NCBI RefSeq assembly: GCF_003602275.1
Contig: NZ_QZVT01000001.1
Span: 402,567-466,566, forward strand
Direction: 5' to 3'
Source: Arthrobacter cheniae
GTDB lineage: Bacteria > Actinomycetota > Actinomycetes > Actinomycetales > Micrococcaceae
Length of the DNA stretch: 64,000 nt
Shown piece after piece: positions 1 through 64,000 of the stretch. Numbering within the stretch: the stretch's first letter is position 1; the number at the start of each line of letters is the position of its first letter. Both the position numbers and the translations under genes were made by a program. The notes beneath the pieces are model-generated. The model ran no database searches and was not told the origin of the DNA. It saw nothing but the letters and a program-made list of their open reading frames with translations.

Positions 1-434
1 CTCCCGTCGCCGCCGTCTCGCTGACGGGACTCGCACGGGGCATCGGCAAGGTGACCAGGGCGCCGTCGGACAAGCACGCCGATGCCCGCGCGGCGACCAT
101 CGCGACCGCGATGCTCGACTATCCATGGGCCGTGCACGGCAACGGGATGGAGAACTCGGTGGTCATGGAGGACCTCGGGGTCGTCGCCAAGAGCGGCGCG
201 GAGGGCGTGCTCGTCCTGGGCGCCCGGACAGGGGCGTCGCTGGCCCTGAAGGTCCTCGACGGCAACTCCCGCGCGGCCACCCTCGTCGGCCTCACGCTCT
301 TCGCCGCGTCCGGAGCGATCGACGCCGAGAAGGTGGGCGCCGTCCTCGAGAAGGTCGTCCAGCCGGTCTTCGGTGGAGGCCGTCCGGTCGGCAGCCTGCG
401 CCTCGCCGCCCCGGTCATGGCCCTGCTCGACTAG
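1..434 (+). CDS. Asparaginase-family protein, C-terminal part (cut by left edge)
   Basis: The frame is open from the first bases of the window (reading PVAAVSLTGLARGIGKV from base 3) and stops at 434, so only about 143 C-terminal residues are visible. The motifs YPWAVHGNGMENSVVM, AKSGAEGVLVLG and ALKVLDGNSRAAT resemble the C-terminal half of the PF06089 L-asparaginase II family, which hydrolyses asparagine to aspartate and ammonia in the cytoplasm. An internal GTG at 51 could be mistaken for a start, but the upstream residues fit the family. The gene runs toward the SCP-like gene 13 bp downstream. The family call is from recognition of the motifs only; the catalytic N-terminus lies outside the window. 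Confidence 0.75.
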   Translation, partial: PVAAVSLTGLARGIGKVTRAPSDKHADARAATIATAMLDYPWAVHGNGMENSVVMEDLGVVAKSGAEGVLVLGARTGASLALKVLDGNSRAATLVGLTLFAASGAIDAEKVGAVLEKVVQPVFGGGRPVGSLRLAAPVMALLD

Positions 435-447
435 GGACGGCAGGACC

Positions 448-813
448 ATGGCACGACGACGCATCACGCCGGAGGACGGCCGGCGGGCACTGACGTCGGT
501 TGCCGCCGGGTCGGCCGGCCGGCCGGACCTCGCGATGGCGGTGCGCTTCACCCTCGAGGAACTCGCCGAGCTGGCGCCCGGCAACAGCGTCGAGGTGCGC
601 GTGCCACCCTTCGGCGTGACGCAGTGCGTCGAGGGCCCGCGCCATACCCGCGGCACTCCCCCGAACGTCGTCGAAATGGATGCGTCCACGTGGCTGGCCC
701 TCGTCGAGGGAAGGACGACGTGGCCGGATGCCGTCGCCGCAGGCAAGGTCGCTGCGTCCGGACAGCGGGCCGACCTGAGCGCCTGGCTGCCTCTCTTCGG
801 ACCTCGGGGATGA
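448..813 (+). CDS. SCP-like (sterol carrier family) small protein
   Basis: A 121-residue cytoplasmic protein. ATG 448 is chosen because the protein from MARRRITPEDGRRAL onward looks like a complete member of the actinobacterial family; further in-frame starts upstream run into the asparaginase gene. The C-terminal half (about residues 55-120: VRVPPFGVTQCVEG, PPNVVEMDASTWLALVEG, GKVAASGQRADLSAWLPL) resembles the bacterial SCP-orthologue domain. A protein of this type sits directly before purF in mycobacteria (Rv0807 before purF Rv0808), and the same position is seen here with two membrane proteins in between. Ligand and function are not known. Its stop codon overlaps the next start (ATGA at 810-813), so the two are probably translationally coupled. 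Confidence 0.75.
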   Translation: MARRRITPEDGRRALTSVAAGSAGRPDLAMAVRFTLEELAELAPGNSVEVRVPPFGVTQCVEGPRHTRGTPPNVVEMDASTWLALVEGRTTWPDAVAAGKVAASGQRADLSAWLPLFGPRG

Positions 814-2318
814 GTACCGACCGACCGTCCGCGGCGGGAACGACCGGAGCCGGCACTGCAGGGCGCGCCTCCACGGCAGCCGGCCACCGCTCGTCCGGCC
901 ATCGGGCGGACCGGCTCCGAACCCTCCGCGAGCGCTCCGTCGCAGCCCTGCACCGCCAGCCCCTCGGAGCCTGGCTCACCGGCCTCGCCGCGACGCTCAT
1001 CTACTCGGTCTTCTCGGTGACCCAGTGGAACACCCTGGAGTCACCGTCGTGGGACCTCGGGATCTTCACGCAGCTCGCGAAGGCATACGCGGGCTTCGGC
1101 ACACCGATCGTCCCGATCAAGGGGGAGGGCTTCAACCTCCTGGGGGACCACTTCCATCCCCTCCTCGTGCTGCTGGGACCTGCCTACGCGCTGGCGCCGT
1201 CGGGCCTCACCATCCTCATGGTGCAGAACCTCCTCTTCGGGCTGTCGGTGGTGGTGATCGCCCGAACCGGCATGCGCCTGGTCTCACCGGTGATGGGGAT
1301 CGCCGTGGGGGTCGCGTATGCCCTGTCCTGGGGGCTGCAGTCCGCCGTCGCGGCGCAGTTCCACGAGATCGCCTTCGCCGTCCCGCTCCTCGCCCTGAGC
1401 CTGGAAGCCCTGCTGCGGCGGCGCATGCTGCCCGCCGTCGTCTGGGGCGGGCTGCTGGTCTTCGTGAAGGAGGACCTCGGGCTCACGGTCATGGCCCTCG
1501 GACTGGTCATCGCCTGGCGGCTCCGGACCGCGGCGGGGCTGTGGCTGTCCCTGTGGGGGGCACTCTGGCTGATCGCCTCGGTCCGCCTGATCCTGCCCGC
1601 CCTCAACGCCACCGGCCAGTACGACTACTCGGACCGGATCGACCTGGGCTCGATGATCGCCGACCCCGGAGGCGCCGTCGTCGACCTCGTCTCCGGCACC
1701 GCGAAGCACGAGACACTCCTGCTGCTCCTGGTCTCCGGCGGCTTCCTGTTCCTCCGGTCCTCGCTCACCCTCGTCCTCCTGCCGACGCTGCTCTGGCGGT
1801 TCGCCTCGGGCCAGGAGGGCTATTGGGGTCCCGAATGGCACTACAGTGCGGTCCTCATGCCCGTCCTGTTCCTCGCCCTGCTCGACGGCGTGCTCTCGCT
1901 CCGCAGGAGCCGCCGCAGCTGGGTCCGCGCCGTCGCCCTGATGGGGGTCCCGGCCGCCGTCGCAGCCTCCTTGGTGCTGCTGCCCAGCCAGAAGTTCGCC
2001 GTCCTCGCCGAGCCGGAAACCTACCGGCAGTCGGAGCGCTGGGACGCGGCGCACCGCATGATGAGCCTCATCCCCCAGGCGTCGACGGTCGAAACCGGCG
2101 TGGTGCTCATGGCGTACCTGGTCCCCGAGACCCGGGTCTACTGGCTGGGCAACCTCAACCCGCCGCCGGACTACCTCATCGTCGACGCCGATGACTGGAG
2201 CTGGGGGCCGGTCAGGCCGGGGAACGCCGAGGCCCACGCCGAGCAGCGCTACCCGGGGTCCGACTACACCCTGGTGTTCAGCGAAGCGGGCTACCAGCTC
2301 GTCCAGCGGGAACGCTGA
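810..2318 (+). CDS. DUF2079 multi-pass membrane protein
   Basis: A 502-residue integral membrane protein. ATG 810 overlaps the previous stop (ATGA) and is preferred to the upstream starts, which read through the SCP gene. The first 60 residues are polar and low in complexity (Ser/Thr/Ala/Gly), then many hydrophobic segments follow, for example GLAATLIYSVFSV, PLLALSLEALL, VMALGLVIAW and LLLLLVSGGFLFL. The SPSWDLGIFTQLAKAYAG stretch after the first membrane span is characteristic of DUF2079 (PF09852), whose members resemble GT-C type glycosyltransferases in topology. No reaction has been assigned and none is inferred here. The C-terminal soluble part (about 420-502) ends near GYQLVQRER. Confidence 0.8.
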   Translation: MSTDRPSAAGTTGAGTAGRASTAAGHRSSGHRADRLRTLRERSVAALHRQPLGAWLTGLAATLIYSVFSVTQWNTLESPSWDLGIFTQLAKAYAGFGTPIVPIKGEGFNLLGDHFHPLLVLLGPAYALAPSGLTILMVQNLLFGLSVVVIARTGMRLVSPVMGIAVGVAYALSWGLQSAVAAQFHEIAFAVPLLALSLEALLRRRMLPAVVWGGLLVFVKEDLGLTVMALGLVIAWRLRTAAGLWLSLWGALWLIASVRLILPALNATGQYDYSDRIDLGSMIADPGGAVVDLVSGTAKHETLLLLLVSGGFLFLRSSLTLVLLPTLLWRFASGQEGYWGPEWHYSAVLMPVLFLALLDGVLSLRRSRRSWVRAVALMGVPAAVAASLVLLPSQKFAVLAEPETYRQSERWDAAHRMMSLIPQASTVETGVVLMAYLVPETRVYWLGNLNPPPDYLIVDADDWSWGPVRPGNAEAHAEQRYPGSDYTLVFSEAGYQLVQRER

Positions 2319-2325
2319 TGCCCGG

Positions 2326-2331
2326 TAGCCT
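2326..2331 (+). promoter_or_regulatory. Candidate -10 box for a leaderless transcript
   Basis: TAGCCT lies 6 bp before the ATG at 2338, a spacing that would put the transcription start at or next to the start codon. No Shine-Dalgarno sequence precedes this ATG. Leaderless mRNAs are common in actinobacteria. No convincing -35 box was identified, so this is tentative. Confidence 0.35.
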
Positions 2332-2337
2332 TAAAGC

Positions 2338-2769
2338 ATGACCTCCGAGCAGCCCACGCCGAGCAGCACCCCCGAGCAGCCCGATACGCGCGGCGCCGTG
2401 CCGGCGGACGGGCAGCCCGGGCCTGCCGACCGCGTGGCACCGCCGGTCGGACAGCCGTCGGAGCGCGCCGCCGCGGCCCGAGTCGATCCTTCCGCCTACC
2501 GTGAAGTGACCGTGCGCAGGGCTCCGAAGTTCGTGCCGTTCATGGCGGTCGGTGCGATCGTCGGCTTCCTGGCCGCGCTCGTCGTCGCCTACACCGGTCC
2601 GGTTGATCCCACCCTTACGCGTGAATCCGTACTGGGCTTCTTCACCGTCGCCTTCGCGCTGCCGGGGCTGCTTCTGGCAGCCCTGCTGGTCCTCGTCTTC
2701 GACCGCCGCAGCATCAAGAAGGCCGAGCGTGCCCGGGCGGAGCGCACGTTCGACGACGACGCCGCCTGA
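2338..2769 (+). CDS. Small conserved membrane protein upstream of purF
   Basis: A 143-residue protein. The N-terminal 60 residues are disordered in character (Pro, Ser, Thr, Glu, Gln rich). They are followed by REVTVRRAPKFVPFM and two transmembrane helices (about 69-87, VGAIVGFLAALVVAYTGPV; about 100-122, GFFTVAFALPGLLLAALLVLVF) and a basic tail DRRSIKKAERARAERTF. The basic stretches suggest that the N- and C-termini are cytoplasmic. Similar small two-helix proteins are found beside purF in Arthrobacter relatives as I recall, but I do not recognise a named family and give no function. The gene starts 19 bp after the DUF2079 stop and probably has its own leaderless promoter. Confidence 0.65.
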   Translation: MTSEQPTPSSTPEQPDTRGAVPADGQPGPADRVAPPVGQPSERAAAARVDPSAYREVTVRRAPKFVPFMAVGAIVGFLAALVVAYTGPVDPTLTRESVLGFFTVAFALPGLLLAALLVLVFDRRSIKKAERARAERTFDDDAA

Positions 2770-2856
2770 CCCGGCAGGGCTCGGCAGCGCTCCGCAGGGC
2801 CGTACGCAACCGACTCTTCGCTCGGGTGGCGTTGCGTGCCGTGAGAGAATGGCCGA

Positions 2857-4416
2857 ATGGTGCGCGGCGACGGACAACTTTCCCACGATCTTCTTCCCGG
2901 CGAAAAAGGACCACAGGATGCCTGCGGTGTTTTCGGCGTCTGGGCGCCCGGTGAGGAGGTGGCGAAGCTCGCCTACTACGGCCTGTACGCGCTGCAGCAC
3001 CGCGGCCAGGAATCGGCGGGCATCGCGACCAGCGACGGCCGCCGGATCAACGTCTACAAGGACATGGGCCTCGTCTCCCAGGTCTTCGACGAGTCCACCC
3101 TCAATACCCTGACCGGGCACATCGCCGTCGGGCATTGCCGGTACTCGACCACCGGGTCCTCGCACTGGGCCAACGCGCAGCCCACCCTCGGCGCCACCGC
3201 CGCCGGCACCGTGGCCCTCGCCCACAACGGCAACCTCACGAACTCCGCCGAGCTCTACCAGATGGTCCTCGCGCGCCACGGCAAGCCTCGGGCCGGTGAA
3301 CTCGCCCAGGGCAACACCACCGACACCGCACTGGTGACCGCACTCCTCGCCGGCAACGACGGCCGCTCGCTCGAGGACACGGCGATGGAACTCCTGCCGA
3401 GCATCCGCGGTGCCTTCTGCTTCGTCTTCATGGATGAAGGAACCCTGTACGCCGCCCGCGACGCCTACGGTGTCCGTCCTCTCGTCCTCGGTCGCCTCGA
3501 GCGCGGGTGGGTGGTCGCTTCCGAGCAGGCAGCCCTCGCGACCGTCGGTGCGAGCTACATCCGCGAGATCGAGCCCGGCGAGTTCATCGCCATCGACGAG
3601 GACGGCGTGCGCAGCAGCCGCTTCGCGACGCCGACCGCCGCCGGCTGCGTCTTCGAGTACGTGTACCTCGCCCGGCCCGACGCCGCGATCGCGGGCCGAT
3701 CGGTCTACGAGTCCCGTGTCGAGATGGGACGCCAGCTGGCCCGGGAGAACTCGGCGGAGGCGGACATCGTGATCCCCGTCCCGGAGTCGGGTACACCCGC
3801 CGCCGTGGGGTTCGCCGAGGAATCGGGCATCCCCTTCGCTCACGGGTTCGTGAAGAACGCCTACGTGGGCCGGACCTTCATCCAGCCCAGCCAGACCCTG
3901 CGACAGCTCGGCATCCGGCTGAAGCTCAATGCCCTGGAATCCGTCATCCGCGGCAAGCGCATCATCGTCGTCGACGATTCGATCGTCCGCGGCAACACGC
4001 AGCGCGCCGTCGTCCGGATGCTCCGGGAGGCGGGGGCAGCTTCGGTGCACGTGAAGATCTCGTCGCCGCCCGTGCGCTGGCCCTGCTTCTACGGCATCGA
4101 CTTCGCCTCCCGCGCCGAACTCATCGCCAACGGCGCCGCGATCCACGAGATCAGTGCGTCGATCGGAGCCGACAGCCTCGCGTACATTTCCGAGGACGGC
4201 ATGATCGACGCCACGCAGCAGCCCCGCGAGCGCCTGTGCACGGCGTGCTTCACCGGCACCTACCCCATCGAACTGCCCGATGACGACCGTCTCGGCAAGA
4301 ACCTGCTGGAACGCCTCGACCCGGCCGACAAGTCCGGTGCCACGGGATGCGATCCCGGGCCGGATGCCGAATTCGAAGCGGTCCTGACCGATGAAGACAA
4401 GAAAGAGCGGGTATGA
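2857..4416 (+). CDS. purF: Amidophosphoribosyltransferase PurF
   Basis: First committed enzyme of purine biosynthesis: glutamine plus PRPP gives phosphoribosylamine (519 residues, cytoplasmic). The N-terminal nucleophile is Cys23 in KGPQDACGVFGVW, so a 22-residue propeptide must be removed, as in the Bacillus-type enzyme. The glutaminase half shows YALQHRGQESAGI, GHCRYSTTG and AHNGNLTN. The phosphoribosyltransferase half carries the PRPP loop IIVVDDSIVRGNT (about 368-380). Cysteines in PVRWPCFYGIDF and ERLCTACFTGTYP match the ligands of the [4Fe-4S] cluster found in B. subtilis-type PurF. The gene overlaps purM by four bases. No clear ribosome site is seen before ATG 2857. Confidence 0.97.
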   Translation: MVRGDGQLSHDLLPGEKGPQDACGVFGVWAPGEEVAKLAYYGLYALQHRGQESAGIATSDGRRINVYKDMGLVSQVFDESTLNTLTGHIAVGHCRYSTTGSSHWANAQPTLGATAAGTVALAHNGNLTNSAELYQMVLARHGKPRAGELAQGNTTDTALVTALLAGNDGRSLEDTAMELLPSIRGAFCFVFMDEGTLYAARDAYGVRPLVLGRLERGWVVASEQAALATVGASYIREIEPGEFIAIDEDGVRSSRFATPTAAGCVFEYVYLARPDAAIAGRSVYESRVEMGRQLARENSAEADIVIPVPESGTPAAVGFAEESGIPFAHGFVKNAYVGRTFIQPSQTLRQLGIRLKLNALESVIRGKRIIVVDDSIVRGNTQRAVVRMLREAGAASVHVKISSPPVRWPCFYGIDFASRAELIANGAAIHEISASIGADSLAYISEDGMIDATQQPRERLCTACFTGTYPIELPDDDRLGKNLLERLDPADKSGATGCDPGPDAEFEAVLTDEDKKERV

Positions 4417-5525
4417 GCGCGTCCAACCCCACCACGTATGCCAGCGCCGGAGTGGACGTCGAAGCGGGTGACCGGGCCGTCGAGCTGATGAAGGACGCCG
4501 TGCGCGCGACGCACGGCGAGCAGGTCGTCGGCGGGGTAGGCGGTTTCGCCGGTCTCTTCGACGTCTCCCGCCTCCTGACCTACACGCGGCCCCTCCTGGC
4601 CACGTCGACGGACGGCGTCGGCACGAAGGTCGCCATCGCGCAGGCCATGGACATCCACGACACCATCGGGTTCGACCTCGTGGGCATGGTGGTCGACGAC
4701 ATCGTGGTGGTGGGCGCGGAGCCGCTCTTCATGACCGACTACATCGCGTGCGGCAAGGTGGTCCCCGAGCGGATCGCCGATATCGTCCGCGGCATCGCGG
4801 CCGGTTGCTCCGCCGCCGGCACCGCCCTCGTGGGTGGGGAGACCGCAGAACATCCGGGACTGCTCGGCGAGCACGAGTACGACGTCGCGGGTGCGGCGAC
4901 CGGCGTGGTCGAGGCCGACCGCGTGCTCGGCCCCGAGCGCGTGCGCGAGGGCGACGTCGTCATCGGCATGGCCTCCTCGGGGCTGCACTCCAATGGCTAC
5001 TCCCTGGTGCGCCGGGTGATCAACCAGGCGGGCTGGGCGCTCGACCGGCAGGTCTCGGAACTCGGACGGACACTGGGCGAGGAACTCCTCGAGCCCACGC
5101 GCATCTATGCCGCGGACTGCCTCGCACTGACCCGCAACGACGCCGCACAGGTGCACGGCTTCAGTCACGTCACCGGTGGTGGGCTGGCGGCGAACCTCGC
5201 CCGCGTGCTGCCCCGCGGGCTCGAAGCCTCGGTGGACCGTTCCACCTGGGAGCTGCCGCCGATCTTCACGCTCGTCTCCCAGCTCGGCAACGTGCCGCTG
5301 CCGGACCTCGAGCGCACCCTCAACCTGGGCGTCGGCATGGTCGCGATCGTCGGGGCGTCGGGCGCGGATGCCGCGCTCGCCCAGCTGAACGCCGCCGGAC
5401 TGCCGTCCTGGGTCATGGGGAGCGTGCGCGCCGCGAGCGGCGGGAGTGTCGACGGGCCCGATTACATCCAGGGCGCCAAGGGCGTCGACGGCGGGTCGGT
5501 AAGGCTGCTCGGCACCTACGCCTGA
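4413..5525 (+). CDS. purM: Phosphoribosylformylglycinamidine cyclo-ligase PurM
   Basis: Catalyses ATP-dependent ring closure of FGAM to AIR in purine synthesis (370 residues). Motifs of the AIR-synthase fold are clear: YASAGVDVEAGDRAVELMK at the N-terminus, GGFAGLFDVSR, LLATSTDGVGTKVAIAQ (nucleotide-binding strand and loop), DDIVVVGAEPLFMTDYIA, LVGGETAEHPG, ASSGLHSNGYSLVRRV and FSHVTGGGLAANLARVLP. The start overlaps the purF stop (ATGA), giving a coupled purF-purM pair. In mycobacteria a DUF3073 gene follows purM directly; here that gene is about 17.7 kb away, beyond the xylan block. Confidence 0.97.
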   Translation: MSASNPTTYASAGVDVEAGDRAVELMKDAVRATHGEQVVGGVGGFAGLFDVSRLLTYTRPLLATSTDGVGTKVAIAQAMDIHDTIGFDLVGMVVDDIVVVGAEPLFMTDYIACGKVVPERIADIVRGIAAGCSAAGTALVGGETAEHPGLLGEHEYDVAGAATGVVEADRVLGPERVREGDVVIGMASSGLHSNGYSLVRRVINQAGWALDRQVSELGRTLGEELLEPTRIYAADCLALTRNDAAQVHGFSHVTGGGLAANLARVLPRGLEASVDRSTWELPPIFTLVSQLGNVPLPDLERTLNLGVGMVAIVGASGADAALAQLNAAGLPSWVMGSVRAASGGSVDGPDYIQGAKGVDGGSVRLLGTYA

Positions 5526-5579
5526 CCTACCCCCCCCCGGTCTCCGCGGAGTCACCCGGACCTGGCTCGGCGCGCGGTT

Positions 5580-5690
5580 CTGCCCACTGATCGGGTCACT
5601 ACAGTGGGCAGGAACAACTCCTGCCCACTGATCGGGTACCTACAGTGGGCAGGTTCGAACATTCCCACCGAACGACGTCGATCAGTGGGA
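5580..5690. repeat. Three spaced palindromic repeats downstream of purM
   Basis: Two copies share the arms CTGCCCACTG and CAGTGGGCAG around 12-base loops (5580-5611 and 5621-5652), and both loops begin ATCGGGT. A third, weaker copy has TCCCACCG (5663-5670), a 12-base loop and CAGTGGGA (5683-5690). The repeat period is about 41 bp. They lie between purM and the terminator of the xylanase gene, outside any gene. They could be protein-binding sites, REP-like elements or remnants of insertion. Confidence 0.8.
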
Positions 5691-5721
5691 GGAAGCGCAC
5701 CGCCGACGAGCATCGGACGAC

Positions 5722-5764
5722 ACGACGAAGCCCCTGCCCTCCAGGAGGACAGGGGCTTCGTCGT
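5722..5764. terminator. Bidirectional-type terminator hairpin
   Basis: A perfect 15-bp stem, ACGACGAAGCCCCTG (5722-5736) pairing with CAGGGGCTTCGTCGT (5750-5764), lies 13 bp beyond the stop of the minus-strand xylanase gene. It could also stop read-through from purM on the other strand. Confidence 0.8.
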
Positions 5765-5777
5765 GCAGCGGGACCCG

Positions 5778-8700
5778 TCAGGGCTTCCCGTGCAGTGTGC
5801 GTGTGACGACGACGTCGAACGAACTGGTCCGGACGTTGCCCGCCTCGTCCGCAGCCGTGCAGGTGACCGTCGTGACACCGATTCTGAAACGGGTGCCCGG
5901 AGCGGGCACGCAGTTCAGCGGGACGGCGCCGTCGAGGGTGTCGATGGCGGACGGCAGGGTGTACGCCACCTTGGCGCCGCTGGCACCGTTGGAGACGGCC
6001 TGGATGTCCGACTGGTCGGCGATCCGCGGCGGCAGCACGTCGGCCGGACGGGCCGGGAGCCGTGACGGATCGACGATGCCCCAGTAGGCCGGAGTGACCT
6101 GCAGGTCGTCGTCGAAGGGCAGCGGCTGCTCCCATGGGCGGGCCATCGGCCACGTCCGCAGCCAGGTGCGCGCGTTGCTGATGCCCCAGAACGTCACCGA
6201 ATCGACGGACTCGTTGTGCTCGCGGAGCATCGAGAACAGGTCCCGGTAGTAGTAGCCCACCTCGGCTGCCGCATCCTCGTCGTTCTCGAAGGCGGGACTG
6301 TAGGGGTCCACCGGCGCGCCACTGACATCGGCACCCTGGTTCTCCGTCGAGGCGTTGACGTCGAGTTCCGTGATGGCCTGCAGGAGCTCGGGGTTCAGCG
6401 CCTCCACGGCCTTGATGGAGTCCTCGAGCCACTGCACGGGCCGGGCGACGTCGACGTGGGCCTGGTGCCCGACGCCGTCGATCGGTACGTTTCGGGCCTC
6501 GAGTCCGCGGATCAGGTCGAGGTAGTCCGCGCGCTTCTCGGGCATCTCGGTGTTGTAGTCGTTGATAAACAGCGCGGCGTCGGGGAAGTAGCGGTCCGCC
6601 AGGCGGAAGGCCTCGTCCACGAAGCCCTCACCCAGGACCTGGAACCAGCGGCTGTCCCGCATGTCGTGCGGGTTCGCCGTGTCTCCGTCCGCGATGACCT
6701 CGTTCACGACGTCCCAGGCCCAGATGGGGCTGTCGCCCTCGGGATAGCGCGCATCGATGTGATCCGCGATGCCCTTGATATGGGCTTCCATGCGGGCTTT
6801 CAGCAGCGCCTGGTCGGCAGGGCTGTTCGTCAGGTCCCGGGTGCCGTCCTTGAAGAACCAGGCAGGCGTCTGCGAGTGCCAGGCGAGGACGTGTCCGTAC
6901 ACCTCGACGCCGTTCGCGTCCGCGAAATCCAGGAGCTGGTCGAGCTGGGTGAAGGCGAACTGACCCTCGACCGGCTGCACGCTCTCGGGCTTGCCGGCGT
7001 TCTCCGGGGTGAAGGCGTTGAAATGCTTCCGGATGAGGTCCGCCGCTGTTCCCGTGGTTTCGCGTGCATCGATGGCGACACCGACGTGCTCGATGCCGTC
7101 GGCGCCGAGGACGTCCTTCAGCCCCGGGACGTCCGTCTGGATCGGCTTCTCCGCGAAGGGAGCGAGGCTGAAGTCGTCGAGGACGAAGTCGACGCCGACG
7201 GGGCCCTCCACGTAGACCTGAGCCTTGTCCGCCGCGCCGCCGAGCGTGTAGGTGCCCTTCAGCTGCGTCCAGCCGTCGGCGGTGACGGTCGCGCCTGCAC
7301 CGGCCACGCCGTCGTAGGCGCTCCCTCCGCCGTTGTCACGCTGCACGGACACCTTGAGGGAGGCCGGCTGCTGTCCCGGTGCGAGCTTCGCCCAGACCGA
7401 CACCTCCACCGCTACTCCCACGGGTAGTCCCGCGGTGACGTCGAGGGCCGCGCCGTGCCAGGGCTGGGTGCGGTTGGTGACGAGCAGGCTCCCGGTCCCG
7501 GTGCGTGCGTCGCTTCCGGCGGTGACCTGCACGCCGTCGCCCCGCGCCGTCCAGCCGTCCGTGCCCGACTCGAAGCTGCTCGTGATCCCGGTTGTCTCCC
7601 CGGCGCTCGCTCCACCACTCGGCAGCGCGAAGGTCCAGCCTTCGGCCAGCTTCTCACCGACGACGGTCGTCACGGCCCGAACCGTGTTCGACCGGTCACC
7701 GCCGCCGTCGTGTGCGAGCACCACGGCTCCGGGGGTGAAGGCTTTGCGGAGATTCTCCGTGAGCGTGGCCTCGCTGAGGTCGTTGCCGTCCCAGTCGAAG
7801 ATGACGTTCCCGAGACCGAGCGGCTGCATTCCGAGCGCTGCGGCCACCTCGCCCGTGGCACCCCAGCTGCCGTTGGGTGCCCGGAAGTAGGGCACCGCCA
7901 GCGCAGGGTCGCCCCCGGCCGCGCGGATGATGCGGAGGTTCTCCTTCAGATCGGACTCGACCTGCGCCTGTGTCCATGAGCCCATGTCCGCGTAGGACGT
8001 CCCGTGGTTGCACAGGGTGTGCCCTTCGGCGACGATGCGCCGTAGCAGTTCGGCTCCGCCGTCGGCCTGCACGTTCTGGCCGATGATGCAGAAGGTCGCG
8101 GTGATGCCCTTGTCCCGCAGGAGGTCGAGGATCGCGGTGGTCTCGCCGGGGTTGGGGCCGTCGTCGAAGGTGAGGGCGACGACGTTCCCGGTGCCGCGGG
8201 CCGTCGCGACGGGTGTGGTGGTCGGGTTGACGGCACCGCCGGGCACGAAAGCCGGGTCCGGGGTGGGCTGCCAGGTTCCGCCATCGCCCGGTTCGGCGGT
8301 GCCGGTGATCACGACGTCATCCACGAGGTAGTCGTAGGGCGCCCCGAGATCCCCTGTTCCCAGGTAGGCGCGCAGGGTGGCGGGATCCGCACCGGCAGGA
8401 GCGTTGAAGGTCCCGCTCACCGTGGTCCATGCATCGGCGGACACCGTCGTGTTTCCCACCCAGCTGTACGCGGGTTCGACGACGAAGCGGGCCGACGTCG
8501 TCGTTCCGGCGGCGGCGGACAGCTTCACCTGCGCCGAGAAGGAGTACGTGCCACCGGCCTGCAGGAGGTTGGCCGGCGTCTTCACGCCGTCGTAGTCGTT
8601 CGCCCTGCCCTTGATCAGCAGTGCTTTGTCACCGTCGGCGTCGACCACGGACAGGGCAGCCCCGCCGTTCTGGGTCAGCGGACCGAAGTCACCGTCCTCG

Positions 8701-8822
8701 AAGTCCTCGCTCAGGAGCACTGCCGGCTCCTCGGCGTTCGCCGCCGGCAGCGCCAGGGCACCGGCTCCGGCCACCAGGCCGAAGGCCGTGGCGCCCGCAA
8801 TCAGACAACGTCGTCTCATCAT
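5778..8822 (-). CDS. Secreted bifunctional CE4-type deacetylase / GH10 endo-xylanase
   Basis: A 1014-residue secreted enzyme for acetylated xylan. Order of parts: signal peptide (1-30, cleavage after PAANA); CBM4/9-like beta-sandwich (about 35-176); linker; NodB/CE4 domain (about 212-400) with TFDDGPN, FRAPNG, FDWDGND and LAHDGGG; second CBM4/9-like domain (about 413-555); GH10 catalytic domain (about 565-925) with acid/base Glu708 in WDVVNEV and nucleophile Glu819 in ITELDVN; C-terminal HYR-like beta domain (about 930-1014). In the CE4 domain the second histidine of the usual zinc motif appears replaced by Tyr277 (NHGTSY). A good ribosome site (AAGGAG) precedes ATG 8822. The gene lies downstream of the second xylanase on the same strand, with a hairpin between them. 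Confidence 0.9.
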   Translation of the reverse strand: MMRRRCLIAGATAFGLVAGAGALALPAANAEEPAVLLSEDFEDGDFGPLTQNGGAALSVVDADGDKALLIKGRANDYDGVKTPANLLQAGGTYSFSAQVKLSAAAGTTTSARFVVEPAYSWVGNTTVSADAWTTVSGTFNAPAGADPATLRAYLGTGDLGAPYDYLVDDVVITGTAEPGDGGTWQPTPDPAFVPGGAVNPTTTPVATARGTGNVVALTFDDGPNPGETTAILDLLRDKGITATFCIIGQNVQADGGAELLRRIVAEGHTLCNHGTSYADMGSWTQAQVESDLKENLRIIRAAGGDPALAVPYFRAPNGSWGATGEVAAALGMQPLGLGNVIFDWDGNDLSEATLTENLRKAFTPGAVVLAHDGGGDRSNTVRAVTTVVGEKLAEGWTFALPSGGASAGETTGITSSFESGTDGWTARGDGVQVTAGSDARTGTGSLLVTNRTQPWHGAALDVTAGLPVGVAVEVSVWAKLAPGQQPASLKVSVQRDNGGGSAYDGVAGAGATVTADGWTQLKGTYTLGGAADKAQVYVEGPVGVDFVLDDFSLAPFAEKPIQTDVPGLKDVLGADGIEHVGVAIDARETTGTAADLIRKHFNAFTPENAGKPESVQPVEGQFAFTQLDQLLDFADANGVEVYGHVLAWHSQTPAWFFKDGTRDLTNSPADQALLKARMEAHIKGIADHIDARYPEGDSPIWAWDVVNEVIADGDTANPHDMRDSRWFQVLGEGFVDEAFRLADRYFPDAALFINDYNTEMPEKRADYLDLIRGLEARNVPIDGVGHQAHVDVARPVQWLEDSIKAVEALNPELLQAITELDVNASTENQGADVSGAPVDPYSPAFENDEDAAAEVGYYYRDLFSMLREHNESVDSVTFWGISNARTWLRTWPMARPWEQPLPFDDDLQVTPAYWGIVDPSRLPARPADVLPPRIADQSDIQAVSNGASGAKVAYTLPSAIDTLDGAVPLNCVPAPGTRFRIGVTTVTCTAADEAGNVRTSSFDVVVTRTLHGKP

Positions 8823-8862
8823 TCTCCTTGTTATGTCGCCCCGCTCCCAGTCAGGGGCGAGG

Positions 8863-8891
8863 CGGCGGCCGCGGGCATTCCGCGGCCGCCG
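8863..8891 (-). terminator. GC-rich hairpin between two xylanase genes
   Basis: A perfect 12-bp stem, CGGCGGCCGCGG (8863-8874) pairing with CCGCGGCCGCCG (8880-8891) around a 5-base loop. On the minus strand it follows the single-domain xylanase gene and precedes the CE4-GH10 gene, so it may be a terminator, an attenuator or an mRNA-stabilising hairpin. No run of U follows. Confidence 0.6.
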
Positions 8892-8996
8892 GGGGGGTGC
8901 TGCTCTTCGTGTTTCATGACGTGCTTCGTCTCGAACAACCGATTCCGCTACGGTCCGGGCGGGCCCCCTGCCCGCCCGGACCAGCGGGCCGGCCGG

Positions 8997-10136
8997 CTAG
9001 CGGTTGCCGCGTCCCGAGGATGCCTGCTCGAGGGTGTCCTGCAGCGCGTAGTAGGCGGGCTTGCGCGTGAAGTCGTTCCACATGACCGTCGCCTCGCCCT
9101 CGCCGCTGAAGAAGACGGGCACCCAGGAGTACTTGTCGGTGAAGCCCCAGATGGTGAAGGAGTTGCACTCCTCGACCGAGACGCAGGCCTCGAGGGCCCG
9201 CTGGTAGTAGCTCGCCTGCGTCGCGAGCTGCGCGTCGGTGGGCGTTGTCCCCGCCGCGACATCCATGCGCACGTCGATCTCGGTGATCGCCGTCTCGAGG
9301 CCGAGGGCGTCGAAGCGCTGCAGGTTGGCCTGGAGATCGCCCGGGAACCCGTAGCGCGTGCTGAGGTGCCCCTGGATGGCGAAGCCGTCCACCGGGACGC
9401 CCTGTGCCTGCAGCTTCGGAATCAGGTCGAGGTAGGCATTGCTCTTCGCGTTTATGCCCTCCACGCCGTAGTCGTTGAAGAACAGCTTGGCCTTCGGATC
9501 CGCTTCGTGCGCCCAACGGAACGCGTCGGCGATGATCTCGGGGCCGAGTTCACGAATCCAGATGTTGTCCGTCGTCCGCAGCGTCCCGTCTTCGTTGAAG
9601 ATCTCGTTGGCCACGTCCCACTGCTGGATCTTCCCCGCGTAGCGGCCGACCACGGTCTGGATGTGGTCCTTCAGGATGGCGCGCAGCTCGTCCTTCGAGA
9701 AGTTGCCCTCCTCGAGCCAGGCCGGATTCTGGCTGTGCCAGAACAGGGTGTGGCCGCGGACCACCTGCTTGTTCTCCTGGGCGAACTGCACGATGGCGTC
9801 CATCTCCGCGAAGCGGTAGGTGTTGTGCTCCGGGTGGACGAACTCCCACTTCGACTGGTTCTCGGGGGAGACGGAGCTGAACTCGGCCGCGAGGCGCTGC
9901 CGGTACTCCTGGTCGAAGGTGAACGGGGCCGGGTAGGGCTGCGTCTCGTGGTGGCCGCCTCCCGCGACGGCCGTACCGATCTTCAGGTCCTGCGGTGCCA
10001 CCCAGCGGAGGGTGTCCTTCTTCTCGACCGCCTGCGAGCGGGACGGCTGATCGGGGGCTGCGAGTGCCGGGGCTGCCATGGGGAGGATCATGGCCGACGC
10101 GAGGACTGTTGCGGCGATGGATGAACGAACCTGCAT
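8997..10136 (-). CDS. Secreted GH10 endo-1,4-beta-xylanase
   Basis: A 379-residue single-domain GH10 enzyme that cuts the xylan backbone outside the cell. ATG 10136 is chosen because it gives a proper Sec signal peptide (cleavage near PALA-APD, residue 27) and has AAAGGAGA 7 bp upstream; the frame is open further up but reads through the regulator gene. Catalytic residues are visible: acid/base Glu178 in WDVANEI and nucleophile Glu286 in ITEIDVR, with GHTLFWHSQ and FFNDYGVE as supporting GH10 motifs. Unlike its neighbour it has no carbohydrate-binding modules. It is divergent from a LacI regulator, with a perfect palindrome in the shared upstream region. Confidence 0.93.
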   Translation of the reverse strand: MQVRSSIAATVLASAMILPMAAPALAAPDQPSRSQAVEKKDTLRWVAPQDLKIGTAVAGGGHHETQPYPAPFTFDQEYRQRLAAEFSSVSPENQSKWEFVHPEHNTYRFAEMDAIVQFAQENKQVVRGHTLFWHSQNPAWLEEGNFSKDELRAILKDHIQTVVGRYAGKIQQWDVANEIFNEDGTLRTTDNIWIRELGPEIIADAFRWAHEADPKAKLFFNDYGVEGINAKSNAYLDLIPKLQAQGVPVDGFAIQGHLSTRYGFPGDLQANLQRFDALGLETAITEIDVRMDVAAGTTPTDAQLATQASYYQRALEACVSVEECNSFTIWGFTDKYSWVPVFFSGEGEATVMWNDFTRKPAYYALQDTLEQASSGRGNR

Positions 10137-10186
10137 GAGCTCTCCTTTGAGGTGCTGAGGTGCGGTGACCGATACTTCGGTCTCTG

Positions 10187-10208
10187 ATTTCCGGAAGTTT
10201 CCGGAAAT
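10187..10208. promoter_or_regulatory. Perfect 22-bp palindrome, likely LacI-family operator
   Basis: The arms ATTTCCGGAA (10187-10196) and TTCCGGAAAT (10199-10208) are exact inverted copies separated by GT. The site lies 51 bp before the xylanase start and 106 bp before the divergent LacI regulator, a fit for autoregulated repression. Its centre resembles the GAAA-N-TTTC operators described for xylan regulators of the BxlR type. Confidence 0.7.
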
Positions 10209-10313
10209 ACCCTTGCTGTAGGTGAGGAACATTGCACCCGAGAGGTCAAGGGTGAAATGTATTTCGCTTCCGGGGGTGCGCAATTGCAGCGTCGGTGTTC
10301 CCGAGGAGGATGA

Positions 10314-11339
10314 GTGCAGGACAATGCCCAACCAGTGGTGACCATCTCCGCCATCGCCTCTGCGGCGGGCGTCTCCGTCCCCACCGTGTCCCGTGTCCTC
10401 AACGGCCGGTCCGACGTCGCCCCCGCCACGCGCGAGCGCGTCGAGACGTTGCTCCGCGAGTACGGCTACCGGCGCCGCGGCACCACCACCCCCACTCCGT
10501 CTGGCCTCGTCGACCTCGTGTTCAACGATCTCGACAGCCCCTGGGCTGTCGAGATCATCCGTGGCGTCGAGGAATCGCTCAACGGCGACGGCCTGTCCGT
10601 GGTCGTCTCGGCGATCCACCGGCGCGGAGGCGCCGATTCGACACGCAAGTGGCTCGACATCCTGGCGGCCCGGGCGAGTGACGGGGCCATCCTCGTCACC
10701 ACCGACCTCGACTCGTTCCTGCATGCGGAACTCCAGCGCCTCAACCTCCCTGTCGTGGTGATCGACCCTGCAGGAGTGCCCGACCTCGAGGTACCCACCA
10801 TCGGTGCCACCAACTGGACGGGTGCCGTGACGGCCACCGAGCACCTCCTCGGACAGAACCACCGTCGCATCGGCTTCGTCGCCGGACGGCCGGGACTGTG
10901 GTGCAGCAGGGCTCGGCTGGACGGCTACCGCGCAGGGCTCGATGCCGCCGGCGTGGCCTTCGACCCCGCCCTGGTCATCAGCGGCGACTTCGACTACCAC
11001 TCGGGTTTCTCGGCCGGGACCGAGCTCCTCACCCTCACGGAACCCCCCACCGCCATCTTCGCCGCGAGCGACCAGATGGCCCTCGGGGTCTACGAGGCCG
11101 CGCGTCAGCAGGGGCTGCGCATCCCGGACGACCTCAGCGTGATCGGGTTCGACGACCTGCCCGAGGCCTCCTGGGCGTCGCCGCCCCTGACCACCGTCCG
11201 GCAGCCGCTGTCGGAGATGGGGACGCTTGCCGCCCGTACCCTCGTGCGACTGATCCGGGGCGAGCCGGTCGAGAGCCCACGCATCGAGTTGTCCACCCGG
11301 CTGATCCCCCGGGCCAGCGTCCGCCCACGGCCCGCCTGA
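10314..11339 (+). CDS. LacI-family transcriptional regulator (xylanase locus)
   Basis: A 341-residue repressor-type protein. The N-terminal helix-turn-helix and hinge are typical (ISAIASAAGVSVPTVSRVLN, then GRSDVAPATRERVETLL, about residues 10-48). The periplasmic-binding-protein-like effector domain follows, with FAASDQMALGVYEAARQQG and VIGFDDLPEASWASPPLTT near the end. GTG 10314 is preceded by GAGGAGGA. It is divergent from the single-domain xylanase and sits upstream of xylA, so control of the xylanase genes is the simplest inference; the effector is probably a xylo-oligosaccharide, but nothing in the sequence shows this. It is similar in layout to the second LacI regulator at 20.9 kb. Confidence 0.88.
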   Translation: MQDNAQPVVTISAIASAAGVSVPTVSRVLNGRSDVAPATRERVETLLREYGYRRRGTTTPTPSGLVDLVFNDLDSPWAVEIIRGVEESLNGDGLSVVVSAIHRRGGADSTRKWLDILAARASDGAILVTTDLDSFLHAELQRLNLPVVVIDPAGVPDLEVPTIGATNWTGAVTATEHLLGQNHRRIGFVAGRPGLWCSRARLDGYRAGLDAAGVAFDPALVISGDFDYHSGFSAGTELLTLTEPPTAIFAASDQMALGVYEAARQQGLRIPDDLSVIGFDDLPEASWASPPLTTVRQPLSEMGTLAARTLVRLIRGEPVESPRIELSTRLIPRASVRPRPA

Positions 11340-11387
11340 CCGGACAGCACCGGAACGACGCCACCGGACGCAAGCACATGGTTCCCC

Positions 11388-11434
11388 TTGACTCTCCCCG
11401 CGCGGAACGAATATGTTTGTAACGGCAACATATT
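11388..11434 (+). promoter_or_regulatory. xylAB promoter with overlapping operator
   Basis: TTGACT (11388-11393) and TATGTT (11412-11417) are spaced by 18 bp. Over the -10 box lies an inverted repeat, AATATGTT (11410-11417) and AACATATT (11427-11434), with a 9-base spacer. The GTTT...AAC character fits operators of ROK-type XylR repressors; the ROK gene at 22.0 kb is the obvious candidate. Confidence 0.65.
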
Positions 11435-11461
11435 AGTCACACACACTTCCTGGAGCACTCA

Positions 11462-12652
11462 ATGGCGATCGAGCCCACTCGCGATGACAAATTTTCCTTC
11501 GGACTCTGGACGGTGGGCTGGGAAGCCCAGGACCAGTTCGGTTCCGCTACCCGCGCCCCCCTCGACGCAGTCGAGGCCGTCGAACGCCTGAGCGACCTCG
11601 GCGCGTACGGCATCACCTTCCACGACGACGATCTCTTCCCCTTCGGTTCCACCGCCGATGAGCGCCGGGCGCAGATCGACCGGCTGAAGGGCGCCCTCGA
11701 CTCCACCGGCCTGATCGTGCCCATGGTGACGACGAACCTCTTCAGCCACCCCGTCTTCAAGGACGGCGGTTTCACGAGCAACGACCGCGGCGTCCGCCGC
11801 TTCGCCCTGCGCAAGGTCCTCGACAACATCGACCTCGCAGCCGAGCTCGGCGCCAAGACGTTCGTCATGTGGGGCGGGCGCGAAGGCAGCGAGTACGACG
11901 CCGCCAAGGACATCCGCGGAGCCCTCGAACGCTACCGCGAAGCCGTCAACCTGCTCGGCGACTACGTCACCGACAAGGGCTACGACATCCGCTTCGCGAT
12001 CGAACCCAAGCCCAACGAACCGCGCGGCGACATCCTGCTGCCCACGCTCGGACACGCGATGGCGTTCATCGAGACGCTCGAGCGCCCTGAACTGGTTGGC
12101 ATCAACCCGGAGACGGGCCACGAGCAGATGGCCGGCCTCAACTTCACACACGGAATTGCCCAGGCCCTCTACCAGGGCAAGCTGTTCCACATCGACCTCA
12201 ACGGTCAGCGCAGCATCAAGTTCGACCAGGACCTCGTGTTCGGTCATGGCGACCTGCAGAACGCCTTCTCCCTCGTGGACCTGCTGGAGAACGGTGGCCC
12301 CACGGGTGGGCCGTCCTACGACGGACCGCGTCACTTCGACTACAAGCCGAGCCGCACCGAGGACATGGACGGAGTCTGGGATTCTGCCGCCGCGAACATG
12401 CAGACCTACCTGCTGCTCAAGGAACGCGCCGCAGCTTTCCGCGCCGATCCCGAGGTGCAGGCGGCACTCACCGCGTCCCGCGTGTCCGAGATCAACGAGC
12501 CCACGCTCAACGAGGGTGAGGGCTACGAGGTGCTGCGCGCCGACCGCTCCTCCTACGAGGACTTCGACACCGATGCCTACTTCAACGGCAAGGGCTTCGG
12601 CTTCGTGAAGTTGCAGCAGCTCTTCATCGAGCACCTGCTCGGGGCCCGCTGA
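11462..12652 (+). CDS. xylA: Xylose isomerase XylA (class I)
   Basis: Converts D-xylose to D-xylulose in the cytoplasm; 396 residues, close to the Streptomyces-type class I enzymes. The key residues of that family are at the expected places: His54 and Asp57 in [12 protein letters not shown], Glu181 and Lys183 in [11 protein letters not shown], Glu217 and His220 in [12 protein letters not shown], Asp245 in FHIDLNGQ, Asp255 and Asp257 in [10 protein letters not shown], and an Asp near 293 in RHFDYKP. The short N-terminus without the long class II extension also fits. The gene lies 3 bp before xylB and behind the palindrome-bearing promoter at 11388-11434. Confidence 0.97.
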
Positions 12653-12655
12653 CCC

Positions 12656-14134
12656 ATGGCGCTCGTCACGGGCGTCGACTCCTCGACGCAGAGCTGCAAG
12701 GTCGTCGTCGTCGACTCCCTGACCGGCGCCGACATCCGCAGCGGCCGTGCCCTCCACCCGGAGGGCACGGAGGTGGACCCGGAGTCGTGGTGGCAGGCCC
12801 TGCTCGCCGCGCTGGTGGCCGGGAACGGGCTCGGGAACGATGTCGATGCCCTCTCCATCGCGGGCCAGCAGCACGGCATGGTGCTGCTGGGTCGTGACGG
12901 CCGGGTCCTCCGCGACGCGCTGCTATGGAACGACACCCGTTCCGCAGGTGCTGCCCGGGACCTCATCGCTGAGCTGGGCGTCGATGAACTCGTCGCCCGC
13001 ACAGGACTGGCGCCCGTCGCATCCTTCACCAGCACCAAGGTGCGGTGGGTGCGCGATGCCGAGCCCGACCTCGTTCCGCGGATCGCCGCTGTGGCGCTCC
13101 CCCATGACTTGCTGACGTGGCGCCTCCGCGGCTTCGGACCCGAGGGCGAGGCGCCCCTGGGTCCGGTCCTCGAGGAGCTCGTGACCGACCGCTCGGATGT
13201 GAGCGGCACCGGCTACTGGAACCCCGCCACGGGTGCGTACGATCTCGAGCTGTTCGAGCAGCTCCTCGGTCGGCCTGCCCGTGAAGGTGGAAGCCATGGT
13301 GGGAACGGCCCGGACGCGGTGGTGCTTCCCCGCGTCCTCGGAGCAGACGAATCCGCCGGCGTCGTGCACCCGTCGTACACGGCATCGGGCGGCCGCCGCG
13401 TCGTGCTTGGAGCGGGAGCCGGCGACAACGCCGGCGCCGCCCTCGGGCTGGGCGCGGTGGAGGGCGACGTCGTCGTGTCCCTCGGCACCAGCGGCACCGT
13501 CTTCGCGGTCACCGCGGACGCAGTGGCGGATGCGAGCGGGACGGTTGCGGGCTTCGCCGACGCCGGCGGACTGTTCCTCCCGCTCGTTGCGACCCTCAAC
13601 GCGGCACGTGTGCTGTCCTCGGTGTCAGGGATCCTCGGCGTCGATCACGATGGCTTCGCCGCACTGGCGCTGGCTGCGGCTCCGGGCGCGGGCGGCGTGG
13701 TCCTGCTGCCGTACTTCGAGGGCGAGCGCACACCCAACCTCCCCACGGCGAAGGCGAGCTTCCACAACCTCAGCATCGCCTCGAGCACCCGGGAGAACAT
13801 TGCCCGGGCCTCGATCGAGGGGATGCTGTGCGGACTGGCGGATGCACTGGACGCCGTGCGTGCAACGGGCGTGACACCGCGCCGGCTGCTCCTGATCGGC
13901 GGAGCCGCACAGAACGCTGCCGTGCAGCAGGTGGCGGCTCAGGTCTTCGATCTGCCCGTGAGCATCCCGGCTCCGGGAGAGTACGTGGCCCGCGGTGCCG
14001 CAGTGCAGGCCGCCTGGGTCCTGACGGGGTCGAGGCCTTCGTGGACGGTCGACACCGTGGAGGACCGCCCTTCCGATCACCGGCCGGTCATCCGGGAACA
14101 GTATCGGACAGCGGTGGCGTCCCTGACGTTCTAG
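12656..14134 (+). CDS. xylB: Xylulokinase XylB
   Basis: Phosphorylates D-xylulose to xylulose 5-phosphate, feeding the pentose phosphate pathway (492 residues, FGGY kinase family). Visible motifs: GVDSSTQSCKVVVVD (N-terminal phosphate loop), SIAGQQHGMVLL (substrate site), LLWNDTRS, HDLLTWRL, GAGAGDNAGAALGLG with SLGTSGTVFAV (second ATPase domain), and RLLLIGGAAQNAAVQQVAAQVF. It starts 3 bp after xylA and is followed by a strong terminator, making xylAB a two-gene operon. Confidence 0.95.
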   Translation: MALVTGVDSSTQSCKVVVVDSLTGADIRSGRALHPEGTEVDPESWWQALLAALVAGNGLGNDVDALSIAGQQHGMVLLGRDGRVLRDALLWNDTRSAGAARDLIAELGVDELVARTGLAPVASFTSTKVRWVRDAEPDLVPRIAAVALPHDLLTWRLRGFGPEGEAPLGPVLEELVTDRSDVSGTGYWNPATGAYDLELFEQLLGRPAREGGSHGGNGPDAVVLPRVLGADESAGVVHPSYTASGGRRVVLGAGAGDNAGAALGLGAVEGDVVVSLGTSGTVFAVTADAVADASGTVAGFADAGGLFLPLVATLNAARVLSSVSGILGVDHDGFAALALAAAPGAGGVVLLPYFEGERTPNLPTAKASFHNLSIASSTRENIARASIEGMLCGLADALDAVRATGVTPRRLLLIGGAAQNAAVQQVAAQVFDLPVSIPAPGEYVARGAAVQAAWVLTGSRPSWTVDTVEDRPSDHRPVIREQYRTAVASLTF

Positions 14135-14151
14135 CCGCTCTCCGGACATGC

Positions 14152-14185
14152 CGAGAGGCACCGCCCATCCGGGCGGTGCCTCTCG
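14152..14185. terminator. Terminator after xylB
   Basis: A perfect 15-bp stem, CGAGAGGCACCGCCC (14152-14166) with GGGCGGTGCCTCTCG (14171-14185), around the loop ATCC. It lies between the convergent xylB and the membrane-protein gene at 14204 and can serve both. Confidence 0.9.
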
Positions 14186-14203
14186 CGTTGTGCGGGGTCC
14201 GTG

Positions 14204-14827
14204 CTAGACCAGGCCGGCCTGGTGGTCGATGCCCACCTGGTCCACCTTGCGGTGGAAGCGCATCCCGGCCTTGCCTCCGAGGATGGCCCCGATCAGCGGG
14301 ATCAGGATTGCGATGGCGAGCCCGATCAGGCCGCTGGTGGTCAGTGCACTGCCGTCCACGGGGATGCTCGGCGCACCGTTCAGGTTGGAGAGCACGTTGA
14401 ACTGGTCGCCCGCAACAGCTGCGAGGATGGCCAGGACGATCGCGATGATGATGCCCCAGAGCCAGACCGCGAGGCCCTGCTTGACGCCGTCGAACCGTGC
14501 CATCCGGCCGGCGACGTAGCCGCCGCAGTAGTAGGCGACGAACAGGATGATCGCGAGCACGATCCCGCTGATGATCCCGATGGTCTGGGCGTTCTCCTGG
14601 GCCTGACTGGCAGCGTCATTCGCAGTGCTCGAGTTCGCTGCTCCGACTCCGACGCCGATTGCCGCGGCGAGCGCACTGAGGATGACCGTGAGGCCGATCG
14701 CGGTCAGCCAGCCGAAGAACGCCGAGCCGAACTTGATGCCGCCGAACTGCTCCTTCTCCGCAGCGACGACGTCGTTGCGCCTGCTCTTCGGGGTACTCGC
14801 GCCCGATGTGTTGTCTGCTGATGCCAT
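14204..14827 (-). CDS. Four-helix membrane protein, YrzE/TIGR04086-like
   Basis: A 207-residue membrane protein. ATG 14827 is chosen (MASADNTSGASTPKSRRNDVV); a polar head of about 35 residues precedes the membrane part. Four hydrophobic segments are visible: FFGWLTAIGLTVILSALAAAIG, GIISGIVLAIILFVAYYCGG, AVWLWGIIIAIVLAILAAVAG and GLIGLAIAILIPLIGAILGG. The pattern with YYCGGYVAGRMARFDGVKQGL between helices 2 and 3 resembles the small YrzE/TIGR04086 group. No function is known. It is the one gene in the xylan block with no obvious link to xylan. Confidence 0.6.
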   Translation of the reverse strand: MASADNTSGASTPKSRRNDVVAAEKEQFGGIKFGSAFFGWLTAIGLTVILSALAAAIGVGVGAANSSTANDAASQAQENAQTIGIISGIVLAIILFVAYYCGGYVAGRMARFDGVKQGLAVWLWGIIIAIVLAILAAVAGDQFNVLSNLNGAPSIPVDGSALTTSGLIGLAIAILIPLIGAILGGKAGMRFHRKVDQVGIDHQAGLV

Positions 14828-15282
14828 GATGCTCGTGCTCCCTGGTAGGTGTGGATGATCCGGTTCCCGCAACAGTGCTGCTGGACAACATGATCAGTCT
14901 GCTTACTACCCTGAACGCTGCCTGCACGCGGATGCAAGCTGCTTAGGGCGCCCGCCATCCATGATGCGAGGTCCTGTTGGACAGGAACACCTTCGATTTC
15001 CGCGCGGTGGTGCGGATCCATGACCTCTGAGCAGGAATTCGAGAGGGGCGACACTGCGGCTGAAGAAGCCGACGACTTTCGTGACCTCTTTGTTCGTTGC
15101 CTCGAGGGCCTGCTGAGGGTATGGGGCGCGGAACCATCGTCCCGTCACCCGGCCCGGCGGTCGTCGTCGTGGCGTCGTCGTGGCCGACCGCAGGAGTACC
15201 TGTCCCTGCGCGCACAAAGGCCGCGACCCGCGACCGCCGAAGCGGAAGCGGGCCGTGGCCTTGACGAAACGTGCCGCCGCTG
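14828..15282. other. Unassigned 455-bp stretch
   Basis: Between the YrzE-like gene and the 3-prime end of the GH3 gene. Open frames exist on both strands, but none has a convincing start, ribosome site or recognisable protein motif. It must hold the promoter of the membrane-protein gene; no clear -35/-10 pair was picked out. It could be a remnant of older sequence. Confidence 0.4.
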
Positions 15283-17619
15283 TCAGAGCGGTGTGACCTG
15301 CACATCGCAGTGCAGGCGCCGGGTGTGGTCGACGGGCCGGACAGCCCCGGTCAGCGTGAGCGGGACAACCGCGCGGATGTCACTGCTCGAGGCACCCAGC
15401 CGCAACTCGAGCGCACCGGGTTCGACGATCCGCACCCGGTCCCGGCCGGTGAAGGCCGTGACGTCGGCCGGGACCGTGAACGCGATCCTCGCCGAGGATC
15501 CCGCGGCGAGGGGGACCCGTGCGTAGCCGATCAGCCGCTGGACCGGTCGCACGACGGACGCCACCGGATCGTGCAGGTACAGCTGCACCACCTCGACCCC
15601 ATCGCGCTCGCCCGTATTCGTGACCGTGACATGTACGCCGGCCTCACCGTCGGTCGGGGCGGAGTCCGCAGCCGATCCCGCATCATCCCAGCTGAAGCTG
15701 GTGTAGCTGAGGCCGTGACCGAAGGCGAACGCCGCCGTCGGATCGATGTTCGACACTCCACTGGACTGCGCGAGGGGCGCAGCGAGGTAGGTGGACGGCT
15801 GCGCGCCGGGCGACCGGGGAATGCTGACCGGAAGGCGCCCGGCCGGATTGATCCGTCCGCTGAGCACCCCGGCGACGGCGGCGGCCCCCTCCTCGCCCGG
15901 GAAGAAGCCCTGGACGATGGCGGCCGCGCGGGTCACGGCAGACCCGAGCGCGTACGGCCGCCCGGTCAGCAGCACGACGACGACGGGCTTCCCCGTCGCC
16001 AGCAGGGTGTCGAGGAGCTGCTGCTGCACCCCCGGCAGTTCCAGCGACTCCGCGTCGCACCCCTCGCCGCTCGTTCCACGGCCGAACAGCCCGGCCCGGT
16101 CACCGAGGACCGCGACGACGACGTCGGACCCGTTCGCGACGGCGAGAGCCTCGTCGAAGCCGGTGGTCGCGGTGCCGTCGATGGTGCAGCCCGTGGCGAT
16201 CGTGATGTCGCTGTCGGGGAACTCCTGCTCGAGTGCTTCCGCGACCGTGGGAATTGCCAGGCCGAGCTCGACCTCGGGGTGCTGCTCGCCCACGTGCGCG
16301 GGGAACGAGTAGCAGCCGAGGAAAGCGCGGTGCGTGGCGGCGTTCGGTCCGATCAGGCCGATGCGGGGAGCGGCGGTGAGGGGAAGGATGCCGCTGTTGC
16401 CGACCAGGACGATCGACTGCTCGGCGAGCTCCGCGGCGATCGCCCGGTTGCCCGGCGTGTCGAGATCGACGATCGGAGCTCCCCCGCCCGCCAGGGCCGG
16501 CGGGACGGGCGACCAGTCCGGATCGAGCAGGCCGAGGTCCAGCTTCTGCCGCAGCACCCGGCGGAGCGCCTGGTCCACCACGTCCTCGGACAGCCGGCCG
16601 TCGTCGATCTCCGCGACGAGGTGCTCGCCGAACGTGTGGATGGTGGGCAGTTCGACGTCGACCCCTGCGGTGAGCGCCGCGGCAGCGGCCTCCCCGAGGG
16701 TCGCCGCGACCCGGTGGAGTTCCTTGAGGAAGGCGATGCCGAAGTAGTCGGCCACGACCGTGCCCTGGAAGCCCCAGGTGTCGCGGAGCAGCGTCGTGAG
16801 GAGGGATCCGTCGGCCGCCGTCGGGACGCCGTCGATGTCCGTGTAGGCGTGCATGACCGAACGGACGCCCGACTCGCGGACGGCCATCTCGAACGGCGGG
16901 AGAAGCACGTCGGCGCGCTCCCGCTCGCCGATCGACACGGGGGCGAGGTTACGGCCCGCCTTCGACGCCGAGTAGCCGACGAAGTGCTTGAGCGTCGCCA
17001 CGATCCCGGCGCGCTCGAGCCCCTGCACGTAGGCCGTCGCGACGGTCCCGATGAGGTACGGGTCCTCGCCGATGGTCTCCTCGACCCTGCCCCAGCGGGC
17101 GTCGCGGACGACGTCGAGCACGGGGGCGAGCCCTTGGTGCACGCCCACGGAGCGGAGGTCCGCGCCGATGGCCGAGGACATGGTCCGCACCAGGTCCGGG
17201 TTGAAGGTGGCACCCCAGGCGAGGGGTACCGGATACGCCGTCGCCTTCCAGGCCGCGAAGCCTGCGAGGCACTCCTCGTGGACGAGCGCGGGGATGCCGA
17301 AACGGTTCGCCGCCGTGATGCGCTCCTGCGTGCGCTGCAGGGACAGGGCGCCGAGTCCGGGTTCCACCGGCGCCGTCCCGAAGGGGCGCGTCAACTGGCC
17401 CAGGCCGTGCGGCAGGAGTTCGTCGAGGTCCACCGCCTCGTTCATCTCGTGCTGGTGCGGGGCCACCTCGCCGCCCTCGGTGTTGGCGCCGACCCAGACG
17501 CCGACGAGCTGCGCGACCTTCTCGCGCAGGGTCATCATTCCGACCAGGGCGTCCACCCGGTCCTCGGGGGTGGCGGCGGGATCGCGCCAGCGGGCGTCAT
17601 TCAGAGTTGTCTCAGTCAT
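15283..17619 (-). CDS. bxlA: GH3 beta-xylosidase / beta-glucosidase (BxlA-like)
   Basis: A 778-residue cytoplasmic glycosidase; there is no signal peptide, so it would act on imported oligosaccharides. GH3 features: N-terminal TIM-barrel domain with KHFVGYSASKAGRN and the nucleophile region GTVVADYFGIAFLK (Asp near residue 286), then the alpha/beta sandwich with EQSIVLVGNSGILPL and PAGRLPVSIPRSPG, then a fibronectin-III-like C-terminal domain. ATG 17619 is preferred to GTG 17625 because GGCGGAA lies 8 bp upstream of it. It is the last gene of an operon with two permeases and a binding protein, an order that matches the Streptomyces bxlEFG-bxlA cluster for xylobiose; on that basis beta-xylosidase is more likely than beta-glucosidase. 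Confidence 0.88.
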   Translation of the reverse strand: MTETTLNDARWRDPAATPEDRVDALVGMMTLREKVAQLVGVWVGANTEGGEVAPHQHEMNEAVDLDELLPHGLGQLTRPFGTAPVEPGLGALSLQRTQERITAANRFGIPALVHEECLAGFAAWKATAYPVPLAWGATFNPDLVRTMSSAIGADLRSVGVHQGLAPVLDVVRDARWGRVEETIGEDPYLIGTVATAYVQGLERAGIVATLKHFVGYSASKAGRNLAPVSIGERERADVLLPPFEMAVRESGVRSVMHAYTDIDGVPTAADGSLLTTLLRDTWGFQGTVVADYFGIAFLKELHRVAATLGEAAAAALTAGVDVELPTIHTFGEHLVAEIDDGRLSEDVVDQALRRVLRQKLDLGLLDPDWSPVPPALAGGGAPIVDLDTPGNRAIAAELAEQSIVLVGNSGILPLTAAPRIGLIGPNAATHRAFLGCYSFPAHVGEQHPEVELGLAIPTVAEALEQEFPDSDITIATGCTIDGTATTGFDEALAVANGSDVVVAVLGDRAGLFGRGTSGEGCDAESLELPGVQQQLLDTLLATGKPVVVVLLTGRPYALGSAVTRAAAIVQGFFPGEEGAAAVAGVLSGRINPAGRLPVSIPRSPGAQPSTYLAAPLAQSSGVSNIDPTAAFAFGHGLSYTSFSWDDAGSAADSAPTDGEAGVHVTVTNTGERDGVEVVQLYLHDPVASVVRPVQRLIGYARVPLAAGSSARIAFTVPADVTAFTGRDRVRIVEPGALELRLGASSSDIRAVVPLTLTGAVRPVDHTRRLHCDVQVTPL

Positions 17620-17621
17620 GG

Positions 17622-18440
17622 TCACTTTCCGCCAGCGCCCATGAGGCCCTGGACAAGCGCGCGGCGCGCGAACAGGTAGACGAGCAGGACGGGCACCATC
17701 GAGAGCGTCACCGCGGCCAGCAGCCCCGGGATGTTGATGCCGTACTGGGTCTGGAAGTTGAACAGGCCGAGGGTCACCACGCGGGTGCTCTCGGACTGGG
17801 TCAGGATCAGGGGGAACAGGAAGCCGTTCCAGGCCTGCAGCGCCGAGAAGACGGCGATCGTGGAGATGCCTCCCTTGGACAGCGGCAGCACCAGCCGGAA
17901 GAAGGCCCGCGCAGGACTCGCGCCGTCCATCGCCATCGCCTCGTACAGCTCGCCTGTGATGTCCCGCATGGTGCCACTGAGGATCAGCGTGCAGATGGGC
18001 AGCGCGAACGCCGCGGTGGGGAGGATGATTCCGAGCAGGTTGTCGTAGAGCCCTACCGCGTTGATCAGGTAGAACACCGGGACGATCACGGCCTGCGCGG
18101 GGATCGCGAGGCCCAGGAGGAAGAAGCGGAACACGAACGACGCCCCCCTGCTTCGGCTGCGCACGATCGCGTAGCTCAGCGGCGGGACGAGCAGGAGGAC
18201 GATCGCGACGACGCCGACCGTCACCACGACGGTGTTGAGGAAGTACCGGCCGAAACCGCTCGTGATCGCGTCAGCGTAGTTCTGCAGCGTGAAGCTCGAG
18301 GGGAAGGACAGCGGACCGTTGTCGCCGAACTCCTCTCTCGTCTGGAACGTGCCCGAGATCATCACGTACAGCGGGATGGCGACGATCAGCAGCCAGACGA
18401 ACGAGCCGATGCCGGCGGCGTAATTGGGACGGGTCTTCAT
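17622..18440 (-). CDS. bxlG: Sugar ABC importer permease, MalG-type (BxlG-like)
   Basis: A 272-residue inner-membrane permease with about six helices. The conserved EAA loop is visible (YEAMAMDGASPARAFFRLVLPLSKGG, about residues 185-210), where the ATPase would dock. ATG 18440 overlaps the stop of the upstream permease by one base, and its own stop touches the GH3 start. Together with the partner permease and the binding protein it would import xylo-oligosaccharides, most likely xylobiose. No ATPase gene is present; family members usually share a general MsiK-type ATPase encoded elsewhere. Confidence 0.92.
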   Translation of the reverse strand: MKTRPNYAAGIGSFVWLLIVAIPLYVMISGTFQTREEFGDNGPLSFPSSFTLQNYADAITSGFGRYFLNTVVVTVGVVAIVLLLVPPLSYAIVRSRSRGASFVFRFFLLGLAIPAQAVIVPVFYLINAVGLYDNLLGIILPTAAFALPICTLILSGTMRDITGELYEAMAMDGASPARAFFRLVLPLSKGGISTIAVFSALQAWNGFLFPLILTQSESTRVVTLGLFNFQTQYGINIPGLLAAVTLSMVPVLLVYLFARRALVQGLMGAGGK

Positions 18441-19387
18441 CAGAGGCCTTCCAGCGAGCTGTTCATCTTGTCGTAGCCGGACACCTTGACCACCACGAGG
18501 GAGATCAGGGTCGCGACGACGACGAGCACCAGGGCGATCGCGCTGCCTACACCGAAGTCGAAGCTCTGGAACGCCTCCTGGTACATGTAGAAGGCGGTGA
18601 TCGTGGTGTCGGTACCGGGTCCGCCGTTGGTCAGGATCAGTACCGTCTCGAAGGTCGTCAACCCGCCGACCACCATCAGGATGATCGAGGTGATGGCCGT
18701 GTTGCGCAGTTGCGGCAGGGTGATGGCGAAGAACTGGCGCATCGTCCCCGCTCCGTCGATCGCCGCCGCCTGGTACAGCACGGTCGGAATACCCTTCGCG
18801 GCACCCTGGTAGATCAGGGTGTGGAACGGCGTGAACTGCCACATCCCCACGAAGATGAGCACGCCGATCGCGCCGGACTGCGTGCCGAGCAGGTTGCCGT
18901 CGCCGAAGAGCCAGGAGAGCTGGCCCGGTATCCCGAAGTTGGGATCCAGCAGCGCCCGCCAGAGGACGGAGATCGCCGCCGAGGACAGCAACAGCGGGAT
19001 GAAGTAGATGGCACTGAGGATTGCGCGGTTGCGCTGGTTGCCGGCGGCCCACACCCCGAGCAGGATGCTCAGCGGCGTCTGGGTCACGACGCCGAGGACG
19101 ATGAACAGCAGGCTGAGCCAGAGGCTTTTCAGCATCACCGGATCGGCGATCAGCGTCTCCCAGTTCTCGAACCCGACGAATTCCGGGTCACCGAGCCCGC
19201 TCCACGAGGTGAAGGACAGGACGGCGACCGCGGCGAGCGGCACGAGGGCGAAGAGGGCGAAGAAGATGGTGGCGGGCAGGGCCCAGGCGAAACCGGGGCG
19301 TCCCACGGACGAGGCGCCCGAGCGGGCCGGGCGGCTCGTGGTGGAGCCGCCCGGCGCTGCCTGCCTGCGCGTAGCAAGCGTTGTCAT
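18440..19387 (-). CDS. bxlF: Sugar ABC importer permease, MalF-type (BxlF-like)
   Basis: A 315-residue permease with a polar head (about 1-30) and six hydrophobic segments beginning with FAWALPATIFFALFALVPL. The EAA loop reads YQAAAIDGAGTMRQFFAITLPQLRN (about 209-234). It is the second gene of the operon, 9 bp after the binding-protein gene and overlapping the MalG-type permease by one base, which implies tight co-expression. Substrate assignment rests on the adjacent GH3 enzyme and BxlR-like regulator. Confidence 0.92.
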   Translation of the reverse strand: MTTLATRRQAAPGGSTTSRPARSGASSVGRPGFAWALPATIFFALFALVPLAAVAVLSFTSWSGLGDPEFVGFENWETLIADPVMLKSLWLSLLFIVLGVVTQTPLSILLGVWAAGNQRNRAILSAIYFIPLLLSSAAISVLWRALLDPNFGIPGQLSWLFGDGNLLGTQSGAIGVLIFVGMWQFTPFHTLIYQGAAKGIPTVLYQAAAIDGAGTMRQFFAITLPQLRNTAITSIILMVVGGLTTFETVLILTNGGPGTDTTITAFYMYQEAFQSFDFGVGSAIALVLVVVATLISLVVVKVSGYDKMNSSLEGL

Positions 19388-19396
19388 GGTGATGTC

Positions 19397-20698
19397 CTAG
19401 AGGCTCTGCATGGCCTTGATGAAGCCGTCTTCATCGATCTGGCCGCTGAAGAACTGCGCCACGGCGGTATGGATGGTCACCGTCGCCTCGGGAGGGTAGG
19501 CCTGGTCCCAGGAGAGCTGGAAGTGGGGCGCTTCCTTCACGAGGTCGAACTGGTACTTGGCGTACTCCGGGTTGGAGGCCTCGCCGAGGAATTCCTCGGT
19601 GTTGGTGGTGGTGGGCAGGTTGCCGATGGCGATCTGCTCCTGCACGAACTCGTCGGAGTACATCAACTTCAGGAACTCGGCTGCCTCCTCGGGGTACCGG
19701 GTGTCCTTGTGGATCGAGTAGAAGTTGTTGGTGTTGCCCGCGAGGTTGTCGGGATCGCCCTCTCCGCCTTCGATCGCCGGGAACTCGCTGTAACCGAGCA
19801 CGTTCTCGGCGAACTCGGGGTTGGCATCCAGATGCGTCGCGTACGCCCATGAGCCCATGAGCTCGAAGCCGGCCCGGCCGCTGGAGAGCAGGGTGGGAGA
19901 CCCGCCGTCGGTGAACTTCACGGAGTCGAAGTTGGTGCCGAAGGCACCTGCGTCGATCAGTTCCCGCAGCTTGCCGAGCGCCTCGCGGCTCTCCTCGGAG
20001 TCCCACACCTCGGTGTCGCCGTCGAGCGCGGCCTGGAAGAGGCCCTCACCCGCGACGCGGTCGAAGACGTACTGGAACCACATCTGGGTGGGCCACTGGT
20101 CTGCGCCGCCGAGTGCGATGGGCGTGACGCCGGCCGCCTTCAGCTTCTCGACGTCCTCCAGCAGTTCGTCCCAGGTGGCGGGGGGTGCATCGATGCCGGC
20201 CTGCTGCAACACCTCGGAGTTGTTGAAGAGCATCACGGGCTGCGTGCCACGCATCGGGATACCGTAGCTCTTGTCGTCGACCACGGCCGTCTCGAAGACG
20301 GACGGCAGGAAGGCTTCCTTCAGCTGGGGGTCCTCCTCGATGAGGTCGTCTAGGGGCATCAGCAGATCCGCCTCGACGAAATTCGCGATGCTTCCTCCGC
20401 CCCAGTTGAAGAAGATGTCCGGAGCCGAGTCGGTGTCGATGATGGTCTGCAGCTTGGTCTGGTAGTCCGCGCCGGGGATCGTGTCGAGCACGATCTTGAC
20501 GTCGGAGGTCTCATTGAACGTGTCGACCATGGCCTGCTCGACCTTGTTGCTGGCATCTCCGTAGACCGCCAGGTGAAGCTCGTTCTCGGGCCGACCGGAC
20601 GCGTCGCCGCCTCCGCCGCCGCATCCCGCAAGGGTGAAGCCCAGCATCATGACCGCGGTGCCCGCAAGGCTGCGGGACATCCAGGTTCGGTTGTTCAT
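19397..20698 (-). CDS. bxlE: Sugar-binding lipoprotein of the ABC importer (BxlE-like)
   Basis: A 433-residue extracellular solute-binding protein (family 1). ATG 20698 gives a lipoprotein signal with lipobox LAGC (MMLGFTLAGCGGGGGD), so Cys near residue 26 would be lipidated and anchor the protein outside the membrane; starts further up read through the operator. Family landmarks include FNETSDVKIVLDTIPGADYQTKLQ, DIFFNWGGGS, GIPMRGTQPVMLFNN and AGNTNNFYSI. It heads the importer-GH3 operon. Two TCGAAAGTT boxes lie 14-45 bp before its start, so transcription is likely repressed by the adjacent LacI protein. Confidence 0.92.
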   Translation of the reverse strand: MNNRTWMSRSLAGTAVMMLGFTLAGCGGGGGDASGRPENELHLAVYGDASNKVEQAMVDTFNETSDVKIVLDTIPGADYQTKLQTIIDTDSAPDIFFNWGGGSIANFVEADLLMPLDDLIEEDPQLKEAFLPSVFETAVVDDKSYGIPMRGTQPVMLFNNSEVLQQAGIDAPPATWDELLEDVEKLKAAGVTPIALGGADQWPTQMWFQYVFDRVAGEGLFQAALDGDTEVWDSEESREALGKLRELIDAGAFGTNFDSVKFTDGGSPTLLSSGRAGFELMGSWAYATHLDANPEFAENVLGYSEFPAIEGGEGDPDNLAGNTNNFYSIHKDTRYPEEAAEFLKLMYSDEFVQEQIAIGNLPTTTNTEEFLGEASNPEYAKYQFDLVKEAPHFQLSWDQAYPPEATVTIHTAVAQFFSGQIDEDGFIKAMQSL

Positions 20699-20711
20699 CG
20701 TTGAACGCCTC

Positions 20712-20743
20712 TCGAAAGTTTCGACGATTCCGTCGAAAGTTAT
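20712..20743. promoter_or_regulatory. BxlR-type operator pair
   Basis: TCGAAAGTTTCGA (20712-20724) is a perfect palindrome, and a second half-degenerate copy, TCGAAAGTTAT, begins at 20733, 21 bp (two helical turns) away. The palindrome agrees with the CGAAA-N-TTTCG inverted repeat described for BxlR/XlnR-type xylan regulators. It lies just upstream of the bxlE-like gene and in the region shared with the divergent LacI gene. Confidence 0.75.
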
Positions 20744-20862
20744 GTGATGCGCTGAGTCTACGTAGCAGTTGCCGGGATGCGCAAGGCCAGATGTGCAGCC
20801 GGTCACATTTCGCGGTCAATGGCTTCGCGGGCGCCGCGCGCCGCAGGGGTAGGCTGTGGGGC

Positions 20863-21921
20863 ATGTCGATTCCGGCGGAAGAACCGCGCGTCACACTCGC
20901 CCAGCTCGCAACGGTGGCCGGCGTTTCCCTTTCCACGGTCTCCAAGGTGCTCAACGGGCGGACCGACGTGTCGCCGAAAACACGGGCGAAAGTTGAGGAG
21001 CTCCTCGAGGAGCACGGCTACAGGCGGCGGAAGGTCTCGGTAGCCAGGGCGGGACTCGTCGAACTCGTGTTCCACGAGCTCGAGAGCGCCTGGGCGCTCG
21101 AACTCATCCGCGGCGTGGAGAACGTGGCACGCGAGCACGGCCTGAGCGTGGTGCTGACCGAGACCGGTACGCGCCATGCCCCCGGCTCAGAATGGATCGA
21201 GGGCGTCATGGCGCGCCGCCCCGCCGGCGTCGTCCTCGTCTTCTCCGACCTGCCACAGGACTTCCGGAACAAACTCGACTCGCGGTCGATCCCCTTCGTC
21301 ATCATCGATCCTGCAGGGGACCCGTCCCCCGACGTCCCCTCCGTGGGCTCCGCCAACTGGTCGGGCGGCATGATGGCCACGCGCCACCTCATCGACCTCG
21401 GCCATACACGCATCGCCGCGATCAGCGGTCCGGAGGACATGATGTGCTCCCTCGCCAGGATCGACGGCTACCGATCGGCCATGGGCATGGCGTCCCTGCC
21501 CATCCCTCCCGGCTTCATCCGGTACGGGAACTTCCATGTCGACGGCGGACGCGACCACGCCTTCTCGTTGCTCCGCAGTCCCCACCCCCCGACGGCGATC
21601 TTCGCCGGCAGCGACCTCCAGGCCCTGGGCGTGCTCGACGCCGCCCGGCAGATCGGACTCCGCGTACCCGATGAGCTCTCGATCGTCGGCTACGACGATC
21701 TGCAGTTGGCGCAATGGTCCAGCCCGGCCCTGACGACGGTCCACCAGCCGCTCATCCAGATGGCGGAGGAAGCAACGCGGATGGTCCTGCGCCTGCGCGA
21801 CGGCGAGCGTCCCAACAATCTGCGGCTCGACCTCGCGACCAGCCTCGTGGTGCGCCAGAGCACGGCGGCTCCGTCCGGCGGCAGCGCTCGGACCACGAGC
21901 GCAGCGCAGCAGCGGGCCTGA
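20863..21921 (+). CDS. bxlR: LacI-family regulator (BxlR-like)
   Basis: A 352-residue repressor. Helix-turn-helix: VTLAQLATVAGVSLSTVSKVLNGRTDVSPKTRAKVEE is split across residues about 9-45. The effector domain carries FAGSDLQALGVLDAARQIG and IVGYDDLQLAQWSSPALTTVHQP. ATG 20863 is chosen because the HTH then starts at a normal distance from the N-terminus. TAGGCT at 20850-20855 lies 7 bp before the ATG and no clear Shine-Dalgarno is seen, so the mRNA may be leaderless. It is divergent from the importer-GH3 operon, the arrangement known for bxlR, and its probable operator is the palindrome at 20712. Confidence 0.88.
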   Translation: MSIPAEEPRVTLAQLATVAGVSLSTVSKVLNGRTDVSPKTRAKVEELLEEHGYRRRKVSVARAGLVELVFHELESAWALELIRGVENVAREHGLSVVLTETGTRHAPGSEWIEGVMARRPAGVVLVFSDLPQDFRNKLDSRSIPFVIIDPAGDPSPDVPSVGSANWSGGMMATRHLIDLGHTRIAAISGPEDMMCSLARIDGYRSAMGMASLPIPPGFIRYGNFHVDGGRDHAFSLLRSPHPPTAIFAGSDLQALGVLDAARQIGLRVPDELSIVGYDDLQLAQWSSPALTTVHQPLIQMAEEATRMVLRLRDGERPNNLRLDLATSLVVRQSTAAPSGGSARTTSAAQQRA

Positions 21922-22005
21922 GAGAAGCACCCTCCGCCGCTGGTTACGATGGGAGCCAGGCCAGGTGCGCAGAAGGCTCCTGCAGGACGAAGGAGAACCA
22001 GGGCT

Positions 22006-23166
22006 GTGCGGTCACTACCCGGCGTGGCGAACGGCACCGAGGGCCTTCGCGCACAGAACCTGTCCCAGATCCTGACGATGGTGCACCGGTACGGCCCGTT
22101 GTCCCGATCGGAACTGACACGGCGCACGGGCTTCAACCGTTCGACGGTCGGCGCCCTCGTCCTCACACTCACGGAGCGGAACCTGGTCCGTGAGACGGAG
22201 CCCGCCGCCGGTGGCCGGGTCGGTCGGCCGAGCCCGATCGTGCAGGTGAATCCCGGTGTGGCCGTGCTCGCCGTCAATCCAGACATCGATGCGCTGACGG
22301 TCGGCGTCGTCGGCCTGGGCGGCCGCGTGCACGCACGGGTGCGCCGCGAGACCCGGGGTATCCCGACGCTCGACGACGCCGTTCAGCTCACCCTCGACAT
22401 CGTGTCCGACTTGCAGCCCCTCCTCGCCGGCCTCGACAGCCTGCTCGGCGTCGGCATCGCGCTTCCCGGGCTGGTCAATGCCGGTACCGGCCGCGTCCTG
22501 GTCGCACCCCACCTCGGGTGGCAGGACGCCGACCTCACGGGGCCTTTCGGCGCCGCGCTGGGACTCCCTGCCGTCGCCGCGAACGACGCCTCCCTCGGAT
22601 CCCTTGCGGAGAGCATCTTCGGGGCCGCACTCGGGGTGGCCGACGCCCTCTACCTCAACGGCAGCGCGAGCGGCATCGGTGGAGGAATCGTGACCGGAGG
22701 CGCCCAGCTGGTGGGCAGCCGCGGGTACGGGGGCGAGCTGGGGCACACACTCGTTCGTCCCGGCGGATCACCGTGCCACTGTGGCCGATCAGGCTGTCTC
22801 GACGCGGAAGTCCGGCTGGAGCGGCTGCTGGGCGCAGCCGGGCTCGACGGCGGCGGTATCGAAGCGCTGGAGATCGTGCTGTCCGACGGGCCCGTGGAGG
22901 CCGTCCGCCTCGAGGCGGAGCGCCAGGTGGAACTCCTGGCCGTAGCTCTCGTGGACTTCGTGAACATCTTCGACCCGGAGCTGATCCTTCTCGGCGGCTT
23001 CCTGGGTTCTCTCGTCGGTTTCGCGGGCCAGAGCCTCGGGGATGCCGTGAACGAGGCATCCCTCGCCGGCAGGGTCCACGTGCGCCGGGCCGCGCTCGGA
23101 CCCGAGCTGCTGCTGGTCGGTGCAGCCGAGCTGGCCTTCCGGCCCTTGCTCGCCTCGCCCGCCTGA
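22006..23166 (+). CDS. xylR: ROK-family repressor (XylR-like)
   Basis: A 386-residue regulator. GTG 22006 has AGGAGA 9 bp upstream. The N-terminal winged helix (about 8-75) shows LSQILTMVHRYGPLSRSELT and STVGALVLTLTERNLV. The ROK domain has GIALPGLVNAGTGRVLVAPHLGW, the Asn-Asp pair in AVAANDASLGS, and the zinc motif HCGRSGCLD (CHCG..GC). The N-terminal kinase phosphate loop is degenerate (LAVNPDIDALTVGVVGLGG), as expected for a regulator and not a sugar kinase. It probably represses xylAB through the inverted repeat at 11410-11434 and responds to xylose, by family analogy. A strong terminator follows. Confidence 0.87.
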   Translation: MRSLPGVANGTEGLRAQNLSQILTMVHRYGPLSRSELTRRTGFNRSTVGALVLTLTERNLVRETEPAAGGRVGRPSPIVQVNPGVAVLAVNPDIDALTVGVVGLGGRVHARVRRETRGIPTLDDAVQLTLDIVSDLQPLLAGLDSLLGVGIALPGLVNAGTGRVLVAPHLGWQDADLTGPFGAALGLPAVAANDASLGSLAESIFGAALGVADALYLNGSASGIGGGIVTGGAQLVGSRGYGGELGHTLVRPGGSPCHCGRSGCLDAEVRLERLLGAAGLDGGGIEALEIVLSDGPVEAVRLEAERQVELLAVALVDFVNIFDPELILLGGFLGSLVGFAGQSLGDAVNEASLAGRVHVRRAALGPELLLVGAAELAFRPLLASPA

Positions 23167-23177
23167 GGGCACACCAA

Positions 23178-23210
23178 ACGGCGCATCGCCCTGTCGGGCT
23201 GATGCGCCGT
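23178..23210. terminator. Terminator between xylR and the DUF3073 gene
   Basis: ACGGCGCATC (23178-23187) pairs with GATGCGCCGT (23201-23210), and the inner GCCC/GGGC pair extends the stem around a TGTC loop. It lies between convergent genes. Confidence 0.9.
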
Positions 23211-23241
23211 GTGTGTTCACAGGAGAACGGCAGACCCTGGG

Positions 23242-23481
23242 TCAGCCGATGCGGCGTGAGCCGCTCCCCCCACTGTCGTCGTCGATCTCGTCGGCGTACT
23301 TGTCCGCATACTCCGAGTAGTCAGGTTCAACTGGCTCGATAGCTTCGGTACGTCGGCTCGAAGCACGACTACCCGGGCCTGTGAGCTCTCGCTGCAGTGC
23401 CGAATAATCAGTGGCCGGGCTGAAGTACTTCATATCCCGGGCCTGCTTGGTAGCTTTTGCCTTTTGACGGCCGCGCCCCAT
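23242..23481 (-). CDS. DUF3073 protein
   Basis: A 79-residue protein. The N-terminus MGRGRQKAKATKQARDMKYF is the hallmark of DUF3073, followed by SPATDYSALQRELTG, and the acidic tail DYSEYADKYADEIDDD ends in a Gly/Ser/Arg patch. ATG 23481 has an AAAGGGGG ribosome site. Function is unknown. In mycobacteria the gene sits next to purM in opposite orientation (Rv0810c after purM Rv0809); here it keeps the orientation but is separated from purM by the xylan block. Confidence 0.92.
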   Translation of the reverse strand: MGRGRQKAKATKQARDMKYFSPATDYSALQRELTGPGSRASSRRTEAIEPVEPDYSEYADKYADEIDDDSGGSGSRRIG

Positions 23482-23774
23482 GGCGTGACCCCCTTTGTGC
23501 GTCGATCCGGAGGTGGTCACTGGGGCACAAAGGCCCAAGGCTGCAGCGAGGCCCCGGATTATTCGGTCAATTTGTCGTAACTATAGGTTACATGCTTTCA
23601 GGGCCACCCGAATGCCGGTTGTCCCTGGCGCTCCGGAGCCGGACGCAGGGGGCCGGGGACGCACTGGCCCGAGACGCCGTGGAACCCGATGACGGTCGAT
23701 CTTGGATAGAGTCAAAACCGCGTCGGAGCCTCCCGACTGCGAGTAAGAGGACTACAAGGAGACAGCGGCCCACA

Positions 23775-24578
23775 ATGAGCGATGAGGAGCAGGCAGCGCG
23801 GCGTCCGGGCCACGAGCCAGGGCCCGGGCCGGAGCCGACGCAAGGCGCCGAGGAGCACCAGCCCGTCGGAGGCCCCTACGCCTTCGCGCCGCAGGGCGGC
23901 GAACCCGGTCTGGGGGATCCTGGGCTGTACCCGGGTACCGATCCAGGGTCCGTGGGACCGGCACGACCGACGGACCCTGCGGAATCGGGCAGCACCTCGC
24001 CGTCGGCGCTCGACCAGAGCGGTGGTGCGGCAGCCCGCGGCGGATGGATCCCGATACCTCCGGACCCGGGCGAGGAACCGGCAGAGCATCCCAAGCGTGA
24101 CCGCGCCCGGTCCACGGGCACCCGCCTCCCGCTGCTGCTGATCATCGGCGGCGCGATCATCCTTCTCGGGCTCCTCATCTGGCTGCTCGTCTCCCTCTTC
24201 GGCGGAGCGGATGATGAAGCGCGCGTGGACCCGTCGTCGCTCGCGGCCGGTGAGTGCCTCGCTGACTTTGCGGGCATCACCGAGGATGCCGTCCTGGTGG
24301 ACTGCACGGAGGCCCACAATGCGCAGCTCGTGGCGAGCGAGGACTATCCCGATGACGCCCAATTCCCTGGTCGCGACCAGCTGGGGATCCGCGCCGAGGC
24401 CGCCTGTGCCGCAGCCTCCGCGGACATCAACCCGGACGTCGTCACCCAGGAACTGCAGGTGACGCTGCTCCGCGCCACCCCCACCGCCGAGACCTGGGCA
24501 GATGGCGACCGGACGGTGGACTGCTTCGCCGTCGTCGAGAATGGCGACACGCTCACGCAGAGCCTGCTCAACCCCTGA
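23775..24578 (+). CDS. Septum-formation-domain membrane protein
   Basis: A 267-residue protein with a long disordered N-terminal part (about 1-115, rich in Pro, Gly, Glu), one transmembrane helix (about 118-141, RLPLLLIIGGAIILLGLLI, then WLLVSLF) and an extracytoplasmic domain (about 150-267). That domain has SLAAGECLADFAG, DAVLVDCTEAHNAQLVASEDYPDDAQFPG and TVDCFAVVENGDTLTQSL, the cysteine-containing layout of the Septum_form family (PF13845). ATG 23775 has AAGGAGA upstream. The family name comes from mycobacterial work; a role in division has not been shown for this protein. Confidence 0.8.
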   Translation: MSDEEQAARRPGHEPGPGPEPTQGAEEHQPVGGPYAFAPQGGEPGLGDPGLYPGTDPGSVGPARPTDPAESGSTSPSALDQSGGAAARGGWIPIPPDPGEEPAEHPKRDRARSTGTRLPLLLIIGGAIILLGLLIWLLVSLFGGADDEARVDPSSLAAGECLADFAGITEDAVLVDCTEAHNAQLVASEDYPDDAQFPGRDQLGIRAEAACAAASADINPDVVTQELQVTLLRATPTAETWADGDRTVDCFAVVENGDTLTQSLLNP

Positions 24579-24592
24579 CGGGTCGGGCCCCG

Positions 24593-24638
24593 GATGCGCG
24601 AGAGGGAGGAAGCGCAAGGCCCCTCCCCCTCGTGCGTC
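24593..24638. terminator. Terminator between convergent genes
   Basis: A 17-bp imperfect stem, left arm 24593-24609 (GATGCGCGAGAGGGAGG) and right arm 24622-24638 (CCTCCCCCTCGTGCGTC), sits between the septum-domain gene and clpB and could serve both. Confidence 0.75.
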
Positions 24639-24641
24639 AGG

Positions 24642-27266
24642 CTAGCGGGCCGCGTGCACCAGCAGGCCGCCCGTGTCCGGTCCGGCGTCGCCGAGCGCAT
24701 CCGTGGCCACCTCCCGGCGGTCCACCACGACGGTGTCCCCGTCGACGATCTCACCGGCGAGGATGCCGCGCGCGAGCCGGTCGCCGATCTCCCGCTGGAC
24801 GAGCCTGCGCAGCGGGCGGGCGCCGTACGCCGGGTCGAACCCGGTGAGGGCGAGCCACTCGCCGGCTGCCGCACTGACGTCGAGGGTCAGCCGGCGGTCG
24901 TGCAACCGGTCACCCAGCGCCCGGACCTGCAGGTCGACGATCCGCGAGAGCTCGTCGAGGCCCAGCGGATCGAAGATCACGACGTCGTCCAGCCGGTTGA
25001 GGAACTCCGGCCGGAAGTTCGCGTTCACCGCGGACATGACGGCCGAGCGCTTTGTGGCCTCGTCGAGCGACGGGTCCACGAGGAACTGGGAGCCGAGGTT
25101 CGAGGTCAGCACGAGGATGACGTTCCGGAAGTCGACCGTCCGGCCCTGGCCGTCCGTCAGGCGACCGTCGTCGAGCACCTGCAGGAGCAGGTCGAAGACC
25201 TCGGGATGCGCCTTCTCCACCTCGTCGAGCAGCACCACGCTGTAGGGCCTGCGCCGCACGGCCTCCGTGAGCTGGCCGCCCTCCTCGTAGCCCACGTAGC
25301 CCGGAGGAGCACCGACGAGGCGCGCCACGGAGTGCTTCTCGGAGTACTCGGACATGTCGATCCGGATCATCGCGCGCTCGTCGTCGAACAGGAAGTCAGC
25401 GAGCGCCTTCGCCAGTTCCGTCTTGCCCACACCCGTGGGGCCTAGGAACAGGAACGAGCCGGTGGGCCGGTTGGGATCGGACACCCCTGCCCGGGCGCGG
25501 CGGACGGCGTCGGACACTGCGGCCACCGCCTTCTGCTGACCGATGAGCCGGGCACCGATGGCTTGTTCCATGGCGAGGAGTTTCTCGCTCTCGCCCTGGA
25601 GCATGCGGCCGGCCGGGATTCCGGTCCAGGCAGAGATCACTTCGGCGATGTCATTCGCCGTGACCTCCTCCGCGACCATGAGCTCCGGCGTGCTGGCCGT
25701 CTGCTCCTCTGCGGCCTGCGCCTCGCGGAGCTCGCGCTCCACCTGCGGGATCTCCCCGTAGAGGATGCGGGACGCCGTCTCGAGGTCGCCCTCGCGCTGG
25801 GCGCGGTCGGCGTGCGAACGCAGGTCGTCGAGCGACGCCTTCAGGTCACCGACGCGGTTCAGGCCCGCCTTCTCGGCCTCCCACCTCGCGTTCAGCGCAT
25901 CGAGTTCCTCCTGCCGGTCCGCCATCTCCGCACGCAGCGCCTGCAACCGTTCGGCGGACGCCTCGTCCTTCTCACGGGAGAGAGCCATCTCCTCCATGTG
26001 CATGCGCTCGAGGGACCGGCGCAGCTCGTCGATCTCCACCGGTGCCGAGTCGATCTCCATCCGCAGGCGCGAGGCGGCTTCATCGACGAGGTCGATGGCC
26101 TTGTCCGGGAGCTGGCGGCCCGGGATGTACCGATGGGACAGCGCGGCTGCCGCGACGAGCGCAGAGTCCGCGATGGACACCTTGTGGTGCGCTTCGTAGC
26201 GCTGCTTGAGCCCGCGCAGGATGCCGATCGTGTCCGGCACGGACGGCTCCCCCACGTAGACCTGCTGGAACCTGCGCTCCAGCGCCGGGTCCTTCTCCAC
26301 GTTCTCGCGGTACTCGTCGAGCGTGGTGGCACCGATCAGGCGCAGCTCTCCGCGGGCGAGCATCGGCTTGAGCATGTTGCCGGCGTCCATGGACCCCTCG
26401 GACGCACCCGCTCCGACCACGGTGTGGAGTTCGTCGATGAAGGTGACCACCTGGCCGTTCGACGAGCGAATCTCCTCGAGGACGGCCTTGAGCCGCTCCT
26501 CGAACTCCCCGCGGTACTTCGCGCCGGCGATCATCGAGGCGAGGTCGAGGCTGATGAGCCTCTTGCCGCGCAGCGACTCGGGCACGTCGCCCGCCACCAT
26601 GCGCTGGGCCAGCCCTTCGACCACCGCGGTCTTGCCGACGCCGGGCTCACCGATGAGCACCGGGTTGTTCTTGGTGCGGCGGCTGAGCACCTGCACCACG
26701 CGGCGGATCTCGGCGTCGCGTCCGATCACGGGATCGAGCTTGCCGCTGCGGGCCACCTCGGTAAGGTCGACGCCGAACTTCTCGAGTGCCTGGAAGGTGT
26801 TCTCCGGGTCGGGTGTGGTCACGCGTCGCTCGCCCCGCACACCAGGCAGCGCGGAGGCCAGCGCCTCGCGTGTGAGCCCGACGGAACGAAGGATGTTGCC
26901 CGCTGCCCCGCCATCGGCGGCCAGGCCCAGCAGGAGGTGCTCGGTGGACACGAACTGGTCACCCAGGGTCTCGGCCTCCTGCTGGGCGGCGCTGATCAGC
27001 TGCAGGGCGCCGCGGGAGAACTGGGGTTGTGCCACGGAAGAACCCGACGACGACGGCAGGGCCTTGATCGCCGAGCTCGCCTGCACGCTCACCGTGTCCG
27101 GATCGACTCCCGCTGCCCTAAGGAGTGCGACGGCGATGCCCTCCCGCTGATCCATGAGCGCCTTGAGGAAGTGCGCCGTATCGATCTGGGCGTTGCCCGC
27201 CGTGGAGGCGTTCATTGCAGCAGCTGACAGCACCTCACGGCTCTTGGTGGTGAAGTTGGTATCCAC
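24642..27266 (-). CDS. clpB: ATP-dependent disaggregase ClpB
   Basis: An 874-residue Hsp100 chaperone that works with DnaK to pull proteins out of aggregates. GTG 27266 ([13 protein letters not shown]) has AAAGGAA upstream and starts exactly at the Clp N-domain. Order: N-domain (1-145), first AAA+ domain with GEPGVGKT and [21 protein letters not shown], coiled-coil middle domain (about 400-520, Glu/Arg/Ala/Leu rich), second AAA+ domain with [35 protein letters not shown] and [14 protein letters not shown], and a C-terminal D2 small domain. The IGF/IGL loop needed for ClpP binding is absent, as expected for ClpB. A HAIR element upstream indicates control by HspR. Confidence 0.95.
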
Positions 27267-27309
27267 GCGCGGTTCCTTTCCGTTCTGCCGAGGGGTTCCG
27301 GCAGTCACA

Positions 27310-27328
27310 TTGAGTGTACTCGACTCAA
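27310..27328. promoter_or_regulatory. HAIR element (HspR-binding inverted repeat)
   Basis: TTGAGT (27310-27315), 7 bases, ACTCAA (27323-27328): this agrees with the HAIR consensus CTTGAGT-N7-ACTCAAG except for the outermost bases. It lies 44 bp before the clpB start. HspR controls dnaK and clpB in streptomycetes and mycobacteria. Confidence 0.9.
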
Positions 27329-27401
27329 CTTTGCGGACGGAACAAAAATTCCCCGCCCTTCGCGCACGGAACACGGTGATGATGCACGGTGGACAGGGCC
27401 G

Positions 27402-28025
27402 TCAGGCGACCTTGGCGCTGGTGAATTCCGTCATCGCGTCGAGCAGCCACTTCACGGTGTAGTCGCCGAAAGAGGCACGAGGCATGATCCGATACTCGTT
27501 GTCGCCGACCTGCCACAGCAGCACCTGCACCGGACCGAGTGTGGTGGAGACAGCTTTCCCGGGGCCGAACGCACGAGGGTGCAGATCCACATGGCATCCC
27601 TTCTCCAGCACCGCCCGCGCAGAGGGGCCGGACAACTCCAGTGTGGTCCGGTTCGCCGACAGGTCGACGACCTGGCCGAAGGACCCGGCACGGGCGAGCT
27701 CACGGCTCATCCGTACGGTCAGCGGGTGGGTTGCCAGGCTGATCAGGGCTCCGGGCTCCCGGTCCTGCCGGTCGGTGAGTTCCTCGGGGATGACGGTTTC
27801 GTCGGAGCTCACGAGCAGGAACTCGTCGGGCCCGAGCCACAGGACCGCGACGGCGTCCGCGCTGCCGGTCACTACTCCGCACCTATCGGGCCACGGCACG
27901 CCTGCGACGCACTTCTGGGTGCGGTTCTGGAGGGCGACTGCGAGAAGGCGAGCTCGATCATGCTGCGGCACGTCCAGGAGTTCGAGGCGCAGATCCGGAC
28001 CGTCCTGTGACCATCGCGGCGGCAT
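27402..28025 (-). CDS. Second SoxG-like protein (sarcosine oxidase gamma-like)
   Basis: A 207-residue protein whose C-terminal 145 residues closely resemble the SoxG encoded at 43.5 kb: [50 protein letters not shown] and the end PRASFGDYTVKWLLDAM. The first 60 residues do not resemble the other SoxG, which has [15 protein letters not shown] and a longer head. It stands alone between clpB and a divergent IclR regulator, far from soxBDA. It may be a partner of another GcvT-fold oxidase, a regulator, or a decaying duplicate. ATG 28025 is the best available start; its upstream region is only 57 bp and is shared with the IclR gene. Confidence 0.7.
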   Translation of the reverse strand: MPPRWSQDGPDLRLELLDVPQHDRARLLAVALQNRTQKCVAGVPWPDRCGVVTGSADAVAVLWLGPDEFLLVSSDETVIPEELTDRQDREPGALISLATHPLTVRMSRELARAGSFGQVVDLSANRTTLELSGPSARAVLEKGCHVDLHPRAFGPGKAVSTTLGPVQVLLWQVGDNEYRIMPRASFGDYTVKWLLDAMTEFTSAKVA

Positions 28026-28082
28026 TCCCGGGGCCGGGTACGACAGTCATTTCGGGGCCTGTGATCTCTGGGAGTATGAACT

Positions 28083-28910
28083 ATGGCTTCGAACAATGAA
28101 CGCGACGTCGGCGTCGATGTGGAGACAGGCCAGCAGGGTGGCGTGCAATCGGTGGACCGGGCACTCACGGTCCTGGAGATCCTGGCGCGGGATGGCCATG
28201 CCGGGGTGAGCGACATCGCCGAGGAGATGGGCATCCACAAGTCCACGGTCTCCCGGCTCCTGGGTTCGCTCGTGAGCCGGGAGATGGTTCATCAGAACAG
28301 CGAGCGCGGCAAGTACCAGCTGGGTTTCGGCATCCTGAGACTGGCGAGCTCGATTCCCGGCCGATTGGGGCTGGTTCGAGAGGCGCGTCCAGTGCTGGAG
28401 AGCCTGGCCGAGGAATTCAAGGAGACCGTCAATCTCGCCGTCCTGCGCTCGGGCTACGCCGTCAATCTGGATCAGGCCATGGGGCCATCGACCCTGGCGA
28501 CGTTCGACTGGGTGGGTAGTCTGACACCGCTCCACGCCACGTCCAGTGGAAAAGTGCTGCTGGCGGCGCTGTCCGCGGAGGAGCGGGATCGGGTGCTGGG
28601 GGGAATCGGGATGCCTGCTCGGACTCCGCGAACCATCACCGACAGGAACGCGCTGGAAGCCGAGCTGCTGGAGGTCGCCCGCAGCGGCTATGGGATCGTC
28701 CGGGAGGAGTTCGAGATCGGGCTGAACGCGGCCGCGGTTCCGATCTTCAACCATCTGGGCACCGTGATCGGTGCAGTCAGTATCTCGGGCCCTGCGTTCC
28801 GCTTCGATCCCGAGGAGGCGTCTGTGCTCCTCGAGGGATTGAAGCAAGCCGGGCTGCGTATCAGCGCGAAGATGGGTTATGCCGGGCCCGAACGCATGGC
28901 CGGTGGTTGA
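28083..28910 (+). CDS. IclR-family transcriptional regulator
   Basis: A 275-residue regulator. The N-terminal winged helix (about 20-80) reads VQSVDRALTVLEILARDG, VSDIAEEMGIHKSTVSRLLGSLVSR; the effector domain follows (ATSSGKVLLAALS, GYGIVREEFEIGLNAAAVPIF, VIGAVSISGPAFRFD). It is divergent from the SoxG-like gene and convergent with the Rieske oxygenase gene. The natural targets are these neighbours; the mirrored 18-bp box at 31475/31601 is a candidate site. The ligand is unknown, perhaps a quaternary amine or its breakdown product. Confidence 0.88.
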   Translation: MASNNERDVGVDVETGQQGGVQSVDRALTVLEILARDGHAGVSDIAEEMGIHKSTVSRLLGSLVSREMVHQNSERGKYQLGFGILRLASSIPGRLGLVREARPVLESLAEEFKETVNLAVLRSGYAVNLDQAMGPSTLATFDWVGSLTPLHATSSGKVLLAALSAEERDRVLGGIGMPARTPRTITDRNALEAELLEVARSGYGIVREEFEIGLNAAAVPIFNHLGTVIGAVSISGPAFRFDPEEASVLLEGLKQAGLRISAKMGYAGPERMAGG

Positions 28911-28960
28911 GCCTCCCGCAAGCAGGAGGTTCGACCACCGGGTTCATCACGGGGCTGCGT

Positions 28961-30097
28961 TCAGGAGCTCGGGGTGACGTCCCCTACCTTGCCCGACACC
29001 CAGTCATGGAAGGCGGCGATGTGGTGTTCGCTGGGCACCAGGACACCGCCCTTGGCATAGACTTTCGAGCTCATGGCCGGCTGACAGCGCTCGCAGGCGT
29101 CGAAGTCCTGCTGGTTGACACGGTGGAACAGCTCCACGGACGCGCTGACGTCCTTGCCGCTTTCCACGACACTGGGCACGTACAGCCAGTCACACTCCAC
29201 CACGGTGCGGTCCGCGGCCAGGGGGAACATGCGGTGGATGATCACATGGTCCGGGACCAGGTTCACGAAGACCGTCGGTTTGATGGTGATGGCGTAGTAA
29301 CGGCGGTCCTGGTCCTCATCGATCCCCGGAATGCGGTCCAGTCCTTCGGAGCCGTCCACCGTGAAGCCCTTGATGTCGTCGCCGAAGTCGGCGCCGTGTC
29401 CCACGAAGTACTGCGCTGCGAGTCCATCGGCGAACTCCGGCAGCACCTCCGTCAGCTCCGGGTGGATGGTGGCGCAGTGGTAGCACTCCATGAAGTTCTC
29501 GATGATGAGCTTCCAGTTCGCCTTCACCTCGTAGCGGACCCGCCGGCCCAGACTGAGGTTGGCGACGTCGTATCCTTCGATCGCTTTTACATCGCCGAGC
29601 CGCTCCTCGATGGCGCCCATGACGTCCAGCTCGAACGACGGCGGCTCATCGGCCAGGCAGACCCATACATAACCGAGGTATTCACGGATGTGCACCTTCA
29701 CCAGACCGTATTCGTCCCGGTCGATGTCCGGCATCTTGGTCAGATTGGGCGCCGCGATGAGCCTGCCGTCGAAGTCGTAGGTCCAGGCGTGGTACGGGCA
29801 CTGGAACGACCGGGCAGCCACCCCCTGTTCCTCCATGCGGAGTTTCACGCCGCGGTGCCGGCATACGTTGTAGAAGGCGCGGATCCCACCTTTCCGGGTG
29901 CGGCTGATCAGGACGCTCTCGCGCCCGATCTGGACTGTCCGCCAGGCGCCCGGCCTGTCCAGATCGGCGGAACGGACGGCACAGAACCACATCTGTTCGA
30001 AAATCCGTTCCTGCTCCGCCCGGAAGATCCCCTCGTCCACGTAGGTGTACCCCGGAAGGGTCGGGATCAGGCTCGGGGTAGTCAGTTCAACGGACAA
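28961..30097 (-). CDS. Rieske oxygenase alpha subunit, substrate unknown (likely N-demethylase)
   Basis: A 378-residue Rieske non-haem iron oxygenase. The [2Fe-2S] ligands are Cys79/His81 (NVCRHRG) and Cys100/His103 (QCPYHAW); the mononuclear iron site includes His207 and His212 (NFMECYHCATIHP). The start is TTG 30097, with GAGGAG 5-6 bp upstream. It belongs to the same broad group as betaine and stachydrine demethylases but is clearly different from the GbcA at 62.3 kb. A FAD reductase (30182) follows upstream on the same strand and a Rieske ferredoxin (31681) is divergent, together making a three-component system. Given the island, a quaternary or methylated amine is the likeliest substrate; this is inference from context. 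Confidence 0.88.
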   Translation of the reverse strand: MSVELTTPSLIPTLPGYTYVDEGIFRAEQERIFEQMWFCAVRSADLDRPGAWRTVQIGRESVLISRTRKGGIRAFYNVCRHRGVKLRMEEQGVAARSFQCPYHAWTYDFDGRLIAAPNLTKMPDIDRDEYGLVKVHIREYLGYVWVCLADEPPSFELDVMGAIEERLGDVKAIEGYDVANLSLGRRVRYEVKANWKLIIENFMECYHCATIHPELTEVLPEFADGLAAQYFVGHGADFGDDIKGFTVDGSEGLDRIPGIDEDQDRRYYAITIKPTVFVNLVPDHVIIHRMFPLAADRTVVECDWLYVPSVVESGKDVSASVELFHRVNQQDFDACERCQPAMSSKVYAKGGVLVPSEHHIAAFHDWVSGKVGDVTPSS

Positions 30098-30181
30098 CTC
30101 GTTCTCCTCACGAACAGATACGAACAGCGGGATGGGGGCGGAACCGGTCAGGACAGGAAGAGTGCAGGTGCGCGGCGTCGG

Positions 30182-31438
30182 TCACACCAGCGCGGGAGCA
30201 TCCGTGTGAGCCGCTACCCGGTTCTCCCATGCCGGCAGCGGGGCGGTCAGGGGCGAAGCCGGCCGGGCAGGAGTTACCTGCGCCCGAACCGGGAGGCTTC
30301 GACGCCATCGGCCGAACAGCCGCGGCTGGTTCAGGGCCAGGACTGCAACCGGCGCATCCGCCCGGTAGTAGACGGCGAGGCAACTGTGGGCGTCCATCTC
30401 GCCGGCCTCGATCTCCAGCCGGTCGTAACCCGTGGAGTCGCCGGCGAATTGGAGCTTGACCCCGTACTGATCGGACCAGAAATAGTGTGGTTTGACCGGC
30501 TTCGGTTGCGCTTCGGGGTCCAGGAGCGTTTCGACGGCAAGGGCTGCGCGCTCGAAGGCCCCGGTCCAATGCTCCATGCGGTGGTGGCAACCGGTTGCGG
30601 GGTCGAACCAGGCGGCACAATCACCCACCGCCACGATTCCGGGAACGCTGGTGCGCCCCTCGGAGTCACACAGAACCCCGCCGGCCAGGTCCACGCCTGA
30701 GCCTGCCAGCCATTCGACGTTCGGTTCGGCGCCGATGCCGACGACCACGACGTCGGTTGCGATGTAACGTCCATCCTTCAGGTGGATGCCGGTGACGCCG
30801 CCTTCCTGGCCGTCGAAGGCTTCGATCACCGCGGAGGAGATCAGCTCCACACCGTTCGCTGCATGGAGGCCGCCGACCAGGGCGCCCATCTGCGCACCGA
30901 GCTGGACGCTGAACGGAACGGGCTTGGTATCGATGATGGTCACCTGCATACCCCGCGAGGCGGCCGCCGCGGCAACTTCAGCACCGATGAAACCGGCACC
31001 GATGACTGCCATCCTGTTTCCGGACACCAGGGCGGAAGCCAGGTTCTCCGCATCGGTAAGGGTTCGAAGTGTGTGGACATTGCCGGAGCCGACGAGGGCG
31101 GGCAGCGTGCGGGCCCTCGCACCCGTGGCGATGACGATGCCGTCCGCCTGGACGGTGCGTCCGTCGTCGAGCGCGATGGTTCGTGACGATACATCCAGGA
31201 ACACTGCTGCGGACCCCAGCATCCACTCGGCCCTCAGCTCCTCCGAGTCCGACTCCAGCAGGATGTCCTCGGCCTGGACCCTGCCGAGGAGGAAGTCCTT
31301 GGACAGCGGGGGCCGGTCGTAGGGCCGATGGGGCTCGTCCCCGATCAGAACAAGCCGACCGGAGAAGCCCTGGGCGCGCGCTGCCCGGGCCGCGGACAGG
31401 CCGGCCAGGGAAGCTCCTACGATTGCCAGCGTCTCCAT
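30182..31438 (-). CDS. FAD-dependent ferredoxin reductase
   Basis: A 418-residue oxidoreductase. FAD-binding fold at the N-terminus (LAIVGASLAGLSAARAARAQG; RPYDRPPLSKDFL), NAD-binding fold in the middle (MAVIGAGFIGAEVAAAAASRG, about 143-163), and the second FAD motif TSVPGIVAVGDCAAWFD (about 264-280). This layout is that of ferredoxin reductases of Rieske oxygenases and P450 systems. It lies 84 bp before the oxygenase gene on the same strand and is divergent from the Rieske ferredoxin gene, so it probably passes electrons from NAD(P)H to that ferredoxin. The C-terminal 30 residues are Pro/Ala rich and variable. Confidence 0.9.
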   Translation of the reverse strand: METLAIVGASLAGLSAARAARAQGFSGRLVLIGDEPHRPYDRPPLSKDFLLGRVQAEDILLESDSEELRAEWMLGSAAVFLDVSSRTIALDDGRTVQADGIVIATGARARTLPALVGSGNVHTLRTLTDAENLASALVSGNRMAVIGAGFIGAEVAAAAASRGMQVTIIDTKPVPFSVQLGAQMGALVGGLHAANGVELISSAVIEAFDGQEGGVTGIHLKDGRYIATDVVVVGIGAEPNVEWLAGSGVDLAGGVLCDSEGRTSVPGIVAVGDCAAWFDPATGCHHRMEHWTGAFERAALAVETLLDPEAQPKPVKPHYFWSDQYGVKLQFAGDSTGYDRLEIEAGEMDAHSCLAVYYRADAPVAVLALNQPRLFGRWRRSLPVRAQVTPARPASPLTAPLPAWENRVAAHTDAPALV

Positions 31439-31474
31439 CTACCAACATCCTTCGATCGCATTTTGCGCAACACT

Positions 31475-31618
31475 GATCGCTATATGCAACAGCGTCCTTG
31501 GATCGGATAACAGTGTCAAGAGTGAAGTGGCGGTCGGAACGGGATGGAGGACACATCGGCAGGAGGCGGTCTTGACAGGGCACGAGGACTGGCCCAGCCT
31601 GTTGCATATAGCGATCAC
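31475..31618. promoter_or_regulatory. Mirrored 18-bp boxes with two divergent TTGACA elements
   Basis: TGATCGCTATATGCAACA (31475-31492) and its exact reverse complement TGTTGCATATAGCGATCA (31601-31618) face outward toward the reductase and ferredoxin genes. In each direction TTGACA (minus strand at 31520-31515, plus strand at 31573-31578) precedes the box by exactly 22 bp. The symmetry points to two promoters controlled by the same regulator. Clear -10 boxes were not seen. Confidence 0.75.
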
Positions 31619-31680
31619 GGTTGTTCACTACGGAACAGCGCCGTATGGAGTGGCTCGACGCGATTCGCCCGCAGTAGGCC

Positions 31681-32073
31681 ATGGAGAAGAGGTTCCGCGT
31701 GCACAAGGCTTGTCCACTCAGCGAACTTGCACCAGGGGAAGCGCTCCGATTGGACACGACGCCCCCTATCGCCGTCTTCCACACGGAGGAGGGCGAACTT
31801 TTCGCCCTGGACGACACCTGCACCCATCAGGACGCGTCCCTCGCTGACGGCTGGGTCGAGGACTGCTGGGTCGAGTGTCCCCTTCACGCCTCGAGGTTCG
31901 ACCTCCGCACCGGAGCCGTCGACGCCCCGCCTGCCAAGCTGCCGATCCGATCCCACGCCGTCACCGTGATCGATGGCGACATCATGATCACGGAATCGAA
32001 GGATGCACCCAACCTTCCCCCGGGTCTCACGATGGCCTCGACACCGACGCCAGCACCCAGGAGCACGTCGTGA
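31681..32073 (+). CDS. Rieske-type ferredoxin
   Basis: A 130-residue electron carrier. The [2Fe-2S] ligands are in CTHQDASLADG (Cys-x-His) and CPLHASRFD (Cys-x2-His), about 20 residues apart, within a compact Rieske domain (about 5-105). The last 25 residues are an extra Pro/Thr/Ser-rich tail. It would link the FAD reductase at 30182 to the oxygenase at 28961. Its stop overlaps the GTG of the following ACT-domain gene (GTGA), so the two are coupled. Confidence 0.9.
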   Translation: MEKRFRVHKACPLSELAPGEALRLDTTPPIAVFHTEEGELFALDDTCTHQDASLADGWVEDCWVECPLHASRFDLRTGAVDAPPAKLPIRSHAVTVIDGDIMITESKDAPNLPPGLTMASTPTPAPRSTS

Positions 32074-32417
32074 CCATCCTGGTCGAGGGCCGACCAGCGG
32101 GCAGCACGACTGCCACGGCCGGCGCCGCGACGGCAACCAGGACCAGACGCGCCGAATTCGTCCTCACACTGTCCTGCCCCGAGCAACCCGGCATCGTCCG
32201 GGCCGTGACGGCATTCCTGGCGGACCTCGATTTCGACATCGTGGAACACCAACAGTTCGACGACCACGTGAGCGGGAATCTCTACCTACGCACCGCCTTC
32301 ACCGCCGGAGCGCCGGACGCCTCGCCGACACCTCATACGGCGGAGCTCCTCACGGCTGCGTTCGCTCCCCTCGCCGAGGACTTCGGGATGGGATTCGCCA
32401 TCGAAGTCGCCAGCTAG
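32070..32417 (+). CDS. Stand-alone ACT domain of PurU type
   Basis: A 115-residue protein. GTG 32070 has CAGGAGC upstream and overlaps the ferredoxin stop. After a Thr/Ala-rich head (about 1-28), residues 29-115 match the N-terminal ACT domain of formyltetrahydrofolate deformylase: EFVLTLSCPEQPGIVRAV, FDIVEHQQFDD and LYLRTAF, the same pattern as PurU at 51.0 kb. The protein ends where the formyltransferase-like catalytic domain should begin, and no continuation was found downstream in any frame. It is either a truncated purU copy or a free-standing regulatory domain that responds to one-carbon metabolites or glycine. Confidence 0.8.
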   Translation: MTILVEGRPAGSTTATAGAATATRTRRAEFVLTLSCPEQPGIVRAVTAFLADLDFDIVEHQQFDDHVSGNLYLRTAFTAGAPDASPTPHTAELLTAAFAPLAEDFGMGFAIEVAS

Positions 32418-32958
32418 TTGTTCGAGCAGGGTGTTCACGTCAGTGCGGTCGTGAGGGCTCAACGTTTTTAGGTGCGCGAAGCGCTCAAACCACTGCCGCG
32501 CGTACTGACGTGCCGTGGGGTGTGACGGAAGCTGTCGTCGTCAGAGTGGTCTTGGAGACGCCTTCACGCTGCTTGTCCGGCAGTGCCATCGTGCTGCCAC
32601 GCCTAATTTGCTTCGGAAGTCAGTATGTCGCCGTCATAACGCAGGGTTATCGGCGATCGAACAACGGGAGTAGCAGTAGCTGCGGAATCCCCCGATGCAG
32701 GCGGAATTATGGCGTTTCCGTGAAAAGAGTCTGGGGAAATCTGCTTGCATGTTGAAGTCTGGGCGCAGGGTTCGAAGTTTTGGACGGGATTCTTGTTCCA
32801 AGGTGCTCCCCCACAACTCAACTGGCTTGGTTTTGAGGTCGCAGTGGCGACCCGAACATCGGCGGTACCACATGAACCGCCAAGAGCTAGCAATGGCCTG
32901 TCAGGAGACGGGCCTTTATAAGGGGTTTTGCATCCCGCCTAAACACATGTCCAACAAG
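32418..32958. other. Unassigned 540-bp stretch, compositionally different
   Basis: No convincing gene. By eye the base composition is lower in GC than the flanks, and codon structure is lost. On the minus strand a short open reading at about 32411-32530 gives ARQYARQWFERFAHLKTL and then SPHDRTDVNTLLEQL, which looks protein-like but has no recognisable start or family. The stretch may be debris of a lost mobile element or gene. Confidence 0.4.
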
Positions 32959-32992
32959 CATCTCTCCGCCGGCGGACACCGGCGGAGGGATG
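32959..32992. terminator. Terminator after the APC permease gene
   Basis: CATCTCTCCGCCG (32959-32971) pairs with CGGCGGAGGGATG (32980-32992) around an 8-base loop, with one G-U pair. It lies 20 bp beyond the permease stop on the minus strand. Confidence 0.85.
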
Positions 32993-33012
32993 CCAAGGGA
33001 TCTCTTCACAAT

Positions 33013-34650
33013 CTATGCACTGGGCCGCGCGGCTCTGGTCCGGTCTGAGTCCGACACCATTGAAGTAACTGCTGAGGCGCCGGTTCGGGCGGAGCTTGGC
33101 GACGATTGACCGGTGATGCCCGCAGCGTGCTCGGCCAAGATTCCTGTCCGGTGTCGGATCCGCAGACGATAGAGCAGTGCCCCGCCGATGGTCACGGCGG
33201 CCACGAACATGACGCCGCCCCATTGCAGGTACCACGCGAAGGGCGGGACCGAGTTGTAGATCTCCGTTCGCGGCCAGATCAGGTTCAGGGTCATGGCCCC
33301 GCCCCAGAGCACCGCGAGGATGTTCACGGGGAGGCCCCACTTGCCCAGACTAAATCCTGCTTCAGATTCACCGTTGTCCGTCCCTGTGTCGGGAAGCGGC
33401 CACACCTTTTTGAAACGCCGCCGCAGCAGCGGCACTGTGACCAGCAGGTAGGACAGGTAGATCAGGACAATGCTGATGCTGGAGAGGATTGTGAAGATCG
33501 CCGGCTGGGAGACGTTAACGATCAGCGGAATGATGGCGATGATTCCGATGACGATGGCCGCGACGGTGGGCGTCTTCCGTTGTGGGTGCACCTTGCTGAG
33601 CTGGCGGCTGAAGGGCAGGTTGTTGTCTCGGGCCATAGCGAACATCATGCGGATGGCGGCAGCGTGGACAGCGAGCGCGCAGACACTGATGGCCACGACG
33701 ATGCACACCAGGAAGGCCTTTCCGAACGGACCGCCCAGTACGGATAGCACGATGTACTGCAGGCCGCCATCGGCAGATCCCAGCTTGGGATCGTTCAGGT
33801 CCGGCGCGGCCAGGAGCCCACCGAGGAGGATCAGGCCGCCTAGCACGAAGGACGCCGTGATTGCTCGGAGGATAGCTTTGGGGGCGGTCTTCTTGGGGTT
33901 CTTCGTTTCCTCACCGAGGGAACTGGCGGTGTCGAATCCGTACATCACGTAGCCGGAGGCCATGGCGCCGATCAGGAATACCCCGAAAAAGCCGAGGTCA
34001 TGGTTCTCGCCGAAGCCTGCGGTGTCGAAAAGGACCCCCGGCCCGCGCACTACGTGCCATCCGAGGGCCAGGATGAGGAGCGCGGCAGCGGTGAGCTCTA
34101 TGAAGACGCCGATGCTGTTGATCTTGGTCATCAGCCTCACGCCGAAGGCGTTGATGAGGGTGGAGATGGTGATCAGGACAGTAGCCAGCAGGACGCCGTT
34201 GATCGCGAAATCAAGCGCGCCGGTACCGTCCCCGACGATCTGGAACCCTGACCAGATCTGCGGCAGAGTGAGCTGCAGCGCCAGAGCGACGGCTCCCAGT
34301 GCCATGGTCGAGGAGATCAACAGCAGCCAACCCGCGAGCCAGGACCAGGTTCCGGAGGTTAGCTGTTTGGCCCAGTTGTAGACCGAACCGGCCACCGGGT
34401 AGCGGCCCGCCAATTCGGCGAAGCACAGCGCCACCATCAGCTGGCCTGCGAAAACGAGCGGCCAGGACCACGCGTAGGCCGGGCCGGCCATGGAATAACC
34501 GAAGTAGAACAGTTGGAAAACACCGGTGAGGATGGAGATGTAGCTGACGCCGGCGGCGAAACTGGCGAACTTGCCGATACTCCGATCCAGCGTTTGGGCG
34601 TAGCCGAACTCGTGCATGCCGCTCGTATCAATACTCTTGCTGCGTTCCAC
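33013..34650 (-). CDS. APC-family amino acid/amine permease (possible choline uptake)
   Basis: A 545-residue membrane transporter with about 12 hydrophobic segments, e.g. FASFAAGVSYISILTGVFQL, WLAGWLLLISSTMALGAVAL, AMASGYVMYGFDTASSLGEE and IFTILSSISIVLIYLSYLLV. The start is GTG 34650 with TAGGAG 8 bp upstream. The helix 6 segment YGFDTASSLGEETKNPKKTAPKAI is typical of APC amino acid permeases. Tandem TTGAACA-NN-TGTTCAA palindromes upstream are shared with betB-codA, so choline or a related amine is a reasonable substrate guess; the sequence itself does not show it. A C-terminal Ser/Thr/Ala tail of about 35 residues is soluble. Confidence 0.85.
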   Translation of the reverse strand: MERSKSIDTSGMHEFGYAQTLDRSIGKFASFAAGVSYISILTGVFQLFYFGYSMAGPAYAWSWPLVFAGQLMVALCFAELAGRYPVAGSVYNWAKQLTSGTWSWLAGWLLLISSTMALGAVALALQLTLPQIWSGFQIVGDGTGALDFAINGVLLATVLITISTLINAFGVRLMTKINSIGVFIELTAAALLILALGWHVVRGPGVLFDTAGFGENHDLGFFGVFLIGAMASGYVMYGFDTASSLGEETKNPKKTAPKAILRAITASFVLGGLILLGGLLAAPDLNDPKLGSADGGLQYIVLSVLGGPFGKAFLVCIVVAISVCALAVHAAAIRMMFAMARDNNLPFSRQLSKVHPQRKTPTVAAIVIGIIAIIPLIVNVSQPAIFTILSSISIVLIYLSYLLVTVPLLRRRFKKVWPLPDTGTDNGESEAGFSLGKWGLPVNILAVLWGGAMTLNLIWPRTEIYNSVPPFAWYLQWGGVMFVAAVTIGGALLYRLRIRHRTGILAEHAAGITGQSSPSSARTGASAVTSMVSDSDRTRAARPSA

Positions 34651-35076
34651 TATCTGAACTCCTAGATTGGAAAAGCACGATGGTGATGAACCGCGGTCGC
34701 CATTGGACGCAGGTGAACTCGACGGCTACCACCAAGTTCTGGTCCCCGCCGTTACGCCTCTGTTTTTGCCTGGGCCCTGTGCCTGCGCCGGTTTCTCAGG
34801 GAAAGGGATTCAACCAGCCTCTGGGTGCGACGTCCTGGCGGATGTAACAGCCTCGTGGTACTCGTCAGGCTGTATGCGACGTTCGGGCCGCACCGGTTGA
34901 GCGGCCCGGATCGTCGTCCGCGATCACCCTGGCCCGGTGTATCCGACGACCCCCGGCGCCTTCAGCAATGCCTGCCCGATTATGTGGTCGACCTGGTCCC
35001 AGGGGTAGCGGGAACAAAAACCGCCGAACCCGCTTTTGTGCGGGCTGGGTTCGGTGTGACCTGACTCATACGATGC
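34651..35076 (-). other. Long 5-prime leader of the permease gene
   Basis: If transcription starts just downstream of the -10 box at 35077-35082, about 420 bases of untranslated leader precede the GTG at 34650. No convincing gene and no riboswitch class that I recognise (for example the glycine aptamer core) was found in it. It holds several GC-rich inverted segments, e.g. GGGCCGCACCGG and GCGGCCC near 34886-34914. Confidence 0.45.
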
Positions 35077-35141
35077 AGACTAGTTCGCATTGAACAGGTG
35101 TTCAAGGCCTTCGTGTAACGGTCGTGCGAACAGATGTTCAA
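35077..35141 (-). promoter_or_regulatory. Permease promoter with tandem TetR/BetI-type operators
   Basis: On the minus strand TTGAAC (35105-35100) and TAGTCT (35082-35077) are 17 bp apart. The -35 box lies inside the perfect palindrome TTGAACAGGTGTTCAA (35090-35105). A second site, GCGAACAGATGTTCAA (35126-35141), is centred 36 bp upstream. The same arrangement precedes betB. Confidence 0.8.
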
Positions 35142-35177
35142 GTTCTTAAGGAGCGACCCGCTCGTGTGCAGGCGCCT

Positions 35178-35209
35178 CTGGTGGAAGGAGGATGAGCCCC
35201 TTCCATCAG
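35178..35209. terminator. Terminator after codA
   Basis: CTGGTGGAAGG (35178-35188) pairs with CCTTCCATCAG (35199-35209) with one G-U pair, 41 bp beyond the codA stop on the minus strand. Confidence 0.7.
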
Positions 35210-35250
35210 AAACGCTTGATGTGAGCTGAACCGCTATCGATGCCCGCAGG

Positions 35251-36888
35251 TCAGGCGGGAGCGACGGCGAAGTGCGTCTCCGCAGTTCTTGCGCCGGCTC
35301 GGGAAGCTCGAATGAGGTCTGCGCATCGCTCTCCGATCATCATGACGGTGATGTTGGGGTTCACCGTTATGTGCTCGGGCATGACCGAGGCATCGGCCAC
35401 GCGCAGGCCGCTAACCCCCTTGACCCGCATCTCGGGGTCGAGCGGTGACGAATCGTCGTTCACCGGGCCCATGCGGACCGTGCCGACGGGGTGGTAGACG
35501 GTGTTGTGCGTCTTGCGGATGTAATCCTGCAGTTCATCGTCGGTCTGGGCCTCAATGCCGGGAGAGAGCTCACGGCCGGTCCAAGGGGCCATGGCAGGTT
35601 GGGCGGCGATCTCCCGGGCCTTGCGAATACCGGCGACCATGACGCGCATGTCGTGGCCCCCCGCATCGGTGAAGTACCGCGGGTCGACGACGGGCTTGTC
35701 GCGGAAATCCCGGCTGCGCAGCCGGACGGTGCCGCGGGAGCGGGCATGCGTGACGTTCGGGGTGAGGCTGAAGCCGTTCTCCGTGGTGGGGTAGCCGTAC
35801 CGCAGGGTGTTGAGATCGAACGGGACCGAACCGTAGTGCATCATTAGGTCCGGGCGGTCCAGGCCGTCCTCCGTAGAGGTGAAGATGCCGATCTCCCACC
35901 ACTGCGTAGAGGTCTGCACCATCGGCTGCCTGGCTTCGAACTGCACGACCCCCTCGGGGTGGTCCTGCAGATTCTCGCCCACGCCGGGCGAATTAACCAG
36001 GACCTCGATGCCGTGCCCGGCGAGATGGGCGGCGGGACCGACACCGGAAAGCATGAGCAGCTTGGGCGAGTCGATGGCGCCGGTCGAGAGGACGACCTCG
36101 AGACGCGCGGAGAGCAGATGGGTCCGGCCGAATGCGGAGTCGACGATCTCGACTCCGGTACAGCGTTTGTCCGCATCGAACACCAGTCGGCGTGCGCGCA
36201 GTCCTGTCAGCAGTGTGAAGTTCTCGCGCTCGATGATCGGGTGGATGTAGGAGACTGAGCTGGAGGAACGGGTGCCATCCGCCCGGCGGTTGATCTGGAA
36301 GAAGTTGGCGCCGTTGATCACGGTAGTGCCGGTGTTGAACTTCACGCGCGGAATGCCGACCTGTTCACAGGCGTCGAGGAGCGCGACGCCGGTGGGATCT
36401 GCTGGAGGCACGTTCATCAAATGCACGGGGCCCGAGTCACCGTGGTGCGGCGCGTCCGCACCGGCGTCCTCGTTGGTTTCCAGCCGCTGGTATAGCGGCC
36501 ACGCGGACCCAGCATTCCAGCCGGTGGCGCCGTGCTTGGACTCCCACTCGTCCAAGTCCTCACGCGGGGCCCAGAAAGCGATGCAGGAGTTATGGCTGGA
36601 GCAGCCACCCATGATCTTGGCACGGGCGTGGCGCATGAAGGAGTTGCCATTCTCCTGCGGTTCGATCGGGTAGTCCCAGTCGTAGCCGGATTCCAGCAGC
36701 TCCATCCAGCGGTCGAGCTGCAGGACCTCGGGTACGCCGCGGTCATCTGGGCCGGCTTCCACCAGCGCGACGGACACGGCCGGGTCCTCGCTCAGCCGGG
36801 CAGCGACTGCAGCTCCGGCGGATCCACCGCCGACGATGATGTAGTCGAACTCGCGGTCGTCGAGGTTCTCGATGGTGTCGATATGCAT
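35251..36888 (-). CDS. codA: Choline oxidase
   Basis: A 545-residue flavoenzyme of the GMC family that oxidises choline through betaine aldehyde to glycine betaine, releasing two H2O2. The sequence looks very close to A. globiformis choline oxidase from the first residues (MHID.IENL.DREFDYI) and keeps its active-site residues: His99, the covalent FAD site, in GGCSSHNS; Ser101; Glu312 in LQDHPEG; His351 in MMHYGS; His466 in VYHPVGT; Asn510 in TVNPNITVMM. The ADP-binding motif is VGGGSAGAAVAARLSED. It begins directly after the betB stop with no gap and is second in a betB-codA operon under the TetR-type operators at 38.7 kb. Confidence 0.97.
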   Translation of the reverse strand: MHIDTIENLDDREFDYIIVGGGSAGAAVAARLSEDPAVSVALVEAGPDDRGVPEVLQLDRWMELLESGYDWDYPIEPQENGNSFMRHARAKIMGGCSSHNSCIAFWAPREDLDEWESKHGATGWNAGSAWPLYQRLETNEDAGADAPHHGDSGPVHLMNVPPADPTGVALLDACEQVGIPRVKFNTGTTVINGANFFQINRRADGTRSSSSVSYIHPIIERENFTLLTGLRARRLVFDADKRCTGVEIVDSAFGRTHLLSARLEVVLSTGAIDSPKLLMLSGVGPAAHLAGHGIEVLVNSPGVGENLQDHPEGVVQFEARQPMVQTSTQWWEIGIFTSTEDGLDRPDLMMHYGSVPFDLNTLRYGYPTTENGFSLTPNVTHARSRGTVRLRSRDFRDKPVVDPRYFTDAGGHDMRVMVAGIRKAREIAAQPAMAPWTGRELSPGIEAQTDDELQDYIRKTHNTVYHPVGTVRMGPVNDDSSPLDPEMRVKGVSGLRVADASVMPEHITVNPNITVMMIGERCADLIRASRAGARTAETHFAVAPA

Positions 36889-38385
36889 CTAGTTCTCCTT
36901 ACCGTGGTCGGCGAACCAGCCGGTCACTTGCGGGGTGATGTTCTGGTAGATGTGCTTGGCTTCCTGATACTCGGCGAGGCCGGTCGGCCCGAGCTCGCGG
37001 CCAACGCCGGACTGGCCGAAGCCGCCCCATTCGGCCTGTGGCAGGTAGGGGTGGTAGTCGTTGATCCAGACCGTGCCGTGCCGCAGCCGGTTGGCGACGC
37101 GCTGCGCCTTCCCGGCGTCCTGCGTCCAGACCGCCCCGGCCAGTCCGTAGATGGTGTCGTTGGCGGTTGCCACCGCCTCCTCTTCGGTGCGAAAGGTCTC
37201 GACGGTCACCACCGGGCCGAAGGCTTCGTCGACGACGACGGACATTCCCCTCTGCACGCGGTCTAGGATGGTCGGCTGATAGTAGAACCCGGCGTCGTAC
37301 TTCTCCCCTTCGGGTGCCGCACCGCCGCACCGCAGCCGTGCACCCTCCTCCACCCCACGCTGGACGTAGGTGGATACCTTCTCGCGGTGGGCCGCGGAGA
37401 TCAGGGGTCCGGTTTCCGCAGCCTCGTCGAACGGGCCACCGATGCGGATGTCCTGCGCGCGGCGGACCAGTTCGTCGACGAAGCGCTCGGCGATCGATTC
37501 CTCCACCACCAGCCGCGCTCCGGCGGAACAGACCTGACCGGAGTGCACGAATGCCCCGTTCAGTGCGTTGTCCACGGCGGAGTCAAAGTCCGCGTCGGCG
37601 AACACCACGTTGGGGTTCTTGCCGCCGAGCTCCAGGGCCACCTTCTTCACGGTACCGGCGGCAGCAGCGGCAATACGCTTGCCGGTCTCCAGACCCCCGG
37701 TGAAGGAGACCAGGTCGACGTCGGGGTGTTCCGAGAGGGGCGCGCCCGCCTCGGCGCCGGGGCCCGTCACGAGGTTGGCGACGCCGTCCGGCAGGCCCAG
37801 GTCCTGCAGCAGCTGCATGGTCAGGATGGCGGTGGACGGGCTCAGCTCGGAGGGCTTGAGGACGAAGGTACAACCGGCGGCCAGCGCCGGGGCGATCTTC
37901 CAGGCGGCTTGAAGCAGGGGGTAGTTCCAGGGCGTGATCAGGCCGCAGACACCCACTGGCTCGTGAACGATCCTGCTGATGACGACGGGGTTCCCTGCAT
38001 CGACCACGCGACCCGACTGCTGGCCCGCGAGCCTTCCAAAGTATTCGAAACACGCGGCGATATCGTCCATGTCGATCCGGCTCTCGATGATCCTCTTGCC
38101 GGTGTCCAGTGATTCGGCGCGGGCGAACTTCTCGCGGCGGTTCCGCAGTTCCGCGGCGACCCTGAGGAGGAAGGCGCCGCGCTCGGGCGCCGGCACCGAG
38201 TACCAAACACCGGAGTCGAAGGCTGTCCGGGCCGCAGCGATGGCGCGCTCGGCATCCTCCCGGCCGGCCTCGGACACGGTGGCGACCAGTTCGCCGTCGG
38301 CCGGATTGCGGATCTGCCGCACCGCGCCGGACGCGGCCGGCTCCCATGAGCCGTCGATGAACAAAGTGGCTGCGGTATCGGTCAA
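36889..38385 (-). CDS. betB: Betaine aldehyde dehydrogenase
   Basis: A 498-residue NAD(P)-dependent aldehyde dehydrogenase converting betaine aldehyde to glycine betaine. Key motifs: ITPWNYPLLQAAWKIAPALAAG (cofactor fold), FTGGLETGKRIA, catalytic Glu in ELGGKNPNVVF, catalytic Cys in HSGQVCSAGARL, and WGGFGQSGVGRELG near the end. The start is TTG 38385 with AAGGAG upstream; no ATG fits. It heads the betB-codA operon, so aldehyde released by choline oxidase would be removed. The substrate is assigned from the operon partner and general resemblance to BetB. Confidence 0.93.
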   Translation of the reverse strand: MTDTAATLFIDGSWEPAASGAVRQIRNPADGELVATVSEAGREDAERAIAAARTAFDSGVWYSVPAPERGAFLLRVAAELRNRREKFARAESLDTGKRIIESRIDMDDIAACFEYFGRLAGQQSGRVVDAGNPVVISRIVHEPVGVCGLITPWNYPLLQAAWKIAPALAAGCTFVLKPSELSPSTAILTMQLLQDLGLPDGVANLVTGPGAEAGAPLSEHPDVDLVSFTGGLETGKRIAAAAAGTVKKVALELGGKNPNVVFADADFDSAVDNALNGAFVHSGQVCSAGARLVVEESIAERFVDELVRRAQDIRIGGPFDEAAETGPLISAAHREKVSTYVQRGVEEGARLRCGGAAPEGEKYDAGFYYQPTILDRVQRGMSVVVDEAFGPVVTVETFRTEEEAVATANDTIYGLAGAVWTQDAGKAQRVANRLRHGTVWINDYHPYLPQAEWGGFGQSGVGRELGPTGLAEYQEAKHIYQNITPQVTGWFADHGKEN

Positions 38386-38691
38386 TGTGTCTCCTTGAGT
38401 AGTACGGCTTCGGTGATGCAGCGACGGCCCCGCTTGGAGTTCATGGCGACGGGTGGGCCCGCACCACCGGCGCGCCCGGTCCGTGAGTCCCGGCGCAGGA
38501 AGGTGTCCGGATGAAGGGATGGTCCGGAGCGTTCAGACCCGCGCTATCGACCGCGCAGCCGACCGTGCAGCCGACCCTGCAGCCGGGACGGGGCGCCGAA
38601 GTCCTCGGACAGGCGTACCGGCCCGAGGTGTCGGTGGGGTCGACGTCCGTCGGACGGGAACCGGAGGACTGTGGCGTGAGTCATACGACGT
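38386..38691 (-). other. Long 5-prime leader of betB-codA with 12-bp tandem repeat
   Basis: About 300 bases lie between the -10 box (38692-38697) and the betB start. A 12-bp unit of the form CCGYGCAGCCGA occurs three times in tandem at 38551-38586 (third copy CCCTGCAGCCGG). No gene is convincing here and no riboswitch class was recognised. Confidence 0.45.
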
Positions 38692-38744
38692 ACAGTAGTT
38701 CAGGTTGAACAACTGTTCAATAATTCTACTGAACGAATGTTCAA
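38692..38744 (-). promoter_or_regulatory. betB-codA promoter with tandem TetR/BetI-type operators
   Basis: On the minus strand TTGAAC (38720-38715) and TACTGT (38697-38692) are 17 bp apart. The perfect palindrome TTGAACAACTGTTCAA (38705-38720) covers the -35 box, and CTGAACGAATGTTCAA (38729-38744) lies 24 bp upstream. The layout mirrors that of the APC permease promoter. Confidence 0.8.
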
Positions 38745-38783
38745 TCTCGGCCATGAGGCCCCATCCGCCCGGTGCGAGGGTGG

Positions 38784-39410
38784 TCAGGATTCTCGCGGTC
38801 TGTCCGGGTCGTGCTCGTTCGCTCCTTGACCGGCGAAGGCGATGTGTTCGGTGCGGAGGATGCTTCTCTGGATGGCTGCCTTGTCGATGCCGAGGAGCGC
38901 CGTCAGCCACATGCCGTTCTGTATGACGACGATGTCATCTGCACGCTCCCTGCACTCGGCGCGGGTGAGCCCGGTGTTGGCATTGCCGATGAGCGTCGCG
39001 AGCGCGTCGAGATACCGGTCGAACGCCGTCGCATTGATCAGCGCGAAATCCTCGTGGGCCTGCGCGAGAGCCCACAGGTGGAGACGCAGGGACAGGTAAG
39101 GAGTGGTCAGGAGGTCGGCGCCCGCAACGCGTCGTAGGGCGTTGCGGAGTTGTTCGTCCGGCGGCGAGCCCGGGTCTGGCTCGACGAGCATCCGGTCGTG
39201 CTCATCGATCCGGTGCAGGATCGCCCGGATCAGGCTTGCCTTGTCCTCGTAGTAGTAATTCACGAGTCCCAGTGCCACATCGGCCTCACGCGCCACAGCG
39301 CGCATGCTGACACCTGAGATGCCATGTCGTGACAGTACGGTCAACGCCGCCTCGAGGATGCGGGACTGCCTGTCAACCTGTTCGCCTGGGTTCACGGTCC
39401 TTGTATCCAC
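38784..39410 (-). CDS. TetR-family regulator (BetI-like)
   Basis: A 208-residue repressor. The N-terminal helix-turn-helix is clear (RILEAALTVLSRHGISGVSMRAVAREADVALGLVNYYY is spread over about residues 17-54, ending in EDKASLIRAIL). The C-terminal ligand domain resembles BetI-type regulators (LHLWALAQAHEDFALINATAFDRYL). The start is taken as GTG 39410; TAGTCT lies 6 bp before it and no Shine-Dalgarno is seen, so the transcript may be leaderless. It lies just upstream of betB-codA on the same strand, and the tandem palindromes before betB and before the permease are its likely targets. Choline or betaine aldehyde would be the expected inducer, by analogy. Confidence 0.87.
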   Translation of the reverse strand: MDTRTVNPGEQVDRQSRILEAALTVLSRHGISGVSMRAVAREADVALGLVNYYYEDKASLIRAILHRIDEHDRMLVEPDPGSPPDEQLRNALRRVAGADLLTTPYLSLRLHLWALAQAHEDFALINATAFDRYLDALATLIGNANTGLTRAECRERADDIVVIQNGMWLTALLGIDKAAIQRSILRTEHIAFAGQGANEHDPDRPRES

Positions 39411-39495
39411 CCGGCCAGACTATGGCGAAACCCGGAAGGGTGCATCCCGAATGCACCTGGTTCCGCGGCTGCCGCCGGCATCAGCCGCCTTCCCT

Positions 39496-40455
39496 CTAGT
39501 TGATCGGCGCGGGTGGTCGTTGGTCGCTGAGTACGGCGAGGGTGTTGTCTGCTGCGAGCATCGCCATGGCGGTGCGGGTCTCGACGGTGGCGGATCCGAG
39601 GTGTGGGACGAGCGCAACGTTCTCGAGCTCGAGCAATCCAGGGTGCACGCGGGGCTCGTTCTCGTAGACGTCGAGTCCGGCGCCGGCGATCTGTCCGTCG
39701 CCCAGGGCAGAAGCGAGGGCTGCTTCATCGACGATGGGTCCGCGGGCGGTGTTGATGAGGTAGGCCGAATCCTTCATGATGGCGAGTTGTTCGGCGCCGA
39801 TCAGGTGATGGGTGGCGGGCCCATAGGGGCAGTGCACGGAGACGATGTCGGAGACGCTCAGCAGCTCGTCGAGGTCGACGCGCCGGGCGCCCAGTTCTGC
39901 GGCGATCCCGGGATCGATCTCACTGCGCGACTGGTAGATGATCTCCATGCCGAAGGCTCTGGCCCGGCGCGCGGTGGCCTGGCCGATGCCACCCATGCCC
40001 ACGATGCCGAGGGTCTTGCCGCGCAGGCTGCTACCGAGCAGGAAGAACATGCCCCACGTCCAGGGCCGGCCGGAGCGGACGAGTCGTTCGCCCTCGCCGA
40101 GCCGGCGGGTCGCCATGAGGATCAGGCCGAGCGCGATGTCGGCTGTAGCGTCCGTGAGTACGCCAGGGGTGTTGGTGGCCACGATGCCCCGTTCGGTGCA
40201 GGCCGCCACGTCGATGTTGTCGTAGCCGACGGCGACGTTCGCGACCACCTTGAGCTGCGGGCCGGCGGCGTCGAGCAGCTCGAAGTCGATGCGTTCGGTG
40301 AGCAGGCTCACCACGGCGTGGGCCCCGGCAACCCGGCGCAGGAGCTCCTCGCGGCCGATCGACTCCGGCCCCTGCCAGGCATCGACCTCGTGCTCGGCGC
40401 GAAGCTTCTCGACAGCGGCTTCGGGTATCCGTCCCGTGACGACGACCCGGCTCAT
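39496..40455 (-). CDS. D-2-hydroxyacid dehydrogenase (glyoxylate/hydroxypyruvate reductase-like)
   Basis: A 319-residue NAD(P)-dependent dehydrogenase. Nucleotide-binding motif LGIVGMGGIGQATARRARAFGM (about 150-170), catalytic Arg in LINTARGPIVDEAAL, the Glu in YENEP and the His in LVPHLGSATVETR are in the family order. ATG 40455 overlaps the stop of the aminotransferase gene (ATGA), so the two are coupled. With an aminotransferase and serine-forming enzymes beside it, reduction of hydroxypyruvate or glyoxylate to glycerate or glycolate is the most sensible guess. Confidence 0.82.
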   Translation of the reverse strand: MSRVVVTGRIPEAAVEKLRAEHEVDAWQGPESIGREELLRRVAGAHAVVSLLTERIDFELLDAAGPQLKVVANVAVGYDNIDVAACTERGIVATNTPGVLTDATADIALGLILMATRRLGEGERLVRSGRPWTWGMFFLLGSSLRGKTLGIVGMGGIGQATARRARAFGMEIIYQSRSEIDPGIAAELGARRVDLDELLSVSDIVSVHCPYGPATHHLIGAEQLAIMKDSAYLINTARGPIVDEAALASALGDGQIAGAGLDVYENEPRVHPGLLELENVALVPHLGSATVETRTAMAMLAADNTLAVLSDQRPPAPIN

Positions 40456-41651
40456 GCCGTCTCGATCCACTTGCGCAGGAGGCCCAGGCCCTCGCGGATG
40501 TCGGCGACGTCGATGCCCGAGTAGGCGAGCCGGATGTACTGCCGCTCTTCGCCGGGCTGGCGGCGTCCGAAGTGCTCACGGGTGCAGAAGGAGACACCGG
40601 TCTCGCGCAGGGCTGCGGAGGCGAAATCACCGACTGCCGTGTATCCCATCCGCTGCATGGCCTCGGTGACGTCGGGGAAGAGGTAGAACGTCGACGTCGG
40701 CACGGCGACCTGCACGCCGGAGATGTCATTCACGAGTTCGCATGCGGCATCCCGTCGCTCGCGCAGGACGTCGAGCATCTGCTGTACGGGCTCCTGGGTG
40801 CCACGGAGTGCTTCGATGCCGGCCCATTGAACGTAGTGCGTCGTGCACGATTCATCGTTGGTGTTGAGGGTGCTGAGAATTCTGGCGATCTCGATCGGGG
40901 CGACGGCGCAGCCCAACCGGGATCCGGTCATGGCGAACTTCTTGCTGAACGTGTAGAGGATCACGGTGCGCTCCATCATGCCGGGAAGCGAGGCGATGGA
41001 GCTGGAGACACCTTCGTAGCGCGTCTCGAAGTACGCCTCATCGGAGAGTACCCAGAGGTCGTGCTCCTGGGCGAGCTGTGCGACAGCCTCCCGCTCGGCC
41101 GACGTCGACTCGGCCGAGATGGGGTTCTGCAGGTCGTTGTAGATGATCGCGACGGTATTCGGGGTGATCGATGCGCGCACCTGGTCGAGATCGATCGCGA
41201 AGCCCTCGCTCGTGGGCAGGTAGCGGTACGGCACCGCTGTCCCGCCGAGGTACTCGATCTGCGATTCGTAGATCGGGAAGCCGGGGTTGGGATAGAGCAC
41301 TTCCTGGCCGGGGTTCATGACCGCCTGCAGGAATTTCGTGATCACGGGTTTGCCTCCCGTCATCACGACCACGTTGTCAGGGAGGAACTCGATACCTCGG
41401 CGGGCCCCGATGTCGTCCGCGAGTGCCTCGCGCAACTGCGGGATACCGGGGCCCGGGCAGTACCCCGTGTAGCCGTCGGCGATGGACCGGTTCATGGCTT
41501 CGATGATGTGCGGGGCCGTCGGGATGTTGATGTCGCCGAGATGGAAGGGGTACACGAGGTTCCCCTTCGCCTTCCAGGCGGCCGCTGCCTGGGCGACGCT
41601 GAAGGCGGTCTCGGTGCCCAGACGTTCGAGCCGGTTCGCAAGTTGCTGCAT
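40452..41651 (-). CDS. Class I/II PLP aminotransferase
   Basis: A 399-residue fold-type I aminotransferase. ATG 41651 has GAGGAG 9 bp upstream. Motifs: HLGDINIPTAPHIIEAM, PGPGIPQLREALADDI, YPNPGFPIYES, IIYNDLQNPISAES (the usual N-N-P-x-N-P-T reading is altered to NDLQNPIS), LSDEAYFETRYEG with the PLP-contacting Asp and Tyr, and the Schiff-base Lys in TFSKKFAMTGSRLG. The amino donor and acceptor cannot be told from sequence. Coupled to a hydroxypyruvate-reductase-like gene and near glyA and sdaA, it might transaminate serine or glyoxylate. Confidence 0.85.
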   Translation of the reverse strand: MQQLANRLERLGTETAFSVAQAAAAWKAKGNLVYPFHLGDINIPTAPHIIEAMNRSIADGYTGYCPGPGIPQLREALADDIGARRGIEFLPDNVVVMTGGKPVITKFLQAVMNPGQEVLYPNPGFPIYESQIEYLGGTAVPYRYLPTSEGFAIDLDQVRASITPNTVAIIYNDLQNPISAESTSAEREAVAQLAQEHDLWVLSDEAYFETRYEGVSSSIASLPGMMERTVILYTFSKKFAMTGSRLGCAVAPIEIARILSTLNTNDESCTTHYVQWAGIEALRGTQEPVQQMLDVLRERRDAACELVNDISGVQVAVPTSTFYLFPDVTEAMQRMGYTAVGDFASAALRETGVSFCTREHFGRRQPGEERQYIRLAYSGIDVADIREGLGLLRKWIETA

Positions 41652-41992
41652 GCTGTTCCACTCCTCATCGAGATTGTGATCGATCTTCTTCGGCAATGAT
41701 CGCTGCTGTGCGCATTGGGGCGGTCGGGCAGGGTTGACGGGTGCCTTTCCCGAACCGACAGCCATGACCTTTTTGGGGACGTGATTCCTGGTCCGTTTCC
41801 GGGCCTACGCGGTTACCAGCCGTTGTACTGCGCCGTGAAGTACAGGAGAACCGACATGATGGACAGGGCAGAGAGAGCGACGCAACAGTCTGTGACCTGT
41901 TGCCGTGCACGCGGTGTCCGGAAACGGGCTCCTGGAGGTGGTTCGGGGTATGCACCCCGACCGTCGAGCTTCCCATGTCCTGTCATTGCTGC
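41652..41992. other. Intergenic stretch, 341 bp
   Basis: Between the sdaA stop and the aminotransferase start, both on the minus strand. It must hold the promoter of the aminotransferase pair. A small hairpin, GCAACAG (41882-41888) with CTGTTGC (41897-41903), could help end sdaA transcription. No gene was recognised. Confidence 0.4.
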
Positions 41993-43390
41993 TCAGCACT
42001 CCACGACGTTGACGGCCAGCCCACCCATGGCTGTCTCCTTGTACTTGGAGCTCATGTCCTTGCCTGTCTCCCGCATGGTGATGATGACCTCGTCGAGGGA
42101 TACCCGGTGTATACCGTCTCCCCAGAGCGCCATCTTGGCGGCATTGATCGCCTTCGCCGCGGCAATGGCATTCCGCTCGATGCAGGGCACCTGAACCAGA
42201 CCACCGATGGGATCGCAGGTCAGTCCGAGATTGTGCTCCATCGCGATTTCGGCCGCGTTCTCGACCTGCGATGGGCTTCCGCCCATCACTTCGGCCAAGC
42301 CGGCAGCAGCCATGGACGATGCAGAGCCCACCTCGCCCTGGCATCCCATTTCCGCGCCCGAGATCGAGGCCTGTTCCTTGTAAAGGACTCCGACGGCACC
42401 AGCCGTCAGGAGGAACTTGACCACCACGTCATCGCGATCCTGCTGGTCGGCATCCCGCATGCCGGGCGCGAAATGCAGGGCGTAGTACAGCACGGCGGGG
42501 ATGATGCCCGCAGCTCCATTGGTTGGTGCGGTGACTACCCTGCCCCCGGATGCGTTCTCCTCGTTGACGGCGAGGGCGATGAGGTTGACCCATTCCTGCC
42601 AGTACTTGGGGTCATGGTCCTTGTCCTCCTTGAGCAGGCGATCATGCCAGTCGGGGGCGCGCCGACGGACCTTGAGTCCGCCGGGTAGCAGCCCTTCGCG
42701 CGTGAGGCTGACCTCCGCACAGCTTTCCATGACCGAGTAGATGTGGAGTAGGCCCTTCCGGATCTCCTCCTCCGTGCGGCTGTCCTTTTCGTTGGTCAGC
42801 ATCACGTCGCTGATACCGAGAGAGGTTCGACGGCAGTGTTCCAGCAATTCCGCAGCGGTGCGGAACGGTAGCGGAAGCACCTTCTTCGACGTGTCGAGTT
42901 CCTGTTGGGCGGCGTCCTCCTCACCCTCCCGCACGATGAAACCTCCGCCGACCGAGAAGAAAGTAGCCGCATGGAGGACCTGCTCGGCCGAACCGTAGAC
43001 GGTGAACGTCATGCCGTTGGTGTGCCGCGGCAGGATCGTCAGCGGGCGCAGGACCATATCCCTGACCCCGTAGGGCAAGGACACGCCCTGACCGAGCTCC
43101 AGAATGCCGGTGCCGGCGATGGCTGCCAGCCGCTTCTCCACCTCCTCGGGCTGGATCAGCTCCGGATGGAAACCTTCGAGACCGAGAAGGATCGCCGTCA
43201 TGGTTCCGTGTCCGTGTCCTGTCGCGGCGAGGGACCCGTAGAGGTCGACCCGCAGTGATTCCACATCGGCAAGGATGCCGGCGGCCTTCAGCTCTTCGCT
43301 GAACACCGCGGCGGCCCGCATCGGTCCGACGGTGTGCGAGCTCGAGGGTCCTATCCCGATGGAGAAGAGGTCGAAAACTCCTACAGCCAT
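41993..43390 (-). CDS. sdaA: L-serine ammonia-lyase (single-chain, Fe-S)
   Basis: A 465-residue enzyme that converts L-serine to pyruvate and ammonia. The beta part is N-terminal ([35 protein letters not shown]) and the alpha part C-terminal ([21 protein letters not shown]). Three cysteines suited to the [4Fe-4S] cluster are present in [22 protein letters not shown] and [10 protein letters not shown]. The protein ends in NVVEC; the C-terminal Cys is the tail-in-mouth ligand described for this enzyme type. It lies 118 bp downstream of soxG on the same strand and completes the glycine to serine to pyruvate route begun by GlyA. Confidence 0.95.
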
Positions 43391-43508
43391 GTTGTCGTTC
43401 CTTCGTTCTCGGTGGCCCGGCAGAACATCCTGTCGGAAGGGCGTCGGTCATCCCGCCGACGCGGGACTCGGAGGAATACAGCAGGCGGATCCAGGACGCT
43501 GAGCGCTG

Positions 43509-44144
43509 TCAGGGGACCTCTGGCGAGGCGTATTCACGCATCGCATCGAGGAGCCACCGGCCCAGGAAGTCCGCGAAGGAGGCGCGGGGGAAGAGCCGGT
43601 AGCTTTCCTCACCAGTCTTCTCGAGGACCACCGGAATGTTGCCCACCTCGGTGTTCAGGGCTGTTCCCGGAGGAAAGGCGCGGGGGTGCAGGTCCAGGGA
43701 GCAGCCCTTCTCCAGCACTGCTCGGGCGCGGGCGCCGGAAAGTTCGAAGGTGGTGCGGTTCGCGGACAGGTCCACCACCTGGCCCGGTGACTCGCCCAGG
43801 GCAGCGTGGAGGGAACCGATGAGGTCACCGCCGAGCGAATCGTGGGCCTCTTCGGGTGCGACCACCAGGAACTCGGACGGCCCGAGCCAGAGGACGCTGA
43901 CGCCGTCGGCGCCGCCCACTCCACCGCAGCGGGTCGGCAGGCTGCCGGCCACGGCGGCGACCCGCGCGCCCTCCTCGGAGCGGGGGTCCACGCGGAGGCC
44001 CACCATGGTCTGGAACGGGCCCTCCTCGAGGATCACCGTCCCCTCGACGGACCCGGCCTCCATCGCGGCGGTCAGGTGGGAGGCAGGGCTGCGCCGGATG
44101 TCCCGGAGTCCATGAATGCCGTTGAGTGCTGCTGTGTTAGCCAT
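43509..44144 (-). CDS. soxG: Sarcosine oxidase gamma subunit
   Basis: A 211-residue subunit of heterotetrameric sarcosine oxidase with a GcvT-like fold. ATG 44144 gives [12 protein letters not shown] and overlaps the soxA stop by 8 bp. Family stretches: [63 protein letters not shown] and [18 protein letters not shown]. It is the last gene of glyA-soxB-soxD-soxA-soxG. A shorter relative is encoded at 27.4 kb. Confidence 0.93.
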
Positions 44145-47079
44145 CCTTGCGGGTCCCTTCGGGGTCGAAAAGCACGGTTTCGGCGACGACGACGTCGACC
44201 AGCTGGTCACCTGCGGCGGCCACCAGGGTCTCCCCGATACGGTTGCGGCCGTTCTTGATCAGTGCCAGGGCGAAGGTCCGGCCCAGGGCGGCACTGGAGT
44301 AGCTGGAGGTGACGAAGCCCTGCATCGGCACGGGACCGGCGGCCGGGTCGACGTCGATGCCGTGCTCCACCAGCTGGGTGCCTTCGGGGAGCCGGAAGGC
44401 ACGATCCACGGGCAGCACGCTCACCAGGTGCTTGCGGTCCTCGCGCTGGGCATCGGCCCGGGCGAAGGATCGCTTGCCGATGAACTCCTTGGCCTTGGAG
44501 ACCACCCATTCCATGCCTGCGTCCTGCGGGGTGACGGTGCCGTCGGTGTCCTGGCCGACGATCGGGTAGCCCTTCTCGGCACGGAGCACGTGCATGGTCT
44601 CGGTGCCGTAGGGGGTGATGTCGAATTCGGCGCCGGCGGCTGCCACGGCTTCCCAGGTGTTCAGCCCGTACCAGGCCGGCACGTTGATCTCGTAGGCCAG
44701 TTCGCCGGAGAAGGAGATCCGGCAGACCCGGGCCTGCACGCCGGAGGCGAGGGTGGTCTCTCGGAAGGTCATGAACGGGAAGGCTTCTGCCTCGAGCCCG
44801 CCATCCGCTGCGAGTTCCGGTGCGAGCTTGGCGATGACCGCTCGGGATCGAGGCCCGACGACGGCGATCGTGGTCCACTGCTCGGTGACCGAGGTGCAGT
44901 GCACGTCGAGGTCGGGCCATTCGGTTTGGAGCCATTCCTCCAGCCAGTCCAGCACCTTCGCGGCACCGCCGGTGGTGGTGGTCATGAAGTAGCGGTCGTC
45001 ATCGAGACGCAGGGTCACGCCGTCATCGAAGATCATGCCGTCCGCCGTGCACATGACGCCGTAGCGGGCAGAGCCCGGGGCGAGCTTCTTGAAGGCGTTG
45101 GTGTAGATGCGGTTGAGGAATTCACCGGCGTCCCTGCCGCGGATCTCGATCTTTCCGAGGGTGGTGGCGTCCATGAAGCCGACGGAGTCGCGGACGGCAG
45201 CGCACTCGCGCAGCACGGCCGCGTCCATGTCCTCGCCGGCCTGCGGGTAGTACCAGGGGCGCTTCCACTGTCCCACGTCCTCGAACAGGGCCCCCCTGGC
45301 CTCGTGCCACGGGTGGATGGACGTCTTGCGGGCGGGGTCGAACAGTTCACCGCGCTGGCGTCCGGCGAGTGCTGCAAAGGCCACCGGGGTGAACGGCGCA
45401 CGGTACGTGGTGGTCCCGATGTCACCGATGCCCCGCGACGCTTCACCGGCCGTGCGGAGTGCGGCGGCGATGACGCCGATCGCGTTGACGCCGGACGTCT
45501 TGCCCTGGTCGTTGGCGGTGCTGATGGAGGTGTAGCGCTTGATGTGTTCCACCGAGCGCATGCCCGCCCCGGTGGAGCGCAGGACGTCGGCCACGGACTG
45601 GTCGCGCTGGAAATCCACGAAGTGGGAGTGCCAGTCATCCGGCGTGCCGGTCTGACCCGGGACCAGCCACAGCTGGCGGGTCGGGGCGGACGCCTTCGGC
45701 TCGCCGGGAACGGACGGCTGCGTAGCCGACTCAAAGCCCACGGCCGTGGCGGCGGCTACGCCGGCGGAGATACCCTCGGCCAGGACATCCGCGAGGTCGA
45801 AACTACCGCGGCCGGAACCGATCGTCTGCTGGTTGGGGACCACCGTGCTCGGCACGAAAGCGGCCAGCTCGTCGTCCCAGCGCAGCTTGCCCTGCCGCTG
45901 CGAATGCAGGTGGACCAGCGGGCTCCAGCCACCGGAGACGGCCAGGAGGTCGCAGGCTATCTGCTCGGTCGGCGCGGTGAGTTCGCCGTCGTCGTTGATG
46001 CCGCGGACCGTGACGGTGTTCAGGCGACCGGTGCCGTCCGCAGAAGTGTCGACTACCGCGCTGCCGATCAGCACCCGTGTGCCGGCTGCGACGGCGGCAG
46101 CAGCCACATCGGTGAGCTGCGGACGGGCGTCCGCGACAGCTGCGATCTCGACACCGGCGGCGCGCAGGTCCGCGGCCAGAGCGTAGGCGCTGTCATTCGT
46201 GGTGCTGACGACGACGCGGTGTCCGGCGGCGACGGCGTAGCGGTTGAGGTAGCTGCGGACGGCGGAAGCCAGCATGATGCCCGGACGGTCGTTGTTCTCG
46301 AAGACCAGGGGGCGTTCGTGGGCGCCGGGGGCCAGCACCACCTGCGCGGCACGAATGTGCCAGATACGCTGGCGGGAGACGCCGGGTGCGGCGGGGCTCG
46401 ACAGGTGGTCGGTGCGGTTCTGGACGGCGATGACGTAGTTGGCGTCGTAGGCGCCGAACGCGGTGGTCCGGTTGAGAACGGTGGATTCGGAGCCCGAAAC
46501 GAGCTCGGCCTCGACGTCCGCCACCCATTCCAGGGCAGGCTTGCCTTCGATCGACTCGGCCAGCCCGGGGGCGGTCGACCCGGACAGCAGTGACCCTCCG
46601 AGCTCGGGCTGGTCATCCAGGAGCATGACGCGGGCGCCGCTGCGGACGGCTTCGCGGGCGGCGGCCAGGCCGGCAGGCCCGCCGCCGATGACCAGGACAT
46701 CGGTGTGGACGTACTTCTTGTCGTACTCGGCGCGGTCGTCCTCCGGGTCCAGCCTGCCCAGTCCGTTGAGCAGCTCTGCCTTCAGGCCGTCCACCAGGGT
46801 GACGGTCGTGGCCGGGAGCATGGACTCGGCCACGTGGCCCGTGAACCGGGGTTCGATACGAACCAACGCGTTGGATTCCTCCACGCCGGCGGACATTATG
46901 CCGCGGGCGCGGTTCTCGTACAGCGAGTTGCCGACGGCGATGCGGCCGTTGGCGAGCAGGGCTGAGGCGAGGGTGTCGCCGGGGTGACCGGTGAACTCCT
47001 CGCCGTCCACGGTGAAACGCCAGGAGATGGTGCGGTCGATGCGCCCGCCGGCGGCGAGGCGGGCGTTGTGGGAAGTCAC
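44137..47079 (-). CDS. soxA: Sarcosine oxidase alpha subunit
   Basis: A 980-residue subunit. It holds an N-terminal ferredoxin-like segment ([22 protein letters not shown]), a dinucleotide-binding domain with [21 protein letters not shown] (about 127-147), and a C-terminal GcvT-like folate-binding domain (about 590-975) with [42 protein letters not shown] and [16 protein letters not shown]. In this enzyme sarcosine is demethylated and the methylene is handed to tetrahydrofolate in the GcvT part. The start is GTG 47079, overlapping the soxD stop (GTGA) with GGAAGGAGC upstream. Confidence 0.96.
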
Positions 47080-47483
47080 GTTGTTGCTCCTTCCGGGGCG
47101 GGAGTGCTGGCGGGGGTCGTGCTTGTACCGGAGATGTCCGGGGCCGTAGTCCCGGTGGTGGTGCTGTCCGGGGCGGTGCTGGCGGTGCCGGAGTCAGGTG
47201 CGGCGGCGGCTGCGTCCGGACGGGCCGTGCCCATCGGGTAGACGGCCTGGATCTCGTAGGTGACCGTGTCGCGGAGCATGTTGAACCACTGGCGGCAGCC
47301 GGTGCTGTGGAGCCAGCGTTCGGCGAAGGCACCCTTGGTGTTGTCGCGGTAGAACAGGAACTCGGCCCATTCGCGGTCGTTCAGCTCGTTCGGGTTCTCG
47401 GGGTAGGGCACGTGGGCCTGACCCCCGTAGTGGAATTCGGTCTCGTCCCGGGAGCCGCAGTTGGGGCATGAGATGAGGAGCAT
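47076..47483 (-). CDS. soxD: Sarcosine oxidase delta subunit with unusual tail
   Basis: A 135-residue zinc subunit. The conserved part is residues 1-87: [17 protein letters not shown] (Cys6, Cys9), [41 protein letters not shown] and YPMG. SoxD proteins normally end near here (about 85-100 residues). This one continues for about 48 residues of low complexity made of Ala, Thr, Ser, Pro, Asp and Gly (e.g. [20 protein letters not shown]). The gene is 14 bp after soxB and overlaps soxA by four bases. Confidence 0.93.
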
Positions 47484-47497
47484 GTCCGGACTCTCTT

Positions 47498-48718
47498 CTA
47501 GTGGGCCACGGCGGCTGCGCCGTGTTCGTCGATGAGGGCGCCGGTCTCGAACCGCTCCAGCGCGAACGGCCTGTTCAGTTCGTGGGGGGTTCCTGTGGCG
47601 ATGGTGTGGGCGAAGGTGAGCCCCGCCGCGGGGGTCCCCTTGAAGCCGCCGGTGCCCCAGCCGCAGTTGACGAACATGTTGTCCACCGGGGTAGTGCCGA
47701 CGATGGGTGAGGCGTCGAGCGTGGTGTCCACGATCCCGCCCCAGGTCCGGAGTACGTGTGCCCGCGCGAAGATGGGGAACAGCTCGACGGCGGCGGCCAT
47801 CTGGTGTTCGATCACGTGGAAGGAGCCGCGCTGGCCGTACCCGTTGTAGGAGTCGACGCCGGCGCCCATGACCAGTTCGCCCTTGTGGGCCTGGGAGACG
47901 TAGACGTGGACGTGGTTGGACATGACGACCGTGGGGTGGACTGGTTCGTGGAGTTCGGAGACCAGGGCCTGCAGGGGGTGGGACTGGATGGGGAGCCGGA
48001 ATCCGGCCATCTCGGCCAGGACCGAGCTGTGGCCGGCAGCGCACAGCCCCACCTTCTCGGTGTGGATGGTCCCCTGGCTGGTCTTGACGCCCACGACGCG
48101 GTTCCCGTCCTTCAGGAAGCCGGTGACCTCGCAGTTCTGGATGATGTCCACGCCGAGCTCGTCGCATTTGCGGGCGAAGGCCCAGGCCACGTGGTCGTGC
48201 TTCGCTATGCCGGCGCGAGGCTGGTACGTGGCACCCATGACCGGGTACCGGATGTTGTCGCTGATGTTCAGGATGGGGCACAGTTCCTTGACCTGCTGGG
48301 GGTCGAGCCACTCGGCGTCTACGCCGTTGAGCTTGTTCGCTCCGACGCGGCGCATGCTCTCGCGGACATCGCCCAGGGTGTGCGCGAGGTTCATCACGCC
48401 GCGCTGGCTGAACAGGAAGTCGTACTCCAACTCCTCGGGCAGGATCTCCCAGAGCTTGAGGGCGTGCTCGTAGATGGCCGCGCTCTCGTCCCACAGGTAG
48501 TTGGAGCGGATGATCGTGGTGTTCCGGGCCATGTTGCCGCCCGCTAGCCAGCCCTTCTCCAGGACCGCGATGTTGGTCATGCCGTGGTTCTTGGCCAGGA
48601 AGTAGGCGGTGGCCAGGCCGTGCCCGCCGCCGCCGACGATCACGGCGTCGTAGCTCTTCTTGGGGGTCGGGTTGTGCCAGAGGAATTCCGGGTGCTCCGG
48701 AAGCAGATCGGCCATCAT
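47498..48718 (-). CDS. soxB: Sarcosine oxidase beta subunit
   Basis: The catalytic 406-residue flavoprotein subunit that oxidises sarcosine. FAD motif [21 protein letters not shown] (about 26-46), [30 protein letters not shown] (the histidine region that carries covalent FMN in this enzyme group), [16 protein letters not shown] and [17 protein letters not shown] near the end. ATG 48718 (a double ATG) overlaps the glyA stop by four bases. With soxD, soxA and soxG it would form the tetramer producing glycine, H2O2 and methylene-THF. Confidence 0.96.
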
Positions 48719-50013
48719 GCCACCTCGGTCGCGTCGGAGGAGAGGTTCGGGTAGAGGGGGAACTTCCCCGCCAGGATTTCGACCCGCTGCCGGAGTTCCG
48801 CCACGGTTTCGTCGCTGAACTCGCGCTTGAGTGCTGCGGCGATGATGTCCGCGACCTCGGTGAATTCCGTCTTCCCGAAGCCACGCGTGGCCAGCGCCGG
48901 CGTGCCGATCCGAAGACCGGAGGAGACCATCGGCGGACGCGGGTCGAAGGGCACGGCGTTGCGGTTGACCGTGATCCCGATTCGGTGCAGGCGGTCCTCG
49001 CCCTGCTGGCCGTCCAACTCCGAATTGCGCAGGTCCACCAGGACCAGGTGCACGTCGGTGCCACCGCTGACGACGGTCACGCCGGACTCTGCGACATCGG
49101 CGGACAGCATGCGTTCTGCGATGATGCGGGCTCCTTCGAGGGTGCGTTCCTGGCGGTCGCGGAACTCCGGCTCGGCAGCGAGCTTGAAGGCAACAGCCTT
49201 CGCGGCGATGACGTGCTCCAGCGGGCCACCCTGCTGTCCGGGGAACACCGCGGAGTTGACCTTCTTGGCGATACCGGCGTCGTTGGTCAGGATCACACCA
49301 CCGCGCGGGCCACCAAGGGTCTTGTGGGTGGTGCTCGTGACGATGTGGGCGTGAGGCACGGGGTTGGGGTGGAGTCCTGCGGCCACCAGGCCTGCGAAGT
49401 GCGCCATGTCCACCATCAGGTAGGCGCCTACCAGGTCGGCGATGCGGCGGAACTCGGCGAAGTCCAACTGCCGGGAGTACGCGGACCAGCCGGCGACGAT
49501 CAGCTTCGGCTTGTTCTCGACCGCCAGGCGCTCGACCTCGGCCATGTCGATCAGGAAATCGTCTTCACGCACTCCGTACGGGACGATGTTGTAGAGCTTG
49601 CCGGAGAAGTTGATGCGCATGCCGTGGGTGAGATGGCCGCCGTGCGCGAGATTCAGTCCGAGCAGCGTGTCCCCGGGCTGGATGAGGGCGAACATCGCCG
49701 CTGCATTGGCCTGGGCCCCCGAGTGGGGCTGCACGTTGGCGAATTCGGAGCCGAACAAGGACTTCAGGCGGTCGATGGCGAGCTGCTCGACCACGTCCAC
49801 GTGTTCGCATCCGCCGTAGTAGCGCTTGCCCGGGTAGCCCTCGGCGTACTTGTTGGTCAGGACGGACCCCTGCGCCTCCATGACCGCGGTCGGCGCGAAG
49901 TTCTCGGAGGCGATCATCTCCAGGGTGCCCTGCTGGCGCAGCAGTTCCTGCTGAACAGCGGCATGCACTAGAGGATCGGTCTCTTCGAGCGAGCGGGTCA
50001 ACACGTCGACCAT
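48715..50013 (-). CDS. glyA: Serine hydroxymethyltransferase
   Basis: A 432-residue PLP enzyme interconverting glycine plus methylene-THF with serine plus THF. Motifs: [32 protein letters not shown] split over about 33-63, [36 protein letters not shown] and the PLP Lys in [14 protein letters not shown] (about 231). ATG 50013 has TAGGAG upstream. It heads the soxBDAG operon, so here it likely consumes the glycine and methylene-THF made by sarcosine oxidase. This copy looks pathway-dedicated; a housekeeping glyA may exist elsewhere. Confidence 0.97.
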
Positions 50014-50034
50014 CGTTTCTCCTAAGTCTGCTAG

Positions 50035-50057
50035 CTAATATCCCGTTGATATATTAG
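50035..50057 (-). promoter_or_regulatory. GntR-type operator before glyA-sox
   Basis: CTAATAT (50035-50041) and ATATTAG (50051-50057) form an inverted repeat. The 12-mer TTGATATATTAG (50046-50057; CTAATATATCAA on the minus strand) differs in one base from CTAATATATCAG at 50959. It lies 33-44 bp upstream of glyA, in an AT-rich promoter region. Confidence 0.65.
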
Positions 50058-50205
50058 TTGAGTGATTCTAGTATTATATCTCCCGCGGGAGGTGTCAACA
50101 GGTGACTGCAGCTCCCCGGCGGAGCCAGGAGCAGACGCACAGTTCACGAGGACGTGGAACGCAGCATTACAGGGCAGGGCTCCATTCCTGCCCTGGAGAA
50201 CGGCC

Positions 50206-50883
50206 CTAGGCGGCGAAGAGGGTCTCGCGCACAGCGTGCTCGAAGCCGCTGACGTGGAGACGCGCGAGCTCTCCGGCCCGGACTTCGTCCCCGTCGATGA
50301 CGGCACGGAGCAGGTCCACATGCTCATGCACGTGGTGCGACAGGTCGGGAAGGCGATCCAGGACCATGCACCAGATCCGTGTCGCAAGGTTGTCGTAGCG
50401 GATCAGGACGTCTTCGAGGTGGGGATTGCCGGCGGCTGCGTAGATGCCCTGGTGCACACGGGCATCCAGGCGCAGCGTCTCCACGACGGACGCCGCACTT
50501 GCGTCGAAGGACTCGACAGCGTGCATGACAGCCCTCAACTGCTCTCTCACCGGCTGCGTCGCCACCCGCGCAGCCCGGGAGGCCGCAAGGGGCTCGAGCT
50601 GGGTACGGATCTCGGAGATGAACGCGAGATCGGTGACCTCCACCCAGGTCGCGAAGGTCCCCCTCCGCGGATAGGAGATCACCAGGCGATCCAGCTCCAA
50701 CCGCTTCAGGGCTTCACGCACCGGCGTCCGGCCCACGCCGAGGTCCTTGGCGAGGTCGTCGTCATTGATCAGGTCGCCGGGCTTGATGTCCAGCATGAGC
50801 AGCCGGTCCCGGATGCGCTCGTAGGCCACCTCGGCCAGCGACCTCTTTGCCGCATCAGTGATTGCCAGAACTTCGTGAGCCAT
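50206..50883 (-). CDS. GntR-family regulator with FCD domain (1)
   Basis: A 225-residue FadR-subfamily regulator. Winged helix (about 12-78): RIRDRLLMLDIKPGDLI, DDDLAKDLGVGRTPVREALKRLELDRLV, SYPRRGTFAT. The FCD effector domain follows (SEIRTQLEPLAASRAARVA; LRLDARVHQGIYAAAGN; YDNLATRIWCMVL), with Asp and His residues placed for a metal site. It lies between the glyA-sox and purU-dmg operons, and both promoter regions carry a shared ATATATCA-type motif. It is clearly related to the second GntR at 58.0 kb. Confidence 0.88.
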   Translation of the reverse strand: MAHEVLAITDAAKRSLAEVAYERIRDRLLMLDIKPGDLINDDDLAKDLGVGRTPVREALKRLELDRLVISYPRRGTFATWVEVTDLAFISEIRTQLEPLAASRAARVATQPVREQLRAVMHAVESFDASAASVVETLRLDARVHQGIYAAAGNPHLEDVLIRYDNLATRIWCMVLDRLPDLSHHVHEHVDLLRAVIDGDEVRAGELARLHVSGFEHAVRETLFAA

Positions 50884-50958
50884 AGCGTGGACCCTTTCTC
50901 ATTCGAGCCAACAGGCTGTTGACCTTCACTCCTGACCAGTATACGCTCACTGTCAGTT

Positions 50959-50970
50959 CTAATATATCAG
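50959..50970. promoter_or_regulatory. GntR-type operator before purU-dmg
   Basis: CTAATATATCAG, one base from the perfect palindrome CTGATATATCAG, lies 35 bp before purU and 76 bp before the divergent GntR gene. Confidence 0.65.
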
Positions 50971-51004
50971 TCTCATGTTGCGGCATATACCTAAAGGAGG
51001 GGAC

Positions 51005-51919
51005 ATGACCCTAGTGGCGACAGACCCATCGACCAGCACGCTGCCTCAGTCGGAGGTCCACCTGGAGGAACAGACGAGGAAGTTCGTACTCACCCTGTCG
51101 TGCGTTGAACGGGCGGGCATCGTCCAAGCCGTGACCACCTTCCTCTTCGAACGTGGCTTCAACATCGACGAGCACCAGCAGTTCGATGACGGCCTCCGAC
51201 AGACACTCCATCTGCGCTCCGCCTTTTCCGGCTCGTCGGCCTACACCCCGGAGAGGCTTGAGGAGGAATTTCGTTCGATCGCCGACCGCTTCGACATGAA
51301 GTTCAGTTTCCATGACCAGACGAAGCAACGCATTCTCGTGATGGTGTCCAAGTTCGGCCACTGCCTGAACGACCTGCTCTTCCGCTGGCGGGGCGGAAGC
51401 CTCGGGGGCGATATCGCCCTGGTGGTCTCGAACCACGAGACCCATCGGGCCATGGCCGACGCCGCCGGCCTCCCCTTCATCTACCTTCCGGTGACCTCCG
51501 AGACGAAGGCGGCTGCCGAACAGCGCCTGCTGGAACTGGTGGACGAGTATGACATCGACCTCGTCGTGCTCGCCCGGTACATGCAGGTACTGTCCGACGA
51601 CCTCTGCCGCGCCCTTGAAGGCCGGGCGATCAACATCCACCATTCCTTCCTTCCGGGATTCAAGGGTGCACGCCCTTACCACCAGGCCTACGATCGGGGC
51701 GTCAAACTGGTGGGCGCGACGGCCCACTACGTAACTGCGGAACTGGATGAGGGTCCGATCATCGAACAGGAAGTCATCAGGGTCGACCACAGCTATGGAC
51801 CGACTGCCCTCTCCACCGTTGGCCAGGACGCCGAAGCACTGGCACTGTCACGCGCCGTGCGGTGGCACTGCGAGCACCGTGTGCTGCTGGATCGGACCAG
51901 CACCGTCGTGTTCCGGTAA
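51005..51919 (+). CDS. purU: Formyltetrahydrofolate deformylase PurU
   Basis: Hydrolyses 10-formyl-THF to formate and THF (304 residues). An N-terminal ACT domain (about 20-100; KFVLTLSCVERAGIVQ, IDEHQQFDD) is followed by the formyltransferase-fold domain with ILVMVSKFGHCLNDLL, VVSNHETHRAMA, INIHHSFLPGFKGARPYHQA and ATAHYVTAELDEGPIIEQ, which hold the catalytic Asn-His-Asp set. ATG 51005 has a perfect AAAGGAGG site 4-5 bp upstream, better than the TTG/ATG options above. It opens an operon with dmg, fchA, folD and pabB, and would regenerate free THF during betaine breakdown. Confidence 0.96.
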   Translation: MTLVATDPSTSTLPQSEVHLEEQTRKFVLTLSCVERAGIVQAVTTFLFERGFNIDEHQQFDDGLRQTLHLRSAFSGSSAYTPERLEEEFRSIADRFDMKFSFHDQTKQRILVMVSKFGHCLNDLLFRWRGGSLGGDIALVVSNHETHRAMADAAGLPFIYLPVTSETKAAAEQRLLELVDEYDIDLVVLARYMQVLSDDLCRALEGRAINIHHSFLPGFKGARPYHQAYDRGVKLVGATAHYVTAELDEGPIIEQEVIRVDHSYGPTALSTVGQDAEALALSRAVRWHCEHRVLLDRTSTVVFR

Positions 51920-51923
51920 ATAA

Positions 51924-54467
<2,544 letters not shown>

Positions 54468-54486
54468 CCTACCCACAGGATCATCC

Positions 54487-54540
54487 AAGAGCACGGCCCG
54501 GACTCGTCGCCCCGCAAGCGACGTCCGGGCCGCTGCTCTT
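54487..54540. terminator. Hairpin between dmg and fchA
   Basis: CGGCCCGGAC (54494-54503) pairs with GTCCGGGCCG (54523-54532), with inner CGTCGC and GCGACG stretches and an outer AAGAGCA/TGCTCTT pair. This is a strong hairpin 20 bp after dmg; it may terminate or attenuate transcription into fchA-folD-pabB. A 12-bp tandem repeat GCCCAAGCTCCA (54569-54592) follows it. Confidence 0.75.
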
Positions 54541-54606
54541 CCACGGCGTCTCGACCCCTGCCCAGTCGGCCCAAGCTCCAGCCCAAGCTCCAGCCCAGGA
54601 GAATCC

Positions 54607-55233
54607 ATGATCAGTTCAGAAACGATCGACGCCTACCTCGCAAGGCTTGCCTCACGCGAACCAACCCCGGGCGGCGGCGCAGCCGCGGCGCTCCACGCTG
54701 CCCAGGGGGCAGCGCTCGTCGCCATGGTGGCCAGATACACCACCGGCGTGAAATACGAGCAGCACGACGAACTCGTCAGGAGGATCATCAGCGCCGCCGA
54801 CGGGCTGGTAGCCGAAGCCCTGCGCCTAGCGGATGCCGACGAACAAGCGTTCCAGGGCGTCATGAAGTCGTACAAGCTTCCGTCCGGAACGGAAGAGCTC
54901 AAAGCCGCACGGACGGCATCGCTCCAGGAGGCGCTCATCCTGGCGGCGCAAACGCCTGCACAGCTCATCGGGCTCGCCAGCACCGTCGTGGAACTGGCGA
55001 CGGAGCTCTTCGAGGTTGCGAATACCACTGTGATCAGCGACATCGCTGCTGCTGCCGACGCAGCCCGCGCAGCCGCGACCACCGCCCGGGTGAACATCGA
55101 CATCAACGTGGTGGCCATTAAGGACGCCGCGGCCCGTTCGCGCTTGGCTGACCAGACCGACGGCCTCGAAGAGAAGGTCGTCCTGGCGGCGGACGCCCTC
55201 GTGAGGCGTGTGCGGAACAGGATCCTCGGTTGA
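54607..55233 (+). CDS. fchA: Methenyl-THF cyclohydrolase, FchA/cyclodeaminase family
   Basis: A 208-residue, mostly helical protein of the formiminotransferase-cyclodeaminase superfamily (PF04961). Typical features: LARLASREPTPGGGAAAALHAAQGAALVAMVARYT is spread over about residues 12-46, ADEQAFQGVMKSYKLP, AAQTPAQLIGLASTVVELA and ARVNIDINVVAIKD. Stand-alone members hydrolyse methenyl-THF to 10-formyl-THF. ATG 54607 has AGGAG upstream. Its stop overlaps the TTG start of folD. Here the neighbouring FolD seems unable to do this step, so FchA is likely the working cyclohydrolase. Confidence 0.9.
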   Translation: MISSETIDAYLARLASREPTPGGGAAAALHAAQGAALVAMVARYTTGVKYEQHDELVRRIISAADGLVAEALRLADADEQAFQGVMKSYKLPSGTEELKAARTASLQEALILAAQTPAQLIGLASTVVELATELFEVANTTVISDIAAAADAARAAATTARVNIDINVVAIKDAAARSRLADQTDGLEEKVVLAADALVRRVRNRILG

Positions 55234-56105
55234 GTGCCGTACTCCTCTCCGGGAAAGAATTGGCAAGGACCATCAAGCAAAAGGCCCACCAGGAGGCGCG
55301 CGACCTCGAAGCCGACGGATTCCACCCCTCGCTTGCAGTGGTCGTTGCCACCGACGACGGCTCCACGCACTGGTACGTCCGGTCCATCGAACGTGCCGCC
55401 GAGGGTACTGGCATCAGTTGCCGGATCGTGGACCTCGGCCCCGATGCCACCGCACAGATCCTGGTTTCCGTCCTGCAGGATCTCAGCGAGGATTCATCCA
55501 TTCACGGCATCATCCTCCAGACGCCTCTGCCTCCCGGCGTCGCGGCGGATAAGCTGGTCGGGCACATCACCCCCGAGAAGGACGTCGATGGGGCGAACCC
55601 GTCGAGTCTTGGCCGCCTTGCTGTGGGCCTGCCCTCGTTCGCACCTGCCACCGCCCGCGCCGTGATCGAGATCCTCGACCACTTCGACATCCCGCTGGCG
55701 GGCCGGAACGTGGTCGTCATCGGTCGTTCCGCCGTGGTGGGAAAACCGCTATCCCTGCTGCTGCTCGAGCGCGACGCCGCGGTGACTGTCTGCCACTCCA
55801 GATCAGGCCCCCTGGAGAGATACACCAGGAGCGCCGACGTCGTAGTCGTCGCAGCCGGGCGTACGGGACTGTTGAACGGCACCCATCTTTCGTCCGGGGC
55901 CGTAGTGATAGATGTCGGCACCAACGTCCTCCCTGACGGCTCCCTCGTCGGCGACGTCGACGAGGACAGCGTGCGGGGCGTCGCCGCGGCCCTGACTCCT
56001 GTTCCGGGCGGCGTCGGCTCCGTCACCACGTCCCTGCTTCTTCTGCACACGACCGAAGCCGCGCGGGAACGATCACGTGCCCTGGTCCGGGGATCGGCCG
56101 GATGA
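55230..56105 (+). CDS. folD: Methylene-THF dehydrogenase FolD lacking the cyclohydrolase lysine
   Basis: A 291-residue FolD-family protein. The start is TTG 55230, overlapping the fchA stop (TTGA). Dehydrogenase elements are intact: substrate-site Tyr49 in HWYVRSI, Gln in GIILQTPLPPG, the Asp in PEKDVDGANP, the NAD(P) motif VVVIGRSAVVGKPLSLLLLERDA and PVPGGVGSVTTSLLL. The catalytic Lys of the YxxxK motif (as in E. coli YVASK) is replaced by Ile53 (codon ATC at 55386-55388). In human and bacterial FolD that Lys is needed for cyclohydrolase but not dehydrogenase activity. The protein therefore looks monofunctional, with FchA next door supplying the second step. Confidence 0.93.
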   Translation: MSAVLLSGKELARTIKQKAHQEARDLEADGFHPSLAVVVATDDGSTHWYVRSIERAAEGTGISCRIVDLGPDATAQILVSVLQDLSEDSSIHGIILQTPLPPGVAADKLVGHITPEKDVDGANPSSLGRLAVGLPSFAPATARAVIEILDHFDIPLAGRNVVVIGRSAVVGKPLSLLLLERDAAVTVCHSRSGPLERYTRSADVVVVAAGRTGLLNGTHLSSGAVVIDVGTNVLPDGSLVGDVDEDSVRGVAAALTPVPGGVGSVTTSLLLLHTTEAARERSRALVRGSAG

Positions 56106-57967
56106 TCCACCCCGGGCACACCTGTAATCCCGTGGAACCCGTTGTCGTATCCGTCGAACATATGGAAACACGTGAAGGGCAAGCCTTTGTGTCCATGCTC
56201 GTGCAGGTACTGAATTCGGTGTGTACGGCGCGGACCCACACCGATTGGGATGCCGACAGGGATTTGCCGCACGCGCCCGGCGAATGCCCCGACGTCGTTC
56301 TCATCACCGGCCGAGGCACCTCCGGGCACTGCATGCTCCGGGTTCTCCCCGGGCCACAGGACTCCCGGTTCGGGGCTCCGACGGAGATCTCAGTCCTGGA
56401 CCTTTCGCACCCGGAGGCGCCGCTACACGCCGCCGATGCTCTGGCCCAGCTTCCGGCCCTCGCCGCAGTTCGCGGGTTCGGGCAACTGTCCGCTCCCCCG
56501 TCCCTTTCCCGTGTCTCGCTTGAGGCCTATCCGGATCCGGAAGCGGTTTTCCACGAATTCTATGGACTGTCCAGCCACCGCGTCTGGCTGGACAGCTCCA
56601 ACTCGGCCACGGATCCCGTGGCGGGACGCAATCGCTACAGCATCATGGCTGACGATTCGGGCACCCGCGGAATGAGGGCACAGCATGCGAACGGCGTGAC
56701 CACCGTGGAATCGAAGCTGGTGGTCACCCGAATTTCCGGTCCCTTCTTCAGCTGGCTGGAAAGGAACTGGTACAGCAACCCGGCACCGGATCCGGATCTT
56801 CCCTCCGGGCTGGAGTTCGCCCTCGGCTGGCTGGGCTACCTAGGTTACGAGCTCAAGCGGGAGTGTGGCGGGAACGCAGTGGAATCACCGCTGCCAGATG
56901 CCTCGTTGATCCGCTGCAGCCGGGCCGTGGTTTTCGATCATGAGGCGCGGTGCGTGTTTCTTCTGGCCGAGGCCGGTGCGGAAGGCAGGCGATGGTGCAG
57001 TGACGCTGCACTGCGAATCGGGCGCCTGCCCTCCGCGGCCCGCCGACTCAGCAGCGGGTTGCCGGTCGTACAGTTCAGCGGAGCGGACTCCGGCCAGTCC
57101 TACCTGCGCAAGATCGCTGCCTGCCAGGACGAGATCGTGCAGGGGAATTCCTACGAGGTGTGCCTCACCACTCAGATCTTCGACGACCTCCACGAGAGCC
57201 TGGATCCGTGGGACTTCTATCGCAGACTCCGCCGGGCCAGCCCGGCGCCGTTCGCGAGCTTCGTCCAGCTGGGCACCGTGGCGATCGCGAGCTCCTCGCC
57301 GGAGCGGTTCCTCAGTATCACTGCGGACGGTCAGGTCCGTGCCGAACCCATCAAGGGAACCCGCCGGCGGGACGCGTCACCAGAGTCGGACAGGCAGCTG
57401 AAGCATGAGCTCAGGACCTCGACGAAGGACAGGGCGGAGAACATCATGATCGTGGACCTGATGCGGAACGACCTCTCCCGCCATGCCCAGCCGGGAACAG
57501 TCTCGGTCACACGGCTCTGCGACGTCGAGACGTACACGACGGCGCACCAACTGGTGAGCACGATCGAAGCCAAGATTGCCCGGGACCGGTCAAGGGCGGC
57601 TGTTGTCGCGGCTGCCTATCCCCCGGGTTCGATGACAGGGGCTCCCAAAATCAGCAGCATGGACATCCTCGACCGATTGGAATCCCGACCACGCGGGCCT
57701 TATTCAGGTGTGGTCGGCTACTTCTCGCCCACCGGCGCCGCCGACCTGGCGGTCACTATTCGTAGCGCCGTGTTCTCCACTCATTCCACGGACGGCCAGC
57801 GGCTGTCCGTGGGTATCGGCGGGGCCATCACGGCCGACTCCGACCCTGACGATGAACTGGCAGAGATCCACACCAAGGCCACTGCCATCCTTCGGGTATT
57901 CGGGGCACCGTTTCCTATATCCGCTCATGCGGGGCGGGTACGGGCTCGCGCTACAGTACCGCCCTGA
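56102..57967 (+). CDS. pabB: Aminodeoxychorismate synthase component I-like (PabB) with N-terminal extension
   Basis: A 621-residue chorismate-binding enzyme, overlapping the folD stop by four bases (ATGA). The catalytic core (about 330-605) shows GNSYEVCLTTQIF, FASFVQLGTVAIASSSPERFL, EPIKGTRRR, DLMRNDLSRHAQPG, YPPGSMTGAPK and YSGVVGYFSPTGAADLAV. The Lys in PIKGT marks the PabB type as opposed to the PIAGT of TrpE. A further N-terminal part (about 1-140) precedes the usual PabB head and lacks a glutaminase Cys motif, so ammonia transfer needs a separate PabA or the part is a worn amidotransferase domain. It makes 4-amino-4-deoxychorismate for p-aminobenzoate, the folate precursor, a logical partner in a THF-consuming pathway. 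Its 3-prime end overlaps the convergent GntR gene by 17 bp. Confidence 0.88.
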   Translation: MIHPGHTCNPVEPVVVSVEHMETREGQAFVSMLVQVLNSVCTARTHTDWDADRDLPHAPGECPDVVLITGRGTSGHCMLRVLPGPQDSRFGAPTEISVLDLSHPEAPLHAADALAQLPALAAVRGFGQLSAPPSLSRVSLEAYPDPEAVFHEFYGLSSHRVWLDSSNSATDPVAGRNRYSIMADDSGTRGMRAQHANGVTTVESKLVVTRISGPFFSWLERNWYSNPAPDPDLPSGLEFALGWLGYLGYELKRECGGNAVESPLPDASLIRCSRAVVFDHEARCVFLLAEAGAEGRRWCSDAALRIGRLPSAARRLSSGLPVVQFSGADSGQSYLRKIAACQDEIVQGNSYEVCLTTQIFDDLHESLDPWDFYRRLRRASPAPFASFVQLGTVAIASSSPERFLSITADGQVRAEPIKGTRRRDASPESDRQLKHELRTSTKDRAENIMIVDLMRNDLSRHAQPGTVSVTRLCDVETYTTAHQLVSTIEAKIARDRSRAAVVAAAYPPGSMTGAPKISSMDILDRLESRPRGPYSGVVGYFSPTGAADLAVTIRSAVFSTHSTDGQRLSVGIGGAITADSDPDDELAEIHTKATAILRVFGAPFPISAHAGRVRARATVPP

Positions 57968-58646
57968 TGAGGTTTTCGAAGTCGGTGACGTGCTGGGTGG
58001 TCAACCGCGCAGCAGCTTCGGAGTCCCCCGCCGCGATGCACTCGAGTAGCTCGATATGCTGGGCGATGTGCTCGGATACCGGCGGGAGCTTTTCGAGCAC
58101 CAGGCTCCAGATCCGCGTCGCAAGGTTGTCGTATCGGACCAGAATGTCTTCAAGGTGCCGACTGCCAGTGGCCCGGTAAATCGTCCGATGAACCCGCATG
58201 TCCAGGCGCATGAGATCTTGCTGTGAGTGCATCCCTGGTAACAGCTGCCCGACCTCCGACGCGAACTCCCGGAGCTCCTGCCGGAGTTGTGGCGAAGCGA
58301 TCCGCGCGGCCCGTGCGGCTGCCGCAGGCTCCAGGAGCTGTCGGATCTCGGAGATCTCAGCCAGGTCCTTGATATCCACGCCAGCGGCGAATGTTCCGCG
58401 CCGAGGGTAGGCCACCACCAGATGGTCACTCTCAAGCCGCTTCATGGCTTCGCGGATCGGCGTCCTGCCGACGCCGAGTCGCCGGGAGATCGCCTCGTCA
58501 TTGAGAGGTTCACCCGGCTTGATGTCCAGAACGATCAATTCGTCACACAACATCCTGTAGGCGAAGTCGGCGAAGGATTCGTCATCCTGCCTAAGCGGCG
58601 CCAACGAGCTGCCTGCTTCCACCGGTAATCCGCCAGCGCGCGCCAT
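57951..58646 (-). CDS. GntR-family regulator with FCD domain (2)
   Basis: A 231-residue FadR-type regulator, related to the one at 50.2 kb (shared GVGRTP.REA.KRLE, YPRRGTFA, YDNLATRIW). Winged helix about 20-88, FCD domain about 95-225 with LRLDMRVH replaced by MRLDMRVHRTIYRATGSRHLED. ATG 58646 has GGAGG upstream. It is divergent from the BCCT transporter, and the 400-bp region between them contains two or three copies of the CTGATATATCAG-like motif. It probably represses itself and the transporter. Confidence 0.88.
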   Translation of the reverse strand: MARAGGLPVEAGSSLAPLRQDDESFADFAYRMLCDELIVLDIKPGEPLNDEAISRRLGVGRTPIREAMKRLESDHLVVAYPRRGTFAAGVDIKDLAEISEIRQLLEPAAAARAARIASPQLRQELREFASEVGQLLPGMHSQQDLMRLDMRVHRTIYRATGSRHLEDILVRYDNLATRIWSLVLEKLPPVSEHIAQHIELLECIAAGDSEAAARLTTQHVTDFENLIRAVL

Positions 58647-58708
58647 GTCCGAGCCTCCTCCTGAGGTACGTCCGAGCCTTGACGCCCCGACTCCTACTAC
58701 TCAGTATC

Positions 58709-58888
58709 CTGATATATCAATATTTAACCATGAGAATGACAGGCCCGGCATTTGCAGGGATCTCCGCCTACCAATAGCCCCGGCGGATGCACTCCGCCTG
58801 CTATGTAGTCCTCGAGAACTATAGACATGTCCCCCGACCTGCCCTACAGTAGCCCTGATATATCTTAATGGTAATCAGAACATATCAG
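58709..58888. promoter_or_regulatory. GntR-type operators between gntR-2 and the BCCT gene
   Basis: CTGATATATCAA (58709-58720), CTGATATATCTT (58855-58866) and a weaker AGAACATATCAG (58877-58888). The first lies 63 bp before the GntR start; the other two lie 160-200 bp before the BCCT start. The remainder of the 404-bp region between the two genes shows no gene. Confidence 0.65.
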
Positions 58889-59050
58889 TGATTCGGGGTT
58901 TGACCCTGAGAAGTGCCCCACGAGATCCATATCGTCGTCGGCAACAACATGATTATCGAATCGGACGAAGCCCAAGCCTTCCGCCCGGTCTGACTCCAGA
59001 GGGCCCTGCGCAATCGCAGGCCCATGCCGCACAGAGCAAAGGACCCGCTC

Positions 59051-61072
59051 ATGGCTTTCAATAGTGACCTGAAGTCCCAAACACCCGAGGAGCCGCCCGC
59101 TGACAGCGGGGTGGCAGAGGGTTCACTCCGCGAAGAACTCGGAAGCAGGGAGAGAAGCTCAGCAGTCAGCAGTGCCTCCGGCGGAGGAGACAGGAATGCT
59201 GCTGCCCTCGAGACCGAGGAAGGAGGCGAGCCTTCTCTGCCGGACGCCGAGTACGACGAGATCCTCGAAGAGCTGCGTCATGCCAAGACCGAGCAGGCGG
59301 TCGCGGATAGGCGGAGCCACAAGCTCGTACTCGACAAGACTATTTTCGGGATCACAGGCGCCATCGCCATCGCCTTCGTCATCTGGGGCTTCACGGGGCG
59401 CGACAGTCTGTCCAGCACGTCCACGGGTGCCCTCAACTGGGTCATGGAGTACACCGGATGGTTCTTCATGTTCACGGCATCGCTCTTCGTGATCTTCGTC
59501 CTGTGGCTGGCCCTGGGCAAGTTCGGTGACATCCCGCTGGGCAAGGACGGTGAAAAGCCCGAATTCCGTACTGTCTCCTGGGTCTCGATGATGTTCGCCG
59601 CCGGCATGGGTATCGGGCTGATGTTCTACGGCGTGGCCGAGCCGCTCTACCACTACGTCTCCCCACCGCCTGGAACAGTGGACGGAAGGACACCTGCAGC
59701 GATCCAGACGGCGATGGCTACCTCGATCTTCCACTGGACCCTGCACCCGTGGGCCATGTACGCCGTTGTGGGTATCGCCATGGCCTACGGGACCTACCGC
59801 CTGGGTCGCCGGCAACTGATCTCCGTCGCCTTCACGTCGCTCTTCGGCGTCAGGACGGTCGAGGGTCCGATCGGGAAATTCATCAACATCCTGGCCATCT
59901 TCGCCACCCTGTTCGGCACCGCTGCATCGTTGGGCCTGGGCGCCCTGCAGATCGGCAGCGGCATGACCTCCAACGGTTGGTTCGGCGAGATCGGCACCCC
60001 CGTACTCGTGGTGATCGTCGCCGTCCTAACCGCCTGTTTCGTCGCTTCAGCCGTCTCCGGCATCAGCCGCGGCATCCAGTGGCTCTCCAACATCAACATG
60101 GTCCTGGCCGTCGTTCTCGCGCTGATCGTCTTCGTCGTCGGCCCCACCCTTTTCATCCTCAACCTGATCCCCTCCGCGGTCGGCGACTACGCCCGCGATC
60201 TGGCCGAGATGTCGTCCCGGACCGAAGCGGTCGGAGATGAGTCACTGCGTAGCTGGATGTCCGGCTGGACGATCTTCTACTGGGCCTGGTGGGTGTCCTG
60301 GACGCCTTTCGTAGGCCTCTTCATCGCCCGCATCAGCCGCGGCCGCACCATCCGCCAGTTCGTCACCGGTGTGTTGCTGGTGCCCAGCATCGTCAGCGTG
60401 ATCTGGTTCGCGATCTTCGGAGGCGCCGCCTTCCAGGTCCAGCAGGAAGCCGATGCGGCCAACATACCCGGCCTGGTCACCATGGTGGACGGGACACCGT
60501 CCGTCAACTTCGACGGAGCACTCTTCGACCTGATCAAGAACCTGAGCATGCCTGGCTGGGCTACCACTGCCGTCATCGTGCTGGCCATGGTTCTGGTAGC
60601 CATCTTCTTCATCACCGGCGCCGATGCTGCCTCCATCGTGATGGGATCGCTCAGCTCCAATGGTGCCGAGCACCCCCGTCGTGGAGTGGTCATCTTCTGG
60701 GGCTGCCTCACCGGCGCCGTAGCGGCGGTCATGCTGCTGGCCGGCGGCGATGAACCATCGGAAGCCCTGGATGGCCTGCGGCGAATCACCATCGTGGCAG
60801 CGCTACCGTTCGTGCTCGTCATGATGTTGCTCTGCTTCGCCCTCACAAAGGACCTGCGTCGCGATCCCCTCTCCCTGCGGCGTCGCCTGGCCACATCCGT
60901 GGTGGAACGGGCCATACGCACTGGCGTGGAACAACACGGCGGCGTGCAGTTCGACCTCGTGACGAAACACGAATGCGCGGAGAAGTGCGTCAATTCGGAT
61001 TGCCCGGCAGAAACTCCTACGGCGAGGATCCCGACCCTGGAGCCCCGGCATCCAGGCCCGGAAAGTAAATAA
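59051..61072 (+). CDS. BCCT-family betaine/choline transporter
   Basis: A 673-residue secondary transporter of the betaine-carnitine-choline family. ATG 59051 has AAAGGA 7 bp upstream. A hydrophilic, acidic head (about 1-85) precedes 12 helices. The glycine-rich stretch of helix 3 (MMFAAGMGIGLMFYGVAEPLYHY) and the signature WTIFYWAWWVSWTPFVGLFIA with RISRGRTIR are clear, the latter holding the Trp box that binds the trimethylammonium group. It resembles glycine betaine carriers of the BetP type. The C-terminal 60 residues are soluble and contain a cysteine cluster (HECAEKCVNSDCP). Likely regulated by the divergent GntR. Probable substrate: glycine betaine or choline. Confidence 0.93.
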   Translation: MAFNSDLKSQTPEEPPADSGVAEGSLREELGSRERSSAVSSASGGGDRNAAALETEEGGEPSLPDAEYDEILEELRHAKTEQAVADRRSHKLVLDKTIFGITGAIAIAFVIWGFTGRDSLSSTSTGALNWVMEYTGWFFMFTASLFVIFVLWLALGKFGDIPLGKDGEKPEFRTVSWVSMMFAAGMGIGLMFYGVAEPLYHYVSPPPGTVDGRTPAAIQTAMATSIFHWTLHPWAMYAVVGIAMAYGTYRLGRRQLISVAFTSLFGVRTVEGPIGKFINILAIFATLFGTAASLGLGALQIGSGMTSNGWFGEIGTPVLVVIVAVLTACFVASAVSGISRGIQWLSNINMVLAVVLALIVFVVGPTLFILNLIPSAVGDYARDLAEMSSRTEAVGDESLRSWMSGWTIFYWAWWVSWTPFVGLFIARISRGRTIRQFVTGVLLVPSIVSVIWFAIFGGAAFQVQQEADAANIPGLVTMVDGTPSVNFDGALFDLIKNLSMPGWATTAVIVLAMVLVAIFFITGADAASIVMGSLSSNGAEHPRRGVVIFWGCLTGAVAAVMLLAGGDEPSEALDGLRRITIVAALPFVLVMMLLCFALTKDLRRDPLSLRRRLATSVVERAIRTGVEQHGGVQFDLVTKHECAEKCVNSDCPAETPTARIPTLEPRHPGPESK

Positions 61073-61093
61073 CCGAGCACCTTGAGTAGCAAC

Positions 61094-61137
61094 GGTCTCG
61101 GCGGCACAGGCTTATTCCAGCCCGTGCTGCCGAGGCC
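61094..61137. terminator. Terminator between the BCCT and LysR genes
   Basis: CTCGGCGGCAC (61097-61107) pairs with GTGCTGCCGAG (61124-61134), extended by GGT/GCC, with an inner GGCT/AGCC pair. Lies between convergent genes. Confidence 0.85.
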
Positions 61138-61216
61138 CACCCACCTCCGAGGCATCGTGAAAGTCCCGGATGGGCGGGACGTCTCCGGTGCCTACCGCGT
61201 CCGCGGTTGGGCGATG

Positions 61217-62149
61217 TTAAAGATCGTCTTCGGGTCGGGCAGTAAGGATCCGATGAGCGCTTACCTTCAGGATGCCGAGCGACTCCTGGATTAGGGGCGA
61301 TGTGATGCTGCCCCTGCGCACCGCAGCGACAATGCGGCGCGCGGGCTTCCCCTTGCCGGTGATGCGCAGTCGAACCACGTTCTCGCCACTATGCAGGGGC
61401 GCCAGTCGTGGGAGCAGACCCACGCCCAGCCCCGCACCGACGAAGGCGATCTGGGTTTCCCATTCAACGGCCTCATGGGCAATCCGCGGTGTCACCCCGA
61501 CTGCCGTGAACGCCGCGGTGAAGAGGGAATGGTAGGCGGAACCGGCGGTCTCGGTGATCCAGGGTTCCGACGCCAGCTCTTCGAGCGTCACCGTTTCCCG
61601 CGATGCCAACGGGTGGTCGGAGGGAATGATCACGTCCAGGGGGTCGTCGAGTAAAACGGTCTGCTCGAAGCGCGGATCGTCCTCGACAAAGGCGTAGGAC
61701 TGCATGGCGACGATCACCGCGAGGTCGATTCGCTCGGCAACCAACAAGTCGAAGCAGCGGGCCGGATTGGCCTCGAGTACCTGCACCTCCAGCAGGGGGC
61801 GTGTCGAGCGCAGGGTGGCGGCCAGCGGAGCGAGTAACTGGGCGGCCGCCGTGGAGAATCCGCCGAGGCCAAAATGGGACTGCACTTGGTCGCCGGCCTT
61901 CAATGCCGCGGCGCGAAGGCTCTCCCATTCCGCGATGAGGGTGTCCGAGCCTGCCACGAGAAAGCGGCCCGTGGCGGTCAACCGCACACCCCGGCCGTCC
62001 TTCGTCAGCAGCTGCATTCCAAGCACGCGCTGGAGCTCGCGCAACTGCGCGGAGACGGCGGAGGGGGAGTAACCCGTGAGCTCCGCGGTTGCGCCAACGG
62101 TGCCGCACCCCGCGAACACCCGAAGGGTGATAAGCCGTGGATCGATCAT
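61217..62149 (-). CDS. LysR-family regulator
   Basis: A 310-residue activator-type regulator. ATG 62149 (MIDPRLITLRVFAGCG) is chosen because it places the helix-turn-helix (TVGATAELTGYSPSAVSAQLRELQRVLGMQLL, split over about 17-48) at the normal position. The substrate-binding fold follows (LLEVQVLEANPARCFDLL; DLAVIVAM; DDPLDVIIPSDHPLAS; VGAGLGVGLLPRLA). No strong Shine-Dalgarno precedes the ATG. It is divergent from gbcA, and two 15-bp dyads lie between them, one of which covers its own start codon. Confidence 0.9.
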   Translation of the reverse strand: MIDPRLITLRVFAGCGTVGATAELTGYSPSAVSAQLRELQRVLGMQLLTKDGRGVRLTATGRFLVAGSDTLIAEWESLRAAALKAGDQVQSHFGLGGFSTAAAQLLAPLAATLRSTRPLLEVQVLEANPARCFDLLVAERIDLAVIVAMQSYAFVEDDPRFEQTVLLDDPLDVIIPSDHPLASRETVTLEELASEPWITETAGSAYHSLFTAAFTAVGVTPRIAHEAVEWETQIAFVGAGLGVGLLPRLAPLHSGENVVRLRITGKGKPARRIVAAVRRGSITSPLIQESLGILKVSAHRILTARPEDDL

Positions 62150-62196
62150 GCACCTATTGTGCACGGCTATCTCCCAAATCTTGCGCTTTTCGTGCA
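62149..62196. promoter_or_regulatory. Paired LysR-type dyads between lysR and gbcA
   Basis: TGCAC-N5-GTGCA (62149-62163) and TGCGC-N5-GTGCA (62182-62196) are 33 bp apart, about three helical turns. The first touches the LysR start codon. Paired dyads upstream of a divergent target are typical of LysR control. Confidence 0.65.
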
Positions 62197-62308
62197 GATC
62201 GATTGTGACTAATCTCATGACTACACGCTTTAGACAACGCCGGTTGCACCTACGAGCCCGGGGTCTTTACGAATCGCATCCTGACCCACCCCTCCCGGGA
62301 GGAAACAC

Positions 62309-63613
62309 ATGTCTGCTCCAGTGAACGTACCCCTCAACTCACGCGGAAAACTTGCTTCATCCTTGCCTGCCGAGCAGCTGGCGGAGATCACCGAGTTGTT
62401 CGCTTTCCGGCGCGTGGGATATTGCCTCGATGCCCCCTTCTACACCGATCCGACGATCTTCACCATCGACATGCAGGCCATTTTCGGTCAGCACTGGATT
62501 TTTGCCGCGAGCATGGCCGAGCTCCCGGAGCCGGGCGACTACGTCACCGTCGACTACGGGCCCTACTCCCTGATCGTGCTGCACAACGACGACGGCGGCG
62601 TGAACGTCCTGCACAACGTGTGCCGCCACCGCGGCGCCCGCGTCATGACCGAACCCGCGGGGACAACGGGAAACCTGGTATGCGGCTATCACTCCTGGAC
62701 CTACTCCCCGAACGGCAATCTGATCCATGCCTCGGCACCGGGGGAAACGAAGTTCGACAAGGGCTGCTTCGGCCTCAAGCGCGCCCACAGCCGCGTGGTC
62801 GCCGGACTCATCTTCGTCTGCGTTGCGGACGAACCACCGACGGATTTCGACGAAACCGCAAAGATCTTCGAACCTTACGTCGCACCTCACGAGCTGTCGA
62901 AGACGAAAATCGCCTACCAGCAGAACATCGTCGAGGAGGGCAACTGGAAGCTCGTCATGGAGAACAACCGTGAGTGCTACCACTGCGACGGCCACCCGGA
63001 ACTCGCCTGTTCCCTCTTTCCCACTTGGGGACTGACGGAGGGACTGATCCCGCCCCATCTCGAGGGGGCGTGGGACCGCCACAAAGATGCACAGTCCTCG
63101 CTCGAGGACCGTTGCCGCCGTTATGGTCTTCCCTATGAGATCGTCGAGGAGCTCGACACCCGCGTAGCGGGTGTCCGCATCTTACGGGAGTCGCTCGACG
63201 GGGTCGGCGAATCGTTCTCGCCCGATGGCCGCAGGCTGTCCAAGAAGCTGCTCGGCGACCTGCGGGACTTCCGCCTCGGCGCTTGCTCGATGCACCTACA
63301 GCCCAACAGCTGGTTCCATCTCCTGGGGGACCACGTCATCACGTTCGCCGTCTTCCCCGTCAACGAACACCAGACACTGGTACGCACCACCTGGTTGGTG
63401 GCCGACGACGCCGAGGAAGGCGTCGATTACGACCTGGAGAAACTCACCCACACCTGGAAGCAGACCAATCTGCAGGACAAGGCGTTCGTGGAGCTGTGCC
63501 AGAAGGGCGCCGGCAGCCCCGCTTATGAGCCAGGCCCGTACATGAAGAGCGAATACCAGGTCGAGGCGTTCATCAACTGGTACGTGCAGCGTGTGCAGGA
63601 GCACTTGGCATGA
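62309..63613 (+). CDS. gbcA: Glycine betaine monooxygenase, Rieske component
   Basis: A 434-residue Rieske oxygenase that removes one methyl group from glycine betaine to give dimethylglycine and formaldehyde. Rieske ligands: Cys105/His107 (NVCRHRG) and Cys125/His128 (CGYHSW). Iron site: MENNRECYHCDGHPELA. The overall reading (FYTDPTIFTIDMQAIFGQHW near the start; LQPNSWFHLLGDHVITFAVFP; AEEGVDYDLEKLTHTWKQTN; YEPGPY near the end) follows Pseudomonas GbcA. ATG 62309 has GGGAGGAAA upstream. It overlaps the reductase gene by four bases and is divergent from a LysR regulator. Confidence 0.94.
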   Translation: MSAPVNVPLNSRGKLASSLPAEQLAEITELFAFRRVGYCLDAPFYTDPTIFTIDMQAIFGQHWIFAASMAELPEPGDYVTVDYGPYSLIVLHNDDGGVNVLHNVCRHRGARVMTEPAGTTGNLVCGYHSWTYSPNGNLIHASAPGETKFDKGCFGLKRAHSRVVAGLIFVCVADEPPTDFDETAKIFEPYVAPHELSKTKIAYQQNIVEEGNWKLVMENNRECYHCDGHPELACSLFPTWGLTEGLIPPHLEGAWDRHKDAQSSLEDRCRRYGLPYEIVEELDTRVAGVRILRESLDGVGESFSPDGRRLSKKLLGDLRDFRLGACSMHLQPNSWFHLLGDHVITFAVFPVNEHQTLVRTTWLVADDAEEGVDYDLEKLTHTWKQTNLQDKAFVELCQKGAGSPAYEPGPYMKSEYQVEAFINWYVQRVQEHLA

Positions 63614-64000
63614 TCGAACTCCACAGCGACACGACAATTCAGGAACCACGGCGCATTCGTGGTCTTGAGATGCCGTGGAACAGGGTGATGAGCAGTACCG
63701 AGGGACCCGCCGGTGCTGCCCGGGCGTTGGGTCCCTGGTATCCGCAGGAGTTCATGGCCGAATGTGTCGAGATCGTTCCCGAGGTGGGCGGCATGATGAC
63801 TTTCGTGTTCCGCCGCTCCGACGGTGCGCCCCTGGCGTTCCGTTCAGGCCAGTACGTGAACGTCGCCTTTCCCGTGAACGGCGAGGACCAGGACGCGGTG
63901 GACCGAAGTTACTCACTGTCCAGTTCACCCACCCGGCCGTGGACCTTCGACATCACCGTCAAACGCGACCCCACGGGACTGGTCTCACCGTGGGTGCACG
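63610..64000 (+). CDS. gbcB: Glycine betaine monooxygenase reductase, partial (cut by right edge)
   Basis: 130 N-terminal residues are visible; the frame is open to the window end. ATG 63610 overlaps the gbcA stop (ATGA). After a head of about 45 residues (ending in GPWYPQEFM) comes a ferredoxin-reductase-type FAD domain: ECVEIVPEVGGMMTFVFRR, FRSGQYVNVAFPV and the flavin motif RSYSLSSSPTRPW, then FDITVKRDPTGLVSPWVH. The expected NAD-binding and plant-type [2Fe-2S] domains lie beyond the edge. It would supply electrons to GbcA. Confidence 0.9.
   Translation, partial: MIELHSDTTIQEPRRIRGLEMPWNRVMSSTEGPAGAARALGPWYPQEFMAECVEIVPEVGGMMTFVFRRSDGAPLAFRSGQYVNVAFPVNGEDQDAVDRSYSLSSSPTRPWTFDITVKRDPTGLVSPWVH

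Follow-up and report, generated by a model that had tools for sequence, protein, structure and literature searches.

How does a bacterium keep the parts of one enzyme in step when their genes are read away from each other? This question is raised by a locus of Arthrobacter cheniae in which the genes for a three-component Rieske oxygenase lie on both sides of a 242-bp divergent gap. We analyzed the locus within a stretch of 64,000 nucleotides, here called the window. To the left of the gap, on the minus strand, lie the ferredoxin reductase gene (30182-31438; Pfam Pyr_redox_2 and Reductase_C), which is the first gene of the leftward operon, and the gene for the Rieske oxygenase (28961-30097), which we propose to be the catalytic component of a glycine betaine monooxygenase. 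To the right, on the plus strand, lie the Rieske ferredoxin gene (31681-32073) and a gene for the N-terminal ACT part of PurU (32070-32417; 115 aa) without the formyltransferase part. What a sequence-only reading of this DNA had called a ferredoxin-ACT pair is thus a ferredoxin together with an N-terminal fragment of PurU. PurU is a formyltetrahydrofolate deformylase, and a full-length PurU-like open reading frame (ORF) is found elsewhere in the window (50975-51919). The ferredoxin may instead start at GTG 31699, behind GGAGAAGAGG; the ferredoxins of two related loci, L021 and L007, read MHKACPL at this alternative start. Adjoining the oxygenase gene is iclR (28083-28910, plus strand; Pfam IclR_C and HTH_IclR), which encodes an IclR-family regulator that we propose as the ligand of four sites in the gap.

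The gap contains a mirror-image element. The 18-bp box TGTTGCATATAGCGATCA occurs exactly twice in inverted orientation, at 31474-31491 on the minus strand and at 31600-31617 on the plus strand. The copies are 108 bp apart, and on both sides TTGACA lies 22 bp from the box. The sequence-only reading had described this exact inverted pair and its distances, and the description holds apart from coordinates that were off by one. In 100 shuffled versions of the window, searched at up to three mismatches, the box was matched 0.01 times on average and no shuffle contained two matches. The inverted likeness around the boxes reaches 25 nt (92%). A search of the 4.02-Mb assembly (37 contigs) for further copies, as that reading had suggested, returned these two alone, exactly or within two mismatches, and one extra match at three mismatches. 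A looser operator pattern was matched without mismatch at this locus alone; at one to two mismatches it gave 87 matches in the assembly, compared with 59 for its backwards control.

Each TTGACA is the -35 element of a promoter-like sequence, and the layout is the same on both sides: TTGACA-N17-nAnnnT followed by two IclR-type sites with centers 19 nt apart. On the reductase/oxygenase side the -35 TTGACA (31514-31519, minus strand) is separated by 17 bp from the -10-like hexamer GACGCT (31491-31496, minus strand), and on the ferredoxin side TTGACA (31572-31577, plus strand) is separated by 17 bp from CAGCCT (31595-31600, plus strand). The last T of each hexamer is the first base of the box. Judged by the sigma-70 criterion, the -35 element and the 17-bp spacer are present, and the -10 has A2 and T6 and lacks T1 of TANNNT. 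The earlier reading had picked out TTGACA and had named no -10. The hexamer TATAGC within the box was considered as the -10 for TTGACA and rejected because of the 29 bp that would separate the two. The nAnnnT hexamer at 17 bp fits instead, and its A2 is conserved: the A at position 2 is found in 30 of 31 reductase-side and 33 of 35 ferredoxin-side promoters of Micrococcaceae, while T6 in these promoters is fixed by the filter used and is therefore circular.

Many Micrococcaceae promoters also carry a CRP-like palindrome in the region of the -35/-10 spacer, on both mirrored sides of the locus, for example upstream of the reductase gene of L021. Against a CRP consensus, at least 9 of 12 specified positions are matched in 14 of 31 promoters on the reductase side and 25 of 35 on the ferredoxin side, in rows that are not independent and for a feature first spotted by eye. 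Among 400 segments of 40 bp taken at random from the window, none reaches 9 of 12. The palindrome is absent from the window's own two promoters, both of which score at background.

The box had been read as the binding unit. It is indeed part of the operator, but it makes up only half of it: 19 nt on, between centers, follows a second, diverged site that was no part of the first observation. We refer to the box as O1 and to the second site as O2. On the reductase side (minus strand), O1 has a 17-bp consensus frame at 31474-31490 with its center at 31482, and O2, GTTGCGCAAAATGCGAT, spans 31455-31471 with its center at 31463. On the ferredoxin side (plus strand), the frame of O1 is 31601-31617 with its center at 31609, and O2, GTTGTTCACTACGGAAC, spans 31620-31636 with its center at 31628. 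Suvorova and Gelfand (2021, PMC8222616) give GTTYCRYW3RYGRAAC as the consensus of the IclR GTT-11-AAC subgroup. For 94 orthologous groups they report a distance of 18-22 nt between tandem sites, which agrees with binding as a tetramer, and they find the centers of group-1 tandem operators mostly at -20 to -80 from the gene start. All four sites match this consensus, imperfectly, at 13 of 17 positions. Matches at 13/17 or better occur at 21 places in the 64-kb window, four of them in the divergent gap, and the only two tandem pairs at 13/17 are the left and the right O1/O2. Window-sized Markov controls gave 2 pairs in 15 sequences, and a further 60 gave a mean of 0.03 with a largest value of 1; in reading these figures it matters that the sites had already been seen when we settled on the frame, on the 13/17 level and on this subgroup, which fits best among the four. 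At 12/17 the window has three pairs, two of them at this gap, against a control mean of 1.65. Of the three other published subgroups, WTT-11-AAW recovered only the left pair at 13/17. TGT-11-ACA had no pair at the gap until the level was lowered to 12/17, where it gave a single left pair in a shifted position, and NGT-12-ACN gave no pair at this gap.

The positions of the sites are in accordance with the published rules as well. The spacing between centers (31463/31482 and 31609/31628) is 19 nt in both pairs, inside the 18-22 nt range. The reductase-side centers lie at -25 and -44 from the gene start, inside -20 to -80. On the ferredoxin side they lie at -53 and -72 from ATG 31681, or at -71 and -90 if GTG 31699 is the start, in which case -90 is outside the range. 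Elsewhere in the window, a 14/17 match to the IclR consensus (34644-34660) overlaps the start codon of an APC permease gene (33013-34650) and is without a tandem partner at 13/17.

This arrangement suggests how the two sides could be coupled. Two divergent sigma-70-type promoters would each carry an IclR-type pair over and downstream of the expected start, with the 19-nt spacing corresponding to about two helical turns. The IclR protein would place two dimers on each pair and block initiation in both directions. We infer repression from the placement of the sites: the expected start falls within O1, and O2 covers the bases transcribed first. The inducer, for which glycine betaine itself or one of its breakdown products is the most likely candidate, would then release both promoters at once, and as a result of this simultaneous release the reductase and oxygenase would be made together with the ferredoxin. 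From the sequence evidence we consider it probable that both operators are bound by tandem dimers of the iclR product (28083-28910) and that this protein represses both halves until the inducer appears. Most likely, then, the paired operators switch both halves of the betaine-degrading enzyme together; that there are two equivalent operators fits the idea, put forward in the sequence-only reading, of two halves kept in step.

The same sites and the same IclR protein could instead serve activation, or regulation in both directions. Activators and dual regulators do occur in the IclR family (PMC8222616), and the poor -10 hexamers may mean that the promoters need help. Nevertheless, each pair has its two sites either on the expected start or beyond it. 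Judging from the layout, protein bound there would usually hinder the polymerase, and we regard activation as unlikely.

In order to follow the element through related bacteria, we compared the divergent gap in 36 loci, comprising the window, 31 named Micrococcaceae and four loci from the window's genus; L093, where the ferredoxin gene is not divergent, was excluded from the Micrococcaceae counts. From the Micrococcaceae boxes, pre-filtered for an upstream TTGAC and for TGTT, we derived a matrix of 16 columns. Since the matrix was trained on those boxes, its scores within the family are circular and describe conservation, rather than giving independent proof; the tests that are independent of the Micrococcaceae boxes are the published consensus and the distant loci. 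A ferredoxin-side site of at least 12 bits is found in all 36 loci, with TTGAC at 22 bp (25 loci) or 23 bp (11 loci). On the reductase side such a site is found in 33 of 36 loci and is missing in L046, L047 and L067. TTGAC lies 22-23 bp away in 31 of these 33; of the remaining two, one has it at 19 bp and in one it was not found. Within this window there is no matrix site at iclR itself. The earlier reading had spoken of perfect conservation, which is true of the two copies in this genome and is seen nowhere else: among the 33 loci scored on both sides the boxes are identical in the window only, with 1-8 mismatched positions out of 18 in each of the remaining 32. Overall, the mirror-image element is a genuine, conserved regulatory element.

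The mirror arrangement also invites the idea that the regulator bridges the two operators into a loop that shuts both promoters, which would be compatible with repression by IclR as proposed above. The 12 distinct distances between the operator centers cluster weakly on the helical repeat (Rayleigh R 0.49-0.53). These distances range from 90 to 127 bp, however, in related rows that are not independent, and two of them, 127 bp in the window and 96 bp in L031, do not by our reading share the common phase. We regard a loop of this kind as unlikely.

Which protein, then, binds the sites? The sequence-only reading had named the IclR protein at 28.1 kb as the nearest candidate, and its neighborhood is persistent. 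The iclR gene is kept next to the cluster in most relatives examined: an IclR relative lies in the fetched flank of 25 of the 31 named Micrococcaceae loci and of 46 of 48 distant loci, and is displaced in two of those 25 (L023 and L044). Five of the six Micrococcaceae loci without a flanking IclR reach a contig end; the sixth, L041, does not, and its IclR is found elsewhere in the genome. We searched 12 genomes for IclR, ten of them picked for a missing or displaced copy, and all 12 contain a relative at E ≤1e-30, with the best relatives in the eight Micrococcaceae among them being 73-84% identical. Aligned relatives retain the recognition helix HKST as long as their overall identity is about 46% or higher; L013, a 31% relative, is the sole aligned row without it.

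Across 57 genomes, the window's own included, the reductase has a match at E 1e-60 in 16 and at 60% identity or more in seven, and IclR at E 1e-60 is found in the same seven. Allowing one mismatch at most, the operator pattern is found in these seven, although in G001 and G011 it is confined to a single side; single one-mismatch matches also occur in G005 and G018, both without the IclR orthologue, and the backwards control of the pattern had no match in the 57 genomes. As the cluster travels as a unit that includes box, regulator and enzymes, this co-occurrence does not single out IclR. Taken together with the site rules of PMC8222616, the persistent neighborhood and the conserved recognition helix support the candidate, and the neighboring IclR protein is very probably the binder of the paired sites.

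The distant loci provide a test outside the matrix training. The set consists of 48 loci from Streptomyces, Sphaerimonospora, Nonomuraea, Amycolatopsis, Kutzneria and others, none of which contributed to the matrix. The Micrococcaceae matrix finds 120 sites of at least 9 bits in 45 of these loci and 34 sites of at least 15 bits in 22 loci. Thirty column-permuted matrices, which spread widely, gave a mean of 5.8 sites (largest 43) at 9 bits and 0.77 (largest 17) at 15 bits. Only one of the 120 sites falls inside matched genes, whose summed spans cover 241,943 of 607,672 bp; this location between genes holds against matched genes only, since genes without a counterpart among 12 window proteins are unmapped. 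For 69 of the 120 sites a matched gene begins no more than 250 bp downstream; the other 51 have none within that distance. The 69 fall before the codA-like gene (32), fdx (22), iclR (19), betB (7), rieskeO (3), act/purU (3) and red (2), where one site can be counted for two genes. In Streptomyces, matrix sites are found at iclR and between iclR and the codA-like gene. Such sites recur in betaine-type clusters of Streptomyces and other actinobacteria in which an IclR gene with the conserved recognition helix is present. A matrix site precedes purU in L098, and in L060 a site precedes a gene for S-(hydroxymethyl)mycothiol dehydrogenase (passing the NCBIfam cut-off), which we take to be a formaldehyde-removing enzyme. 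The view that the box is under selection for binding, which the sequence-only reading had derived from one genome, is supported at the sequence level by the comparison across Micrococcaceae and, for distant actinobacteria, by the sites that fall outside the matched genes. As a separate observation, a minus-strand site recurs at 3500-4000 in 16 of the 48 distant loci, for example at 3606 in L061 (25.3 bits), where the candidate gene behind it has no NCBIfam match at 1e-30.

Another protein could bind the box, namely a BetI-like TetR protein (38784-39410), a GntR protein or a factor encoded outside the window. The TetR protein lies in the same region and shows weak similarity to BetI (51.4 bits, below the 201.3 cut-off). 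The possible GntR proteins are two ORFs (50206-50883 and 57951-58646) whose likeness to GntR was judged only by eye. Such a binder is improbable, as the sites fit the IclR-family consensus and its tandem spacing, IclR is the persistent neighbor, and Streptomyces has sites between iclR and the codA-like gene. Finally, an inverted pair of exact 18-bp copies with 108 bp between them could be taken for an RNA or DNA hairpin or for the ends of a mobile element, which we reject as very improbable because the arms diverge in 32 of 33 scored loci, so that full pairing is not kept, the assembly holds no further copy within two mismatches, and the layout is bound to promoter-like elements.

The enzyme's likely substrate can be approached through its neighbors. 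Behind the ferredoxin gene of L037 come a full PurU gene (passing its cut-off) and a sarcosine oxidase alpha/GcvT-like gene, which we take to encode dimethylglycine oxidase. In L021 the place behind the ferredoxin gene is taken by a BCCT transporter gene, with PurU- and dimethylglycine-oxidase-like ORFs after it; the transporter passes the BCCT subfamily cut-off, and its best model, for glycine betaine uptake, is below its own cut-off. A dimethylglycine-oxidase-like ORF seems, by eye, to lie directly behind the ferredoxin in L040 and L007. From this gene context we infer glycine betaine as the substrate of the three-component oxygenase. A second Rieske oxygenase is encoded in the window (62309-63613). 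It has an 89-92% identical copy in two of 14 genomes with the three-component locus, and the other 12 contain matches of at most 40% identity only, so the three-component enzyme may be the sole betaine oxygenase of those 12. Three further features of the region were seen in passing. A SoxG-like gene (27402-28025) adjoins iclR, away from soxA and soxB; a second SoxG-like ORF, recognized by eye, lies at 43509-44210 behind soxA at 44137-47079; and a second dimethylglycine-oxidase-like copy with an in-frame TAG is found just past the window (G000:C33:470849-472810).

Could the regulon be wider than this locus? It is possible, though we hold it only tentatively, that we are dealing with a new actinobacterial IclR regulator with an operator of about 38 bp, reaching from Micrococcaceae to Streptomyces, Nonomuraea and Sphaerimonospora. 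Under its control would be PurU, choline/betaine-aldehyde oxidation and formaldehyde removal as well as the three-component oxygenase. In many Arthrobacter and Pseudarthrobacter loci it would be joined by a CRP-like site in the -35/-10 spacer of the two mirrored promoters, an input that those of the window lack. No IclR regulator of glycine betaine breakdown is named in the titles or abstract starts among the open-licence PMC matches listed, and the regulator may already figure in the supplementary tables of PMC8222616 or in RegPrecise. The locus provides a concrete, testable operator and a candidate regulator for actinobacterial glycine betaine breakdown. The matrix could list the regulon across the phylum and help to name the substrate of the three-component Rieske enzyme.

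Comparison with known systems places both the proteins and the operator. BhcR has a role in the beta-hydroxyaspartate cycle. Its model (NF045644) is the best NCBIfam model for the IclR protein, at 183.9 bits and below the 350 cut-off. The nearest NCBIfam model for the oxygenase is GbcA (NF058607), with 216.5 bits and below the 670 cut-off; the second Rieske oxygenase is closer to GbcA at 375.6 bits, also below 670. In contrast to the GbcA glycine betaine monooxygenase, the enzyme described here has three components. By title, the Arthrobacter dimethylglycine and sarcosine gene clusters of Meskys et al. (2001) belong to the same pathway and host group. With the group-1 tandem operators (PMC8222616) the operators of this locus share the 17-bp GTT-11-AAC frame, the 19-nt tandem, the position near the gene start and the adjoining IclR gene. 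They differ from the group-1 consensus in the left half, with GTTGC instead of GTTYC, and in the right half of O1, with GCGATCA instead of YGRAAC, and unlike those operators the pairs here are mirrored on two divergent promoters. The type of switch is already well known, and this pair is a well-made example of it.
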